The position numbers were made by a program, and so were the translations under genes. The notes beneath the pieces are model-generated. The model made no database searches. It saw nothing but the letters and a program-made list of their open reading frames with translations, and was not told the origin of the DNA. Shown here piece by piece: positions 1 through 49,701 of a DNA stretch of 49,701 bases. Location: the NCBI GenBank assembly GCA_017623455.1, contig JAGAPA010000051.1, forward strand, positions 1 through 49,701, in the 5' to 3' direction. The stretch comes from Clostridia bacterium (GTDB lineage: Bacteria; Bacillota; Clostridia; Christensenellales; Pumilibacteraceae). Within the stretch, counting starts at the first letter, position 1. Each line of letters begins with the position of its first letter.

Positions 1-393
1 CCCACCTTTGAAGAGTACGGCTATAAGGTGTACGAGTGCGAGTGCGGACATCGGATAACCGAGATGGGCAACTTGCTTTTGGAACATAATTATGCCGATA
101 TGCTTAGCTATGACGAAACCTCGCATTGGTATGCGTGTACGGACGCAGGGTATGAGAGCTTGAAAAAGGGAGAGGCGGAGCATAACCACGTGTTTAAGAC
201 GGAAATTGCTCCCACCTTTGAAGAGTACGGCTATAAGGTGTACGAGTGCGAGTGCGGACATCGGATAACCGAGATGGGCAACTTGCTTTTGGAACATAAT
301 TATGCCGATATGCTTAGCTATGACGAAACTTCGCATTGGTATGCGTGTACGGACGAAGGATACGAGAGCTTGAAAAAGGATGAGGCGGAGCAT
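1..393 (+). repeat. Two tandem copies of a 210-bp coding repeat
   Basis: Bases 1-183 and 211-393 align without gaps and differ at only about six positions (for example 120/330, 146/356, 153/363). The period is 210 bp (70 codons), so copy number can change without shifting the frame. More copies may lie upstream of the window. Confidence 0.9.
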
Positions 394-2889
394 ACGGATA
401 GCAATGAGCGCATAATAAAAGGCGCTACGGATTCAGAGGCAGGGATAGCAGAATATGCTTGCTCGGATTGTGGTTGCGTGTATCAAAAACCTATATACGT
501 ATCGAGTGAAATTTTAACTTTTCCCACGGTAAGTGGAGAGGTATACGTCGGGCAAAAGCTTTCGGACGTGAGCATAAGCGGAGGGGAAGCGAGCGTGGAC
601 GGGAGCTTTGAGTGGGCAGATATTAATACTGTAATAACGGATAGCGGAAAGTATACCGCGATTTTCAGACCCACTCTTTCCGACGTGTTTGATAGTGTTG
701 AGTGCGAGATAGAAATAACAGCAACACAGCTTACGGTAACGGTAAACAGCGGAGAGGGCGGAAGCGCGAACTACGACGGGGTGGTAAACGTAAATTACGG
801 CTCGTCCCTTATCGTAGCCTATACTCCCGATATAGGTTATGACGTTGATATGCTCATAATAGACGGAAATGTGTTTACGGGTATTTGCGAATACGAGTTT
901 GAAAACATAAGAAGCAATAGGGTTATAGAGGCGACGTTTGTCGAGGTAATAGCGGAAGATAACGGCGGAGAGGAAAGCAATCTTCCCTACACCGTAACTT
1001 ACGTGTCCGGTACGCAAAATGCGTATACGATTAGTGGAAACACGGTTACGTTTACCGAAATAAGCGAGAAAACCGTATACGCGATATCGGGTGAGTTAGA
1101 CGGAAATATCGTGATTGACGTAGGAGATTCGTACAAGTTTGATTTAGAGCTGACCGGTTTTACTCTTACCTCGTCTACTATCAATCCAATAACCGTACTT
1201 AGTGGCGATGAAGTGTCCATAACCGCTAAAAACGGACATGAAAACTTTGTGTACGATAAGCGCGAGGCAATAGACGAAACGGATACCACGCTGTATTCGG
1301 CGAGCATATATTCGCTTGTGGATTTGGAGATTTGCGGAAAGGGCAAACTGGAAGTTGTGTCAGATAATAACAACGGTATTCATACCAAGGACGATTTGCA
1401 GGTTAAAAATCTTACGCTTTACGTTAAGTGCAAAGACAATGCCTTAAAGGGTAACGACAGCGTAGAAATTACAGAGGCAAACACTACTCTTATCGCTACC
1501 GCAGGCGACAGTATAAAGACAACGAACAGCCATATAAACGAAACGACTCTTAATCAGAAAGGAACTGTAAGCATTGCAGGCGGAACGCATAACCTTTACG
1601 CGGCGTGTGACGGAATAGACTGTGCGTATGACGTGAGTATTGCGGATGGAAGTACGTCTACCGTGATTAATATTTATACCGATAGATATTCAGAGTACTC
1701 GGAAGAAGTTACAGCTGTTAGCGAAAGCACGTATTACCTAAGATATACAAGCACGGCGTACAAGTATTCTGTTAAGTATTACAACAGCGATACTGACTAT
1801 TTGTGGGTTAACGTTAGTGACGATTACAAGACGGTAAGTAGCGGAAGAAACACGTATTACTACTATACGTTTGCTAAAAAATCGGAATATTCGCAGTTTG
1901 CGGTATACATGTACAGCTCTTCTCAAACTCAAGGACAAGACAGCGATTATTATGCTTGCTCGTCTTATAAAACGCTTAATGACAGCTATGATACCGTGGC
2001 TCTTTCCTACCGTAGCGGATCGCTTTCGGTAAGCTGGACGAATTACACAACCTCTTCTATGCCCGGCGGAATGGGCGGAGGAATGAGCGAAGGAAATTCC
2101 GATAAGGGAGATTATTCCACAAAGGGAATTAAGGCAAGTAATTCTATCAGTATTGCAGGCGGAACTGTTAATATTCAAGCTTATGACGACGCGATACACG
2201 CCAATAACGACGTAGCTTTAGAAAACGGAGAAGCTCCGCTTGGCAATGTTACTGTCAGCGGTGGAATTGTAACAGCGTATTCTCACGATGACGGCGTGCA
2301 TGCGGACGGAACGCTTTTAGTGTCGGGTGGAGCGCTTAGCGTAACAAAATCTTACGAGGGAATTGAAGGTGCGTTTATAATCATAAGCGGAGGCGCGGTA
2401 TCTGTGATATCCTCAGACGACGGATTTAACGGAACGAGCACAACGGGCGCGTCTATCACGATAAGCGGAGGAAACGTTTACGTGTACGCTACAGGCGATG
2501 GAATAGACAGTAATAGTACTACAAGCAAGGGTGCTATTGTGTTCAGCGGAGGCAATACCGTGGTTATTTGCAACTCTAACGGAAATGCTTCAATAGACTC
2601 AGACGGCGGATATAATCATACAGGCGGAAGAGTGCTTGCTCTTATGACCTCAGGAGGAATGACTAACGAAGCAACTAACGGCAATACGACGGGCAGAAAA
2701 ACCGCATCACTTTCGCTTACTGCAAATAATTACGCAACGGTTACGGTAGACTCAACTCTTACCGTGGCAGTAAAAATGCCATGTTCGCTTTCCGCTTTTG
2801 CCGTATATCTCGGCTCGTCGTCGGCAAGTATTTCGTCATCGTCTTCCGTAAGCGAAGCGGTTGATGCAAACGGCGTATACTTTTTTTAA
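1..2889 (+). CDS. Secreted carbohydrate-binding beta-helix protein (Cthe_2159-like), 5' truncated
   Basis: The frame is open from base 1, so the N terminus lies outside the window; a GTG at 28 is only an internal codon. Counting from base 1, residues 1-61 and 71-131 are two near-identical copies of a Cys/Tyr/Glu-rich module. Residues ~240-310 resemble the bacterial beta-repeats that contain GYDV-type turns. From ~335 to the end the protein is rich in SGG-V turns (ISGGNVYVYATGDGIDSN and similar), typical of the parallel beta-helix of the Cthe_2159 carbohydrate-binding domain family, interrupted by a Tyr/Ser-rich stretch and a Gly/Met-rich loop (GGMGGGM, ~690). Such proteins are surface or secreted polysaccharide binders, sometimes near CotH kinases; none is visible here. 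The end is not a sortase signal. The family call is from composition and motifs, not a search. Confidence 0.7.
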   Translation, partial: PTFEEYGYKVYECECGHRITEMGNLLLEHNYADMLSYDETSHWYACTDAGYESLKKGEAEHNHVFKTEIAPTFEEYGYKVYECECGHRITEMGNLLLEHNYADMLSYDETSHWYACTDEGYESLKKDEAEHTDSNERIIKGATDSEAGIAEYACSDCGCVYQKPIYVSSEILTFPTVSGEVYVGQKLSDVSISGGEASVDGSFEWADINTVITDSGKYTAIFRPTLSDVFDSVECEIEITATQLTVTVNSGEGGSANYDGVVNVNYGSSLIVAYTPDIGYDVDMLIIDGNVFTGICEYEFENIRSNRVIEATFVEVIAEDNGGEESNLPYTVTYVSGTQNAYTISGNTVTFTEISEKTVYAISGELDGNIVIDVGDSYKFDLELTGFTLTSSTINPITVLSGDEVSITAKNGHENFVYDKREAIDETDTTLYSASIYSLVDLEICGKGKLEVVSDNNNGIHTKDDLQVKNLTLYVKCKDNALKGNDSVEITEANTTLIATAGDSIKTTNSHINETTLNQKGTVSIAGGTHNLYAACDGIDCAYDVSIADGSTSTVINIYTDRYSEYSEEVTAVSESTYYLRYTSTAYKYSVKYYNSDTDYLWVNVSDDYKTVSSGRNTYYYYTFAKKSEYSQFAVYMYSSSQTQGQDSDYYACSSYKTLNDSYDTVALSYRSGSLSVSWTNYTTSSMPGGMGGGMSEGNSDKGDYSTKGIKASNSISIAGGTVNIQAYDDAIHANNDVALENGEAPLGNVTVSGGIVTAYSHDDGVHADGTLLVSGGALSVTKSYEGIEGAFIIISGGAVSVISSDDGFNGTSTTGASITISGGNVYVYATGDGIDSNSTTSKGAIVFSGGNTVVICNSNGNASIDSDGGYNHTGGRVLALMTSGGMTNEATNGNTTGRKTASLSLTANNYATVTVDSTLTVAVKMPCSLSAFAVYLGSSSASISSSSSVSEAVDANGVYFF

Positions 2890-2949
2890 GCGGTCATCGC
2901 GACGGCAGATCAAATAGTTTTTTTGACTTTCTCCATACTTCCTTTCATA

Positions 2950-2988
2950 CTTAAAGCCCTACGGATGTTTTGTCCGTGGGGCTTTAAG
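2950..2988. terminator. Hairpin between convergent genes
   Basis: CTTAAAGCCC pairs with GGGCTTTAAG, and an inner ACGGA/TCCGT arm closes a short loop. It lies between the stop at 2889 and the convergent AraC gene stop at 3033. There is no clear U tract, so termination efficiency is uncertain. Confidence 0.55.
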
Positions 2989-3032
2989 TTGCGGTTATTT
3001 AAATCGGCGAAGCAAAAACGCTATTGTTGCAT

Positions 3033-3848
3033 TTAGCACGGTACGTATGTGGAATTTCCGTGCGCTTGCGAGGTTTTCGTTGCGTTTTCCAAAGATTTTT
3101 CCACACGATAAAAGGTGGGAAGTGATGCAAATCCGCAGTCGAAAATAATTTGCGTTTTACTCTTTTGAGGATTGTTCTTAAGCTCTTCTTTATACTTTGA
3201 GTAGCGTATGAAATTAAGGTATGTTTTTAAGGGGATACCGATATATTGGTTAAACGTGCGCGAAAAGTAGCTGGGTGTATATCCAAAACGTGCGCTCAAA
3301 TCTTCTAAGGTTATGGGCTCGCAAAAGTGCGCGTCTATATATTCTAAAATATCCTGAACGAGCGATACGCTTTTGCTCTTGGGCTTAATTTTTTCCGTTT
3401 TGTAGTGTAGCGCAAATTCGCCGAAAAGCGCGGAGGTATAACCTCTTATAATAACGTCGTTTTTTTTGTCGCCTTCTTTTACCAGTGTTTCAATAATGGG
3501 TAAAAATTTAGCATTAAACTCTTTGTCGTCGAGTAAATACGGAAGAGTTCTGCCCTTGAAAATGGCTGAGATTTCGTCGGAGATAACGGTGGGAAAACCG
3601 AGAATGTGCGCGTTGTAATTTTCGATGGGAATTGCCTTATGCTTAAGATAACTGTCTACAAAAATAATATCGTCCTTGCTCGCTGTGAAAACTTTGTCTT
3701 CCAAATAAAAAGTAACGCTTCCCGATAGCACGTACGAAATTTCCATTGCTCTATGGAAGTGCAAAAAGTTTGTGCCATTGCCGTCAGTTATGCGGTATAG
3801 CGACGTGTTGTTATCTTTTTGCGCTTCGTAAAAGACGTTTTCTTGCAT
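3033..3848 (-). CDS. AraC-family transcriptional regulator (cupin + HTH)
   Basis: 271 aa. Residues ~20-90 form an AraC-type cupin sensor (FHRAMEISYVLSGSV, YLEDKVF). Residues ~168-262 hold the double helix-turn-helix: an ITLEDLSARFGYTPSYFSR first HTH and an IIFDCGFASLPTFYR second HTH. The start is the ATG after a strong GGAGGG. It is divergently transcribed from the oxidoreductase/BNR genes at 4283-6477, so it most likely controls them in response to a sugar; the ligand cannot be read from sequence. The C terminus continues about 20 residues past the second HTH with no recognisable motif. Confidence 0.88.
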   Translation of the reverse strand: MQENVFYEAQKDNNTSLYRITDGNGTNFLHFHRAMEISYVLSGSVTFYLEDKVFTASKDDIIFVDSYLKHKAIPIENYNAHILGFPTVISDEISAIFKGRTLPYLLDDKEFNAKFLPIIETLVKEGDKKNDVIIRGYTSALFGEFALHYKTEKIKPKSKSVSLVQDILEYIDAHFCEPITLEDLSARFGYTPSYFSRTFNQYIGIPLKTYLNFIRYSKYKEELKNNPQKSKTQIIFDCGFASLPTFYRVEKSLENATKTSQAHGNSTYVPC

Positions 3849-3874
3849 ATTCCCTCCTTCTGACTTTTTTATTT

Positions 3875-3903
3875 AGTTTAGGCTAAAAAGTAAAAATTGT
3901 CAA
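3875..3903 (-). promoter_or_regulatory. Sigma-A promoter of the AraC gene
   Basis: On the minus strand TTGACA, 17 bp, TAAACT; it ends about 27 bp upstream of the ATG. Confidence 0.6.
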
Positions 3904-3974
3904 GAAAATTCAATAAAATCCCTGTTTGCAGAGCAAAAAAGTAAAAAAATGAGAAAAAGCGATATTTAAATGAT

Positions 3975-4003
3975 AGAAGAAAAAGAGTTGATTGCTGTAT
4001 AAT
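3975..4003 (+). promoter_or_regulatory. Possible promoter for sugar locus 1
   Basis: A perfect TATAAT sits at 3998-4003, 60 bp before the first ORF of the operon; no good -35 is visible, which would suit an activator-dependent promoter under the divergent AraC protein (inference). Confidence 0.35.
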
Positions 4004-4062
4004 GATTAAAAACCGAGATAAGCGTCCGTAAGCATAGTTGATAGAACTTTTAGTATAAAGTT

Positions 4063-4281
4063 GTGGAAATTTACGATAGTCTTACAAAAAAGGTTATTGA
4101 CAATTCTAAAGTTTTGGAGTATACTAACCTTACAAAAGACGATATGACGCCCGTGTTCGACGCGCTTTCTTTAGAATTGGACGGATTGCGTGGAAATTAT
4201 GATTTTGCACCAAATAAAGATCAGGAAAAGCGTATTGAAGAGTATTTGTTAAACGGTGGTGAGATTTGGGGAGAAATATAA
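4063..4281 (+). CDS. Small hypothetical protein, 72 aa
   Basis: Not recognised. It starts with GTG and has no visible Shine-Dalgarno; an in-frame TAG lies 12 bp upstream, so no longer form is possible. The product is acidic and soluble (DDMTPVFDALSLELDGLRGN, then a Lys/Glu-rich helix). Its TAA ends one base before the ATG of the Gfo/Idh/MocA gene, and its last codons overlap that gene's ribosome binding site. This arrangement fits either translational coupling or a leader ORF. It may also be the remnant of a degraded gene. Confidence 0.4.
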   Translation: MEIYDSLTKKVIDNSKVLEYTNLTKDDMTPVFDALSLELDGLRGNYDFAPNKDQEKRIEEYLLNGGEIWGEI

Positions 4282-4282
4282 T

Positions 4283-5287
4283 ATGAAAAAATTGAGAATT
4301 GTTCAAATAGGATGCTTTGAATACGTTCACGCTTTTCACATAGCAAGAGGAGCGGCGGAGCTTGGCGATCTTTTTGAAATTATTGCGTTTGTAGAAGAAG
4401 ACGAAAATCGACGCAAGCCGTTTATTGACAGCGGACTTTTTAATGGAGTTCCTTTTCTTCCGTTAGAGCAGGCTTTGGAGCTAAAACCTGACGCCGTGTT
4501 TGTGGAAACAAGGGAAGAGGATTTGGTAAAATACGCAACGCTTGCTTTAGAGCGTGGCTTCCCCGTACACGTAGACAAGCCGGGCGGAGAGGATCATGAA
4601 GAGTTTTGCAGAATGTGTGATTTGGCAAAGCAAAAGAATTTACCGCTCAGCGTTGGGTATATGTATAGATATAATCCGTCAGTACTAAAGATAAAAGAGC
4701 TTGTAAAGCAAGGTAAGCTTGGAGAATTACTAAGCGTAGACGCGCATATGGGCGCTTGCTATACCGACAAAAAAATGAGAATACGTATTGCTGATTTTAA
4801 GGGTGGTATGACTTTTTATTTGGGCTGTCATCTTATTGATTTAGTAACCTATTTTTTAGGCTTTCCCGACAAGGTTATTCCGCTAAACGGAAAAAGCGGA
4901 GCAATGGACGTGGACTGCGTGGATACGGGATTCGTTGCGTTTGAGTACAAAAAGGCGACGTCGTTTATAAGAACGTCTGCTATTGAGGTAAACGCAGGGG
5001 GTCGCAGACAGCTTACGGTGAGCGGAACGGACGGCACCGTTTCGGTGCTTCCCTTAGAGCGTCCGTGCGGTAACGGATTTGACGAATGTGTGTACAAAAT
5101 AGCACTTGATAAATCTACTCCGTATAAGGATAACTCAACAACGTATACGAGTAATCCGTACAAACGCTACGAAGGATTGCTCAGAGCTTTTTATAGCGCA
5201 ATCGTGGATAAAACGCCTTTAGAGTACACTCCCGACTATGAAAAACGCTTGCACGAAACCGTACTGAAAGCGTGCGGTATAGAATAA
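4283..5287 (+). CDS. Gfo/Idh/MocA-family oxidoreductase
   Basis: 334 aa, near the family's usual size. The N-terminal Rossmann domain starts with RIVQIGCFEYVHAFH, and the sugar-dehydrogenase motif appears as HVDKPGG (usual form EKP, here DKP). The C-terminal domain carries GGMTFYLGCHLIDLVTYFLG, the usual catalytic His-containing helix with D at +3. An NAD(P)-linked oxidation or reduction of a sugar or cyclitol is expected; the substrate is unknown. I take ATG 4283, not the in-frame GTG at 4256, because GGGGAGA lies just before it. It is followed by the BNR protein at 5362, probably in one operon. Confidence 0.85.
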   Translation: MKKLRIVQIGCFEYVHAFHIARGAAELGDLFEIIAFVEEDENRRKPFIDSGLFNGVPFLPLEQALELKPDAVFVETREEDLVKYATLALERGFPVHVDKPGGEDHEEFCRMCDLAKQKNLPLSVGYMYRYNPSVLKIKELVKQGKLGELLSVDAHMGACYTDKKMRIRIADFKGGMTFYLGCHLIDLVTYFLGFPDKVIPLNGKSGAMDVDCVDTGFVAFEYKKATSFIRTSAIEVNAGGRRQLTVSGTDGTVSVLPLERPCGNGFDECVYKIALDKSTPYKDNSTTYTSNPYKRYEGLLRAFYSAIVDKTPLEYTPDYEKRLHETVLKACGIE

Positions 5288-5361
5288 TTCAGACAGTAAA
5301 GACAACGATAAATTTACAGTCCTGAAAATCGTTATCGCGATTTTTGTAAGGAGAAAGAAAA

Positions 5362-6477
5362 ATGAGAGAATTTAAGGCAAACAAAATTCCGGCTAAAATA
5401 CTTTTTAACCCCAAAGAACCGAGATTTGAAGAGAAGATTCGTAATTTTCAAGGCTGTCCGACTATTGCAATTTCCAAGAACGGCAGAATTTTTGCAGGCT
5501 GGTATAGCGGAGGAATATGCGAACCGCACATGGAAAATTACAATCTGTTAGTGTACAGCGACGACGAGGGAAAAACTTGGAGCAAGCCCGTGGTCGTTAT
5601 TGAGAGCAGTAAAGAAGATTTTATTCACGCGCTCGATATTCAAATTTGGATGGATAAGGACGGTAAACTGCACGTATGCTGGGTGCAGAACAACACTACG
5701 ATTGCGCCAAGTGAACTTCCTAAATTTGAAAAAGGTCAGCCCGGCGTAATTAAAGACGGGTACTTGTTTGATGACTTTGTGCATGCCGAGTGGGAAATGG
5801 TTTGCGAAAATCCCGATGCGGACGAGCTTGTTTTTTCTGAGCCGAGATGTTGGGGTAAGGGCTTTTTGAGATGTAAGCCCAACTATTTGCAAAACGGCGA
5901 TATACTGTTTTTCAATTACGGACAGACTGATGCGCGTTACGGCTATTCGATATCGCGTGACGGAGGGCAAACCTTTGAGTATTGCTATGGTCCCGAAAAG
6001 ATAGCAACCTATTTTGACGAGTGCATGGCATATCAGAAGCAGGACGGTGAGGTGCGAGCTTTTGCCCGTTGTTATCTTGGTAAAATCGCTGAGTTTTCAT
6101 CTTTTGATAACGGCAAAACTTGGACGGAAGCAAAGCTGTCGGATATAGTTTCATCCGATACTCGTTTCTACGTTGCAAGAACGCCGTCCGGTAGAGTTTT
6201 GCTTGTTAAAAACGATCACGAAAAACAGCGTAGTCACATGACGGCGTTGCTTTCAGAGGACGACGGAGTGACTTGGAAATACTCTATGCTTATCGACGAA
6301 AGGAACGAAATTTCTTATCCCGACGTTGATTTTTACGGCGATAAAATCTATCTTGTATACGATAGAGAGCGTAGTGGAAAGGACAGTGCGAAAGAGATTT
6401 TGTTCGCTTCTTTTACCGAAGACGATATAATAAAAGGAGTTCTTCCCACTCCCGTTCAAATTATCAGTAAACCGTAA
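5362..6477 (+). CDS. Sialidase-superfamily BNR/Asp-box protein
   Basis: 371 aa with at least four Asp-box motifs on successive blades of a six-bladed propeller: SDDEGKTW, SRDGGQTF, SFDNGKTW and SEDDGVTW. There is no signal peptide, so it should act in the cytosol. The FRIP motif of classical sialidases is missing (FQGCPTIAIS in its place), so exo-sialidase activity should not be assumed; many such proteins act on other glycans or oligosaccharide products. The start is supported by AAGGAGAAAG. It sits 74 bp after the Gfo/Idh/MocA gene and presumably belongs to the same pathway. Confidence 0.75.
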   Translation: MREFKANKIPAKILFNPKEPRFEEKIRNFQGCPTIAISKNGRIFAGWYSGGICEPHMENYNLLVYSDDEGKTWSKPVVVIESSKEDFIHALDIQIWMDKDGKLHVCWVQNNTTIAPSELPKFEKGQPGVIKDGYLFDDFVHAEWEMVCENPDADELVFSEPRCWGKGFLRCKPNYLQNGDILFFNYGQTDARYGYSISRDGGQTFEYCYGPEKIATYFDECMAYQKQDGEVRAFARCYLGKIAEFSSFDNGKTWTEAKLSDIVSSDTRFYVARTPSGRVLLVKNDHEKQRSHMTALLSEDDGVTWKYSMLIDERNEISYPDVDFYGDKIYLVYDRERSGKDSAKEILFASFTEDDIIKGVLPTPVQIISKP

Positions 6478-6516
6478 AATCTTAATACGTATATCGAAAA
6501 TTAGTACAAATCACGT

Positions 6517-6556
6517 AAAAAACCGCAATCTCAAAACGAGAGATTGCGGTTTTTTA
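6517..6556. terminator. Bidirectional intrinsic terminator
   Basis: AAAAAACCGCAATCT and AGATTGCGGTTTTTT form a long GC-rich stem with T runs on both strands, between convergent genes ending at 6477 and 6584. Confidence 0.9.
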
Positions 6557-6583
6557 AGGAGTTAGAAATATTATAAAACCAAA

Positions 6584-7813
6584 TTACAGACTAAGCTTAA
6601 GATCGCCCTCTTTTATCCAACCGAGTTTTCTGTAAAGCTCGCTGATAGCAAAGCAAATAATCGCAGGAGCAATCACGCACATGCCCAAAATAATAATGAG
6701 TACGAGCCACCATTCCATACCGCCTGCGGTCATGGAGGTAAACGTTTCGAAAACACCTACAAGACCTGCTGTTCCCATTCCGCTTCCGGCAGGTGTGCTC
6801 GTGATATGTAGAGCGCACGTAGCAATAGGTCCTAAGATTGCGCTCGCAATAACGGGCGGAGTCCACAAAAGCGGTTTTTTAACGAGATTGGGCATTTGAA
6901 GCATGCTTGTTCCCAAGCCTTGCGCAAGTAGACCGCCCCACTTGTTTTCCCTAAACGACATTACGGCAAAGCCTATCATCTGACAACAGCATCCGACAAC
7001 GGCAGCGCCTGCAACTATTCCGTCAAGCTGAAGCATAACGCCGATAGCCGCGGAAGAAATGGGGAGAGTGAGGAATACACCCATAAGAACGGCAACGAGA
7101 ACACCCATAAGGAAGGGTTGTTGCTGACCGGAAACTCTGATAATATCGGCAAGCCAGGTCATTACCTGAGATATGGGAGCGCCGAGCGCGATGGATACGA
7201 GTCCTCCCGTAAAGATAGTAACGAGCGGAGTAACGATTATATCCACCTTGGTCTTTCCGCTCACAAGCGAGCCGACTTCCAATGCAAAAAAGGAAGCTAC
7301 AAACGCGCAAAGCGGTTCGCCCACCATTCCGTACGTGATAGATACCGAGTTGTTGAGCATAAACTTGCCTGCAAACGAAGCTATCATTCCCACAACTCCT
7401 GCGGTAATGGAAACGAGCGGAGCTTTTTTGAGCTTGTAGCCCATTCCAAGTCCAATTCCCGCGCCCATCATAAATTTTGCGAACTTACCCACGATTTGAA
7501 TAAGCACACCCGGCTCACCCGGAATAAACGAGCCGATTTTTTCCACTATCGTTCCGATAATAAGCGTAGCAAACAAGCCGATTGCCATTCCTGACAGTCC
7601 GTCAATAAAGATATAAGACAAAACCTTTTTCACTTGCGCCCAAAATCCAAGCTTTTCCTCGTTGTTTTGAGGCGCGTTAGATTTTTGGATTTGCATTTCA
7701 AAGGGATTGCCGGCGTTCTTTTCTACGATCTTTGCTTCAGATTCGGGAGCAACGCTCGTGCCAACGTACGATGCAACTTTTTCTTCCATGTCCTGTTTTT
7801 CTTTTTCTTCCAT
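6584..7813 (-). CDS. PTS-type sugar transporter subunit IIC (PTS_EIIC_2-like)
   Basis: 409 aa. A charged, cytoplasmic N-terminal ~75 residues (MEEKEKQDMEEK...) precedes eight to ten hydrophobic segments rich in Gly (for example IFIDGLSGMAIGLFATLIIG and MMGAGIGLGMGYKLKKAPLV). This pattern fits the stand-alone PTS_EIIC_2 family, not classical fused EIIs. No IIA or IIB partner is in the window, so the transport mode is uncertain. The start is the ATG at 7813 after GGAGG; the longer open frame to 7900 runs through the promoter and is not coding. Confidence 0.72.
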   Translation of the reverse strand: MEEKEKQDMEEKVASYVGTSVAPESEAKIVEKNAGNPFEMQIQKSNAPQNNEEKLGFWAQVKKVLSYIFIDGLSGMAIGLFATLIIGTIVEKIGSFIPGEPGVLIQIVGKFAKFMMGAGIGLGMGYKLKKAPLVSITAGVVGMIASFAGKFMLNNSVSITYGMVGEPLCAFVASFFALEVGSLVSGKTKVDIIVTPLVTIFTGGLVSIALGAPISQVMTWLADIIRVSGQQQPFLMGVLVAVLMGVFLTLPISSAAIGVMLQLDGIVAGAAVVGCCCQMIGFAVMSFRENKWGGLLAQGLGTSMLQMPNLVKKPLLWTPPVIASAILGPIATCALHITSTPAGSGMGTAGLVGVFETFTSMTAGGMEWWLVLIIILGMCVIAPAIICFAISELYRKLGWIKEGDLKLSL

Positions 7814-7847
7814 AGTCAAACCTCCGAAAAAATAAGAATTTGTCGTT

Positions 7848-7876
7848 ATTATAAACCAAACTTTTCTCAATGTCAA
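7848..7876 (-). promoter_or_regulatory. Consensus sigma-A promoter of the IIC gene
   Basis: Minus strand TTGACA, 17 bp, TATAAT, about 35 bp before the ATG. Confidence 0.85.
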
Positions 7877-7920
7877 GTGTATTGATATGTGTATATACAT
7901 ATTGTTTGTTTTATTAAGAA

Positions 7921-8116
7921 GGCTCTGAACTTTGCAGGTAATAATTTAAATTATTATATTTAGAGCAAAAGTACTTACAAAACCTGTGTTATTGTTTTGC
8001 TAAATAACAATATTGGGAGTACGCCTGCGTACCGCCATTACAAGAACACTTGTCTTTCTTGTGTTTTTCTCGTCAAAACATAATAATATTTATCAACCAT
8101 TTGTTGTGACATAGCC
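7921..8116. mobile_element. MITE-like element A (196 bp)
   Basis: Its right end (ATCAACCATTTGTTGTGACATAGCC, here read as GGCTATGTCACAAC on the other strand) matches the right end of element B at 9233-9436. The left end starts GGCTCTG, as in element B. The interior carries no ORF and does not resemble B. Flanks no longer show a clean target duplication. It fills most of the gap between the IIC gene and lgt. Confidence 0.5.
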
Positions 8117-8165
8117 TAAAAAAAATTTACGCCGATATAATTTACCGACGTAAAAATTTTTATAG

Positions 8166-9116
8166 TTAGCTTTCAGTCTTGTTGTCGTCCGAGTTCTGCA
8201 TTTCCTTTTCAGCCATATCCATAGCCTCGTTGTACTCTTCGTACGAGGTAGCGGTGGCTTTTGCGGCTTTTCTTTCCTCTTTCCAAGCGCGTCTTTCCGC
8301 TTTTGCGTCAGCTTCTATCTGAAGCTCTTCCGTCCAATCTATAGTTCCGGTAATCAGACCTTTTTTCGTAAGCACGTTCACGAGAATAATAACCGCGATG
8401 CCCACAACTACGAATATTATGGACTGAACCTGAGAGGGGGATAGTAACGATCCGTCCACACCGCCTCTATAGTCGGCTCTTAAGTATTCGATAAAGAATC
8501 TCCAAATACCGTAAGCAATCGCGTAAATGCCGATGCCGTAGCCTCTTTTGGTTTTTCTTAAGTTGTAAACGACGAAGAAGAGGAACAACATAAACAGGAA
8601 AAGAGATTCGAACAGCTGAGTGGGAAGGCGAGGAACGCCTGCGCCGTGACCGTGAACGAATACTACGGACATGAAGCCGTCTACCTCCATACCGTAACAG
8701 CATCCGGCCATAAAGCATCCGATACGTCCGAATGCGTGCGCTATACAAATGCAAGCTGCTGCAAAATCGGCGATATCCCAAAAGGCTTGTTTGGTTTTAC
8801 CTTTGAATCTGATAAGAACGTAAATAATAAAACCTGCAGCTCCGCCAATCAAACCGCCCATAACGGTAAGACCGCGCAATGAGAACGTTCCCGTTGCGAG
8901 AAAGTCGTAAAAGCCTTGAAAGAGCATAGCGGAAAGAAAACCGAGTATAACTCCGATAATTGCCGCCGTAAAATAGGTGTCGAACAAAGTGTCGGGCATT
9001 TTTGATTTTTTAATGAGCAGTTTAAGGGTAAACATACATGCTATGAGTCCCAGCGCAATAAAAAATCCGTATGAGGGGATTTTGAATTTTCCCAATTCTA
9101 TAAGATAAAGTTGCAT
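8166..9116 (-). CDS. lgt: Prolipoprotein diacylglyceryl transferase
   Basis: 316 aa integral membrane enzyme that moves diacylglycerol from phosphatidylglycerol to the lipobox Cys of prolipoproteins. The Lgt signature HAFGRIGCFMAGCCYG is intact, and the late EYLRADYRGG motif is present. Seven hydrophobic segments are visible. The C-terminal ~60 residues are an extra charged cytoplasmic tail rich in Lys, Glu and Ala (KAERRAWKEERKAAKA), longer than in most Lgt proteins. The start is ATG after GGAGG. Its product would process the lipoproteins encoded at 9749 and 35559. Confidence 0.95.
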   Translation of the reverse strand: MQLYLIELGKFKIPSYGFFIALGLIACMFTLKLLIKKSKMPDTLFDTYFTAAIIGVILGFLSAMLFQGFYDFLATGTFSLRGLTVMGGLIGGAAGFIIYVLIRFKGKTKQAFWDIADFAAACICIAHAFGRIGCFMAGCCYGMEVDGFMSVVFVHGHGAGVPRLPTQLFESLFLFMLFLFFVVYNLRKTKRGYGIGIYAIAYGIWRFFIEYLRADYRGGVDGSLLSPSQVQSIIFVVVGIAVIILVNVLTKKGLITGTIDWTEELQIEADAKAERRAWKEERKAAKATATSYEEYNEAMDMAEKEMQNSDDNKTES

Positions 9117-9155
9117 AATAACCTCCGTAGCGGATTACATTATCCGCATTAATTA

Positions 9156-9184
9156 ATAATAACATTTTTCTTGCGATATGTCAA
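9156..9184 (-). promoter_or_regulatory. Sigma-A promoter of lgt
   Basis: Minus strand TTGACA, 17 bp, TATTAT, about 40 bp before the ATG. Confidence 0.7.
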
Positions 9185-9232
9185 GAGTGAAAGGGGTATT
9201 TTGTTTTTATCTTCGCTTATATTAAAAAAAAT

Positions 9233-9436
9233 GGCTCTGTCCCAATCTGCGGTTGATTTTCAAGCGTAACGCTTGACCTAAAATAGTTTACAATATAAAG
9301 AAAAAAACAAACTTTAGTGGGTTATTGAATTTTGGTATGATTTATAGCTTTTTAGTACCACTACGAAATACTGCGTAAATTACTCAGTTACGTTAAATCG
9401 CCTTATGGCTAATCAACCATATTTTGTGACATAGCC
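9233..9436. mobile_element. MITE-like element B (204 bp)
   Basis: Imperfect terminal inverted repeats of ~26 bp: the left end starts GGCTCTGTCCCAATCTG and the right end read inward starts GGCTATGTCACAAAATA, both followed by GGTTGATT. An AAAAAAAT direct repeat flanks both sides (8 bp). The GGCT ends and 8-bp duplication resemble ISL3-family elements (inference). No transposase ORF inside. The rest of this gap, 9437-9676, is AT-rich and I see nothing else in it. Confidence 0.6.
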
Positions 9437-9676
9437 AAAAAAATAATTCCGGACGGCTGTAAAATGCATGAAAAATTAATTTTTATAAAAATTTTTTTTA
9501 AGATAAAAATTGTGTGAAATTTTTTGCTTTCTTATAACGGTTTTTTACTGTTTTTCGTACAAAAACGGCAGATTTTGAATGAAAATACATAATAAAGTAT
9601 ACGTGCGTGCGAACGTACGTAATATAAAATATATTAAATAAAGTTCAAAAATGCTTTTGTGCTGCGTTAAATTTGC

Positions 9677-9706
9677 TTGACAATTCAAGCTTGTTGGGGT
9701 TATAAT
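9677..9706 (+). promoter_or_regulatory. Strong sigma-A promoter of the LRR lipoprotein
   Basis: TTGACA, 18 bp, TATAAT: both hexamers perfect. An AAGGAG ribosome site follows before ATG 9749. Confidence 0.9.
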
Positions 9707-9748
9707 AGGATAACGTGAATTTTATGAACGAGAATAAGGAGAATTTGC

Positions 9749-12700
9749 ATGAAAAAGTTATCCAGAATCATTATGCTTGTGGTCTTAGCTTTGGTTATGT
9801 TACTTCCCGTGGGATGTACCATTACACCCGAAAAGGGTTCGAACGGTCTTGTTTACGAACTTGACCTTCTTACCAATACTTACACGGTAGTAGACTACAA
9901 AGCAGTAGAGGAAGACGTTAAAATTGAAGGAAGAAAAATTCTTGTAAAAGAAGTTGTTATTCCCTCTACTTTCAACGGTAAGCCCGTTGCAAAGATCGAC
10001 GTGAGTGCTTTCGCACAGAAATACACCGAAACACGTCACGACTATCAGGAGTACATTGATTTTTCCAATGACAAACTCACTCTTGATACCTTTAAGGCAA
10101 ATAATGGTGATCTTTGCTATTACGCAAAAGTTCAGAAGGTAGTAATTCCCGCATCGGTTAAGACTATCGGTGATTTCGCTTTCCAGAACTGCAGCGAGCT
10201 TAAAGAAATCGTTTTGGACGATTCTATCACCTCTATCGGAAATTCTGCATTCGCAGGATGTACTGAGCTCACCACGCTTTCTCTCAGCGGAGTGCAGAAT
10301 GCGCAGACTAACCAGTTGCCTTCCGGTCTTAAGAAGATCAGCGACGGTATGTTCTTTAAGTGTTCGTCACTTGAAGAAGTATACATTCCTTCTTCCGTAA
10401 CCAAAATCGGTAAGCTTGCATTTGCATCGTGTTATGCTCTTGAAGACGTTAAGATAGAGAGAGCAAACGGTGATTTTGCAATGGTAGGAAGCGAGTCCGA
10501 AGTTGATATGACCGACAAGGACGGCGTAGCAATTACGTCTATTGACAACTATGCGTTCAAGGATGCGGTTAAGATGCAGTACTTCAACGTTCCCAACTCG
10601 GTTAAGTCTTTCGGTGTTTCCGTATTTGAAATGCCCAAGCCCGACGATAAGAACGTTAACTCCAAGTCCTCTCTTATCGGTGTAAGCTTCTCCGATCAGA
10701 TTAAGGAATTAGGTTCCGGAATGTTCAAGAACTGTATTTCTTTGGACGAGGAAAAGCTCGACCTTTCCCAGATTGAAAAGATTGGTTCGGGAATTTTCGA
10801 GGGATGTACCTCTCTTACCTCCGTACAGCTTAACGGAATGATCACCGCAATCCCCGAAAGAGCTTACTATGGATGTACCGGTATTACTACCGTTGACCTT
10901 ACTAAGTACTATGATAGCGAAACCGACAGCTATTTGCCCACTCAGGTAAATTATATCGGTGAAGCGGCATTCAGAGGATGTTCTTCTCTTCGTTCTATCG
11001 AACTCGGTAACGACGAAACCAGTAAGATTACCGACATTAAGAGATATGCATTCAAGGATTGCCCCGCTCTTCGTTCTATCTATATCCCCCTTACCGCAAT
11101 CAGAATCGACCCCCGTGTATTTGAAAACTCGGGCGGAACCGTAATCTATGCTAAGGATATTGTCGGTGCGTCCGCAACAGGCGAGCAGATTGTTCGTGCT
11201 CCCGGTTGGTCTAACGGATCCGCTAACATTATTGAGAATTTTGTAAGCGTAGTAAAAGTAGCCGATGCAAACGGTAAGATTGTTGCGGAATACGTTATTC
11301 TTGACAAGCCCGGCGGAGAAGCGCCCGGACAACCTAACGATCCTTCCGATGACTATGCAAGCCTTGCTCGTTACGTAGACTTTGACAACACGACTTATAC
11401 TGTTCCTGCAACCATTAGCTACGATTCCAGAGATTATTTGGTAGAAGGAATTTTGAAGTCTTCGTTCAAGAACTGCGACGCGCTCGAAGCTATTGAGCTC
11501 GATCCTGTTTCTCAGATCACAAAAGTAGAAAGCGAAGCGTTTGCAAACACTACGAACGTTAAATCTCTTGACCTTTCCGTTACCAAGGTAACCGCTATCA
11601 ACGAAAGAACCTTTGCTTACGGAAAGAGCCTTCAGAGCGTAATTCTTCCTGCTGATATTACAGAAATCAAAAAATCCGCATTCGAAGGATGTTCTTCCAT
11701 CGTTAACTTAGATATTTCTTCCGTATCCAAGGTCGGTAAGGCTGTATTTAAGGATTGCGTTTCTCTCGAAACCGTAAAACTCGGCGCTATTACTGAGTTT
11801 TCCGAGCAGATGTTCTACAATGCATCCAAGCTCGTAAACATTCAGGTTGCAGATATCTCTAAGGTGACCTCAATCAGAGCAAGAGCGTTCTTGGGTTGTT
11901 CTTCTCTTAACGAGACCAACTTCCCCACCGGTGTTATGACTGGTCTTACTATAATCGATAGCGAAGCATTCAGCGGATGTTCGGGTTATACCACCTTTGC
12001 TATTCCTGAGAAACTTAAGACTATCGGTGGTAAAGCATTCAGTGGATGTACTGGTCTTGCATCCTTCACCATTGATCCGTTAAACGTGGACTTCGTGGTA
12101 ACGGAAGACAACGTTTTATTTAAGAAAAAGACCGTAAATCTTACTGTTAAGTATTTCTTATCCGAAAGCGAAATTGCAGTAGATGCTGCTGATGCAAAAT
12201 CGGTAAAAGTTCCGGTGGAATTTTATCCCGAACTTACCTACTATCCTGCAAACAGTGAAAGCTCCAGTCTTTTCATTGATATGCTTAACACTTATACTTT
12301 TGCACAGGTTTATAATATCGCTAAAGAAGCAAACGGAGGTAACGACGTTTACGCAGTTACGTCTGATTTGAGTAACTTCCGGATCTTCAACAGAGGTAAA
12401 GATTATATCACTGCAGACGGTACGGTTCACTACGTTTCCGCAAACAGAAGTGGAAAGATCACAGCCGTTACCAAGAATAAGGCACAGGTAAGCGGTATTA
12501 CCGATTACGTTGTAGGTAAGATTGGCGACTCCGGCATTATCGCATATGCATTCGAAGGCGCAGCAAATCTTGAAGAAATTAAGATCTACGGAAACGTAAC
12601 TATCGGAACAGGCGCATTCAATAACTGTAGCAAGCTTACCTCTATTGAGGTGCTCAAGGCGTCTAACGACGATAAGTACAGCAACCTTAACAATGACGGA

Positions 12701-13756
12701 GTGCTTTATAACGGTTCTTACGTTGACGGAGTATTTGTTCCCACTTCAATCATTCAGTTCCCCTCCGGTTGTGATGTTGACAGATACGAGATGCCCGAAA
12801 CCGTTGGTTCTATCGCAGTTAACGCGTTCTCCAACGTAAAGAGAATCGGTACGTTCGTATTCAACAGCAAGATTGGTTGGGACGACAAGAACTACCACGG
12901 TGTTGATAAGGCATTTGAAAATGCAAACATCGAAAAGATCGAAATTCCCTCTCAGGCTGCATGGGTTATAGATAAGGACGAGGAAGGAAAAGAGATCCAC
13001 ACTCTTCAGCTTTATGCTGACGGCGTATCCTCTGATAAGCTCTACGATAACTCCAACGGTAAGTTTATCCTTGATAGCTACGGAATTTTGTACAGTGTAA
13101 ACATTGGTTCCGAAACCGTTTCTGTAGACGGTGCTACCACCACTACCAGATTCCTTAACTACTATCAGTTGATTTACGTTCCCACCGGAATTGATCTTAC
13201 AGGCAAAACGCTCACCATCCCCAACGAATGTACCGTAATGCCTTACGCATTCGCAGGTAACGATACTCTTGATACTATCGTTCTTGGAAGAAAGGTTTCC
13301 ATGGTTGCGCACTCCTTCGACGGATGTAAAGACCTTACCATCCTTTACCAGAGCGGTCGTGTAGACTACGAAGATATGGGATATCTCAACGAGAGCAACT
13401 TCGTTGACGCAAACGGAGAAGAAACCAATATCGCGTTCAAGAATGCGAAGGTATACTACTTCAGCGAGGATATGATCGAGTCCGATGAGTATAAGTTCTG
13501 GCACTACAAGAGCGCTCTTGACGATCAGACCGGCGCGCCCTTGACCTACGATTCTTCTGTAGACAGCAAAGTTCCCGCAGCTTTGAACGGAAGCCCCGTA
13601 ATCCATCAGGATAACGACCTCCTTGCTAACTACGGCTATGAGTATCAGCTCGCTGTAAACGAAGAAGGCGAATATTATCAGGATGCTGCAGGTAACTGGG
13701 TAATCCAGACCAACAACTTCGGCGAGAGCCAGTTCGTTATCGCATACTGGAACTAA
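9749..13756 (+). CDS. BspA-type leucine-rich repeat surface lipoprotein
   Basis: 1335 aa. Residues 1-23 are a lipoprotein signal peptide ending in the lipobox LPVGC, so Cys23 should be lipidated by Lgt and the protein anchored outside the membrane. Most of the rest is LRR_5 (BspA/Treponema type) repeats with the signature AF-CxxL--I-IP, as in AFQNCSELKEIVLDDSITSI. Several non-repeat insertions occur, for example around 505-540 and 770-860. There is no sortase motif. Codon choice is noticeably uniform (AAC, CTT, GTT, TTC preferred), as in the transketolase gene here, which suggests high expression (inference). BspA proteins bind host or other bacterial surface ligands in known cases; no ligand can be assigned here. 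Confidence 0.88.
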   Translation: MKKLSRIIMLVVLALVMLLPVGCTITPEKGSNGLVYELDLLTNTYTVVDYKAVEEDVKIEGRKILVKEVVIPSTFNGKPVAKIDVSAFAQKYTETRHDYQEYIDFSNDKLTLDTFKANNGDLCYYAKVQKVVIPASVKTIGDFAFQNCSELKEIVLDDSITSIGNSAFAGCTELTTLSLSGVQNAQTNQLPSGLKKISDGMFFKCSSLEEVYIPSSVTKIGKLAFASCYALEDVKIERANGDFAMVGSESEVDMTDKDGVAITSIDNYAFKDAVKMQYFNVPNSVKSFGVSVFEMPKPDDKNVNSKSSLIGVSFSDQIKELGSGMFKNCISLDEEKLDLSQIEKIGSGIFEGCTSLTSVQLNGMITAIPERAYYGCTGITTVDLTKYYDSETDSYLPTQVNYIGEAAFRGCSSLRSIELGNDETSKITDIKRYAFKDCPALRSIYIPLTAIRIDPRVFENSGGTVIYAKDIVGASATGEQIVRAPGWSNGSANIIENFVSVVKVADANGKIVAEYVILDKPGGEAPGQPNDPSDDYASLARYVDFDNTTYTVPATISYDSRDYLVEGILKSSFKNCDALEAIELDPVSQITKVESEAFANTTNVKSLDLSVTKVTAINERTFAYGKSLQSVILPADITEIKKSAFEGCSSIVNLDISSVSKVGKAVFKDCVSLETVKLGAITEFSEQMFYNASKLVNIQVADISKVTSIRARAFLGCSSLNETNFPTGVMTGLTIIDSEAFSGCSGYTTFAIPEKLKTIGGKAFSGCTGLASFTIDPLNVDFVVTEDNVLFKKKTVNLTVKYFLSESEIAVDAADAKSVKVPVEFYPELTYYPANSESSSLFIDMLNTYTFAQVYNIAKEANGGNDVYAVTSDLSNFRIFNRGKDYITADGTVHYVSANRSGKITAVTKNKAQVSGITDYVVGKIGDSGIIAYAFEGAANLEEIKIYGNVTIGTGAFNNCSKLTSIEVLKASNDDKYSNLNNDGVLYNGSYVDGVFVPTSIIQFPSGCDVDRYEMPETVGSIAVNAFSNVKRIGTFVFNSKIGWDDKNYHGVDKAFENANIEKIEIPSQAAWVIDKDEEGKEIHTLQLYADGVSSDKLYDNSNGKFILDSYGILYSVNIGSETVSVDGATTTTRFLNYYQLIYVPTGIDLTGKTLTIPNECTVMPYAFAGNDTLDTIVLGRKVSMVAHSFDGCKDLTILYQSGRVDYEDMGYLNESNFVDANGEETNIAFKNAKVYYFSEDMIESDEYKFWHYKSALDDQTGAPLTYDSSVDSKVPAALNGSPVIHQDNDLLANYGYEYQLAVNEEGEYYQDAAGNWVIQTNNFGESQFVIAYWN

Positions 13757-13786
13757 TCCAAACAAACAACAAAAAACCTTAACCTA

Positions 13787-13818
13787 TAGCGTGATACTCT
13801 TAACGGAGTATCACGCTA
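13787..13818 (+). terminator. Hairpin after the LRR lipoprotein gene
   Basis: AGCGTGATACTC pairs perfectly with GAGTATCACGCT around a 6-nt loop, 30 bp after the stop. There is no T run, so it may be an RNA 3'-end stabiliser and not a terminator. Confidence 0.6.
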
Positions 13819-13821
13819 ATT

Positions 13822-13983
13822 AAGTTTGCCCTTCAGGCAAGTGAAGTTATCTTCGATAGTGAAGTTCACTTTGTGAGTGAAGTTTCGCCTGACGGCGAAG
13901 TGTGGGCAAACTTAACTTCACTTGTGCGTAGTACAAACTTCACTGCGTAGCAACTTCACTTTCGCGATAGCGAAAACTTCACT
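13822..13983. repeat. Mirror-symmetric mini-hairpin array, AACTTCACT type
   Basis: Three copies of AGTGAAGTT (13840, 13858, 13876; exactly 18 bp apart) are followed by four copies of its reverse complement AACTTCACT (13914, 13936, 13952, 13975). Between separators lie different small self-complementary units: TTGCC-GGCAA, ATCTTCGAT, CACTTTGTG, TCGCC-GGCGA, TGTGC-GTACA, GCGTAGC and TTCGC-GCGAA. AAGTTTGCCC (13822) and GGGCAAACTT (13904) close the left half. No gene covers it. Confidence 0.85.
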
Positions 13984-13986
13984 CAC

Positions 13987-14036
13987 AGAAAAAGAGATAA
14001 CATTTCGGCTACTGACCGATTTGTTATCTCTTTCTG
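13987..14036. terminator. Hairpin of the AGAGATAAC repeat family
   Basis: AGAAA(AA)GAGATAACA pairs with TGTTATCTCTTTCT; an inner TCGG/CCGA arm closes the loop. A relative is at 25125-25170, also downstream of a plus-strand gene. There is no U tract, so its role as a terminator is unproven. Confidence 0.5.
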
Positions 14037-14117
14037 CTTGTTATATGGGTTTGGGCTTAGCCCATTTGCGTTTGACTAATCAAATGCGATGCTTGCACTT
14101 TTGTCAAATTGTTAATT

Positions 14118-14462
14118 CTCCGCACGGCTTAGTTGGTAATAGTTTTATAAATTATAACGTAGGGGCGATTCACGAATCGCCCACCATAACAAGACTAAAT
14201 TATTTTGCCCTCGAAAACGTTTGTGTGTAAAAATATAAAAGTAACACAAAACTCTTCCGCATATCTTAAGGGAAAGCAGTTGTTCTACAAATAATAACGT
14301 AGGGGCGATTCACGAATCGCCCACTATAACAACACAAAATTATATGCGTTGCCCGAAGTTCTTTGTACGTAACAAAATAAAGCGAAGTATCCTTCCGCAC
14401 GGCTTGAAAGATAGTAATAGTTTTACAAATAATAACGTAGGGGCGATTCACGAATCGCCCAC
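14118..14462. repeat. Three copies of a ~140-bp repeat with a conserved palindrome
   Basis: The palindrome GGGCGATTCACGAATCGCCC occurs at 14163, 14303 and 14441 (spacing 140 and 138). Each copy is preceded by AATAACGTAG-like sequence and by CCGCACGGCTT or a variant ~40 bp upstream; the sequence between is diverged. No gene covers it. Confidence 0.85.
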
Positions 14463-14485
14463 CACAAGATAGCCTTTACCTAAGC

Positions 14486-14525
14486 AAAAACTGCCTCATT
14501 CTATATTAATAGAGTGAAGCAGTTT
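14486..14525 (-). terminator. Intrinsic terminator of apgM
   Basis: On the minus strand AAACTGC-TCA-TCTAT pairs with its complement around ATTA, followed by a T run, just after the apgM stop. Confidence 0.8.
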
Positions 14526-14533
14526 ATGTTTAT

Positions 14534-15739
14534 TTAGATATTCAAAAGCTTTTTTATAAGATCTGAGCCGTTTTCCAAAAAGCAACGCGTTGTTTTTACG
14601 CTATCTTCGTCAAAGGTCTTAACTCCGCAACCGCGCTTCTTTTCGCTGTCGTAAATAAGATACGGAACAGGGTCGGAAACGTGAGTTTTAAGCGAGATTG
14701 GCGTAGCGTGGTCGGGGCAAATGAGAATATTGAACTTGATATTATTCTCTTTTAAGTGTTTTACTATTGGGGTTATAATCTTTTCGTCGATAAGCTCCAA
14801 AGATTCCACCTTTTCTTTATAATTACCTTGATGTCCGCACTCGTCGGGAGCTTCGAGATGAACGTAAACGTAGTCGTGATTCTTAAGCGCGGAGATTGCA
14901 GCATTAGCCTTTCCTTCAAAATTGGTTTTTATCGTACCCGTTGCGCCCTCAACGTCAATGCTCGTCATATTTGCGCCGATGCCAATGCCCTTAATAAGGT
15001 CTACCGCTGAAATAACTGCGCCCTTTACGCCGTATTTTGCCTCAAAGCTGTCAAGAGCAGGCTTTCTGCCTTCGCCCCAGAACCATAGAGAGTTGGCAGG
15101 GTTGAGTCCCTGAGCTTTACGCTTGCGGTTGATTGGGTGATTGCTTAAAAGCTCGTAAGAGCGTTTCATAATAGCAAGCATTTCGTCTTTATATTCGCCT
15201 TTAGGAAGATATTCGGTGATTTTCTTATCCGAGATATCGTGCGGAGGAGTGAGGATTGCGCCCGTGTTTCCGTTTTTGCGGAGCAGGCAGTGTCTGTACG
15301 AAATTCCCGAGTACAGCATAAGATCGCCCTCGTTAAAGAATTGCTTAAGGTACGAGATGAGCTGAGAAGCCTCCTGCGTCGTTATTTCGCCCGAGGAGTA
15401 GTCCATCATCGTTTTGTTTTCGTAGTCCTCTTCTTCGGAAAGGGTTACAAGGTTTGCTCTGTACGAAATATCGGTTTTTTCCATTTTAACACCAATAGAG
15501 AGCGCCTCGAGAGGGGATCTTCCGGTATAATATTTTTCGGGCTCGTAACCCATAACGGAAAGGTTGGCAACGTCACTGCCCGGCTTCATGCCTGTAGGTA
15601 CGGTTCTGCACAAGCCCACTTCGCCGTTAAAAGCAAGGTAGTCCATCATGGGCTTTTTAGCGTCTTTCATGGGGGTGCGGTTTTCAGCGTTGTTGTAGTC
15701 TGCCATGCCGTCACACAAAATTACTATATGTTTTTTCAT
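14534..15739 (-). CDS. apgM: 2,3-bisphosphoglycerate-independent phosphoglycerate mutase, archaeal type
   Basis: 401 aa, full family length. It interconverts 3- and 2-phosphoglycerate in glycolysis and gluconeogenesis. Alkaline-phosphatase-superfamily metal and nucleophile motifs are present: ILCDGMAD at the N terminus, GSDVANLSVMGY (nucleophilic Ser), HLEAPDECGHQGN and CPDHATPISLKTHV. The start overlaps the stop of the upstream exporter gene by one base (TAATG), so the two are translationally coupled. It is distinct from GpmI and GpmA. Some clostridial genomes carry it in addition to GpmI; whether this one does cannot be seen here. Confidence 0.93.
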   Translation of the reverse strand: MKKHIVILCDGMADYNNAENRTPMKDAKKPMMDYLAFNGEVGLCRTVPTGMKPGSDVANLSVMGYEPEKYYTGRSPLEALSIGVKMEKTDISYRANLVTLSEEEDYENKTMMDYSSGEITTQEASQLISYLKQFFNEGDLMLYSGISYRHCLLRKNGNTGAILTPPHDISDKKITEYLPKGEYKDEMLAIMKRSYELLSNHPINRKRKAQGLNPANSLWFWGEGRKPALDSFEAKYGVKGAVISAVDLIKGIGIGANMTSIDVEGATGTIKTNFEGKANAAISALKNHDYVYVHLEAPDECGHQGNYKEKVESLELIDEKIITPIVKHLKENNIKFNILICPDHATPISLKTHVSDPVPYLIYDSEKKRGCGVKTFDEDSVKTTRCFLENGSDLIKKLLNI

Positions 15740-16380
15740 TATCTAACCTCGTTGTTTTCTTGAATATTTTCTTCGGTTTGTGTTTTTTTCTTGTACGTTG
15801 CAATCTTAACAATAAGAACAACAACCACGATAAGAGCTATAATTCCTATTGCCGTAATAATATAATTGATAACAGTCTGGGGCAGGAAAGCGCATAAAAG
15901 CGTCATAATTGAGGATGCGATAAAGTTACCTAAGATAACCGCGCCGAGAGCATGTGAATACTTCATCTTAAGGATGGAAGCAACCGCGCATCCCGTCCAA
16001 GCACCCGTGAGAGGAAGCGGTATGCCCACAAAAAATACCAACCCCCAAAACTTTTTTGCATTGCTTGCTTTTTCGTCTATCTGTTTACTTTTGTCTTCAA
16101 ACTTGCTGTAAAGCGCGTCGCCTATTCTTTTGAAAAGCTTAGTCGTGGACAACCACTTAATAAACGGTATCAGAATCAAAAGCAACAGCGGAGCAATAAC
16201 CGAAGAACCTAAAAAGCCCCACAGCCAACATTCGTACCAAGGTAGTCCGTACCCAAAAGCCATTGGTATGGCAAGTCGCGCCTCAACTATGGGGAGGATT
16301 GCGATAAGTACGATAACTATTTGCGGATGCACGAATACGTCCGATAAAAAGTTTTGAATTATAGAAATTATTTCGTCCAT
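15739..16380 (-). CDS. Small multidrug export-family membrane protein (COG2426-like)
   Basis: 213 aa with five or six membrane segments. Its conserved parts, IAILPIVEARLAIPMAFGYG near the N terminus and GIPLPLTGAWTGCAVASIL in the middle, are diagnostic of the Sm_multidrug_ex (COG2426) family. The family name comes from weak early evidence; the real substrate is unknown. It ends in a hydrophilic Lys/Gln/Glu tail. First gene of a two-gene operon with apgM, with a functional link that is not obvious. Confidence 0.8.
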   Translation of the reverse strand: MDEIISIIQNFLSDVFVHPQIVIVLIAILPIVEARLAIPMAFGYGLPWYECWLWGFLGSSVIAPLLLLILIPFIKWLSTTKLFKRIGDALYSKFEDKSKQIDEKASNAKKFWGLVFFVGIPLPLTGAWTGCAVASILKMKYSHALGAVILGNFIASSIMTLLCAFLPQTVINYIITAIGIIALIVVVVLIVKIATYKKKTQTEENIQENNEVR

Positions 16381-16406
16381 TTTAACCTGCCTTTTTGTCT
16401 ACGTTT

Positions 16407-16435
16407 ATTTTATACTATCTCGAAAAATTTGTCAA
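16407..16435 (-). promoter_or_regulatory. Sigma-A promoter of the exporter-apgM operon
   Basis: Minus strand TTGACA, 17 bp, TAAAAT, 26 bp before the ATG. Confidence 0.7.
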
Positions 16436-16557
16436 TGAAAACTTAAGCCCGAACGTATAATATATTGTTTTGGCTTGGATTTGTTTTAGGTATTTATATT
16501 TTACGCAAAGCGTGGCGCGTATATTCGCACTTAAAATCGGGTAAACAAACTAAAACC

Positions 16558-16586
16558 TTGACTTTTATATAAATTTGTATTATACT
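16558..16586 (+). promoter_or_regulatory. Sigma-A promoter of the NDP-sugar dehydratase operon
   Basis: TTGACT, 17 bp, TATACT, followed after 67 bp by ATG 16654 with an AAGAGGT ribosome site. Confidence 0.8.
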
Positions 16587-16653
16587 TATAATAGTGTATT
16601 GTGGGGTGTTATGCTCACATTATACTGAAATAAATTTCGCCTAAGAGGTATCT

Positions 16654-18573
16654 ATGGAAGAAATAAAAAATCAACCAAAGCAAAAAAACTATAAGCTTCG
16701 TAGAGCGTTGTACGTGATAATCAGCATCGTTGTGGATATTGCGTTATGCGTGCTTGCATATTGGATTGCAAGAACGATAACGTTCTTCGATCCGTTTTTT
16801 GAAAAAGCTTGGAAGCTTTTCGAGCCGTTTAATCTTCTTGCTCTTTCGGTTTCGGTGGTGGTAACCGTAATTTCACTTGCGTGCTTCGACTGTTACAGCG
16901 CGATATGGAAATATGCGAGCAGAGTGGAGCTGATGAAAATTATATGCGCTTACGTTGTCGTGTTTGTAGTTGTCAATATTTTCAAATACGCAATGGTGCT
17001 TGTTGGTGAAATAATTCCTCTTTTTAACGAATTTAAGTACTGGGAAAGTCATATACTGTTATATATCTTCTTTGCGCTCGTGTTCACTCTTGCTTGGAGA
17101 TTTTTCTTCAGTATTTTGCACTATATCAAGCATTTGTGGGGCAAAAACGCAAAGCGCGTAAAGATCACGCGTACGCTTGTGATCGGAGCGGGATTTGCAG
17201 GTTCGCTGGCGGTTGCAAAGTTTGTTAATCATCCCGAGGACGGTTACGTTCCGCTTGCAATACTTGACGACGATCCCGAAAAGCAGGGACATAAGATATA
17301 CGGAGTAAAGGTCGTGGGTGCTATTTCGGACGTTGCTAAGGCTGTTAAAAATTACGCGCCCGACATAATCGTTATTGCAATAAACGCGATAACTAAATCC
17401 CAGCTTAGACATATTCATGATATGTGCTCACAAACGGGTGTTCCCGTAAAAATTATTCCCAATATTTCCAATGCCGAAGAATATTCGCAGAGTAATCTTT
17501 CCTTCCAAGATATTCGCATAGAGGACCTTTTGGGAAGAGAGCAGTTCAAAGTAAAGCAAGAGCTTATGGACGTGTCCGTAAAGGATAAAGTAGTATGCGT
17601 AACGGGCGGAGCGGGAAGTATCGGTAGCGAGCTTTGCCGACAAGCCCTCAACTTCGGTTGTAAACATCTTATCATCTTTGATTACCACGAGAACGGTATG
17701 TTCTTCCTCAATCAGGAGTTCGTAAAAAAGTACGACACTTCGCGCTATACCTTGGTTATCGGTACGGTACGCGAAAAGGAAAAACTGCTCGAGGCATTTA
17801 GGAAATACAAGCCCGAAATAGTGTTCCACGCGGCGGCTTATAAGCACGTTCCCATGATGGAAATTGCTCCCACGGAAGCAATCAAGACCAATCTTTTTGG
17901 AACGAAAAACGTTATAGACTGTGCGGAAGAAACGGGTGTAGAAAAGTTCGTGCTTATCTCCACCGACAAGGCGGTAAATCCGTCCTCTGTCATGGGTGCG
18001 AGCAAACGTATCACCGAAATGCTGATACAGATGCGCGGAAGAAAGTCTAAAATGAAGATGGCGGCGGTGCGATTTGGCAACGTTTTAGGCTCTAACGGAA
18101 GCGTAGTTCCCATCTTTTTGCAACAGATAAAAGAGGGTGGTCCAATTACTTTAACTGACAGAAATATCAAGCGTTACTTTATGTCCATCCCCGAAGCTGT
18201 AAAATTAGTTCTTCAAACGGGCGCGTTTGCCGACAGCGGAGAAGTTTTCGTGCTTGACATGGGCGAACCCGTATACATTTACGACCTTGCTTGCTCGCTT
18301 ATCCGTCTTAGCGGACTTATTCCCGAGGAAGATATCAAGATTGAGATCACGGGCTTAAGACCGGGCGAAAAATTGTTCGAGGAACTTAGGTACGATAAAG
18401 AGCTTGTCGATACAACGGCGCACGAAGGCGTGTTCGTAAACAAGCTTCAGGATATTGACGAAGACGAGTTTAACAAGATTTTAGCCGAGTTTAAGGTGCT
18501 TACCGACAACGAGGATGAGGACGGAACGGAAAAGAAGATCTTTGAGGTTGTTCCCAACGAATACCGTCACTAA
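16654..18573 (+). CDS. Membrane NDP-sugar epimerase/dehydratase (FlaA1/CapD/PglF family)
   Basis: 639 aa. Four N-terminal membrane segments (~20-150) precede a CoA-binding-like Rossmann domain (VIGAGFAGSLAVAKF, ~176) and a catalytic extended-SDR domain starting at CVTGGAGSIGSELCRQ (~313). The SDR active-site region STDKAVNPSSVMGASKR carries the Met-Lys variant typical of UDP-GlcNAc 4,6-dehydratases. AAYKHVPMME is also conserved. The product would supply a UDP-2-acetamido-2,6-dideoxy-4-keto-sugar for surface glycan or protein glycosylation. uppP follows after 13 bp, placing both in lipid-linked envelope synthesis. Confidence 0.9.
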   Translation: MEEIKNQPKQKNYKLRRALYVIISIVVDIALCVLAYWIARTITFFDPFFEKAWKLFEPFNLLALSVSVVVTVISLACFDCYSAIWKYASRVELMKIICAYVVVFVVVNIFKYAMVLVGEIIPLFNEFKYWESHILLYIFFALVFTLAWRFFFSILHYIKHLWGKNAKRVKITRTLVIGAGFAGSLAVAKFVNHPEDGYVPLAILDDDPEKQGHKIYGVKVVGAISDVAKAVKNYAPDIIVIAINAITKSQLRHIHDMCSQTGVPVKIIPNISNAEEYSQSNLSFQDIRIEDLLGREQFKVKQELMDVSVKDKVVCVTGGAGSIGSELCRQALNFGCKHLIIFDYHENGMFFLNQEFVKKYDTSRYTLVIGTVREKEKLLEAFRKYKPEIVFHAAAYKHVPMMEIAPTEAIKTNLFGTKNVIDCAEETGVEKFVLISTDKAVNPSSVMGASKRITEMLIQMRGRKSKMKMAAVRFGNVLGSNGSVVPIFLQQIKEGGPITLTDRNIKRYFMSIPEAVKLVLQTGAFADSGEVFVLDMGEPVYIYDLACSLIRLSGLIPEEDIKIEITGLRPGEKLFEELRYDKELVDTTAHEGVFVNKLQDIDEDEFNKILAEFKVLTDNEDEDGTEKKIFEVVPNEYRH

Positions 18574-18586
18574 AAAAGGAGTATAA

Positions 18587-19351
18587 ATGGAAATCTGGCA
18601 AGCAATAATTTTGGGTTTTGTGCAGGGTATTGCGGAGTTTTTGCCCATATCCTCGTCGGGACATCTGATACTTGTTCGTTCGCTTATGGGCTTGGAGGGC
18701 GATTATCTGCTCTTTGATATAATGCTTCACGTAGGCACGCTCGGCGCAGTTGCGGTGTACTTTTTCAAGGATATTTTAGAGCTGTTCAAGCCACCGTTCA
18801 AGAGAATGGGATTGCTTGTCTTGGCAACGATCCCGGCTGCCCTTGTAGGTTTGTTTTTAGGCGATTTTGTGGACGGAATATTTATGAGCGGAAAATATCT
18901 TTGCTTTACATTTCTCGCAACTGCAGTTCTGATGTTCCTGACCGAATTTTTTGCAAAGAAAGAAGATTACAATAAGCCTCTTACAATAAAGACGGCAATA
19001 GGAATGGGTCTTATGCAAGCCGTAGGCGTTCTGCCCGGAATATCCCGAAGCGGAAGCACGATATTTGGCGGAGTAATAACCAAGACCGAAAAGAACGAGG
19101 TTGCATCCTTTTCTTTCCTTATGAGTATCCCCATGATACTTGGTTCTGCGGTGGTAGAAACGTATCACGTAATAACGGACGGAGCTACGGTGTACGTTTT
19201 GCCCATGATAATCGGTGTAGCAGTTGCGTTCGTTAGCGGTTACTTTGCTATCAAGCTTGTTATGGGGCTTGTAAAAAAGGCAAACTTCAAGTGGTTTGGA
19301 GTGTATCTGGATGCCCTTTCTTTCATTACTTTCTTTTGGCTGTTCTTGTAA
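18587..19351 (+). CDS. uppP: Undecaprenyl-diphosphatase
   Basis: 254 aa membrane protein that recycles undecaprenyl pyrophosphate to the phosphate carrier used for peptidoglycan and other surface polymers; overexpression is linked to bacitracin resistance in known cases. Both signatures are intact: GFVQGIAEFLPISSSGHLIL (residues ~9-28) and GVLPGISRSGSTI (~147). About eight membrane segments. Slightly shorter than the E. coli protein but within the family range. An AAAAGGAG ribosome site lies in the 13-bp gap after the dehydratase gene. Confidence 0.95.
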   Translation: MEIWQAIILGFVQGIAEFLPISSSGHLILVRSLMGLEGDYLLFDIMLHVGTLGAVAVYFFKDILELFKPPFKRMGLLVLATIPAALVGLFLGDFVDGIFMSGKYLCFTFLATAVLMFLTEFFAKKEDYNKPLTIKTAIGMGLMQAVGVLPGISRSGSTIFGGVITKTEKNEVASFSFLMSIPMILGSAVVETYHVITDGATVYVLPMIIGVAVAFVSGYFAIKLVMGLVKKANFKWFGVYLDALSFITFFWLFL

Positions 19352-19441
19352 AATAAATGCGTTATAAAACAGCACGTTAACAATAAAATCCCATATACGT
19401 ATATGAGAAAAAGCGACGAGAAGTAAAAATCGGTATAATAA

Positions 19442-19480
19442 AAGTACATCGCGTATTTTTGCGCGGTGTACTTGTTTTTT
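19442..19480 (+). terminator. Intrinsic terminator after uppP
   Basis: AAGTAC-TCGCG and CGCG-GTACTT form a stem around TATTTTTG, followed by a run of seven Ts. Confidence 0.85.
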
Positions 19481-19488
19481 TATAAGAT

Positions 19489-19517
19489 AAAAGGCGTTTG
19501 ATTATCAAACGCCTTTT
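19489..19517. terminator. Perfect palindromic terminator
   Basis: AAAAGGCGTTTGAT and ATCAAACGCCTTTT are fully complementary, with A and T tracts on both sides; it serves the minus-strand transporter gene ending at 19561 and may back up the uppP terminator. Confidence 0.85.
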
Positions 19518-19560
19518 GTGTGTTTTAGTATTGCATTAAGCTTACAGCTTAGCTTTCAGA

Positions 19561-21237
19561 TTAAAGATCTCTGGTTGCGTCGGGTTCAGACTGAATTGCA
19601 ACGGGTTCTGCATTGCCGTACTTCTTGTTAACGATAATCTTGGTAACGATCATGCATCCGATCATAACTGCAATGGAGATGGGAAGCATTACGTACCAGT
19701 AAGGAACAAAGCCTGCTACAATGAAGCATACGAAGGATACGGCTGCAATATAGACAGAATATGGAATCTGTGTGGAAACGTGATTGATGTGTTCGCACTC
19801 TGCGCCTGCGCTCGACATAATGGTGGTATCGGAGATGGGAGAGCAGTGGTCACCGCAAACCGCACCTGCAAGACAAGCGGAGATACCTACGACAAAGAGA
19901 GGATCGGTCGGAGCAAACATAGCCTGTACGATAGGAATAAGAATACCGAACGTTCCCCAGCTTGTACCTGTTGCAAATGCAAGAACGCAAGCAACGAGGA
20001 AGATAACAGCAGGAAGGAACTTTGCAAGAGTATCGGGGAAGTTCTTCATCAAGCCTTCTACGAAAATATCAGCGCCCAATACGGAGGTGATGTCCTTAAG
20101 AGCGGTAGCAAACGTAAGGATAAGGATAGCGGGAACCATTGCGATAAAGCCCTTGGGAATAGCATCCATGCACTCTTTGAAGTTAACGGTCTTTCTGATA
20201 ACCATGTAGATAATGGTAACGACAAGGGTAATAAGACCTGCCCAAGGAAGAGCAACGGTTGCATTGGTGTTACCGAATGCGCCGATGAAGTTCCAAGCGT
20301 TGTCTGTTCCGCCCCAGATATCCGTACCAAAGAATCCGCCTACGTAAACAAGAGCGAAGAGAGAGCAGATAAGAAGAACAACGATGGGGATAATAAGGTC
20401 GAATACTCTGCCTCTTTCACTGCAATCCATAGCATCGTTAGCGGTAATCTGAGCACCGCTGAAAAGATCGCCGTTCATAGCGTTTTCTTCGTGCTTTCTC
20501 ATAGGACCGAAGTCGAACTTCATGAGGATAAGGCAAACAACGAAAACAAGTGTTAAGATAGAGTAGAAGTTAAAGGGGATCGCCATAACGAAAAGGTTAA
20601 GACCGTTTCCGTCGGCAGCATACTTAGAAACAGCTGCAGCCCAGGACGAAATGGGAGCGATCATACAAATGGGAGCTGCGGTTGCATCGATAATAAAGGC
20701 AAGCTTACTTCTCGAAATCTTGTGCTTGTCCGTTACGGGACGCATTACCGAGCCAACGGTAAGGCAGTTGAAGTAGTCGTCGATAAAGATAAGAACGCCG
20801 AGAACGAAGGTGCAAAGAGCTGCGCCGATCTTTGTCTTAACGTGCGTCTTAGCCCAATCACCGAATGCTCTGCTTCCGCCTGCTTTGTTAACAAGCGCAA
20901 CCAAAATTCCAAGCTCTACAAGGAAAACAAAGATACCTGCAGTGCCTGCAACCGCGCCTGTGAGGCTGTTTACGGTGTTGTCCATTGTTCCGAGGAAATC
21001 AAATCCCGAAGCCAAAATCGCGCCTGAGATGATACCGATAAACAAAGAGGAGTAAACTTCTTTGGTTATAAGCGCAAGACCGATTGCGATAATGGGAGGA
21101 AGAAGAGCCCAGAACGATCCGTTTGTTTTGTCTACGGTGCCGGTAGCAACCGCAACAATGAGTAAGGTAAGAATTACTACAGCAGCAACGATGAGCGTAA
21201 TAATTTTACCCTTGCTTTTCTTAGTTACGTCTAACAT
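19561..21237 (-). CDS. NhaC-family transporter, probably a lysine transporter (LysW-like)
   Basis: 558 aa with about 12 membrane segments. NhaC-family features include GIISGAILASGFD, IFIDDYFNCLTVGSVMRPV, ATGTSWGTFGILIPIVQ and GDHCSPISDTTIMSSAGA near the C-terminal half. Family members exchange Na+ for H+ or move amino acids. The upstream L-box riboswitch strongly argues for lysine as the regulated, and probably transported, molecule: NhaC-like LysW proteins under LYS elements are a known case. The start is ATG after GGAG. Alone in its transcription unit. Confidence 0.85.
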   Translation of the reverse strand: MLDVTKKSKGKIITLIVAAVVILTLLIVAVATGTVDKTNGSFWALLPPIIAIGLALITKEVYSSLFIGIISGAILASGFDFLGTMDNTVNSLTGAVAGTAGIFVFLVELGILVALVNKAGGSRAFGDWAKTHVKTKIGAALCTFVLGVLIFIDDYFNCLTVGSVMRPVTDKHKISRSKLAFIIDATAAPICMIAPISSWAAAVSKYAADGNGLNLFVMAIPFNFYSILTLVFVVCLILMKFDFGPMRKHEENAMNGDLFSGAQITANDAMDCSERGRVFDLIIPIVVLLICSLFALVYVGGFFGTDIWGGTDNAWNFIGAFGNTNATVALPWAGLITLVVTIIYMVIRKTVNFKECMDAIPKGFIAMVPAILILTFATALKDITSVLGADIFVEGLMKNFPDTLAKFLPAVIFLVACVLAFATGTSWGTFGILIPIVQAMFAPTDPLFVVGISACLAGAVCGDHCSPISDTTIMSSAGAECEHINHVSTQIPYSVYIAAVSFVCFIVAGFVPYWYVMLPISIAVMIGCMIVTKIIVNKKYGNAEPVAIQSEPDATRDL

Positions 21238-21267
21238 AACTTTCTCCTATAAAAAAAATTTTTTTAT

Positions 21268-21300
21268 AAAAAAATCACAGTACGCTATAGCATACCGTGA
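21268..21300 (-). terminator. Riboswitch-controlled intrinsic terminator
   Basis: On the minus strand an 11-bp stem, TCACGGTATGC with GCGTACTGTGA around TATA, is followed by seven Us. It ends 31 bp before the transporter ATG. It is the expression platform of the lysine riboswitch. Confidence 0.9.
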
Positions 21301-21311
21301 CAGAGTATCAT

Positions 21312-21500
21312 CATTAGTATACGATAGCGCTCCACCTCAAAAAAGAAGTGACAGTCGAACGGATATTCTCCGTCCGCCCGAAAAAACGAGCTTAAGGCAA
21401 AACGCGTTTTCTCTCGGCATCCTCCCCTTTACCGCAACGCAATTACAAGCCTTTTGCGTTGTTTATAATGTCGGATGCGCCTCTATAATTTTCTTATACT
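21312..21500 (-). promoter_or_regulatory. Lysine riboswitch (L-box) aptamer
   Basis: Read on the minus strand, conserved L-box blocks appear in order: AGAGGCGCATCC (5' core), a CAACGCAA/TTGCGTTG hairpin, GGGGAGGATGCCGAGAG, an ACGGAGAATATCCGT hairpin, GACTGTCACTTC pairing with GAGGTG, and GGAGCGCTATC (3' core). P1 is formed by AGTATA...ATAG and CTAT-GTATACT. The 3' P1 strand CGCTATCGTATAC can instead pair with GTATGCTATAGCG of the terminator stem (12 of 13, one wobble, one mismatch), giving an antiterminator. Lysine binding should therefore stabilise P1, free the terminator and switch the transporter off. Confidence 0.92.
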
Positions 21501-21503
21501 AAA

Positions 21504-21532
21504 AATATATACTATTTAGAAAATAAAGTCAA
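21504..21532 (-). promoter_or_regulatory. Sigma-A promoter of the riboswitch transcript
   Basis: Minus strand TTGACT, 17 bp, TATATT, directly upstream of the aptamer. The remaining bases to 21603 show nothing else. Confidence 0.75.
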
Positions 21533-21603
21533 CAGTTTTAACACAAAAACAACACAAAATCCCCTAAAAATCGTTATTTTTGCTGTTTTTTGGATTTTTG
21601 TGC

Positions 21604-22809
21604 CTACGGCAACGTTGCGCCGTATACGTCAAAACCGCCTTTATGTAAAACGTGCGAAGGCGCGCAAAGCGAAGTATAAAGCGACAGTTTGCCTTTGTGT
21701 TTGAGCTTTAACGTCGTAGGCGCTAAGCTTATAACAGGAGAAGAGAGCCCGGTGCTTAGGTGAGTAATGGACGTGACGCCTGATTTGTATATTGCAAAAA
21801 CAGCCGCGCCGTCAATAAAAATGCAATCGTAAACAGAGGAGGCAAAATCCTTAAAAACCGTGTTGTCGTTGTATGAGAGAAGGCTGACGCTTTCACCGTT
21901 ATCAAGTCCTACGTAACATACGGACGAGTCGGTATAAATGCTTGCGCCCTTGCACTTTTCCATCAAAAGCTTTGGTTCGCCTTGCGCCATATTTTCGTCA
22001 AGCTCTATCGCGTACGCGTTATTATCGGATAGCGCGGTTACTAAAAAACCGTTGCCGTACGGCTTGGCGTCGCACACGGTGTAGTCGGTTACTCCCGAAA
22101 AATATTCCGTTTGCATAGATAGCGAAACGTTGTGTATAACCGAATATCCACCGCGTTTTACGGAGCCGTACTGCGCGTTAAAAAATATGACCGTTTTGTT
22201 GGAAAGCGGATAGCACGCAACAGCGGACAGATTGTACAGCGAGTAAATATCTCTGTGGTATATTTCCGTAAGGCTTGCGTCGTACTTAAGATACGTCAAA
22301 ACGTAATCAAATTCGCCCTGATGCTTTATCGCAACACAAACGTTAGAATCGTATCCGAGATACTCAAGTCGCGCATTTTTATACGTAACGGAAACGGATG
22401 AAGACGGAATACCGTCAAACCCCATAATTTTTATGGACAGGTTGTCCTCTTTTTCTATGCCCAAAGCAAAGCCGTAAGGCGTAAGAGCTACCGATACTAT
22501 TTTGCCTTCCATCGTAACGCTGAGCGGATTTTCCCCGTCCTTTTGCATAACACCGCACTCAGAATTGTAAAACACGTACGTGTCGTCCCCCACAAAAAAC
22601 GCGTCCACAAAGCTGTCGTCGTGTTCGGTTCCGTAGCTTTTTACGGACGATACGGCAGGTAGGAATACCGAGGGCGAAGCAAGAGAGGACGTAGTTGCGC
22701 TTATGTAATTATCTATGGAAAGATTGATCACGATACCGCCAAACAGTAGAACCGTGATTATGCTTAACAACAAAATTATTCTAAACCTTTGCCTATTAAT
22801 TTTTTCCAT
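21604..22809 (-). CDS. Membrane-anchored extracellular protein of unknown function
   Basis: 401 aa, not recognised. Residues ~10-32 (RIILLLSIITVLLFGGIVIN) are a signal anchor preceded by basic residues; the rest is outside. The exported part alternates short beta strands with Gly/Tyr/Asp turns (for example DDSFVDAFFVGDDTYVFYN and SVCYVGLDNGESVSLLSY), as in a beta-propeller, but no clear repeat consensus. Same strand as murG, 100 bp downstream of it. Its ribosome site GGAG lies in an inverted repeat (22810-22877). Possibly envelope-related by position only. Confidence 0.7.
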   Translation of the reverse strand: MEKINRQRFRIILLLSIITVLLFGGIVINLSIDNYISATTSSLASPSVFLPAVSSVKSYGTEHDDSFVDAFFVGDDTYVFYNSECGVMQKDGENPLSVTMEGKIVSVALTPYGFALGIEKEDNLSIKIMGFDGIPSSSVSVTYKNARLEYLGYDSNVCVAIKHQGEFDYVLTYLKYDASLTEIYHRDIYSLYNLSAVACYPLSNKTVIFFNAQYGSVKRGGYSVIHNVSLSMQTEYFSGVTDYTVCDAKPYGNGFLVTALSDNNAYAIELDENMAQGEPKLLMEKCKGASIYTDSSVCYVGLDNGESVSLLSYNDNTVFKDFASSVYDCIFIDGAAVFAIYKSGVTSITHLSTGLSSPVISLAPTTLKLKHKGKLSLYTSLCAPSHVLHKGGFDVYGATLP

Positions 22810-22877
22810 AATTTACTCCTTTTGCGGAATACGTATGTGAGATTTTTGGTTATATTCCGCATTTTTTGGAGTAATTA
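22810..22877 (-). promoter_or_regulatory. Long inverted repeat overlapping a -10 and the ribosome site
   Basis: TGCGGAATA and TATTCCGCA pair across a 21-nt loop, and ACTCC and GGAGT extend the stem so that the Shine-Dalgarno of the gene at 22809 is paired. An extended -10 (TGTTATAAT) overlaps the distal edge, so the outer arm may be only partly transcribed. Confidence 0.4.
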
Positions 22878-22909
22878 TAACACTTGTAAGGCGCGTTGTG
22901 CGCACAATT

Positions 22910-23971
22910 TCAAAACTCGTGGTCTTTCGCTAAAATTTCCATTCTTTTGCGTATGGTTTCGACAATTGCCTTCGTTCCGTCCACGTTAAGCTCGCTCATT
23001 GCCCTGATATAATCCGCCCTGTTTTTACTTAGCAAGTCAAGAGAAGAAAAAAGAGAGTCAATAGATAGCGAGGACTGCGGAAGATGAATGAGCGCGCCCT
23101 TACTTTCGTAGTATTTTGCGTTTTCTATCTGATCTCCGCGAGTAGCTTTTTCAAGCGGAATACATACGCACGGCTTTTTAAGTGCAATAAGTTCGCTTAA
23201 AGAGTTCGCTCCGCCTCTGGTAACAACAAAGGAGGCAAGCGCGTACAAGTCCTGCAGATTGTGCGCGTACGGGATTTGGTAATAATCTTTTTTGGTGTAT
23301 ATGCGTTTTTCTCCGTTGCCCGTTACGTGTATAACGTTATACCTTTTTGTGAGAGTATCAAGGTTGGAAAAAACAAAATCGTTTATGCTCACGGCACCGC
23401 TCGATCCGCACACGAAAAGCAGGAACGGTTTGGAGTTTTTTTGCGCGTTGAGCATGTGAATGGCGCGGATTGCACTACCCGAATAGATATCTTTGCGTAT
23501 GGGCGAGCCTACGTATTGTGCGTTTTTGTACTTTATAGTGTCAAATGCGGTAAACAATACCTGCGCATGATTTTTAGCGAGCTTGTTAGCAAGACCCACC
23601 GTTTTGTCGCTTTCGTGCAAAAACAGCGGTATGCCAAGACGATTGCAGGCGATTGCAACGGGCAAGCCCACGTAACCCCCCTTAGAGAAAACAAAGCGCG
23701 GAGCAAGCATTTTCAAAACGTATTGCGCCCTTTTTACGGCTAAGCCGAGCTTTATGGGAATAAGCAGATTTTTTAAGGACGTAGAACGTATTAATTTTAC
23801 GCACGGAATTTCGTGAAAGGTTACGAAATCGTATGCGGAAATAATATTTTTTTCCATGCCCAAGCTCCCGATATAATGCACGTCGTAATCCTCAAAATAC
23901 GGGAAAAGAGCAACGTTAGGCATAACGTGCCCTGCGGTTCCTCCGCCTGTAAAAACAACTTTTTCTTTCAT
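22910..23971 (-). CDS. murG: UDP-GlcNAc:lipid I N-acetylglucosaminyltransferase
   Basis: 353 aa GT28 enzyme that adds GlcNAc to lipid I to form lipid II at the inner face of the membrane. Signatures: GGGTAGHVMPN at the N terminus (lipid acceptor site; consensus GGTGGHxxP), the central FSKGGYVGLPVAIACN, the nucleotide-binding SSGAVSIND, and VTRGGANSLSELIALKKPCV for UDP-GlcNAc. I use ATG 23971 because GAGGTG lies six bases upstream; the GTG at 23980 would sit inside that site. It stands outside a division/cell-wall cluster, unlike the usual arrangement, so a second murG elsewhere is possible. Confidence 0.92.
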   Translation of the reverse strand: MKEKVVFTGGGTAGHVMPNVALFPYFEDYDVHYIGSLGMEKNIISAYDFVTFHEIPCVKLIRSTSLKNLLIPIKLGLAVKRAQYVLKMLAPRFVFSKGGYVGLPVAIACNRLGIPLFLHESDKTVGLANKLAKNHAQVLFTAFDTIKYKNAQYVGSPIRKDIYSGSAIRAIHMLNAQKNSKPFLLFVCGSSGAVSINDFVFSNLDTLTKRYNVIHVTGNGEKRIYTKKDYYQIPYAHNLQDLYALASFVVTRGGANSLSELIALKKPCVCIPLEKATRGDQIENAKYYESKGALIHLPQSSLSIDSLFSSLDLLSKNRADYIRAMSELNVDGTKAIVETIRKRMEILAKDHEF

Positions 23972-24092
23972 ACGTATCACCTCAAAACGCGCAACGGAGC
24001 GCTTATAAGAATTTTATTGCATAAGTACCGCAAGTCTTCGGTTGCAGTGCGGTATAGCGAGAACTAAATTGATTTTATCTTGCAACATAGTC

Positions 24093-24121
24093 TTGACAAA
24101 ACTGCGGATATATAGTAAAAT
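24093..24121 (+). promoter_or_regulatory. Sigma-A promoter of the alpha/beta hydrolase gene
   Basis: TTGACA, 17 bp, TAAAAT. A CGGTTTA/TAAACCG hairpin (24164-24186) lies in the leader just before the GGAG ribosome site. Confidence 0.8.
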
Positions 24122-24197
24122 AATGTAAAGGGCGCAAAAGTGCGTCCGTATATAATTATTATCGGTTTAACCTAAAACTAAACCGACGGAGAGTAAA

Positions 24198-25100
24198 ATG
24201 AAAAGAAAGATGCAAAAAGTAAACGGTAAGGATTTGTCTGTAGTATATTGGGATAACGTTGCAACCCCCATCGCAACCGTCCAGATTCTGCACGGCATGA
24301 GCGAGCATATAGAGCGTTACGACGATTTTGCAAAAGCGCTCAATAAGGCCGGATATATCGTAATCGGCGCCGATCAGAGAGCGCACGGCTATACGGATAA
24401 GGAGAACTTGGGAAAGGTAGGCGATACTAACCTTTTTGAAGATTCCGTGCAAGACGCCATAGAGCTTACCGCGTACGCAAAAGTTAAGTACCGTCTCCCT
24501 GTTATTGTATTCGGGCACAGTTACGGATCGTTCCTTTTACAGCGTTATCTTAGCTATACGTCTTCACAAATCCACGGCGCGGTTTTGTGCGGAAGCGCGT
24601 GCATGGAAGGGTTTATCGTAAATCTTTCCTGCTTGCTCACAAACGGTAAAAATAAGCCCAAAAGCCGTGACAAGGCAGGCAAGCTTTTTGCCAATATGAC
24701 ATTTGGATCGTACGACAAGAAATATAAAAAGGAAGGACTTAACGCTTGGCTTTCGAGAGATTACGAGCAAGTAAAGAAGTATAACGACGATCCCATGTGC
24801 GGCTTTACCTGTTCTATGGGCTTTTACCACTATTTCTTCAGAGGCTTTAAGGCTATCCAAAAATCCGAACACAAAAAGCTCCGCAAAGATCTGCCCCTGC
24901 TCATAATTTCGGGCGCGGACGATAAAGTGGGCGGTGACGGCAAGCTTGTTAAAAAGTTGGACGCAAAGTACCGCAAGCTCGGTCTTAACCCCACGCTTAA
25001 GCTCTACGACGGCGCTCGTCACGAACTCCTCAACGAGATAAACAGGCACGAAGTATACGAAGACGTTATCAACTTCGTAAAATCCTGCCTGCCTTTATAA
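24198..25100 (+). CDS. Alpha/beta hydrolase (monoacylglycerol lipase / lysophospholipase-like)
   Basis: 300 aa, cytosolic. Family Hydrolase_4 features: ILHGMSEHIERYDDFAKAL (oxyanion-side HG), GADQRAHGYTD, the nucleophile elbow VFGHSYGSFL (Ser ~109), the acid LIISGADDKVGG, and the catalytic His in YDGARHELLNE. A complete triad is thus visible. Probable substrates are monoacylglycerols, lysolipids or small esters; nothing fixes which. Single-gene unit, divergent from murG. Confidence 0.87.
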   Translation: MKRKMQKVNGKDLSVVYWDNVATPIATVQILHGMSEHIERYDDFAKALNKAGYIVIGADQRAHGYTDKENLGKVGDTNLFEDSVQDAIELTAYAKVKYRLPVIVFGHSYGSFLLQRYLSYTSSQIHGAVLCGSACMEGFIVNLSCLLTNGKNKPKSRDKAGKLFANMTFGSYDKKYKKEGLNAWLSRDYEQVKKYNDDPMCGFTCSMGFYHYFFRGFKAIQKSEHKKLRKDLPLLIISGADDKVGGDGKLVKKLDAKYRKLGLNPTLKLYDGARHELLNEINRHEVYEDVINFVKSCLPL

Positions 25101-25107
25101 TAGAGTT

Positions 25108-25360
25108 AACTTCATATTATAATCAAAAAGAGATAACAAATCGGTTCACTTTCGATACGTTATCTCTTTTAAGCAGGTATCACTACCGCCACTATGGCGA
25201 AGCTTTCAGTTGTCTACAAATTGATGACAACTGAGCATTTCTCTTTTTGGGCGACCGTGAAATCTTTATGAAGGGTATAGATTATTCTTATTACTACGAA
25301 GAAGAGAATTAAAAAGTATTAGTTTATATAAAAGGAAAACTTCATATTATAATCAAAAAA
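25108..25360. repeat. 22-bp direct repeats flanking a 209-bp segment
   Basis: AACTTCATATTATAATCAAA plus two further A occurs at 25108-25129 and again at 25339-25360. The segment between starts with a hairpin repeat and also contains CGCC/GGCG and CAGTTGTC/GACAACTG hairpins and a short frame ending at TAA 25312 (FMKGIDYSYYYEEEN). The latter may be the tail of a lost gene. Confidence 0.7.
25125..25170 (+). terminator. Hairpin of the AGAGATAAC repeat family, likely terminator
   Basis: AAAAGAGATAAC and GTTATCTCTTTT form a perfect 12-bp stem with the T run in the 3' arm, 25 bp after the hydrolase stop. The loop also resembles the relative at 13987-14036. Confidence 0.65.
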
Positions 25361-25396
25361 TCCGCTTTGCTTGAATTTGAAGTGAAGCGGATTTTT
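25355..25396. terminator. Bidirectional hairpin with A/T tracts
   Basis: AAAAAATCCGCTT pairs with AAGCGGATTTTT around an AT-rich loop. Confidence 0.7.
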
Positions 25397-25456
25397 ACGT
25401 GGAAAAATAAATTTTGAGGCGGGTTTTTAGTGTAAAACAGCTGTGCGGTAAAATAA

Positions 25457-25494
25457 AAACTCTCACGTAAAGATAACGTGAGAGCGGTTTTTTT
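25457..25494. terminator. Bidirectional intrinsic terminator
   Basis: CTCTCACGT and ACGTGAGAG form a perfect stem with T runs on both strands; on the minus strand it ends the small membrane protein gene. The rest of 25101-25492 is covered by the repeats and hairpins listed. Confidence 0.85.
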
Positions 25495-25804
25495 AAGAGC
25501 CGGTTATCATGGAGTTGAGGTCTTTTAGCCATCCGTCAAGATAGCCCATCAGCATATCAAGTACGCCCGTAAGCCAAAGAATAAGTATGGTTATACCGAT
25601 AAGAAGTACGACCAAGAAGAACGTAACAAGAAAAGAGAGCGCGTGGTTGCGTCTTGCAACGCTGTCCCCCCTAAAGCAGTTTATTAATATAAAAATAAAT
25701 CCTACGATAGGGAATCCGTATATGATGCTCCACGCCCAATATCCCCAGGCTCCCATCGGTTTATATTTGTCGGGAAGTTCCCTGATCTCTTCTCTTTCGC
25801 TCAT
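25493..25804 (-). CDS. Small membrane protein of unknown function
   Basis: 103 aa, not recognised by name. A hydrophilic N terminus (MSEREEIRELPDKYKPMG) precedes two membrane segments: WGYWAWSIIYGFPIVGFIFI (residues ~20-39) and a second at ~58-80. The loop NCFRGDSVARRNHALS is conserved-looking and resembles small clostridial proteins that carry a WGYWxxxIL...P motif. The start is ATG after GGAGG. Own promoter and terminator, so it is a real monocistronic gene. Confidence 0.75.
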   Translation of the reverse strand: MSEREEIRELPDKYKPMGAWGYWAWSIIYGFPIVGFIFILINCFRGDSVARRNHALSFLVTFFLVVLLIGITILILWLTGVLDMLMGYLDGWLKDLNSMITGS

Positions 25805-25835
25805 GGCGATCCTCCAAAAATGTATTTACTTTACC

Positions 25836-25865
25836 ATTATACAACATTTGTATTCGGAATATCAA
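25836..25865 (-). promoter_or_regulatory. Sigma-A promoter of the small membrane protein gene
   Basis: Minus strand TTGATA, 18 bp, TATAAT. Confidence 0.75.
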
Positions 25866-25993
25866 GTAAAAATTAATAACTTTTACGTATTTAATCAAAT
25901 TTTAATAAAAATCTGCAACATTGCGGTTTTCAAAACGGCTCGCTTATCGGTTTTTGAAAACGGCTCAGTCGTAACAGTAGGTTGATATTTTAG

Positions 25994-26224
25994 GCGATAT
26001 ATTCGCTGTGCGAATGCGATATAACCTCGTTATGCTCGGTTGCGATATAACCTCGTTTCACTCGGTTGCGATATGCCTCGCTATGCTCGGTGCGATATGA
26101 TATAAATCCCCTCACGCCTCGCAGGGCATATCGTTTTCGTAGCAAATATCGCTCCCGTTAGGGAATATCGCAAATCCCACGAGGGATTTATATCGCTGCG
26201 TGTTCTCCGTTAAGGATAACACGC
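25994..26224. repeat. Mirror-symmetric mini-hairpin array, GCGATAT type
   Basis: Five copies of GCGATAT (25994, 26016, 26042, 26068, 26092) precede four ATATCG(C) (26128, 26146, 26165, 26190). Between them are different self-complementary units: ATTCGC-GCGAAT, two AACC-GGTT units, GCC-GGT, CCC-GGG, TCCC-GGGA and AAATCCC-GGGATTT. A 27-nt hairpin GCGTGTT...AACACGC closes the array. It lies in the 636-bp gap upstream of parE; 25866-25993 before it holds a TTTTCAAAACGGCTC near-repeat, and I see nothing in 26225-26350. Confidence 0.85.
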
Positions 26225-26350
26225 TATGTGCCGTTGCGTTTTGTGTTGCATATTTATGCGCTACTATGAATAAATATGCAAAAAATTCTTTTATAAGCCG
26301 TCTGACACCCAAAATCGTTTGAAAAATGAATAAATATTGCTTTATAACAC

Positions 26351-26380
26351 TTGCTAAAACACTATATCTTGTGGTATAAT
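26351..26380 (+). promoter_or_regulatory. Promoter of parE-parC
   Basis: TTGCTA, 18 bp, TATAAT with an extended -10 (TGG before TATAAT); 60 bp before ATG 26441, which follows GAGGAGAAG. Confidence 0.75.
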
Positions 26381-26440
26381 AGTATCATAAATACTATTTC
26401 CCCGTTGTTTTGTTAAAAGAGCGAGGAAGAGGAGAAGTAA

Positions 26441-28393
26441 ATGAGCAAGAATTATACTGCAGAAAACATACAAGTCCTCGAGGGGCTTGATGCGGTTCGT
26501 ATGCGCCCGGGTATGTATATCGGTACTACGGGAATTAAGGGTTTGCATCACATTTTGTGGGAGCTTGTAGACAATGCGATGGACGAAGTTGCCAACGGGT
26601 TTGGAAACAAGATCAACGTAATAATTTACGAGGACGGTTCGGCGTCGGTAGAGGACAACGGACGAGGCGTGCCCGTAGATATTCATCCCACAATGAAGAT
26701 AAGCGGTGTTGAGGTCGTATACACTCAGCTTCACGCAGGCGGAAAGTTCGATAACAGCAACTATACTCATTCGGGCGGACTTCACGGCGTAGGCGCGTCG
26801 GTAACAAACGCGTTGTCGCGCTGGATGACGGTAAACGTTTTTAAGAACGGAACCACGTATCAAGCGGAGTTTGAAAGCCCTGAGGTTAAGGGTGCGGTAA
26901 AGAGCGGTCTTGTAAAAACGCATTTGTTCGACACCAAGAAAAAGACGAAAAAGACGGGAACGTTCGTGCGGTTTATGCCCGACGACAGAGTTTTCGAAAC
27001 GATAAAATTCAATTCCGAGCTTATTACAAGACGTCTTAAAGAACTTGCGTTTCTTAATAAGGGAGCAAAGATCGTATTTGAAGACAGGCGCGTAGCGGTA
27101 GGCAACGGACATCAGACCGTAGAGTTTTGCTACGAGGGCGGACTTAAGGATTTTGTAATCTACCTTAACGAGCTTAAAAAGCCCGTGTTCGACAATCCCA
27201 TATTCTTTAGCGGAACAAAGGATAATATTGCTATGGAAGTAGCAATTCAGTACAACGATTCGTACACCGAAAGCATGTTCTCGTACGTTAACAATATCCC
27301 CACGCCCGAAGGTGGAACGCACGAAACGGGCTTTAAGGTTGGTCTTACCAGAGTTCTTAACGATTTTGCGAGAAAGATGGGTATACTTAAGGATAAGGAC
27401 GCGAATTTGCAGGGCGACGACTTTAGAGAGGGTATCACAGCCGTAATCTCGGTCAAAATGCAGAACGTGCAGTTTGAAGGTCAGACAAAAACCAAGCTCG
27501 GCAATACCGAGGCAAAGCAGGCGTGCGAAGCAATAACTCTTGCAGAGCTTCCAGCATTTTTGGAAAAGAATAAGACGGTTACCGAAATCATTCTCAAAAA
27601 GGCTCAGCTTGCCGCAAAGGTAAGAGAGGCAACGAGAAAGCAAAAGGAGCTTACCAGAGCCAAAAACAGTATAGATTCGTTTAATACCGTGGGAAAACTT
27701 AAGAGCTGTAGCGGAAAGAAAGCCGAGCTTAACGAGCTTTTCATTGTAGAGGGAGATTCGGCGGGCGGAACTTGTACACAGGCTAGAAACAGAAGTTTCC
27801 AAGCGATACTTCCCCTTCGCGGTAAGCCTCTTAATGCAGAAAAGAAAAGACTTGACAAGGTTTTGGAAAACGAGGAGATAAAGACGCTTATTTCCGCGCT
27901 TGGCGCAGGTCTTGGCGAGGAGTTTAATCCGGAAGACTTGAAGTACGGAAAAGTAGTAATTCTTTCCGATGCCGATCAGGACGGATACCACATAAGATGT
28001 ATACTTCTCACGTTCTTCTTCCGTTATATGAAAGAGCTTATCACCGAAGGTCACGTGTATATCGGCATGCCACCGCTTTATAAGATAAGCAAAAAGAACG
28101 ACGTAAGATACGTATACTCGGATGAAGAGCTTGACAAGGTAAAAGAGGAAATGGGCAGGAATTGCGAGATCCAGAGATATAAGGGGCTTGGTGAAATGAA
28201 TGCCGAACAGCTTTGGAGCACTACGCTCGATCCTCAAAAGCGCAAAATGATAAAAGTAAGTATAGAAGACGTAGCGGAAGCTGAAAAAATGGTTACCGTG
28301 CTTATGGGCGACGCGGTAGATCAGAGAAAAGCGTATATTGTAGAACATTCCAACTTTAACAAGAAAGACGCGTTTATTGATAATATCAAGTAA
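26441..28393 (+). CDS. parE: DNA topoisomerase IV subunit B (type IIA ATPase subunit)
   Basis: 650 aa. GHKL ATPase motifs: ELVDNAMDE, DNGRGVPVDIHP, GGLHGVGASVTNALS; the QTK loop appears as GQTKTKLGN. The TOPRIM part has EGDSAGGT and LSDADQDGYHIR. It couples ATP hydrolysis to DNA strand passage with ParC, decatenating chromosomes. Assignment to ParE and not GyrB rests on pairing with a ParC-like partner. Odd point: after EGDSAGG the usual SAKQGRDR-type segment reads TCTQARNR, and the usual DADVDG reads DADQDG. It is followed by parC after 9 bp. Confidence 0.88.
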   Translation: MSKNYTAENIQVLEGLDAVRMRPGMYIGTTGIKGLHHILWELVDNAMDEVANGFGNKINVIIYEDGSASVEDNGRGVPVDIHPTMKISGVEVVYTQLHAGGKFDNSNYTHSGGLHGVGASVTNALSRWMTVNVFKNGTTYQAEFESPEVKGAVKSGLVKTHLFDTKKKTKKTGTFVRFMPDDRVFETIKFNSELITRRLKELAFLNKGAKIVFEDRRVAVGNGHQTVEFCYEGGLKDFVIYLNELKKPVFDNPIFFSGTKDNIAMEVAIQYNDSYTESMFSYVNNIPTPEGGTHETGFKVGLTRVLNDFARKMGILKDKDANLQGDDFREGITAVISVKMQNVQFEGQTKTKLGNTEAKQACEAITLAELPAFLEKNKTVTEIILKKAQLAAKVREATRKQKELTRAKNSIDSFNTVGKLKSCSGKKAELNELFIVEGDSAGGTCTQARNRSFQAILPLRGKPLNAEKKRLDKVLENEEIKTLISALGAGLGEEFNPEDLKYGKVVILSDADQDGYHIRCILLTFFFRYMKELITEGHVYIGMPPLYKISKKNDVRYVYSDEELDKVKEEMGRNCEIQRYKGLGEMNAEQLWSTTLDPQKRKMIKVSIEDVAEAEKMVTVLMGDAVDQRKAYIVEHSNFNKKDAFIDNIK

Positions 28394-28402
28394 GGAGCGA
28401 AT

Positions 28403-30826
28403 ATGGAAGAATTTATTTACAAAACAATGGAAGAAGTCATGCACGAATCCATGATTCCGTATTCGGAATACGTAATATTGGATAGAGCTTTGCCAAGAGT
28501 TGAGGACGGACTTAAGCCCGTTCAGCGCAGAATTTTGTTCGATATGCAAGAGCTTGGCATGACGCACGACAAGCCGTACAAAAAGTGCGCAAGAATAGTA
28601 GGCGACTGCTTGGGTAAATATCATCCCCACGGCGATAGCTCGGTTTATCAAGCGCTCGTTCGTATGGCTCAGCCGTTCAATATGAGCATTCCGCTTGTTG
28701 ACGGACAGGGTAACTTTGGTGATATAGACGGAAACGGCGCGGCGGCAATGCGTTATACAGAGTGTCGTATGACCGCGCTTGCAGGCGAACTACTCAAGGG
28801 TATGGGCAGTCCCGACGACGAGATTGTCAAGTGGAATTGCAACTTTGACGATACGTTAAAAGAGCCCGACATCCTTCCCGGACGTTTCCCCAACCTTTTG
28901 GTTAACGGCGCGTACGGTATTGCGATAGGCTTTGCAACAAACATTCCCACTCACAACTTAGGCGAAACGATTGACGGAGCTATTGCGTATATCGACAATC
29001 CCAAGATTAAGCTTGCGGAAATGATGAAGTACGTAAAAGGCCCCGATTTCCCCACAGGTGGAACGATTATCACCGGCGACGAGCTTTATAAGGCGTATGA
29101 AACGGGAAAGGGCAGAATTTTAATAAGAGCAAAGGTGCATTTCGAGCCGGGCGAGTACGAAAAAAAGCTCATCGTAATAGACGAGCTTCCCTATCAGGTT
29201 AACCGAACTACTCTGCTTGAAAGCATTATTGACGTAAGAGAGGAAAAGAAGGGCATACTTTTAGGTATTCAGGACGTGTTGGACGAGTCGGATAGAAACG
29301 GTATGCGCGTAGTTATTAAGGTTAAAAAGGACTACGATCCGAGAGCTATTGCGGATTTGTTGTTTAAGTACACCAACTTGCAAGTATCTTTCTCCATTAA
29401 TATGGTAGCTATTGCCGAGGCAAAACCCCAAACGTTATCACTGCTTCAAATTTACGACTATTACGTAAACTATCAACGCGAGTTTATCGTAAAGCGTACA
29501 AAGTGCGAGCTTGACAAGGCGAAAAAGCGCGAGCATATCTTAACAGGTCTTGTAGTTGCGGTAAAGAATATTGACGCGGTAGTAAAAATTATCAAAAACA
29601 GTCAGTCCACAAGCGAGGCAAGAGAAGGACTTAAGGCAAAGTTTGCGCTTACCACCATTCAGGCGGATGCAATATTAGACTTAAGGCTTGCTCGTCTTAC
29701 GCATTTGGAAGTGTATAAGTTAGAGGAAGAGCTCAAACAGCTTCGCGAGCTTATAAAGCGTCTTACCGCTATCTTAGGCTCTAAAAAGCTTCAGATGGAA
29801 GTTGTAAAAAACGAGCTTTTAGATATTAAAAAGACGTACAAGCAACCCCGTCGCAGTGAGATTATTTATTCGGTAGAAAATTATTCCATGCACGACAGTG
29901 CAGATATCGAAAAGATTGATGATAGCGTAGTAATGCTTTCGGCTCGCGGTTCGCTTAAGCGTATGAGCGAAAAGAATTTTGACAGAGCTAACAGAGAGTA
30001 TACCGACAGCTCGTCACTTAACGATATTCATCCCTCGGTTTGCAGGACTAAGGCAGGAGAATCGGTATACGTATTCACCAATCTCGGTAATTGCTACAAG
30101 GTGGACGCGGAAAACGTTCCCGAGGGCAAGTGGAGAGAAAAAGGCGTCGCGCTAAAAGAAATTGTAAAAGATATGTCCAAGCAAGAAAAGCCGGTATTCA
30201 TTCATTCGTTCGGCGAGGATATGGGCAAGGGTAATATTATATTCTTTACAAAAGACGGTCTTGTTAAAAAATCTCCGCTTAAAGATTACGCCGTATCCAA
30301 GTCTTCTTTTCAGGCTATCAAGCTAAAAGACGGCGACGAAGTTATCTCGGTTGAGTTTGAAAAGAAGAACGTTACTATGCTCTTTATTACCGAAAAAGGC
30401 ATGTCGCTTAACGCAGATATGAGCGACGTTCCCGTTCAGGGCAGAATTTCGGGAGGCGTTAAGGGAATAAACCTCAATAGCGACGATTACTGCATTTTTG
30501 CTTCACAGGTAGAGGACGTGGGTGAACAAATCGTAATTACCGACAAGGGCTTTGCAAAACGCGTGATCTTGGCGCATTTAGATGTTATGGCAAGATATAG
30601 AAAGGGCGTTAAGATAATAGATCTTAAGGGTAGCAACGGAACTAAACTTGTGTTCTCGTCGTACGTTGCCGAGCCTTACGTAGTAGCAGTTGAGAGCAAG
30701 GACGGAATGATTTTTGTGGATAGCGAGGACATTTCGATAGAGGCAAGAACGCATGCAGGAAGAGCAATTAAAAAGGGTATGGAAGTATCTTCCGCTTATG
30801 CGTACAACATGAACGTTAATTCGTAA
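28403..30826 (+). CDS. parC: DNA topoisomerase IV subunit A
   Basis: 807 aa. The winged-helix breakage-reunion domain holds [16 protein letters not shown], the quinolone-region [13 protein letters not shown] and the catalytic Tyr in [11 protein letters not shown] coiled-coil/tower region (~330-490) and a C-terminal beta-pinwheel follow. No GyrA-box (QRRGGKG) is visible in the C-terminal domain, which supports ParC over GyrA. The start follows TAAGGAG, 9 bp after parE, so the subunits are co-produced. The quinolone-region Ser (second Ser of GDSS or the first, by alignment) is not altered in an obvious resistance pattern. Confidence 0.9.
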
Positions 30827-30837
30827 AAAAATATAAA

Positions 30838-30912
30838 ATGTTCGGGTTTTGGGTATACGTATGCTCAAAACCTGTACAAATTTGCAAAACTACCGTGAAG
30901 AAAACGTATTAA
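30838..30912 (+). other. Possible 24-codon leader ORF before the ABC-F gene
   Basis: ATG 30838 to TAA 30910-30912 encodes MFGFWVYVCSKPVQ-type residues, then a basic tail. It covers a GGTTTTG/CAAAACC hairpin (30846-30873). ABC-F antibiotic-resistance genes are often controlled by leader peptides, but no Shine-Dalgarno is visible here. Confidence 0.25.
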
Positions 30913-30949
30913 AACAGTTTTTTTCGTTAGTGTTTACTACTTTTAGATT

Positions 30950-32500
30950 ATGAGCATATTAAAGATTTCAAATTTATCACAAATGTTTGAGGATAAGATA
31001 CTTTTCAAGAACGCTAACCTTGTTATAAACAACGGCGAGCACGTAGGTATCGTCGGTCTTAACGGCGCAGGCAAAAGTACGTTTATCAACATCATAGCAA
31101 AAAAGATTATATGGGACGAGGGCGAGGTAACTTGGCTTAACGGCATAAGATACGGCTATCTCGATCAGCATGCGGATATCGACAGAACGCAAACAGTTTA
31201 CGAGTATCTGCAGTCTTCGTTTACGCATTTATACGAAAAGAATGACCGTCTTACCGCAATCTACGAAAAGATGGGCGAGGTATCCGACGACAAGGAGCTC
31301 GAAAAGCTTATCAATAAGTCCAACCGCATTTTGGAAGAGCTTACCGACAGCGGTTTTTACGATATCGACGCAACGATAAAAAAGACGGCTTCGGGATTGG
31401 GAGTAACCGCTTTCGGGTTTGATACGCTAATTGCAAATCTTTCGGGCGGACAGCGCGCAAAGCTAATGCTTACCAAGCTTATTTTACAAGACTTGGACGT
31501 GATGCTTTTAGACGAGCCCACCAACTTTTTGGACGTGGAGCATATCGACTGGCTCGTTAAGTTTTTGACGGGTTACAAGAAGACGTTTATGGTAATTTCG
31601 CACGATACTGACTTTTTGGACAAGGTGTGCGATAATATCGTAAGCATAGAAAACGGCTCTATCAAGAAATATTCGGGCGCGTACACCTCGTTTGTGGCTC
31701 AACACGAAATGGCGGTAAAGCAGTACGCGGAAGAGTACGAAAGACAGCAAGCTGAGATAAAGAAGATGGAGGATTACATCAACCGTAATAAGGCGCGTGC
31801 GGCAACTGCAGGTATGGCTAACAGCAGAAAGAAAATGCTGGACAGGATAGAGGTTATGGAAAAGCCCACCTTTATTCCCGACGCCACCTTCGATTTTCCG
31901 TGCAATCCGCTTCATACCAAAGAAATGCTCGTTGTAGACAATCTCGAAATAGGCTACGACGGAGTTCCGCTTCTTCCGCCCATCTCCTTTACGTTGCAGG
32001 GCGATACGAAATTGTGGATAAGAGGAACGAACGGTATAGGAAAAACCACGCTTCTCAAAACGCTTATGCGAGTGCTTAAGCCCATAGGCGGAAACTTTAA
32101 GTTCCATATAGCCGCAAAGCCGTCATACCTTGAACAGGACCTAACCTTTAGAAACCTCAATACCAACGCTTACGGATATATAAGCGATTGTTTTCCGCGT
32201 TTTAATCAAAAGGAAGTGCGAACACAGCTTTCACGCGTTGGAATAACGGGGGATAACGCTCTAAAAGAGATTTTGCATCTGTCGGGAGGCGAGCAGGTCA
32301 GAATACGATTGCTCACCATAATGAACACGACGAGCAATATCTTGATTTTGGACGAGCCAACAAATCACTTGGACGTAAGAGCCAAAAAGGCGCTTAGCGA
32401 AGCTATAAAAAAGTATGACGGAGCAATGATTTTAGTATGCCACGAACGTACTTTTGCAGAAGAACTTTGCAACGCCGTGTACGACGTAAAACAACGCTAA
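30950..32500 (+). CDS. ABC-F family ATPase (ribosome-associated type)
   Basis: 516 aa with two ABC domains and no membrane segments. Domain 1: Walker A GLNGAGKS, signature LSGGQ, Walker B VMLLDEPTNFLD. A charged linker with EEYERQQAEIKKMEDY and the NSRKKMLDR segment (P-site interaction motif region) follows. Domain 2: Walker A GTNGIGKT, signature LSGGE, Walker B ILILDEPTNHLD. ABC-F proteins act on the ribosomal E site as translation factors or antibiotic protectors; the linker is of the short, housekeeping YkpA/YbiT-like sort. The ATG has no clear ribosome site; it lies 123 bp after parC. Confidence 0.9.
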   Translation: MSILKISNLSQMFEDKILFKNANLVINNGEHVGIVGLNGAGKSTFINIIAKKIIWDEGEVTWLNGIRYGYLDQHADIDRTQTVYEYLQSSFTHLYEKNDRLTAIYEKMGEVSDDKELEKLINKSNRILEELTDSGFYDIDATIKKTASGLGVTAFGFDTLIANLSGGQRAKLMLTKLILQDLDVMLLDEPTNFLDVEHIDWLVKFLTGYKKTFMVISHDTDFLDKVCDNIVSIENGSIKKYSGAYTSFVAQHEMAVKQYAEEYERQQAEIKKMEDYINRNKARAATAGMANSRKKMLDRIEVMEKPTFIPDATFDFPCNPLHTKEMLVVDNLEIGYDGVPLLPPISFTLQGDTKLWIRGTNGIGKTTLLKTLMRVLKPIGGNFKFHIAAKPSYLEQDLTFRNLNTNAYGYISDCFPRFNQKEVRTQLSRVGITGDNALKEILHLSGGEQVRIRLLTIMNTTSNILILDEPTNHLDVRAKKALSEAIKKYDGAMILVCHERTFAEELCNAVYDVKQR

Positions 32501-32543
32501 ATAACGAAAAACTAACATACGTATATCAAAAAACACGACAAAC

Positions 32544-32583
32544 AAGCCGAGCACTGGTTAAAAATACCAATGTTCGGCTTTTA
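32544..32583. terminator. Bidirectional intrinsic terminator
   Basis: AAGCCGA-CA-TGG pairs with CCA-TG-TCGGCTT, with T runs; between the ABC-F gene and the convergent GH127 gene. Confidence 0.8.
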
Positions 32584-32640
32584 GTAAATAGCGTAATAAT
32601 TTTATTAGGAACAATACGAAAAATATTAGCTTAGGATAAA

Positions 32641-34464
32641 TTATTCCTTATTGGGAAACCATACGCGCATATCGTTCTCCTTACGGTTTGCCCAGGCAAA
32701 GTAGGGGATTAGTTTTAGCGTTTTTATAATTTCACGGCCTTGCTCGTACGAATATAATTCGTCGGTATCTTCAAAAAATGATACTGGCAAAGTTACGTTT
32801 AGTGCGTATGGAGAAGAGCATAGTGGCTCGATTTTTGCTTTTGATATATCTCCGATTTTTACGCCGAAAATATTGAAGTCGTTGTCCGATCCTTCTGCGC
32901 AAAGAACTATCGGACCGTACGTGAGCGCAACTTTGCCCGAGTTTTCAGCCACGAGTGGGTTTGAGTAAACCTTTTTAAGTGAAGGTGAAAAGTCTACGTT
33001 TATTTCCGTATTTTCAAAAATGCCTTCGTATGTCAAATATCCGTTTTTCTCGTTCTCAAAGCTTACAGAGCTCCAGTTTGGTTTTCGAATACGTAAGGTG
33101 ATTTTTTTACCTTTAGAATTTATCTTTAACTGCACTTTTCCGCTATATGGCATACTGGAGAAAATGGTTGCGTCAACAAAATCGCTACTTAAAGAAGACG
33201 ATACGTATTGAGAAAGAGTGAGCGTGCTGTTTTTCTCGTCAGCGTACCAAACGTACTGTGGTATTTTTTCTATAAGTCGACAAATATTCGGTGGGCAACA
33301 GGACGTGGAGAAGATTTTTACTCGTTTTGGAATAGGACATCGCTCTACGTATACGTACCTATTTAGGATAGTGTGTTTTGCTTTATCTAAATGGTCTTTT
33401 GTTCGCTCTAATTGCATTTCGAGTGGGTTTACGTAAAAGAAATCGTCGCCACTTAGTGAAATTCCAGCCAAAACACCGTTGTATAGCGTGCGTTCTAACA
33501 CGTCGCCATAAATTTTATTGCCCGTAAGGCGTAGCATTTGGTCGCAAAAGAACACAAGCCCTACTGACGCGCAGGTTTCGCTATACGCTGAGTAGTTTGG
33601 TAAATCGTAAGCTACCGTGTAGCGTTCGCCCCAGTGTGTGCTACCCGTTCCACCTGTGATATACATTTTGCGCTTTATTATATCATTGAAAATCATTTCT
33701 AAATTTTGCTTAATTTGCGTGTCGTTTGTAAGCTGTGCAAAATCTGCCATAGCCGTGTATAAATACGTTGCGCGTACAGCGTGCCCTTCAGCGCTAACTT
33801 GTTCACGAATGGGAATATGACTTTGTGCGAGTATTATGTTATCTTCTTCGCTAAGCCCCCTGTTGTCTAAGAAGTATTTGGCAAGAGTTTTATATTTTTC
33901 TTTTTTAGTCAAACGGTATAGTTTTAATAGAGCAAGTTCGATTTCTTCGTGACCTGGGGTTGTGAATTTTGTATCTTTTTTTTCAACAAAGCGTTCGTAT
34001 ATATAATCTACGTATTTTTCGCACACGCCTAAAAGTCTATTGTCGTTTAAGTATTTACTAGAAGCAACCGCCGCTTCAAAAAGATGTCCTGCGCAGTACA
34101 ACTCGTGATCATGACGGTGCGTAAAAATCTCGTCGGGTTTATAAACCTGAAAATAAGAGTTAAAATAACCATTTTCACATTGGTTTTTTACAATGTCGTC
34201 AATAGCTTCGTCGTACCAAGCGCGAACTTGTTCGTCTTCCTTGCGTGCAAGTATATAGGAAGCAGATTCTATCCATTTTGCAACGTCGCTATCCCAATAA
34301 ACGTGAGAATGTGGTGGTTCATTAATGCATTTTATCGCCTTAAACCTTCCCGTTTCGCTAAAGCGTGTGTATATAGCAGGTAAAGTGGTTTGAGCGTTAA
34401 TTTTTTGCCGTTCATAAAAAAAGCCGTCAGTAAGCTTAATTTGTCTTAAAGAAAAATTTTCCAT
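32641..34464 (-). CDS. GH127-family glycoside hydrolase (beta-L-arabinofuranosidase type)
   Basis: 607 aa, cytosolic, typical (alpha/alpha)6-barrel size for DUF1680/GH127. The family's zinc/catalytic cluster is visible: Glu and Cys in SETCASVGLVFFCDQM and the paired Cys in STSCCPPNICRL. AINEPPHSHVYWDSDVAKW-like N-terminal sequence (INEPPHSHVYWDSDVAKWIE) also fits. Known members release beta-L-arabinofuranose from arabino-oligosaccharides; some have other specificities. No signal peptide, so oligosaccharides must be imported; no transporter is adjacent. It is divergent from the AraC regulator at 34625, which probably controls it. ATG follows GGAG. Confidence 0.88.
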   Translation of the reverse strand: MENFSLRQIKLTDGFFYERQKINAQTTLPAIYTRFSETGRFKAIKCINEPPHSHVYWDSDVAKWIESASYILARKEDEQVRAWYDEAIDDIVKNQCENGYFNSYFQVYKPDEIFTHRHDHELYCAGHLFEAAVASSKYLNDNRLLGVCEKYVDYIYERFVEKKDTKFTTPGHEEIELALLKLYRLTKKEKYKTLAKYFLDNRGLSEEDNIILAQSHIPIREQVSAEGHAVRATYLYTAMADFAQLTNDTQIKQNLEMIFNDIIKRKMYITGGTGSTHWGERYTVAYDLPNYSAYSETCASVGLVFFCDQMLRLTGNKIYGDVLERTLYNGVLAGISLSGDDFFYVNPLEMQLERTKDHLDKAKHTILNRYVYVERCPIPKRVKIFSTSCCPPNICRLIEKIPQYVWYADEKNSTLTLSQYVSSSLSSDFVDATIFSSMPYSGKVQLKINSKGKKITLRIRKPNWSSVSFENEKNGYLTYEGIFENTEINVDFSPSLKKVYSNPLVAENSGKVALTYGPIVLCAEGSDNDFNIFGVKIGDISKAKIEPLCSSPYALNVTLPVSFFEDTDELYSYEQGREIIKTLKLIPYFAWANRKENDMRVWFPNKE

Positions 34465-34493
34465 AGCTTTTACTCCTATAGTGTGATAGTTTA

Positions 34494-34522
34494 ATTATAA
34501 TAAAGTAAAACGCATAAAACAA
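34494..34522 (-). promoter_or_regulatory. Promoter of the GH127 gene
   Basis: Minus strand TTGTTT, 17 bp, TATAAT. It lies back to back with the regulator promoter, leaving about 45 bp between -35 elements for a shared operator. Confidence 0.65.
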
Positions 34523-34565
34523 TAGTAAAAAAGGTAAAATAAATGGAAAAAAGTCATATTTAGTC

Positions 34566-34594
34566 TTGATTATTATAATTGCGTATGGTATAAT
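34566..34594 (+). promoter_or_regulatory. Promoter of the AraC regulator gene
   Basis: TTGATT, 17 bp, TATAAT with an extended -10 (TGG). Confidence 0.8.
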
Positions 34595-34624
34595 ATAACG
34601 TATTAAATATCGTAGGAGTGAATA

Positions 34625-35455
34625 ATGCGTTATTTTGCAATTAATTTGGGTTCGTTAGTCAAGTATTGTTTTTCAGGAAAGTCTGTAAACAAAGAGCCAA
34701 TGCGACATACTAGAAGAGTCTTGGCGGATTTTGAGATGTTTTTCGTAGAAGATGGCGAACTTTGGATGAAACAAGATTCGGTTTACGGTGTAAAGAAAGG
34801 CGAAGTTTTGTTTCATGCAAAGGGCGAAGAGCAATGTGGAACAAGGCTTAATAGCAATTCGTTTTATTGGTTTCATTTTGATGGGGAAGTAAAAATTTGC
34901 GAAACTGAAGAGCAAGCGCGTCAGGTTTGTCAAAAGGGAGAAAAATGGATTTTTTTCGCCGAAAAGTTTGCGTTACAAAATACCGATCGTATAACGATTA
35001 TGCTAACGGAGTTAAATCATTATCGTTTTGAAGGGAATAGCGAATTAGTTAAAGACCACTTGTCATCGGCGCTATTAGCAGAGCTTGCTAGACAGTACTT
35101 ATTGTTTTCGCCCTTTGTTGTACATACGCGCATATCGCAAGTTGTCGGATGGCTTTATAAGCATATCACCGAAGATATATCGGTTGTGTCGATAGCAGAG
35201 CGTTTTTCCTATAACCCTAAATATTTTACAGCGTTATTCAAAAAGTATACTGGCAGAACGGTAAAGGAGTGGATAATCGAAAAGCGAATAAGTTTTTCTA
35301 AGCGTTTACTAACGAATAGTACGGATAGCATAAAACAAATTGCGCATACGGTTGGCTTTAGTGACGAGTATTATTTTATGCGAGTTTTCAAGCAAGCAAC
35401 GGGTATGACGCCCAAAAGCTATCGCAAAACGTTTTGCGCTTGTTTGTATTCGTAA
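34625..35455 (+). CDS. AraC-family transcriptional regulator
   Basis: 276 aa. An N-terminal cupin-like sensor half (FEMFFVEDGELWMKQDSVYG, HFDGEV) is followed by the double HTH from ~178: VVSIAERFSYNPKYFTALFKK, then IKQIAHTVGFSDEYYFMRVFK and the family's GMTPKSYRK end. Start supported by GGAG. It faces the GH127 gene across a 160-bp divergent promoter region, so arabinose-containing oligosaccharide is a plausible inducer (inference). Confidence 0.88.
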   Translation: MRYFAINLGSLVKYCFSGKSVNKEPMRHTRRVLADFEMFFVEDGELWMKQDSVYGVKKGEVLFHAKGEEQCGTRLNSNSFYWFHFDGEVKICETEEQARQVCQKGEKWIFFAEKFALQNTDRITIMLTELNHYRFEGNSELVKDHLSSALLAELARQYLLFSPFVVHTRISQVVGWLYKHITEDISVVSIAERFSYNPKYFTALFKKYTGRTVKEWIIEKRISFSKRLLTNSTDSIKQIAHTVGFSDEYYFMRVFKQATGMTPKSYRKTFCACLYS

Positions 35456-35558
35456 TAAAACTAAAGGATATAGAGTATCGTTGTTACGTAATCAAAAAGG
35501 TCTAATAACGTTGTGTTTTTCATATATTATCCTACAGTATTTACAAAAAGGAGAAGGT

Positions 35559-37007
35559 ATGAAAAGATTTTTTATTTTTCTTATAACTGTTACGATAGCG
35601 CTTTTTGCATTTCCTTTTACAGGATGTGTAAAGGATGAGGCAATAGGCAGAAGTTTTTACGATATAAAGGCGGTTTACGACGATACCGCTCACACCTTAA
35701 AGTGCAGTATGAACGTAAGCTACGTAAACAACAGCGATGCGATACTTGACGAGTTGTGCTTCCACTTATACCCCAACGCTTACCGCAAGGACGCGCAGTT
35801 TAAGGCGGTAGAGGAGAGTGTGAGAGAGGTTGCGTATCCGCATGGGGAGAGCGAGGGCAGAATAGACGTAGAAAGCGTAAAACGCAACGGCAAGGATAAC
35901 GAGTGGAGCATTGAGGGCATGGACGACGATATTTTAGTGGTTGCGCTCACTAAGGAGATAGAACCCACCGAACGCGTTGCGCTCGATATAGATTTTACCG
36001 TGTACATTCCTGAGGTAAGACACAGACTGGGCTGGGTGGGAGATACCGTAAACTTAGGTAATTGGTACCCTATAGCATGCGTAAAAACGCAGAGTGGTTT
36101 CGATACCTCGCCTTACTATAGTAACGGCGATCCGTTCTACTCCGATTGCAGTGATTACAAGCTCACTTTAACAGCGCCGTCTGCTTATACCGTGGCAATG
36201 CCGGGCAAGAGTGAGAGGAGAGAAAACGGAGTAAACGTGACCTATGTTTCCGTGCTTGAAAACGCACGTGATTATGCATTTGTTATCGGAAAGTTTGATA
36301 CGTTGTCGACAAAAGTGAACGGGGTCGATATAAATTACTATTACCTAAAGGATTCCGATGCGGAGAATACGCTTGCTTGCGCAAAGGACGCAATCGCGTT
36401 TTTCTCGGACAAATTCGGCGCGTATCCGTATAGTACGTACAACGTGGTGGAAACTCAGTTTGTGTACGGCGGAATGGAATATCCGTCCCTTGTGTATATC
36501 TCCGATACGCTCAATAAGAGCATGTGCAAAGAAGCAGTTATACACGAAACCGCGCACCAATGGTGGTACGGAGTGGTGGGCAACGATCAGATAAATCACG
36601 CTTGGATGGACGAGGGGCTTGCCGAGTACAGCACCACGCTTTTTTACGAGTTTAATCCTTCCTATAACGTAACGTACCGTCAGCGTATGGCGGACGCAAT
36701 GTCTGCGTATATCGTATACTGCGACGTAACCTCGTACGACGGAATAATGGAACGAAACATAGGCGAGTTTTCTGCGTTTGACTATACGTACGTAACCTAT
36801 CTTAAGGGCGCGCTCATGTTTGATGCGGTAAGAAAAACCGTGGGCGACGAGGCGTTTTTCCGTTCGCTTAAAAATTACAAAAAAGAGTATTCGTTTAAGA
36901 TAGCCTCCGTTCAAGGTCTTATAAACACGTTTGAAAATACGACCGGCAGGCAACTGAAAAACGTATTCGACAGCTTTTTGTACGGGGAGGCTAAGATATA
37001 CCGATGA
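35559..37007 (+). CDS. M1-family metallopeptidase, lipoprotein
   Basis: 482 aa. I start at ATG 35559, after AAAGGAGAAGG, because it begins a lipoprotein signal peptide (MKRFFIFLITVTIALFAFP) ending at the lipobox FTGC. The gluzincin zinc site HETAHQWWYG and downstream WMDEGLAEY give the HExxH-(18)-E pattern of M1 aminopeptidases; YGGMEYP replaces the usual GAMEN exopeptidase motif, as in many bacterial members. Lacks the long C-terminal helical domain of ApN. It is probably tethered outside to trim peptides. The last four bases (ATGA) overlap the amidase start. Confidence 0.88.
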   Translation: MKRFFIFLITVTIALFAFPFTGCVKDEAIGRSFYDIKAVYDDTAHTLKCSMNVSYVNNSDAILDELCFHLYPNAYRKDAQFKAVEESVREVAYPHGESEGRIDVESVKRNGKDNEWSIEGMDDDILVVALTKEIEPTERVALDIDFTVYIPEVRHRLGWVGDTVNLGNWYPIACVKTQSGFDTSPYYSNGDPFYSDCSDYKLTLTAPSAYTVAMPGKSERRENGVNVTYVSVLENARDYAFVIGKFDTLSTKVNGVDINYYYLKDSDAENTLACAKDAIAFFSDKFGAYPYSTYNVVETQFVYGGMEYPSLVYISDTLNKSMCKEAVIHETAHQWWYGVVGNDQINHAWMDEGLAEYSTTLFYEFNPSYNVTYRQRMADAMSAYIVYCDVTSYDGIMERNIGEFSAFDYTYVTYLKGALMFDAVRKTVGDEAFFRSLKNYKKEYSFKIASVQGLINTFENTTGRQLKNVFDSFLYGEAKIYR

Positions 37008-37699
37008 GAGTGTTTTTCGTAAGGGCAAAAACTCTTGTTGCGCTTGTTTTGGTAGCCGTTATTACCGCGCTTGCGTGCGTGGGGATAGTCAGGTACAAAC
37101 AGGCGGTGCAAGCGTCGAAAAACGGATACGTAATCGTTATAGACCCGGGACACGGCGGAGCGGACGGTGGAGTCGTTTCCTCGCAAAAAAAAGTCAAAGA
37201 GAGCGAAATTAATCTGTACGTATCCAAGATTTTAGCAAATACATTGTCAAGAAAGGGGTATACGGTAAAGCTTACGCGGAGCGCGGATATCGGGCTTTAC
37301 GAGGTGGGCGCAACTAATAAAAAGCTGTCGGATATGCAAAAGCGCAAGGAGATAATAAACGCAAGCAAGCCCGACCTTGTTATAAGTATTCATCAAAATC
37401 ATTTTCCGTCCTCTTCTGTCCATGGCGCGCACGTGTTTTATAGCGATAAGCAGGAAAGGAGCGAACAGTACGCAAAGATTTTTCAGCAAGACTTAAATGC
37501 GGAGCTTGAACAAAGCAAACAGTATAAAAAGGCGGACTATTACGTTTTGCAGTGTTCGCCATATCCGTCGTTGCTTATCGAGTGTGGTTTTTTGTCTAAT
37601 CCCACGGACGAGAGCAATCTGCTTACGGCTTCGTACAGAGAAAAGCTTGCAAAAATCATAGCGAAAAGCGTAGATAAAGTGTTTTTCGGTGAAGCGTAA
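37004..37699 (+). CDS. N-acetylmuramoyl-L-alanine amidase, CwlD-like (Amidase_3)
   Basis: 231 aa. A signal anchor (residues ~8-26, LVALVLVAVITALACVGIV) precedes an Amidase_3 zinc domain: DPGHGGADGG (first His), the Glu after VKESE, SIHQNHFPSS (second His) and LLIECGFLSNPTDESNLL (catalytic Glu). It cleaves the bond between MurNAc and L-Ala in peptidoglycan. CwlD of spore formers makes muramic-delta-lactam in cortex; whether this organism sporulates cannot be seen here. The ATGA overlap with the M1 peptidase gene indicates coupled expression. Confidence 0.88.
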   Translation: MRVFFVRAKTLVALVLVAVITALACVGIVRYKQAVQASKNGYVIVIDPGHGGADGGVVSSQKKVKESEINLYVSKILANTLSRKGYTVKLTRSADIGLYEVGATNKKLSDMQKRKEIINASKPDLVISIHQNHFPSSSVHGAHVFYSDKQERSEQYAKIFQQDLNAELEQSKQYKKADYYVLQCSPYPSLLIECGFLSNPTDESNLLTASYREKLAKIIAKSVDKVFFGEA

Positions 37700-37824
37700 A
37701 TAAAGAAAAATGTCGGAATTTGTCGAATGTGCGCCGTAATCCGTCTAAAACTGTGGTGTGTATTGATTATTTCTGCTCGAAATGGTAAAATTTTTCCAAA
37801 GTACCGTCAATGAGGCTAAAACAC

Positions 37825-37854
37825 TTGCAAAAAAAGCACGTTTTGTAGTACAAT
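37825..37854 (+). promoter_or_regulatory. Promoter of the zinc-ribbon membrane protein gene
   Basis: TTGCAA, 18 bp, TACAAT, 31 bp before ATG 37886, which follows GCGGAGG. Confidence 0.6.
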
Positions 37855-37885
37855 AGAAAATGACGGAAACGAGCGGAGGTAGATT

Positions 37886-38191
37886 ATGTACTGTAAATAT
37901 TGTGGTAACGATATAGGTGATGCGGTTTTTTGCCCTAACTGTAACAAGCAGTCGGGCTATGACGTTTTGCTTAGCGATGCAACCCATTACGATCAGGTTA
38001 AGAAGGTAGATGACGTTCCCAATATCTTCCTTATTATCCTTGCATTTTTTATACCTCTTTTCGGATTTATCTACTATTTTACGCAAATAAGCAAGTACAA
38101 GGTTAAGTCCAGAGCATACGGAATTTCCGCTCTCGTAAGCGTAGGCGTTAACGTAGTAGTGCTCGTGCTGATGCTACTGATGATAATTTAG
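37886..38191 (+). CDS. Small zinc-ribbon membrane protein
   Basis: 101 aa. Residues 1-22 are a zinc ribbon with two CxxC knuckles (MYCKYCG and FCPNCNK). A polar segment follows, then two membrane helices (~46-65, IFLIILAFFIPLFGFIYYF, and ~79-100). It belongs to the large group of clostridial zinc_ribbon_2 small membrane proteins with unknown role. Own promoter, strong ribosome site. Unlike the TIR protein at 41014, which also starts with a zinc ribbon, it has no further domain. Confidence 0.8.
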   Translation: MYCKYCGNDIGDAVFCPNCNKQSGYDVLLSDATHYDQVKKVDDVPNIFLIILAFFIPLFGFIYYFTQISKYKVKSRAYGISALVSVGVNVVVLVLMLLMII

Positions 38192-38237
38192 CTTCAACGT
38201 ATTTTAGAAAAATTTATCTTTATCAAGGAGAAAGAAT

Positions 38238-40205
38238 ATGAACAACATTCAACAGCTTACCGTAAACGCAATTCGCGCACTTTCCAGCGAAGGCATTGAC
38301 AAGGCAAACAGCGGACACCCCGGACTTCCTTTGGGTTGCGCAACAATCGGATACACTCTTTATTCCGAGATCTTAAAGCACAACCCCAAGCATCCCGACT
38401 TTTTCAACCGTGACAGATTCGTGCTTTCCGCAGGTCACGGCTCTATGCTTTTGTACACGCTTTTGCACGTGTTTGGCTATGACGTGAGCATGGACGATCT
38501 TAAATCCTTCCGCCAAGCCGGCAGCAAAACTCCCGGACATCCCGAGTACGGCGTAACCCCCGGCGTAGAGGTTTCTACAGGTCCTTTGGGACAGGGTATC
38601 GCAAACGCAGTAGGTCTTGCGGTTGCAGAAAGCGTTATGGCGGCTAAGTACAACAAGGAAGGCTACAACGTTGTGGATCACTATACCTACGCGCTCTGCG
38701 GTGACGGCTGTATGCAAGAAGGTATCGAGTACGAGGCGGCTTCCATTGCAGGAACTTGGAAGCTTGGTAAGCTTATCGTAATTTATGATAAGAACAACAT
38801 CACAATCGAAGGCAGTACCGATATCGCGTTTACTGAGGACGTTGGCGCACGCCACGAGGCTCAGGGCTGGCAGGTATTAAAAGTTGCGGACGGAGAGGAC
38901 GTTGACGCGCTTATCAATGCGGTAAACGAAGCAAAGGCAGAAAAGGACAAGCCCTCGCTCATTATCGTAAGAACCCAGATAGGAAAGGGTTCTAAAAAGG
39001 AAGGAAGCGCAGACTGCCACGGTTCTCCCTTAGGCTCTGCTCTTACTGAGGAAATGAAGAAAGATATGGGATATAACTATCCTCCCTTCACCGTGCCCGA
39101 AGAGGTTAAAGCTCACGTTGCTTCCCTTCAGAGCAAGTACGACGCATACTACGAGGATTGGCGCGCTCTTATGAAAGAGTACAGCAAGAATTTCCCCGAG
39201 GATGCAATCCAGCTTAACAAGGACGTTGCAAACGATTATAGCAATATCGATATTTTCGACGGTTTGTGGGAAAACGCACCCAAGGCAGAAGCTACACGTA
39301 ATTCGAGCGGTGCAGTGCTTAACAAGGTTGCAAAGATCGTTACCAACCTTATCGGCGGAGCTGCAGACCTTGCGCCCTCTACCAAAACTTATATGAAGGA
39401 TCTCGGCGACTATTTTGCAGGAAGCAGAACGGGCAGAAATATGCACTTTGGAATCCGTGAGCACGCAATGAGCGCTATCTGTAACGGAATTCAGCTTCAC
39501 GGCGGTCTTAACGCATTCTGTTCCACTTTCTTCGTGTTCAGCGACTATATGAAAAACGCAATGCGTATGAGCGCAATTATGAGCTTGCCCGTAACGTACG
39601 TGCTTACTCACGACAGTATCGGCGTAGGCGAAGACGGCCCCACTCACGAGCCTGTAGAACAGCTTGCAGGACTTCGCGCAATGCCCAACCTTAACGTATT
39701 CCGTCCTGCTGACAGAAGAGAAACAGTTGCTGCTTACGTTACTGCAATCACAAGCGGAAAGCCCACTTGTATCGTATGCTCACGTCAGGATCTCGTTCAG
39801 CTTGACAAGAGCGGTAAGGAAGCGCTTAAGGGCGGTTACGTCGTATACGGCGAGGGTACTCCCGATATCATTCTTATCGGTGCAGGTAGCGAAGTAGGTC
39901 TTTGCATGGAATCTGCTAAGGTTCTTGAAAGCGAAGGCGTAAAGGTTCGCGTTGTATCCATGCCCTGTATCGAAGTGTTTGAAAAGCAGAGCGAAGAGTA
40001 TAAGAACTCCGTATTGCCCAAGTCCGTAACTCGCAGAGTTGCAGTAGAAGCAGGCGTTACCATGCCTTGGTATAAGTTCGTTGGTCTTGACGGAAAGGTT
40101 ATCGGTCTTGACTCGTTTGGCGAGAGCGGTAAGCCCGAGGTTTTGATGCAGAAGTTCGGCTTTACGGTTGACAACGTTGTAAAAGCAGCTAAGGAAATAT
40201 TATAA
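38238..40205 (+). CDS. tkt: Transketolase
   Basis: 655 aa, full length. It moves two-carbon ketol units between pentose-phosphate pathway sugars with thiamine diphosphate and Mg2+. Seen: ANSGHPGLPLG near the N terminus, the ThDP/Mg motif CGDGCMQEGIEYEAASIAGTW, KNNITIEG, and the pyrimidine-domain HDSIGVGEDGPTHEPVEQL. A C-terminal transketolase_C domain ends at GESGKPEVLMQKFG. Start ATG after AAGGAGAAAG. Codon use is strongly biased, as expected for an abundant enzyme. Pentoses released by the GH127 enzyme would feed this step. Confidence 0.96.
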   Translation: MNNIQQLTVNAIRALSSEGIDKANSGHPGLPLGCATIGYTLYSEILKHNPKHPDFFNRDRFVLSAGHGSMLLYTLLHVFGYDVSMDDLKSFRQAGSKTPGHPEYGVTPGVEVSTGPLGQGIANAVGLAVAESVMAAKYNKEGYNVVDHYTYALCGDGCMQEGIEYEAASIAGTWKLGKLIVIYDKNNITIEGSTDIAFTEDVGARHEAQGWQVLKVADGEDVDALINAVNEAKAEKDKPSLIIVRTQIGKGSKKEGSADCHGSPLGSALTEEMKKDMGYNYPPFTVPEEVKAHVASLQSKYDAYYEDWRALMKEYSKNFPEDAIQLNKDVANDYSNIDIFDGLWENAPKAEATRNSSGAVLNKVAKIVTNLIGGAADLAPSTKTYMKDLGDYFAGSRTGRNMHFGIREHAMSAICNGIQLHGGLNAFCSTFFVFSDYMKNAMRMSAIMSLPVTYVLTHDSIGVGEDGPTHEPVEQLAGLRAMPNLNVFRPADRRETVAAYVTAITSGKPTCIVCSRQDLVQLDKSGKEALKGGYVVYGEGTPDIILIGAGSEVGLCMESAKVLESEGVKVRVVSMPCIEVFEKQSEEYKNSVLPKSVTRRVAVEAGVTMPWYKFVGLDGKVIGLDSFGESGKPEVLMQKFGFTVDNVVKAAKEIL

Positions 40206-40374
40206 AATAATCTGTACTGTATGCAGTATACGGCTTGAAATTTTTGTGAGAGCCGAACCTTGCGATAAAAAGCTCGACAGTCACCAACGCTTTGCAACGT
40301 GAATCAGAGCAACGCAAAGCCGTGGCAAGACGGCTATTCGCCCACTGCTTACACAAACATCAAGGAGAAAACAA
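40206..40374 (+). promoter_or_regulatory. Structured leader, class unknown
   Basis: 169 bp with successive hairpins: TACTG-CAGTA, CGGCT...AGCCG, GCTTTGC...GCAAAGC with an 18-nt loop, and CCGT...ACGG, then AAGGAG before ATG 40375. No riboswitch consensus I know fits. It could include the transketolase 3' end, but no U tract follows any stem. Confidence 0.3.
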
Positions 40375-40809
40375 ATGAGCAAAAGACAAGAAAGAGCGGT
40401 AATGCTCTACAAAAGCGGATATAACTGTGCGCAAGCCGTGGCTATTGCTTACTGTGACGTGCTTGGAATGACCGAAGAAAAGGCAGGAGCTGTATTTTCG
40501 GGCTTTGGCGGAGGCTTTGGCGGTCAGCACGAAGTGTGCGGAGCGGTTTCTGCTATGACTGCCGTGCTTGGTGCATTGCTTGACGTAAAGGACGGCGATG
40601 CCGAGGGTAAAAAGAAGATTTATTCCCGTGTTCAGAACGCTTGTAAGGACTTTAAGAAAGAGCACGAAAGCATTATCTGTCGTACCTTGCTCGTAAATGC
40701 AAAAAAGGTAGACGAAAGCCCCAAGCCCTGCTCGCATTACATAACATCTTGCTGTGCAATCTTGGATGCATCCATCGGCAAAAACAGCCCCTTTACCGAA
40801 AAAGACTAA
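40375..40809 (+). CDS. C_GCAxxG_C_C family protein
   Basis: 144 aa. The family signature is present: GYNCAQAVAIAYCD at residues ~15-28 (C-x2-AV and C) and EVCGAVSAMTAVLGAL at ~59-74 (CGAxSA), then further Cys near the end (CSHYITSCCAIL). The paired Cys pattern suggests a redox-active or metal-binding helical bundle; the biochemical role is not established. Start after AAGGAG. It follows transketolase with a 169-bp leader, so may be transcribed from it or separately. Confidence 0.85.
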   Translation: MSKRQERAVMLYKSGYNCAQAVAIAYCDVLGMTEEKAGAVFSGFGGGFGGQHEVCGAVSAMTAVLGALLDVKDGDAEGKKKIYSRVQNACKDFKKEHESIICRTLLVNAKKVDESPKPCSHYITSCCAILDASIGKNSPFTEKD

Positions 40810-40847
40810 TACGTATATACGTTTTTTGTACAAAACCACAAAAATTT

Positions 40848-40882
40848 CCCCGACCTATCCTCACCGATAAGTCGGGGTTTTT
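40848..40882 (+). terminator. Intrinsic terminator
   Basis: CCCCGAC-TATC pairs with GATA-GTCGGGG, followed by a T run. Confidence 0.9.
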
Positions 40883-40913
40883 ATTAAAAAAGCTGATAAT
40901 TTTTTATATATGT

Positions 40914-40942
40914 TTGACAAATAGTATAGTATAGTGTAAAAT
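40914..40942 (+). promoter_or_regulatory. Strong promoter of the TIR-LRR gene
   Basis: TTGACA, 17 bp, TAAAAT. The gene thus has its own promoter between two terminators (40848, 44158). Confidence 0.8.
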
Positions 40943-41013
40943 TATAGTATAAACTGTTCGCGGATCGTCTTATTCCGCAAACATGAATATTTACACAAAA
41001 GGAACGAAAACCA

Positions 41014-44000
41014 ATGAGTTTTTACTGTAAAAACTGCGGAACAGAACTTGAAAACGTAGACGGACAAAAAACAGCCGTTTGCGATTTTTGCGGTATGGAG
41101 CAAACTTTGCCCACCGCGGACGATCCGCAAAAATTAGAGCTTTTTGCAAAGGCTAACGACTACCGCATTGCAAGCAGATTCGACCTTGCAAAAAAGCAGT
41201 ACGAAAGCATAATCGCGCAGTACCCCGACGACAACGAAGCGTACTGGTGCAAGCTCTTGTGCGTATACGGTATCGAGTACGTAGAAGATTCCCTTACCGA
41301 AAAGAAGCTTCCCACCTGTCACAGAACGGTAACGGAAAGCATTTTCGACAACAGCGAATACAAGCTCATTATGTCAAGAGCTACCGCGGAAGAAAAAGCA
41401 ATCTACGAAGCGGAGGCTAAAGAGATCGACCGCATCCAAAAGGAAATCCTTGCAAAAGCGGACAAGGAAGAGCCGTACGACATCTTTATTTGCTATAAGG
41501 AAACAGAGATCGACGGCAAAAAAAGAACGTTAGACGCACAGCACGCAACCAAGATTTACACATACCTTACCGAACACGGCTACAAGGTGTTCTTTTCGCG
41601 TATAACCTTAAAAGGTAAGCTTGGCAGTGAGTACGAGCCCGTCATTTACTCTGCGCTAAAGTCTGCAAAAGTAATGCTCCACGTAACAACGAGCGCAGAG
41701 CATACGAACGCGCCGTGGGTAAGAAACGAGTGGAGCAGGTTCTTGGAGTTTATGAACGCGGACGTAACCAAAACCATTCTCCCCTGTATTGCGCAAATGG
41801 GTCCATACGAGCTTCCCGACGAGCTTTCTAAGTTCCAGGTGGCGTACGTGACCGACCTTGATTTTCATGAGAATTTACTGCTTCAAATAAACAAAAAATT
41901 CGGTAGATACGTGGAGGTAAAAAAGGCAGAGCCTGTCACGGTTACCCCCATACGTAGTGAGCAAAGTCCGACACAAACAACTAATAATGCTACGATACAA
42001 CCCCTACTTAAGAGAATAAATATCTTTCTTATCAACAGCGAATGGGAAAAGGCGGACGAGTATGCCGAAAAGGTATTGGACATAGAACCCGAATGTGGCG
42101 ATGCGTACCTTGCAAAAATCTTTGCAAAACTAAGAGTGAAAAGCCTTGATGAGGTTAGCGACAGCTTTGATTGGGAAACGGATAAGGATTATAAAACAGC
42201 AAAGCTTTATGCTGATGCAAGCTTAGGGGCAAAGCTTGCAACCTTCGAGAAAAAATGCTATTACATAAAAGCCTTGCCTTTATTTAATTCCGATTTAACG
42301 GTAGATAAAAACTACAAAAAAGCCAAGGAACTTCTTACAAAAGCCGATGATTACAAGGACGCAAAACAGCTTTTGGAAAGCTTATCCACAAGGCGACAAG
42401 AACAGCTTGACGCTAAAATCTTAGCTGAAAAGAAGAGAAATTACGAGCTTGCTTTGACGCTTATTAGCTCAGACCTTACTAATGACGAAACGTACGAAGA
42501 AGCAAAGCAGTACCTTAAAAAAGCCGATGACTACAAGGACGCAAAACAGCTTTTAGAAACCTTGCCACAAAGAAAGCAGGAACAGATTAATGCTAAGATT
42601 TTAGCCGAAAAGAAGCGTAAATATGAGCTTGCCATACCCCTTCTTAAAACCGATTTAACGGTTGACGAAAACTACAAAAAAGCGGTAGATTTGCTTAAAA
42701 AAGCGGATGATTATAAGGATGCAAAACAGCTTTTGGAAAATTTGCCTAAGCTTAGAGCAGAGCAGGAAAAAGCAAAGTATTACAAGTGTGCTTTGCTCTT
42801 GCTTAAAACTGATTTAACTGATGAGGAAAATTATAAAAAAGCCGAAGATTTGCTTGCAAAGGCAGATGACTATAAGGATGCCAAACAGCTTCTTAAGAAA
42901 ATAATAGCAGAAAGAGAAGGGTTTTTAAGACAGCAAAGAAGAAAGAAAAAACAAACTCGTTTGTTTGTGATTTTATCAGCCGTTCTTGCAATTATTATCG
43001 CAACTGTTATAACAATCATTTGCGTAACAGACTACAATGCAAGAGATGGTCTTAAGATGCAACTACAGGGAGATTACTATGTGGTAACGGGAATTGACGG
43101 AAACGCCAAATCCTCTTACAAAATCCCCTCCACCTATCAAGGAAAACCCGTAAAAGAGATAGGAAGTTCTGCGTTCTCTAGTTGCGATAATTTAACAAGC
43201 ATAGAAATCCCTGACAGCGTAACAAGTATAGGAGAATTGGCGTTCTGGTGGTGCACAAGTTTAACAAGCATAGAGATTCCTGACAGTGTAACAAGTATAG
43301 GAAATGGTGCGTTCTGGTGTTGCGATAGTTTAACAAGCATAGAAATTCCTGCAAGCGTAACAAGTATAGAAAGTTCTGCTTTCTCTAGTTGTGATAGTTT
43401 AACAAGCATAGAAATCCCTGACAGTGTAACAAGTATAGGAATGAGTGTGTTCGATAGTTGCTCTAAATTAACAAGTATAACGTTTGGAGAAAATAGCAAG
43501 TTAACAAGTATAGGAAGTGACGTGTTCTCTAATTGCATAAGTTTAACAAGCATAGAAATTCCTGACAGTGTAACAAGTATAGGAGGAAGTGCGTTCGATA
43601 GTTGCTCTAAATTAACAAGTATAACGTTTGGAGAAAATAGCAAGTTAACAAGTATAGGATATAGAGCGTTCGGTGATTGCTCAAGTTTAACAAGCATAGA
43701 AATTCCTGACAGTGTAACAAGTATAGGAATTTATACGTTCTATGATTGCACAAGTTTAGCAAGCATAGAAATTCCTGACAGTGTAACAAGTATAGGAAGT
43801 AGTGTTTTCTATAATTGCTCAAGTTTAACAAGCATAGAAATCCCTAACAGCGTAACAAGTATAGGATATAGAGCGTTCTCTGGTTGCGATAGTTTAACAA
43901 GCATAGAAATCCCTGACAGTGTAACAAGTATAGAAGAAAGTGCGTTCTCTCATTGCAAAAGTTTAACAAGCATAAAAATTCCTAAAAGCGTAACAAGTAT

Positions 44001-44130
44001 AGGAGGTTATGCGTTCAGTACTTGCAGTAAGCTTACAATATACTGTGAGGTAGCAAGAGAGCCTAGCGGTTGGGATAGTAAATGGAATTCTTCATACCGT
44101 CCTGTTGTTTGGGATTATAAGAATAAGTAG
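41014..44130 (+). CDS. Zinc ribbon-TIR-helical repeat-TM-LRR protein
   Basis: 1038 aa. Order: zinc ribbon (Cys5, Cys8, Cys23, Cys26); a helical part; TIR domain ~150-295, starting at Tyr155 (YDIFICYKETE), with the candidate catalytic Glu in GSEYEPVIYSALKSA (Glu208, or Glu206) and APWVRNEW as the late motif; helical repeats ~320-640 built on the motif KADDYKDAKQLLE (four copies, ~60 residues apart); a basic stop (RRKKKQTR) and one membrane helix ~650-670; then 13 BspA-type LRRs to the end. Basic residues before the helix predict N-in, C-out: TIR inside, LRR outside. TIR domains often cleave NAD+ or signal; LRRs bind ligands. A sensor role is inference. Monocistronic. Confidence 0.85.
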   Translation: MSFYCKNCGTELENVDGQKTAVCDFCGMEQTLPTADDPQKLELFAKANDYRIASRFDLAKKQYESIIAQYPDDNEAYWCKLLCVYGIEYVEDSLTEKKLPTCHRTVTESIFDNSEYKLIMSRATAEEKAIYEAEAKEIDRIQKEILAKADKEEPYDIFICYKETEIDGKKRTLDAQHATKIYTYLTEHGYKVFFSRITLKGKLGSEYEPVIYSALKSAKVMLHVTTSAEHTNAPWVRNEWSRFLEFMNADVTKTILPCIAQMGPYELPDELSKFQVAYVTDLDFHENLLLQINKKFGRYVEVKKAEPVTVTPIRSEQSPTQTTNNATIQPLLKRINIFLINSEWEKADEYAEKVLDIEPECGDAYLAKIFAKLRVKSLDEVSDSFDWETDKDYKTAKLYADASLGAKLATFEKKCYYIKALPLFNSDLTVDKNYKKAKELLTKADDYKDAKQLLESLSTRRQEQLDAKILAEKKRNYELALTLISSDLTNDETYEEAKQYLKKADDYKDAKQLLETLPQRKQEQINAKILAEKKRKYELAIPLLKTDLTVDENYKKAVDLLKKADDYKDAKQLLENLPKLRAEQEKAKYYKCALLLLKTDLTDEENYKKAEDLLAKADDYKDAKQLLKKIIAEREGFLRQQRRKKKQTRLFVILSAVLAIIIATVITIICVTDYNARDGLKMQLQGDYYVVTGIDGNAKSSYKIPSTYQGKPVKEIGSSAFSSCDNLTSIEIPDSVTSIGELAFWWCTSLTSIEIPDSVTSIGNGAFWCCDSLTSIEIPASVTSIESSAFSSCDSLTSIEIPDSVTSIGMSVFDSCSKLTSITFGENSKLTSIGSDVFSNCISLTSIEIPDSVTSIGGSAFDSCSKLTSITFGENSKLTSIGYRAFGDCSSLTSIEIPDSVTSIGIYTFYDCTSLASIEIPDSVTSIGSSVFYNCSSLTSIEIPNSVTSIGYRAFSGCDSLTSIEIPDSVTSIEESAFSHCKSLTSIKIPKSVTSIGGYAFSTCSKLTIYCEVAREPSGWDSKWNSSYRPVVWDYKNK
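43180..44035 (+). repeat. LRR-coding DNA repeats (69-bp units)
   Basis: The 13 LRR units share long DNA identity, with TTTAACAAGCATAGAAAT and GACAGTGTAACAAGTATAGG recurring every ~69 bp; two units carry the same inserted block (TTTGGAGAAAATAGCAAG). Low divergence at silent sites suggests recent tandem expansion or gene conversion. Confidence 0.85.
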
Positions 44131-44157
44131 TGATTTTTAGATGTAAACTAAATAAAA

Positions 44158-44194
44158 AGACCTCTGTCGGTGGTTGTACCGTTGGAGGTTTTTG
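44158..44194 (+). terminator. Intrinsic terminator of the TIR-LRR gene
   Basis: ACCTC-CGGT pairs with ACCG-GAGGT, followed by TTTTTG. Confidence 0.8.
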
Positions 44195-44287
44195 TTTTAG
44201 TGGGAATGTGGTTATTTAACTTTCGTTTGGAAATTCTCACGCTTAGGCTCAAGCTGATGTAGGGCGTGGTTGGTGAGGATGATAGGG

Positions 44288-44313
44288 ATTGCCACGCTTA
44301 CGCTCGCAATGAC
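44288..44313. repeat. GTCATTGCGAGCG dispersed repeat
   Basis: On the minus strand GTCATTGCGAGCGTAAGCG-GGCAAT, closely matching 49279-49307. ATTGC and GCAAT can form a hairpin. Confidence 0.6.
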
Positions 44314-44321
44314 GTTGTGTC

Positions 44322-45125
44322 TTATTTATTTGTAACGCTGTTTTTGTCGTTTTTGGGTACACAGCCTAAAAACTTTTTGTATTGGCGGTAAAAGGTGGAG
44401 TAGTCGGAATAGTTACATTGCTCGCAGGCTTGTGTGGGCGTGAGCCCGTTGTTTATCAAGAACTGCGCGTAAAGAATACGTTTTTTGTTTACGTAATCCA
44501 TAAAGCTTATATCAAGATGAGTCTTAAAGGTATGCACTATCCAAGACGAGCTTACGAAAAACTCATCCGCAATTTTTTGCGCGGTAATTTTTTCGGTCGG
44601 GTGCTGATCGATATACTCCAAAATCCGCTCGATGACCTTGTTGGTTTTAAGCGGTTTTATCTCTTTTTCGTCCACAAACACGGACAAGAGCGTGATAACG
44701 GACTTGAAAATCTCCTTTTGCGTTTCCTCAATGTCCGCAATCGTGTTGTCAAGACAAATCTTTTTCCATTCGTCCATAAGCCCGTATATGGGGTGAGTGA
44801 GGGGAATATTATATACGTCGCGCGCGTTTTTGAAAAACTCCTTGCTTATCTTAGGGATAAAGTCCTCAGAAAAATTGAAGACGAATCGCTCGTAAGGAAC
44901 GGATTTATCCACGACTTTAACGCTGTGATACGTAAAAGGCTTGGCGATGAAAAGATCGCCTTTTTTCATTTTGTACACATTACCACCCATAATCATTTGC
45001 ACGTTTCCTTGCAAAAAATACAAAATCTCGTAGGTGTTGTGAATGTGGTTCGCGTAGTCTTTTTGGTCGGGAATTCCCCTAAAAGAATACGACGATTTGT
45101 AGATGTGAATGTTGTTTTCTTCCAT
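44322..45125 (-). CDS. AraC-family transcriptional regulator
   Basis: 267 aa from ATG 45125. Cupin sensor half (NHIHNTYEILYFLQGNVQM, MKKGDLFIAKPFTYHSV) and C-terminal double HTH (ITAQKIADEFFVSSSWIVHTFK, then ACEQCNYSDYSTFYRQYKK). The longer frame to 45155 passes through the promoter: on this strand the -10 TATAAT ends only 9 bases before ATG 45125, so the mRNA would have almost no leader and there is no Shine-Dalgarno. Divergent from the sugar operon at 45253, its likely target. Ligand unknown. Confidence 0.87.
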   Translation of the reverse strand: MEENNIHIYKSSYSFRGIPDQKDYANHIHNTYEILYFLQGNVQMIMGGNVYKMKKGDLFIAKPFTYHSVKVVDKSVPYERFVFNFSEDFIPKISKEFFKNARDVYNIPLTHPIYGLMDEWKKICLDNTIADIEETQKEIFKSVITLLSVFVDEKEIKPLKTNKVIERILEYIDQHPTEKITAQKIADEFFVSSSWIVHTFKTHLDISFMDYVNKKRILYAQFLINNGLTPTQACEQCNYSDYSTFYRQYKKFLGCVPKNDKNSVTNK

Positions 45126-45134
45126 AATACTTTT

Positions 45135-45163
45135 ATTATACACCATATTTGCCAAATTTGCAA
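45135..45163 (-). promoter_or_regulatory. Promoter giving an apparently leaderless AraC mRNA
   Basis: Minus strand TTGCAA, 17 bp, TATAAT; transcription should begin 0-3 bases before ATG 45125. Confidence 0.65.
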
Positions 45164-45204
45164 TAAAATCTGCTTATTTTGCTATTAACTTTTATTTTAG
45201 GCAA

Positions 45205-45213
45205 TGATATAAT
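45205..45213 (+). promoter_or_regulatory. Extended -10 promoter of sugar operon 2
   Basis: TGATATAAT (extended -10) without a good -35, as at activator-dependent promoters; 39 bp before ATG 45253. Confidence 0.55.
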
Positions 45214-45252
45214 ATGTATAATCTCAAAATATATTAAGGAGTAAAATAGAAA

Positions 45253-46104
45253 ATGATAAAACTTTGTGCTTTTGCGGACGAGAGCAGTGGAAAGCTTGAC
45301 GGACAGATTGACGCTCTTCTTCGCAACAACATTCCGTACCTTGAAATAAGAGGTGTGGACGGCAAGAATGTTGCTGACCTTACCGAAGAGGAAGCGAAAG
45401 CGATATACGAAAAGCTGAGCGCAAACGGGCTTGCGGTGTGGTCGATAGGCTCTCCGCTTGGCAAGGTAAACGTGGACGTTAACTTTGACGAATACTTAAA
45501 AAAAGTAGAGCACGTGTGTAAGATCGCAAATATTTTGCAAGCAAAGCAAATCCGTTGCTTTAGCTTTTTCAAGGCGTACGAAAATAGGGAAAAAGTGCTT
45601 GAATATATGAAAAAAATGGTGGACGTAGGCGCAAAATACGGAATATTGATGTGCCACGAAAACGAAAAGGACATCTACGGCGATACGTTGGAGCGAACGG
45701 TGGATATTTTGGATAACGTAAAAGGTCTTGAGTGCGTATACGACCCTGCAAACTTTTTACAGGTGGGCGAGAGCGACAGTAACAAAACGCTTGACGCATT
45801 GCATTCAAGAGCGCATTATTTCCACATAAAAGACGTAATTTCCGCAACGGGCGAGCTCGTGCCGGCTGGCGAGGGTGACGGAAATATCGACAAGCTTGTA
45901 GCTAATATCAAGGACGATAAAGTGCTCACCTTAGAGCCTCACCTTGCCATCTTCGATTCGTACAAGAGTATTGACGATACCGAAATGAAGAATAAGTACG
46001 TGTTTAGTAGCAACGAGGAAGCGTTTGATTGCGCTGTAAACTCACTTAAAAAGATTTTAATTAAAAACGGATACAAAGAAATTAAAGGAGCGTTTGTAAA
46101 ATAA
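45253..46104 (+). CDS. Sugar phosphate isomerase/epimerase-like TIM barrel protein
   Basis: 283 aa, xylose-isomerase-like (AP_endonuc_2) TIM barrel. Metal-site strands visible: IPYLEIRGVDG (Glu), LMCHENEKDIYGD (His/Glu), CVYDPANFLQVG (Asp), YFHIKDV (His) and LTLEPHL (Glu). Such proteins isomerise, epimerise or, in some operons with Gfo/Idh partners, cleave keto-sugars. First gene of the operon; its TAA overlaps the next ATG by one base. AAGGAG sits 10-11 bases from the ATG. Paralogous in fold, not close in sequence, to the next gene. Confidence 0.85.
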   Translation: MIKLCAFADESSGKLDGQIDALLRNNIPYLEIRGVDGKNVADLTEEEAKAIYEKLSANGLAVWSIGSPLGKVNVDVNFDEYLKKVEHVCKIANILQAKQIRCFSFFKAYENREKVLEYMKKMVDVGAKYGILMCHENEKDIYGDTLERTVDILDNVKGLECVYDPANFLQVGESDSNKTLDALHSRAHYFHIKDVISATGELVPAGEGDGNIDKLVANIKDDKVLTLEPHLAIFDSYKSIDDTEMKNKYVFSSNEEAFDCAVNSLKKILIKNGYKEIKGAFVK

Positions 46105-46865
46105 TGAAAGCAGGACTTAATTTATATTCTATAAGAAACCTTATTAAAACGGAAGAAGATTTTCTTGACACGGCAAAAAAGCTTAAGGCTATGGGTTACG
46201 ACTACATTCAGTATTCGGGCGGACCATACGACCCCGAAATGATAAAAAGAGTAAGCGAGGCAAGCGGACTTCCCGTAGTTCTTACTCACGTGCCTATGGA
46301 TAGAATTATCAACGATACCGACAAGCTTATGGAAGAGCATGCGTCGTTTGGTTGCTATAATATCGGTCTTGGCGCAATGCCCGGCGATATTATCGTAGAC
46401 GAGGCAAAGTGCAAGGAAACGATTGCAAAGCTTGACGATGCAGGAAAGAGAATGAAAGAAAAGGGCTTCAAGTTCTTCTATCACAACCACCACATCGAAT
46501 TTTATAAGCATAACGGACAAACAGTTTTCGATTATATGATCGAAAATGCGCCCAATATCAACTTTACCGCGGACACTTATTGGTTGCAGTTTGGCGGTGT
46601 AAATATTTTGGACTATCTTGACAAGCTTAAGGGCAGAATCGAGTGCGTTCACCTTAAAGATTACGGTGTGTTCAAAAGGGATAACTGGTTCGAGCCCAAG
46701 TTTACCTCGGTAGGCGACGGCAATATCGATTTTGTAAAAGTAGTAGCGAAGATGAAAGAGCTTGGCGTAAAGTATTATCTCGTAGAGCAAGACAACGCAG
46801 CGGATTTACCCGACACGCTTGCGCCTATTGAGAGAAGCATTAAGTATATCAACAACAAACTTTAA
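46104..46865 (+). CDS. Sugar phosphate isomerase/epimerase-like TIM barrel protein
   Basis: 253 aa, same superfamily as its neighbour. Metal-site strands: FFYHNHHIEF, FTADTYWLQFGG, CVHLKDYG and YLVEQDNA. Similar proteins appear as YcjR/IolE-like members next to Gfo/Idh/MocA dehydrogenases, where 3-keto-sugars are made and transformed. The start TAATG overlap implies translation coupled to the preceding gene. Expected to be cytosolic and metal-dependent; substrate unknown. Confidence 0.85.
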   Translation: MKAGLNLYSIRNLIKTEEDFLDTAKKLKAMGYDYIQYSGGPYDPEMIKRVSEASGLPVVLTHVPMDRIINDTDKLMEEHASFGCYNIGLGAMPGDIIVDEAKCKETIAKLDDAGKRMKEKGFKFFYHNHHIEFYKHNGQTVFDYMIENAPNINFTADTYWLQFGGVNILDYLDKLKGRIECVHLKDYGVFKRDNWFEPKFTSVGDGNIDFVKVVAKMKELGVKYYLVEQDNAADLPDTLAPIERSIKYINNKL

Positions 46866-46879
46866 TAAGGAGATTAATT

Positions 46880-48046
46880 ATGGAAAAGGTAAGATATGGA
46901 ATTATCGGTCTTGGAAACCAAGGCTCGAGCTATATGTACAATATTTTTGATAAGAACAAGATTGACGGCGCGGTAGTATCCGCGTGCTGTGATAACAATC
47001 CTGCAAAGATCGAGGCAATGAAAGCAAAAACAAGCAATAAAGACGTTGTTTACTTTGCAGATTATAAAGAAATGCTCGATAGCGGACTTGTGGATGCGGT
47101 TCTTATCGAAGTTCCACACTATCAGCACCCCGAAATGGTTATGGAGTGCCTAAAGCGTGATATTCACGTTATTTCCGAAAAACCTGCAGGCGTTTATACT
47201 AAGCAGGTTAAGGAAATGAACGAGTACGCAAAGGACAAGAAAGCGTTGTTTGGAATGATGTTCAATCAGCGTACAAATTGCTTGTATAGAAAAATGAAAG
47301 AAATGATAGCTAACGGTGCTATTGGCGAGCTTCAGAGAGTAAACTGGGTTATCACTAACTGGTTCAGAACTCAACATTATTACGATAGCGGTGCTTGGCG
47401 TGCTACCTGGAGAGGGGAAGGCGGTGGCGTTCTGTTCAATCAGTGTCCTCACCAGATCGACCTTGTTCAGTGGGTAGTTGGCGAAATGCCAATATCGGTT
47501 ACGGCTCACCTTTCATACGGCAGATGGCATGATATAGAAGTAGAAGACGACGTTACTGCTATATTTAAGTATAAAAACGGCGCAACGGGCGTGTTTGTAA
47601 CAAGTACGAGTGAAACGCCCGGCGTAAATAGATTTGAAATTTCGGGAACAAAGGGTAGACTTGTAGCGGAAGAGGGCAAACTTATTTACTACAAGAACAA
47701 GATTGATACATTAGAACAAATCAAGACTGCAACTGAAGGATTTGTCGCACCTAACTTTGAAAAAATCGAAGTGGAAACTGACGGCAAGTACCCACAGCAC
47801 GCAGGAATTATTCAAAACTTTACAAACGCAATCCTTGGCAAAGAAGAAGTGTTTGCGCTTGGTGTAGACGGATACAACGGCGTTGCTCTTATGGACGCTA
47901 TGCAACTTTCCGGATGGAAGAACGGAGCGGAAGTTCCCCTTCCCTTTGACGATGACGAATACCTTGCTATCCTTAACGAGAAGATTAAAACTTCGCGCTT
48001 AAAGGAAGTTGAAGATAAGGTTGCTAACACCGCAGGAACTTATTAA
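46880..48046 (+). CDS. Gfo/Idh/MocA-family oxidoreductase
   Basis: 388 aa. Rossmann start RYGIIGLGNQGSSYMYN, conserved VISEKPAG (Lys-Pro catalytic motif), and the C-terminal substrate helix GGGVLFNQCPHQIDLVQW with the catalytic His/Asp pair. An NAD(P)-dependent sugar or inositol dehydrogenase is expected. AAGGAG ribosome site, 14 bp after the isomerase. The YDSGAWRATWRGEGGG segment closely matches the fourth gene of the operon, so the two are paralogues that may handle successive or reverse steps. Confidence 0.9.
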   Translation: MEKVRYGIIGLGNQGSSYMYNIFDKNKIDGAVVSACCDNNPAKIEAMKAKTSNKDVVYFADYKEMLDSGLVDAVLIEVPHYQHPEMVMECLKRDIHVISEKPAGVYTKQVKEMNEYAKDKKALFGMMFNQRTNCLYRKMKEMIANGAIGELQRVNWVITNWFRTQHYYDSGAWRATWRGEGGGVLFNQCPHQIDLVQWVVGEMPISVTAHLSYGRWHDIEVEDDVTAIFKYKNGATGVFVTSTSETPGVNRFEISGTKGRLVAEEGKLIYYKNKIDTLEQIKTATEGFVAPNFEKIEVETDGKYPQHAGIIQNFTNAILGKEEVFALGVDGYNGVALMDAMQLSGWKNGAEVPLPFDDDEYLAILNEKIKTSRLKEVEDKVANTAGTY

Positions 48047-48127
48047 AAAACGGCATTTGTAACATTTTTTGAGCAAACGTATTCGACTTTTTAAGACAAT
48101 ACGGCTTGAAAAAAGGAGGAAACTACT

Positions 48128-49087
48128 ATGAAATGCGCAGTAATAGGGTTAGGCGTTATAGGAAAAGTTCATTGCGAAATCATACAAGCGCAAGCCGATC
48201 TTGTAGCCGTGTGCGATATCGACGAGAGTAAGTTCGATTTATATCCCGACACTTTGCATTACACCGATTATAAGAAAATGCTAAAAGAGGTAAGACCTGA
48301 CGTCGTGCATATTTGTACACCGCATTACTTGCATACTTCTATGACGGTTTTTGCATTAGGTGAGAATATCAACGTGTTTTGCGAAAAGCCTTTATGTATA
48401 GATAAGAACGATATTTCCAAGATTTTGGACGCGGAAAAACGCTCTAAGGCGATACTGGGCGTGAGCATGCAAAACAGATATAACGCGAGCAACCTTTTCG
48501 TAAAAGAGTACCTAAAAGACAAGAAAATAAAAGGCGCAATGGGTTATATGGCGTGGAATAGAGATATAAACTATTACAATAGCGGAGCGTGGCGTGGTAA
48601 ATGGGCAACCGAAGGCGGTGGCGTGCTTATCAATCAGGCGCTTCACACCTTCGATTTAATGCAGTGGTTTACGTCCTATCCTCAATCTATAACTGCAAAA
48701 ATTTCCAACATCTCGCTTCTCGGTAAAATCGAAGTTGAGGACACCGTTTCCGTTGTGGCGGATTGTGGCGATTATAAGTTCAACTTCTTTGCCACAAACA
48801 GCAACTCAACCAACCTTCCCGTACAAATTACAGTAAGCACGGATCAGGGAAATATTACCGTAATGGACGAAAACGTGCTTGTAAACGGCGAACTCAAAGT
48901 ACTGTCTAACAGCGACAGGTTTTACGGTAAGCATTGTTACGGAAGCGGTCACGAGTTTATAATAAAGGACTTTTACGACTGCATAAAAACGGGCAGAAAG
49001 TTTGCGCTCGACGGAGCGGAAGCTAGTAAGGTTATAAAAATGATACTTGCAACCTACTCTAGCAACGGTGAAGCGGTAAAAATTTAA
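48128..49087 (+). CDS. Gfo/Idh/MocA-family oxidoreductase
   Basis: 319 aa. Rossmann start CAVIGLGVIGKVHCEI, motif VFCEKPLC and catalytic region GGGVLINQALHTFDLMQWF. Shares NSGAWRGKWATEGGG with the preceding gene and is shorter at the C terminus. Strong AAGGAGG ribosome site after an 81-bp gap. Last gene of sugar operon 2. A two-dehydrogenase arrangement suits oxidation of a hydroxyl, isomerisation or cleavage, and re-reduction (inference). Confidence 0.9.
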   Translation: MKCAVIGLGVIGKVHCEIIQAQADLVAVCDIDESKFDLYPDTLHYTDYKKMLKEVRPDVVHICTPHYLHTSMTVFALGENINVFCEKPLCIDKNDISKILDAEKRSKAILGVSMQNRYNASNLFVKEYLKDKKIKGAMGYMAWNRDINYYNSGAWRGKWATEGGGVLINQALHTFDLMQWFTSYPQSITAKISNISLLGKIEVEDTVSVVADCGDYKFNFFATNSNSTNLPVQITVSTDQGNITVMDENVLVNGELKVLSNSDRFYGKHCYGSGHEFIIKDFYDCIKTGRKFALDGAEASKVIKMILATYSSNGEAVKI

Positions 49088-49092
49088 CAACT

Positions 49093-49130
49093 AAACTACG
49101 GAGCAAACTTAAATTGTTCCGTAGTTTTTT
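49093..49130 (+). terminator. Intrinsic terminator of sugar operon 2
   Basis: AAACTACGGA pairs with TCCGTAGTTT across an AT-rich loop and ends in a T run. Confidence 0.85.
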
Positions 49131-49192
49131 ATATAACCCCCAACCACACACACCACTCTCGCTCCCACCAATTGTACGGACGATTCACTCCT

Positions 49193-49357
49193 CGTCATTG
49201 CCAACGCCTCGTCATTGTTCACGCCCCGTCATTGCCAACGCCCCGTCATTGCCAACGCCTCGTCATTGCCCACGCCTTGTCATTGCGAGCGAAAGCGAAG
49301 CAATCTCAATAAAATTTTTCCACGTTGGTCATCTCGACCGTAGCGGAGAGATCTCGG
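49193..49357. repeat. 17-bp tandem repeat followed by REP-like hairpin units
   Basis: CGTCATTG (last copy TGTCATTG) recurs at 49193, 49210, 49227, 49244, 49261 and 49278, an exact 17-bp period. The last copy runs into GTCATTGCGAGCGAAAGCG (49279), a hairpin unit also found at 44288. A second hairpin-type unit, GGTCATCTCGACCG-AGCGG (49328), follows. These explain the 411-bp gap before deoC; nothing else is seen there apart from the terminator and promoter. Confidence 0.8.
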
Positions 49358-49433
49358 TACAACCACTTACCTTTCTTTTGTTGGCGGACGCCTATATTAA
49401 AAAGAAAAAATCAAGGAAATTTACAAAACAGTC

Positions 49434-49462
49434 TTGAAAAATTATACATAATATGATATAAT
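49434..49462 (+). promoter_or_regulatory. Promoter of deoC
   Basis: TTGAAA, 17 bp, TATAAT, 36 bp before ATG 49499; AAGGGG is the ribosome site. Confidence 0.75.
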
Positions 49463-49498
49463 AAAGTTTAACATAAATATATATCTAAGGGGTTTATT

Positions 49499-49701
49499 AT
49501 GGAACTTAAGGAAATACTTTCTAAATGCGACCACACTTTACTTTTGCAAACGAGTACTTGGGAAGAAATAAAGGGGATATGCGACGACGGGATTAAGTAT
49601 AAAACGGCGTCTGTTTGTATTCCACCGTGTTACGTAAAACAAGCAAAAGAGTACGTAGGCGACAAGCTTGCAATATGTACTGTTATAGGCTTTCCAAACG
49701 G
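49499..49701 (+). CDS. deoC: Deoxyribose-phosphate aldolase, 3' truncated by the window end
   Basis: 67 codons are present. [35 protein letters not shown] and CTVIGFPNG match the N-terminal third of DeoC class I aldolases (DHT-L, SVC--P-YV, TVIGFP-G). It splits 2-deoxyribose-5-phosphate to glyceraldehyde-3-phosphate and acetaldehyde in nucleoside breakdown. The catalytic Lys lies beyond the window, so activity cannot be judged. Confidence 0.87.

Follow-up and report, generated by a model that had tools for sequence, protein, structure and literature searches.

A bacterial TIR protein with an inverted Toll-like layout belongs to a modular family of predicted receptors

Most of what is known of bacterial TIR effectors concerns alarm enzymes that act inside the cell. 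Toll and Toll-like receptors, as described in PMC7075850, consist of an LRR ectodomain, one membrane helix and a cytosolic TIR domain. The protein analysed here, encoded in a 49,701-nucleotide stretch of DNA from a Clostridia bacterium (the window), resembles these receptors in its LRR ectodomain, single helix and inside TIR, all as predicted below, but departs from their order: the LRR is C-terminal and the TIR (residues 154-298) N-terminal to the helix. It further differs from Toll-like receptors in its BspA-type LRRs, in the zinc ribbon and TPR ahead of the TIR and in the exchangeability of the LRR, and its TIR is nearest to the SPARTA and SARM1 TIRs. The resemblance is one of layout, not descent; given the opposite order and the different LRRs, the layout probably arose by convergence. 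A family linking TIR across the membrane to swappable sensors on the outside would show that receptors of a Toll-like kind exist on bacterial surfaces too.

SPARTA TIR-APAZ, SARM1 and AbTir share the TIR fold and a conserved glutamate at the place expected from SARM1, but in the window protein the TIR is joined through a predicted membrane helix to an outer sensor. BspA-like surface LRR proteins (4fs7, 4gt6 and TpLRR, 6mlx) match its LRR in sequence and fold, and to our knowledge none of these solved proteins has a TIR half; a further BspA-type ORF in the window (9749-13756) gave no TIR_2 match, unlike the window protein. PMC10907252 and PMC7159879 describe conflict systems in Thiohalocapsa PB-PSB1, and ternary VMAP/iSTAND systems with FGS domains, in which an effector such as TIR is linked to a C-type-lectin sensor and a retroelement (DGR) hypermutates that sensor; the target of Thiohalocapsa DGR 2 contains CHAT and TIR. 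Compared with these, ours is a Bacillota TIR protein with no NTPase/vWA partner noticed beside the gene; the lectin-like end of its sisters is DUF6273, and the same front end also bears LRR or RCC1-like ends. Immunity proteins of the TRADD-N/EACC1 type, according to PMC8195603, join a constant part to a highly variable C-terminus, placed outside with TM helices or inside; their constant part is different, that of the window family holding the TIR. The zinc-ribbon-TIR family with exchangeable sensor ends has precedents for its parts (DGR conflict proteins including TIR, and constant/variable immunity proteins) in PMC10907252, PMC7159879 and PMC8195603; among the open-licence PMC titles and abstract openings listed, none describes such a family ending in outer LRRs, DUF6273 or RCC1-like repeats.

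The gene occupies 41014..44130 on the forward strand (+), as do all its features given below, and encodes a zinc ribbon-TPR-TIR-helical repeats-TM-LRR protein of 1038 aa. The first-pass annotation had read zinc ribbon, TIR, helical repeats, membrane helix and LRRs on one polypeptide, and this observation was confirmed. The N-terminal zinc ribbon (41026..41091) has cysteines at residues 5, 8, 23 and 26, all four invariant in the 19 copies from the own genome and in 62 alignment rows, and would be expected to bind zinc. It is followed by a TPR-like unit (residues 44-77, 41143..41247; Pfam TPR_14, E 0.0012), which forms helices in the structure model. A TIR fold, proposed for residues 150-295, was present at residues 154-298 (41473..41907) by structure comparison with the PDB and by Pfam TIR_2; within the PDB, the domain was recognised by structure only; the 19-row front-end profile, run against PDB sequences, returned no match at E 0.1. 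Helical repeats with the KADDYKDAKQLLE motif, read by eye, extend over 42250..42910 (approximate bounds), and the best PADLOC 2.0.0 match of the whole protein, PycTM only, was weak (E 5.8e-5) and fell in this helical part (residues 494-593). The C-terminal part carries a BspA-type LRR array of 13 [AVT]F..C units (43120..44037); the LRR array claimed to follow the membrane helix was recovered both as LRR_5 repeats and as a BspA-type LRR fold.

Conservation marked Glu208 of YEPVIYSAL (41635..41637) as the candidate catalytic glutamate. Every one of the 19 own copies and of the 62 front ends has it, as does every member of two sets of full-length relatives (51/51 and 51/51) that overlap with the 62 front ends. 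We take it to be the counterpart of the SARM1 catalytic glutamate, an assignment made by motif and not by a residue-level structural check. The invariance agrees with NADase activity without establishing it; in TIRs, a conserved Glu is not always accompanied by reported activity (PMC7075850).

We predicted topology with a hydropathy script combining helix calls and positive-inside counts, not with a trained predictor. A lone Kyte-Doolittle peak at residues 651-669 (42964..43020, mean 3.04) coincided with the one helix proposed at 650-670. It is preceded by the basic flank QRRKKKQTRL (42934..42963), predicted to lie on the inner side, and its flanks held seven K/R on the N-terminal side versus two on the C-terminal side. 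By hydropathy and the positive-inside rule, TIR and LRR are predicted on opposite sides, TIR in and LRR out, in agreement with the original proposal. Among 121 family proteins (19 own and 102 complete relatives), 51 had one helix after residue 300, and 43 of these 51 had at least 60 residues beyond it; K/R were more numerous on the N-terminal side in 42 of the 43, equal in one and fewer in none, giving a TIR-in prediction that was consistent across unrelated C-terminal modules. No helix was called in 35/102 relatives and 8/19 own copies, and two or more were called in 23/102 and 4/19, respectively.

The own genome is a 2.4 Mb assembly of 96 contigs, 77.6% complete. Within the window, neighbouring ORFs, named by eye from their translations, encode a transketolase, an AraC-type regulator, and sugar-isomerase-like and oxidoreductase-like proteins; judged in this way, they did not suggest a defence island. 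A promoter-like TTGACA-17-TAAAAT, read by eye, lies 5' of the gene at 40914..40942 (+). By blastn, a same-genus genome (G059, 94% complete) aligned colinearly to window positions 37003-40799 and 44365-49133, with 80-89% identity, and the stretch 40800..44364 was missing from the syntenic site on its contig C20, which held only ~116 bp in place of the TIR-LRR gene. The sole family match in G059 was a weak zinc-ribbon stretch (E 1.1e-4). Because both sides are colinear around these ~116 bp, the gene is, as judged from the alignment, a lone-gene gain in the own genome or a loss in G059, and a contaminating contig is ruled out. An assembly artefact or contamination more broadly, with a chimeric gene or a foreign contig entering a draft genome, might be suspected from the 96 contigs, the incompleteness and the empty same-genus site, but is scarcely credible: besides the colinear flanks, the layout recurs in four paralogs (L021, L015, L023 and L009) and in the genomes of five relatives (L043, L052, L094, L101 and L110), and the family is present in isolates too, so that an artefact is largely refuted for the layout.

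The own genome contained 20 TIR_2 matches, 19 of which have in common the zinc-ribbon-TPR-TIR front end, at 60-89% identity to the window protein (L024 lacks its first and L015 its last residues at contig ends). Two further copies, both incomplete, sit at contig ends (C65 and C81), and a DUF6273 frame on C95 (L029) has lost its front part to the contig end. The C-termini of the 19 copies were LRR in six (the window protein, L021, L015, L023 and L009 with a helix, L013 without a helix above threshold), DUF6273 in seven (L018, L019, L014_2046, L020, L011 and L012 without a helix, L025 with one), polytopic membrane in four (L014_12474, L022, L017 and L024) and other in two (L016 and L010). In a tree with four outgroup rows, the 19 copies formed one clade (support 100/100), on which C-terminal type changed at least eight times versus a shuffled mean of 10.1; 17/300 shuffles were as low. 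Changes were therefore somewhat fewer than in most shuffles, and swapping is not wholly free. A seven-member clade (100/99), its inner forks mostly without resolution, unites four LRR and three DUF6273 proteins, indicating that near-identical front ends carry either an outer LRR or a DUF6273 without a predicted helix. The upstream regions of 18 copies were compared, all but L024, which lies at a contig end, and several had sequence in common. The inverted Toll-like layout of the first-pass annotation stands as anatomy; as biology, that reading was only partly supported, the protein being one of a modular TIR receptor family.

This family is probably a modular repertoire of TIR receptors for defence or non-self recognition, with ligand, NADase activity and defence as putative elements. 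We give an even chance to the window protein being a receptor of this modular family, held in the membrane by a signal anchor, with the following mechanism. As predicted from sequence, a constant front end (zinc ribbon, TPR and TIR with the conserved Glu) and a helical-repeat stalk would stand inside with the N-terminus, and a BspA-type LRR solenoid outside, the sensor end being swapped among ~20 paralogs. The LRR, or the DUF6273 or RCC1-like ends of sisters, may recognise something foreign, for example phage particles, competing bacteria or the surface of a host; binding would cluster the chains, and the TIR domains would come together to cleave NAD+ or to produce cyclic ADP-ribose as a signal. 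The outcome might be growth arrest or cell death, which would keep phage from spreading, or another response, and sisters without a predicted helix may use this effector to survey the cytosol.

The same architecture could instead let bacteria in contact tell kin from non-self, phage playing no part: the LRR would read surface proteins of neighbours and the TIR would signal. Possible partners exist in the many other BspA LRR stretches of the genome (54 LRR_5 matches, part of them within TIR proteins, and ORF 9749-13756), and the expansion in one lineage with swapped ends would fit; six of the seven DUF6273 sisters, however, have no predicted membrane helix and therefore would not read neighbours, and we hold this alternative to be unlikely. 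A surface adhesin, in which the LRR binds host or substrate while a non-enzymatic TIR scaffold and the helical repeats only organise the inner face, is quite unlikely, since the conserved part of the family is the TIR front end with its invariant Glu208, and other members have unrelated modules in place of the LRR, in some cases with no helix.

Within the same GTDB family we found a match in 28 of 74 genomes, with 22 matches in the own genome versus 1-3, some weak and partial, in each of the other 27. An even sample of the class gave some match in 55/391 genomes and matches with E below 1e-80 in 21/391, the own genome included; at most five candidates were scored per genome, making copy numbers lower bounds. 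In named genomes, at least 538 of at least 573 pattern stretches encoded relatives, and the best 80 of these at least 538 yielded 77 loci for examination. By record title, 75 of the 77 were Bacillota, the remaining titles being Phycisphaerales and Chloroflexi; most were metagenome-assembled genomes, many with animal-gut sources, and a few were isolates. The isolates, Ruminococcus flavefaciens MC2020 and YRD2003 and Lachnospiraceae NE2001 and AC2031, open related genes to study.

Some pathogen TIRs interfere with host TIR signalling, and given the animal-gut titles the window protein might be taken for a host-directed effector acting on an animal host in this way. This is highly improbable, as the hydropathy script found no N-terminal hydrophobic segment in the protein, its TIR is predicted to lie in the cytosol of the bacterium, and members without a helix share its front end. 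Pfam matches in the 102 complete relatives were TIR_2 in 102, DUF6273 in 19, RCC1_2 in 16, LRR_5 in three, SH3_3 in two and ankyrin in one. The domain order proposed for the window protein was met elsewhere, as TIR-TM-LRR in L043, L052, L101, the contig-cut L094 and the short-array L110, and at least nine loci held three or more front ends or pieces (among them L033, L036, L056, L057, L063, L079, L083, L089 and L092). Nine relatives ended in RCC1-like repeats (AGxxHTVGLKxDGTVVAVG; L034, L050, L053, L054, L067, L068, L076, L088 and L102), preceded by a predicted membrane helix in eight. The family matched none of 50,697 phage and none of 72,556 plasmid records and is therefore not typical mobile defence cargo; among viral contigs, one relative (L170) was found in 132 pattern stretches.

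The fold of DUF6273 is similar to that of C-type lectins, and in phages the domain has already been recognised as a target of DGRs (PMC10743442 and PMC11792537). We observed a DGR codon signature in seven DUF6273 domains of own-genome TIR paralogs on contigs C47, C3, C13 and C95, hand-picked as most alike from L011, L014_2046, L018, L019 and the contig-cut L029. Over the last ~34 codons of these seven, pairwise changes at codon positions 1/2/3 numbered 257/262/115, versus 434/401/861 upstream, and the third-base share was 0.18 versus 0.42-0.60 in all 86 upstream windows. With all 11 domains (adding back L030, L012 and two of L020; L016 was missed by a stricter regex), the contrast was weaker, at 0.34 versus 0.49 upstream. 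A low third-base share is the mark that rewriting of AAY template codons would be expected to leave. In the 77.6% complete own genome, one pattern with up to three mismatches revealed no DGR template, and the only PF00078 match (C14:578-1042, 531 aa) lacked the SQ motif by eye.

Among relatives, reverse transcriptase was present in nine of 14 genomes searched, with the SQ motif at three loci (L143, L144 and L152); within the DUF6273 loci themselves, the search for template-variable pairs found only variable-region pairs. Comparing 19 variable regions with 15 reverse transcriptase loci gave one template in a gene's own genome (L106 versus L144, genome G087) and three poorer matches to the L144 template from other genomes; larger stretches around L143 and L152 (L154 and L155), compared with the G087 template only, gave no match. 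In G087, a zinc ribbon-TIR-TM-DUF6273 gene (L106, 9992-12673) and the DGR (L153, 160-1510) lie on different contigs, the template ~160 nt 5' of a 355-aa reverse transcriptase frame with GLPLGNQTSQW and YMDD. The variable region differed from the template at 17 of 127 nt, 16 of them at template A (38/127; hypergeometric P 3.8e-9, for a span set after the alignment was seen); over a 120-nt core fixed beforehand, 16 of 20 mismatches were at A. On this concentration of mismatches at adenines, it is therefore very probable that, in one or more of the 14 genomes searched (G087), a DGR targets a TIR receptor of the family. A second protein, zinc ribbon-TM-DUF6273 without TIR (L166), was a poorer match to the same template, with 38 mismatches, 16 not at A. 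The own-genome frame on C14 (L028, 125-1717) is a 531-aa reverse transcriptase with an RYVDD motif, not obviously DGR-type, which could be a defence RT; a similar RYVDD stretch occurs in L146 of genome G083. The TIR-TM-DUF6273 paralog L025 (2705-5368, contig C86) has a single in-frame TGA within its DUF6273 stretch.

From six own LRR proteins, 37 units fitted a regular expression that itself constrains nine of 23 positions, including 10 of the window protein's 13 units. Free positions 5, 6, 8, 12, 14, 15 and 17 were nearly fixed, and variation was greatest at 2, 18, 19, 22 and 23 and less so at 11 and 3. Repeat number varied among the LRR paralogs, and by eye the variable LRR codons of the window protein change the third base too and include Trp and Glu codons. 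The pattern fits repeat-array turnover, and repeat homogenisation alone could give the near-identical repeats. It is possible, at somewhat less than an even chance, that the genome holds an immune repertoire of ~20 receptors with a constant TIR half and swappable sensors, outside for LRR and inside for DUF6273, the lectin-like ends diversified by hypermutation and the LRRs by repeat turnover. If true, this would be a bacterial parallel to constant/variable receptor families, for which the variable lymphocyte receptors of lampreys are an example, here with a Toll-like effector attached; with sensors swapped among ~20 paralogs and one kind hypermutated, the existence of a diversified receptor system in such bacteria becomes testable.

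LRR_5 also matched other frames of the own genome, including one of 3605 aa on C42, and the product of window ORF 9749-13756 is a large LRR protein of the BspA type, its N-terminus resembling, by eye, that of a lipoprotein (LLPVGC). The upstream regions of two paralogs (L021 2684 and L025 2762) are related, at 75% over 104 nt, and by eye show a hairpin and T-run directly 5' of the start codon, possibly an attenuator or a terminator belonging to the upstream gene. On the opposite strand of the window gene, a 186-aa antisense ORF (43137-43697, -) mirrors the LRR repeats and is probably a by-product of the repeat codons.
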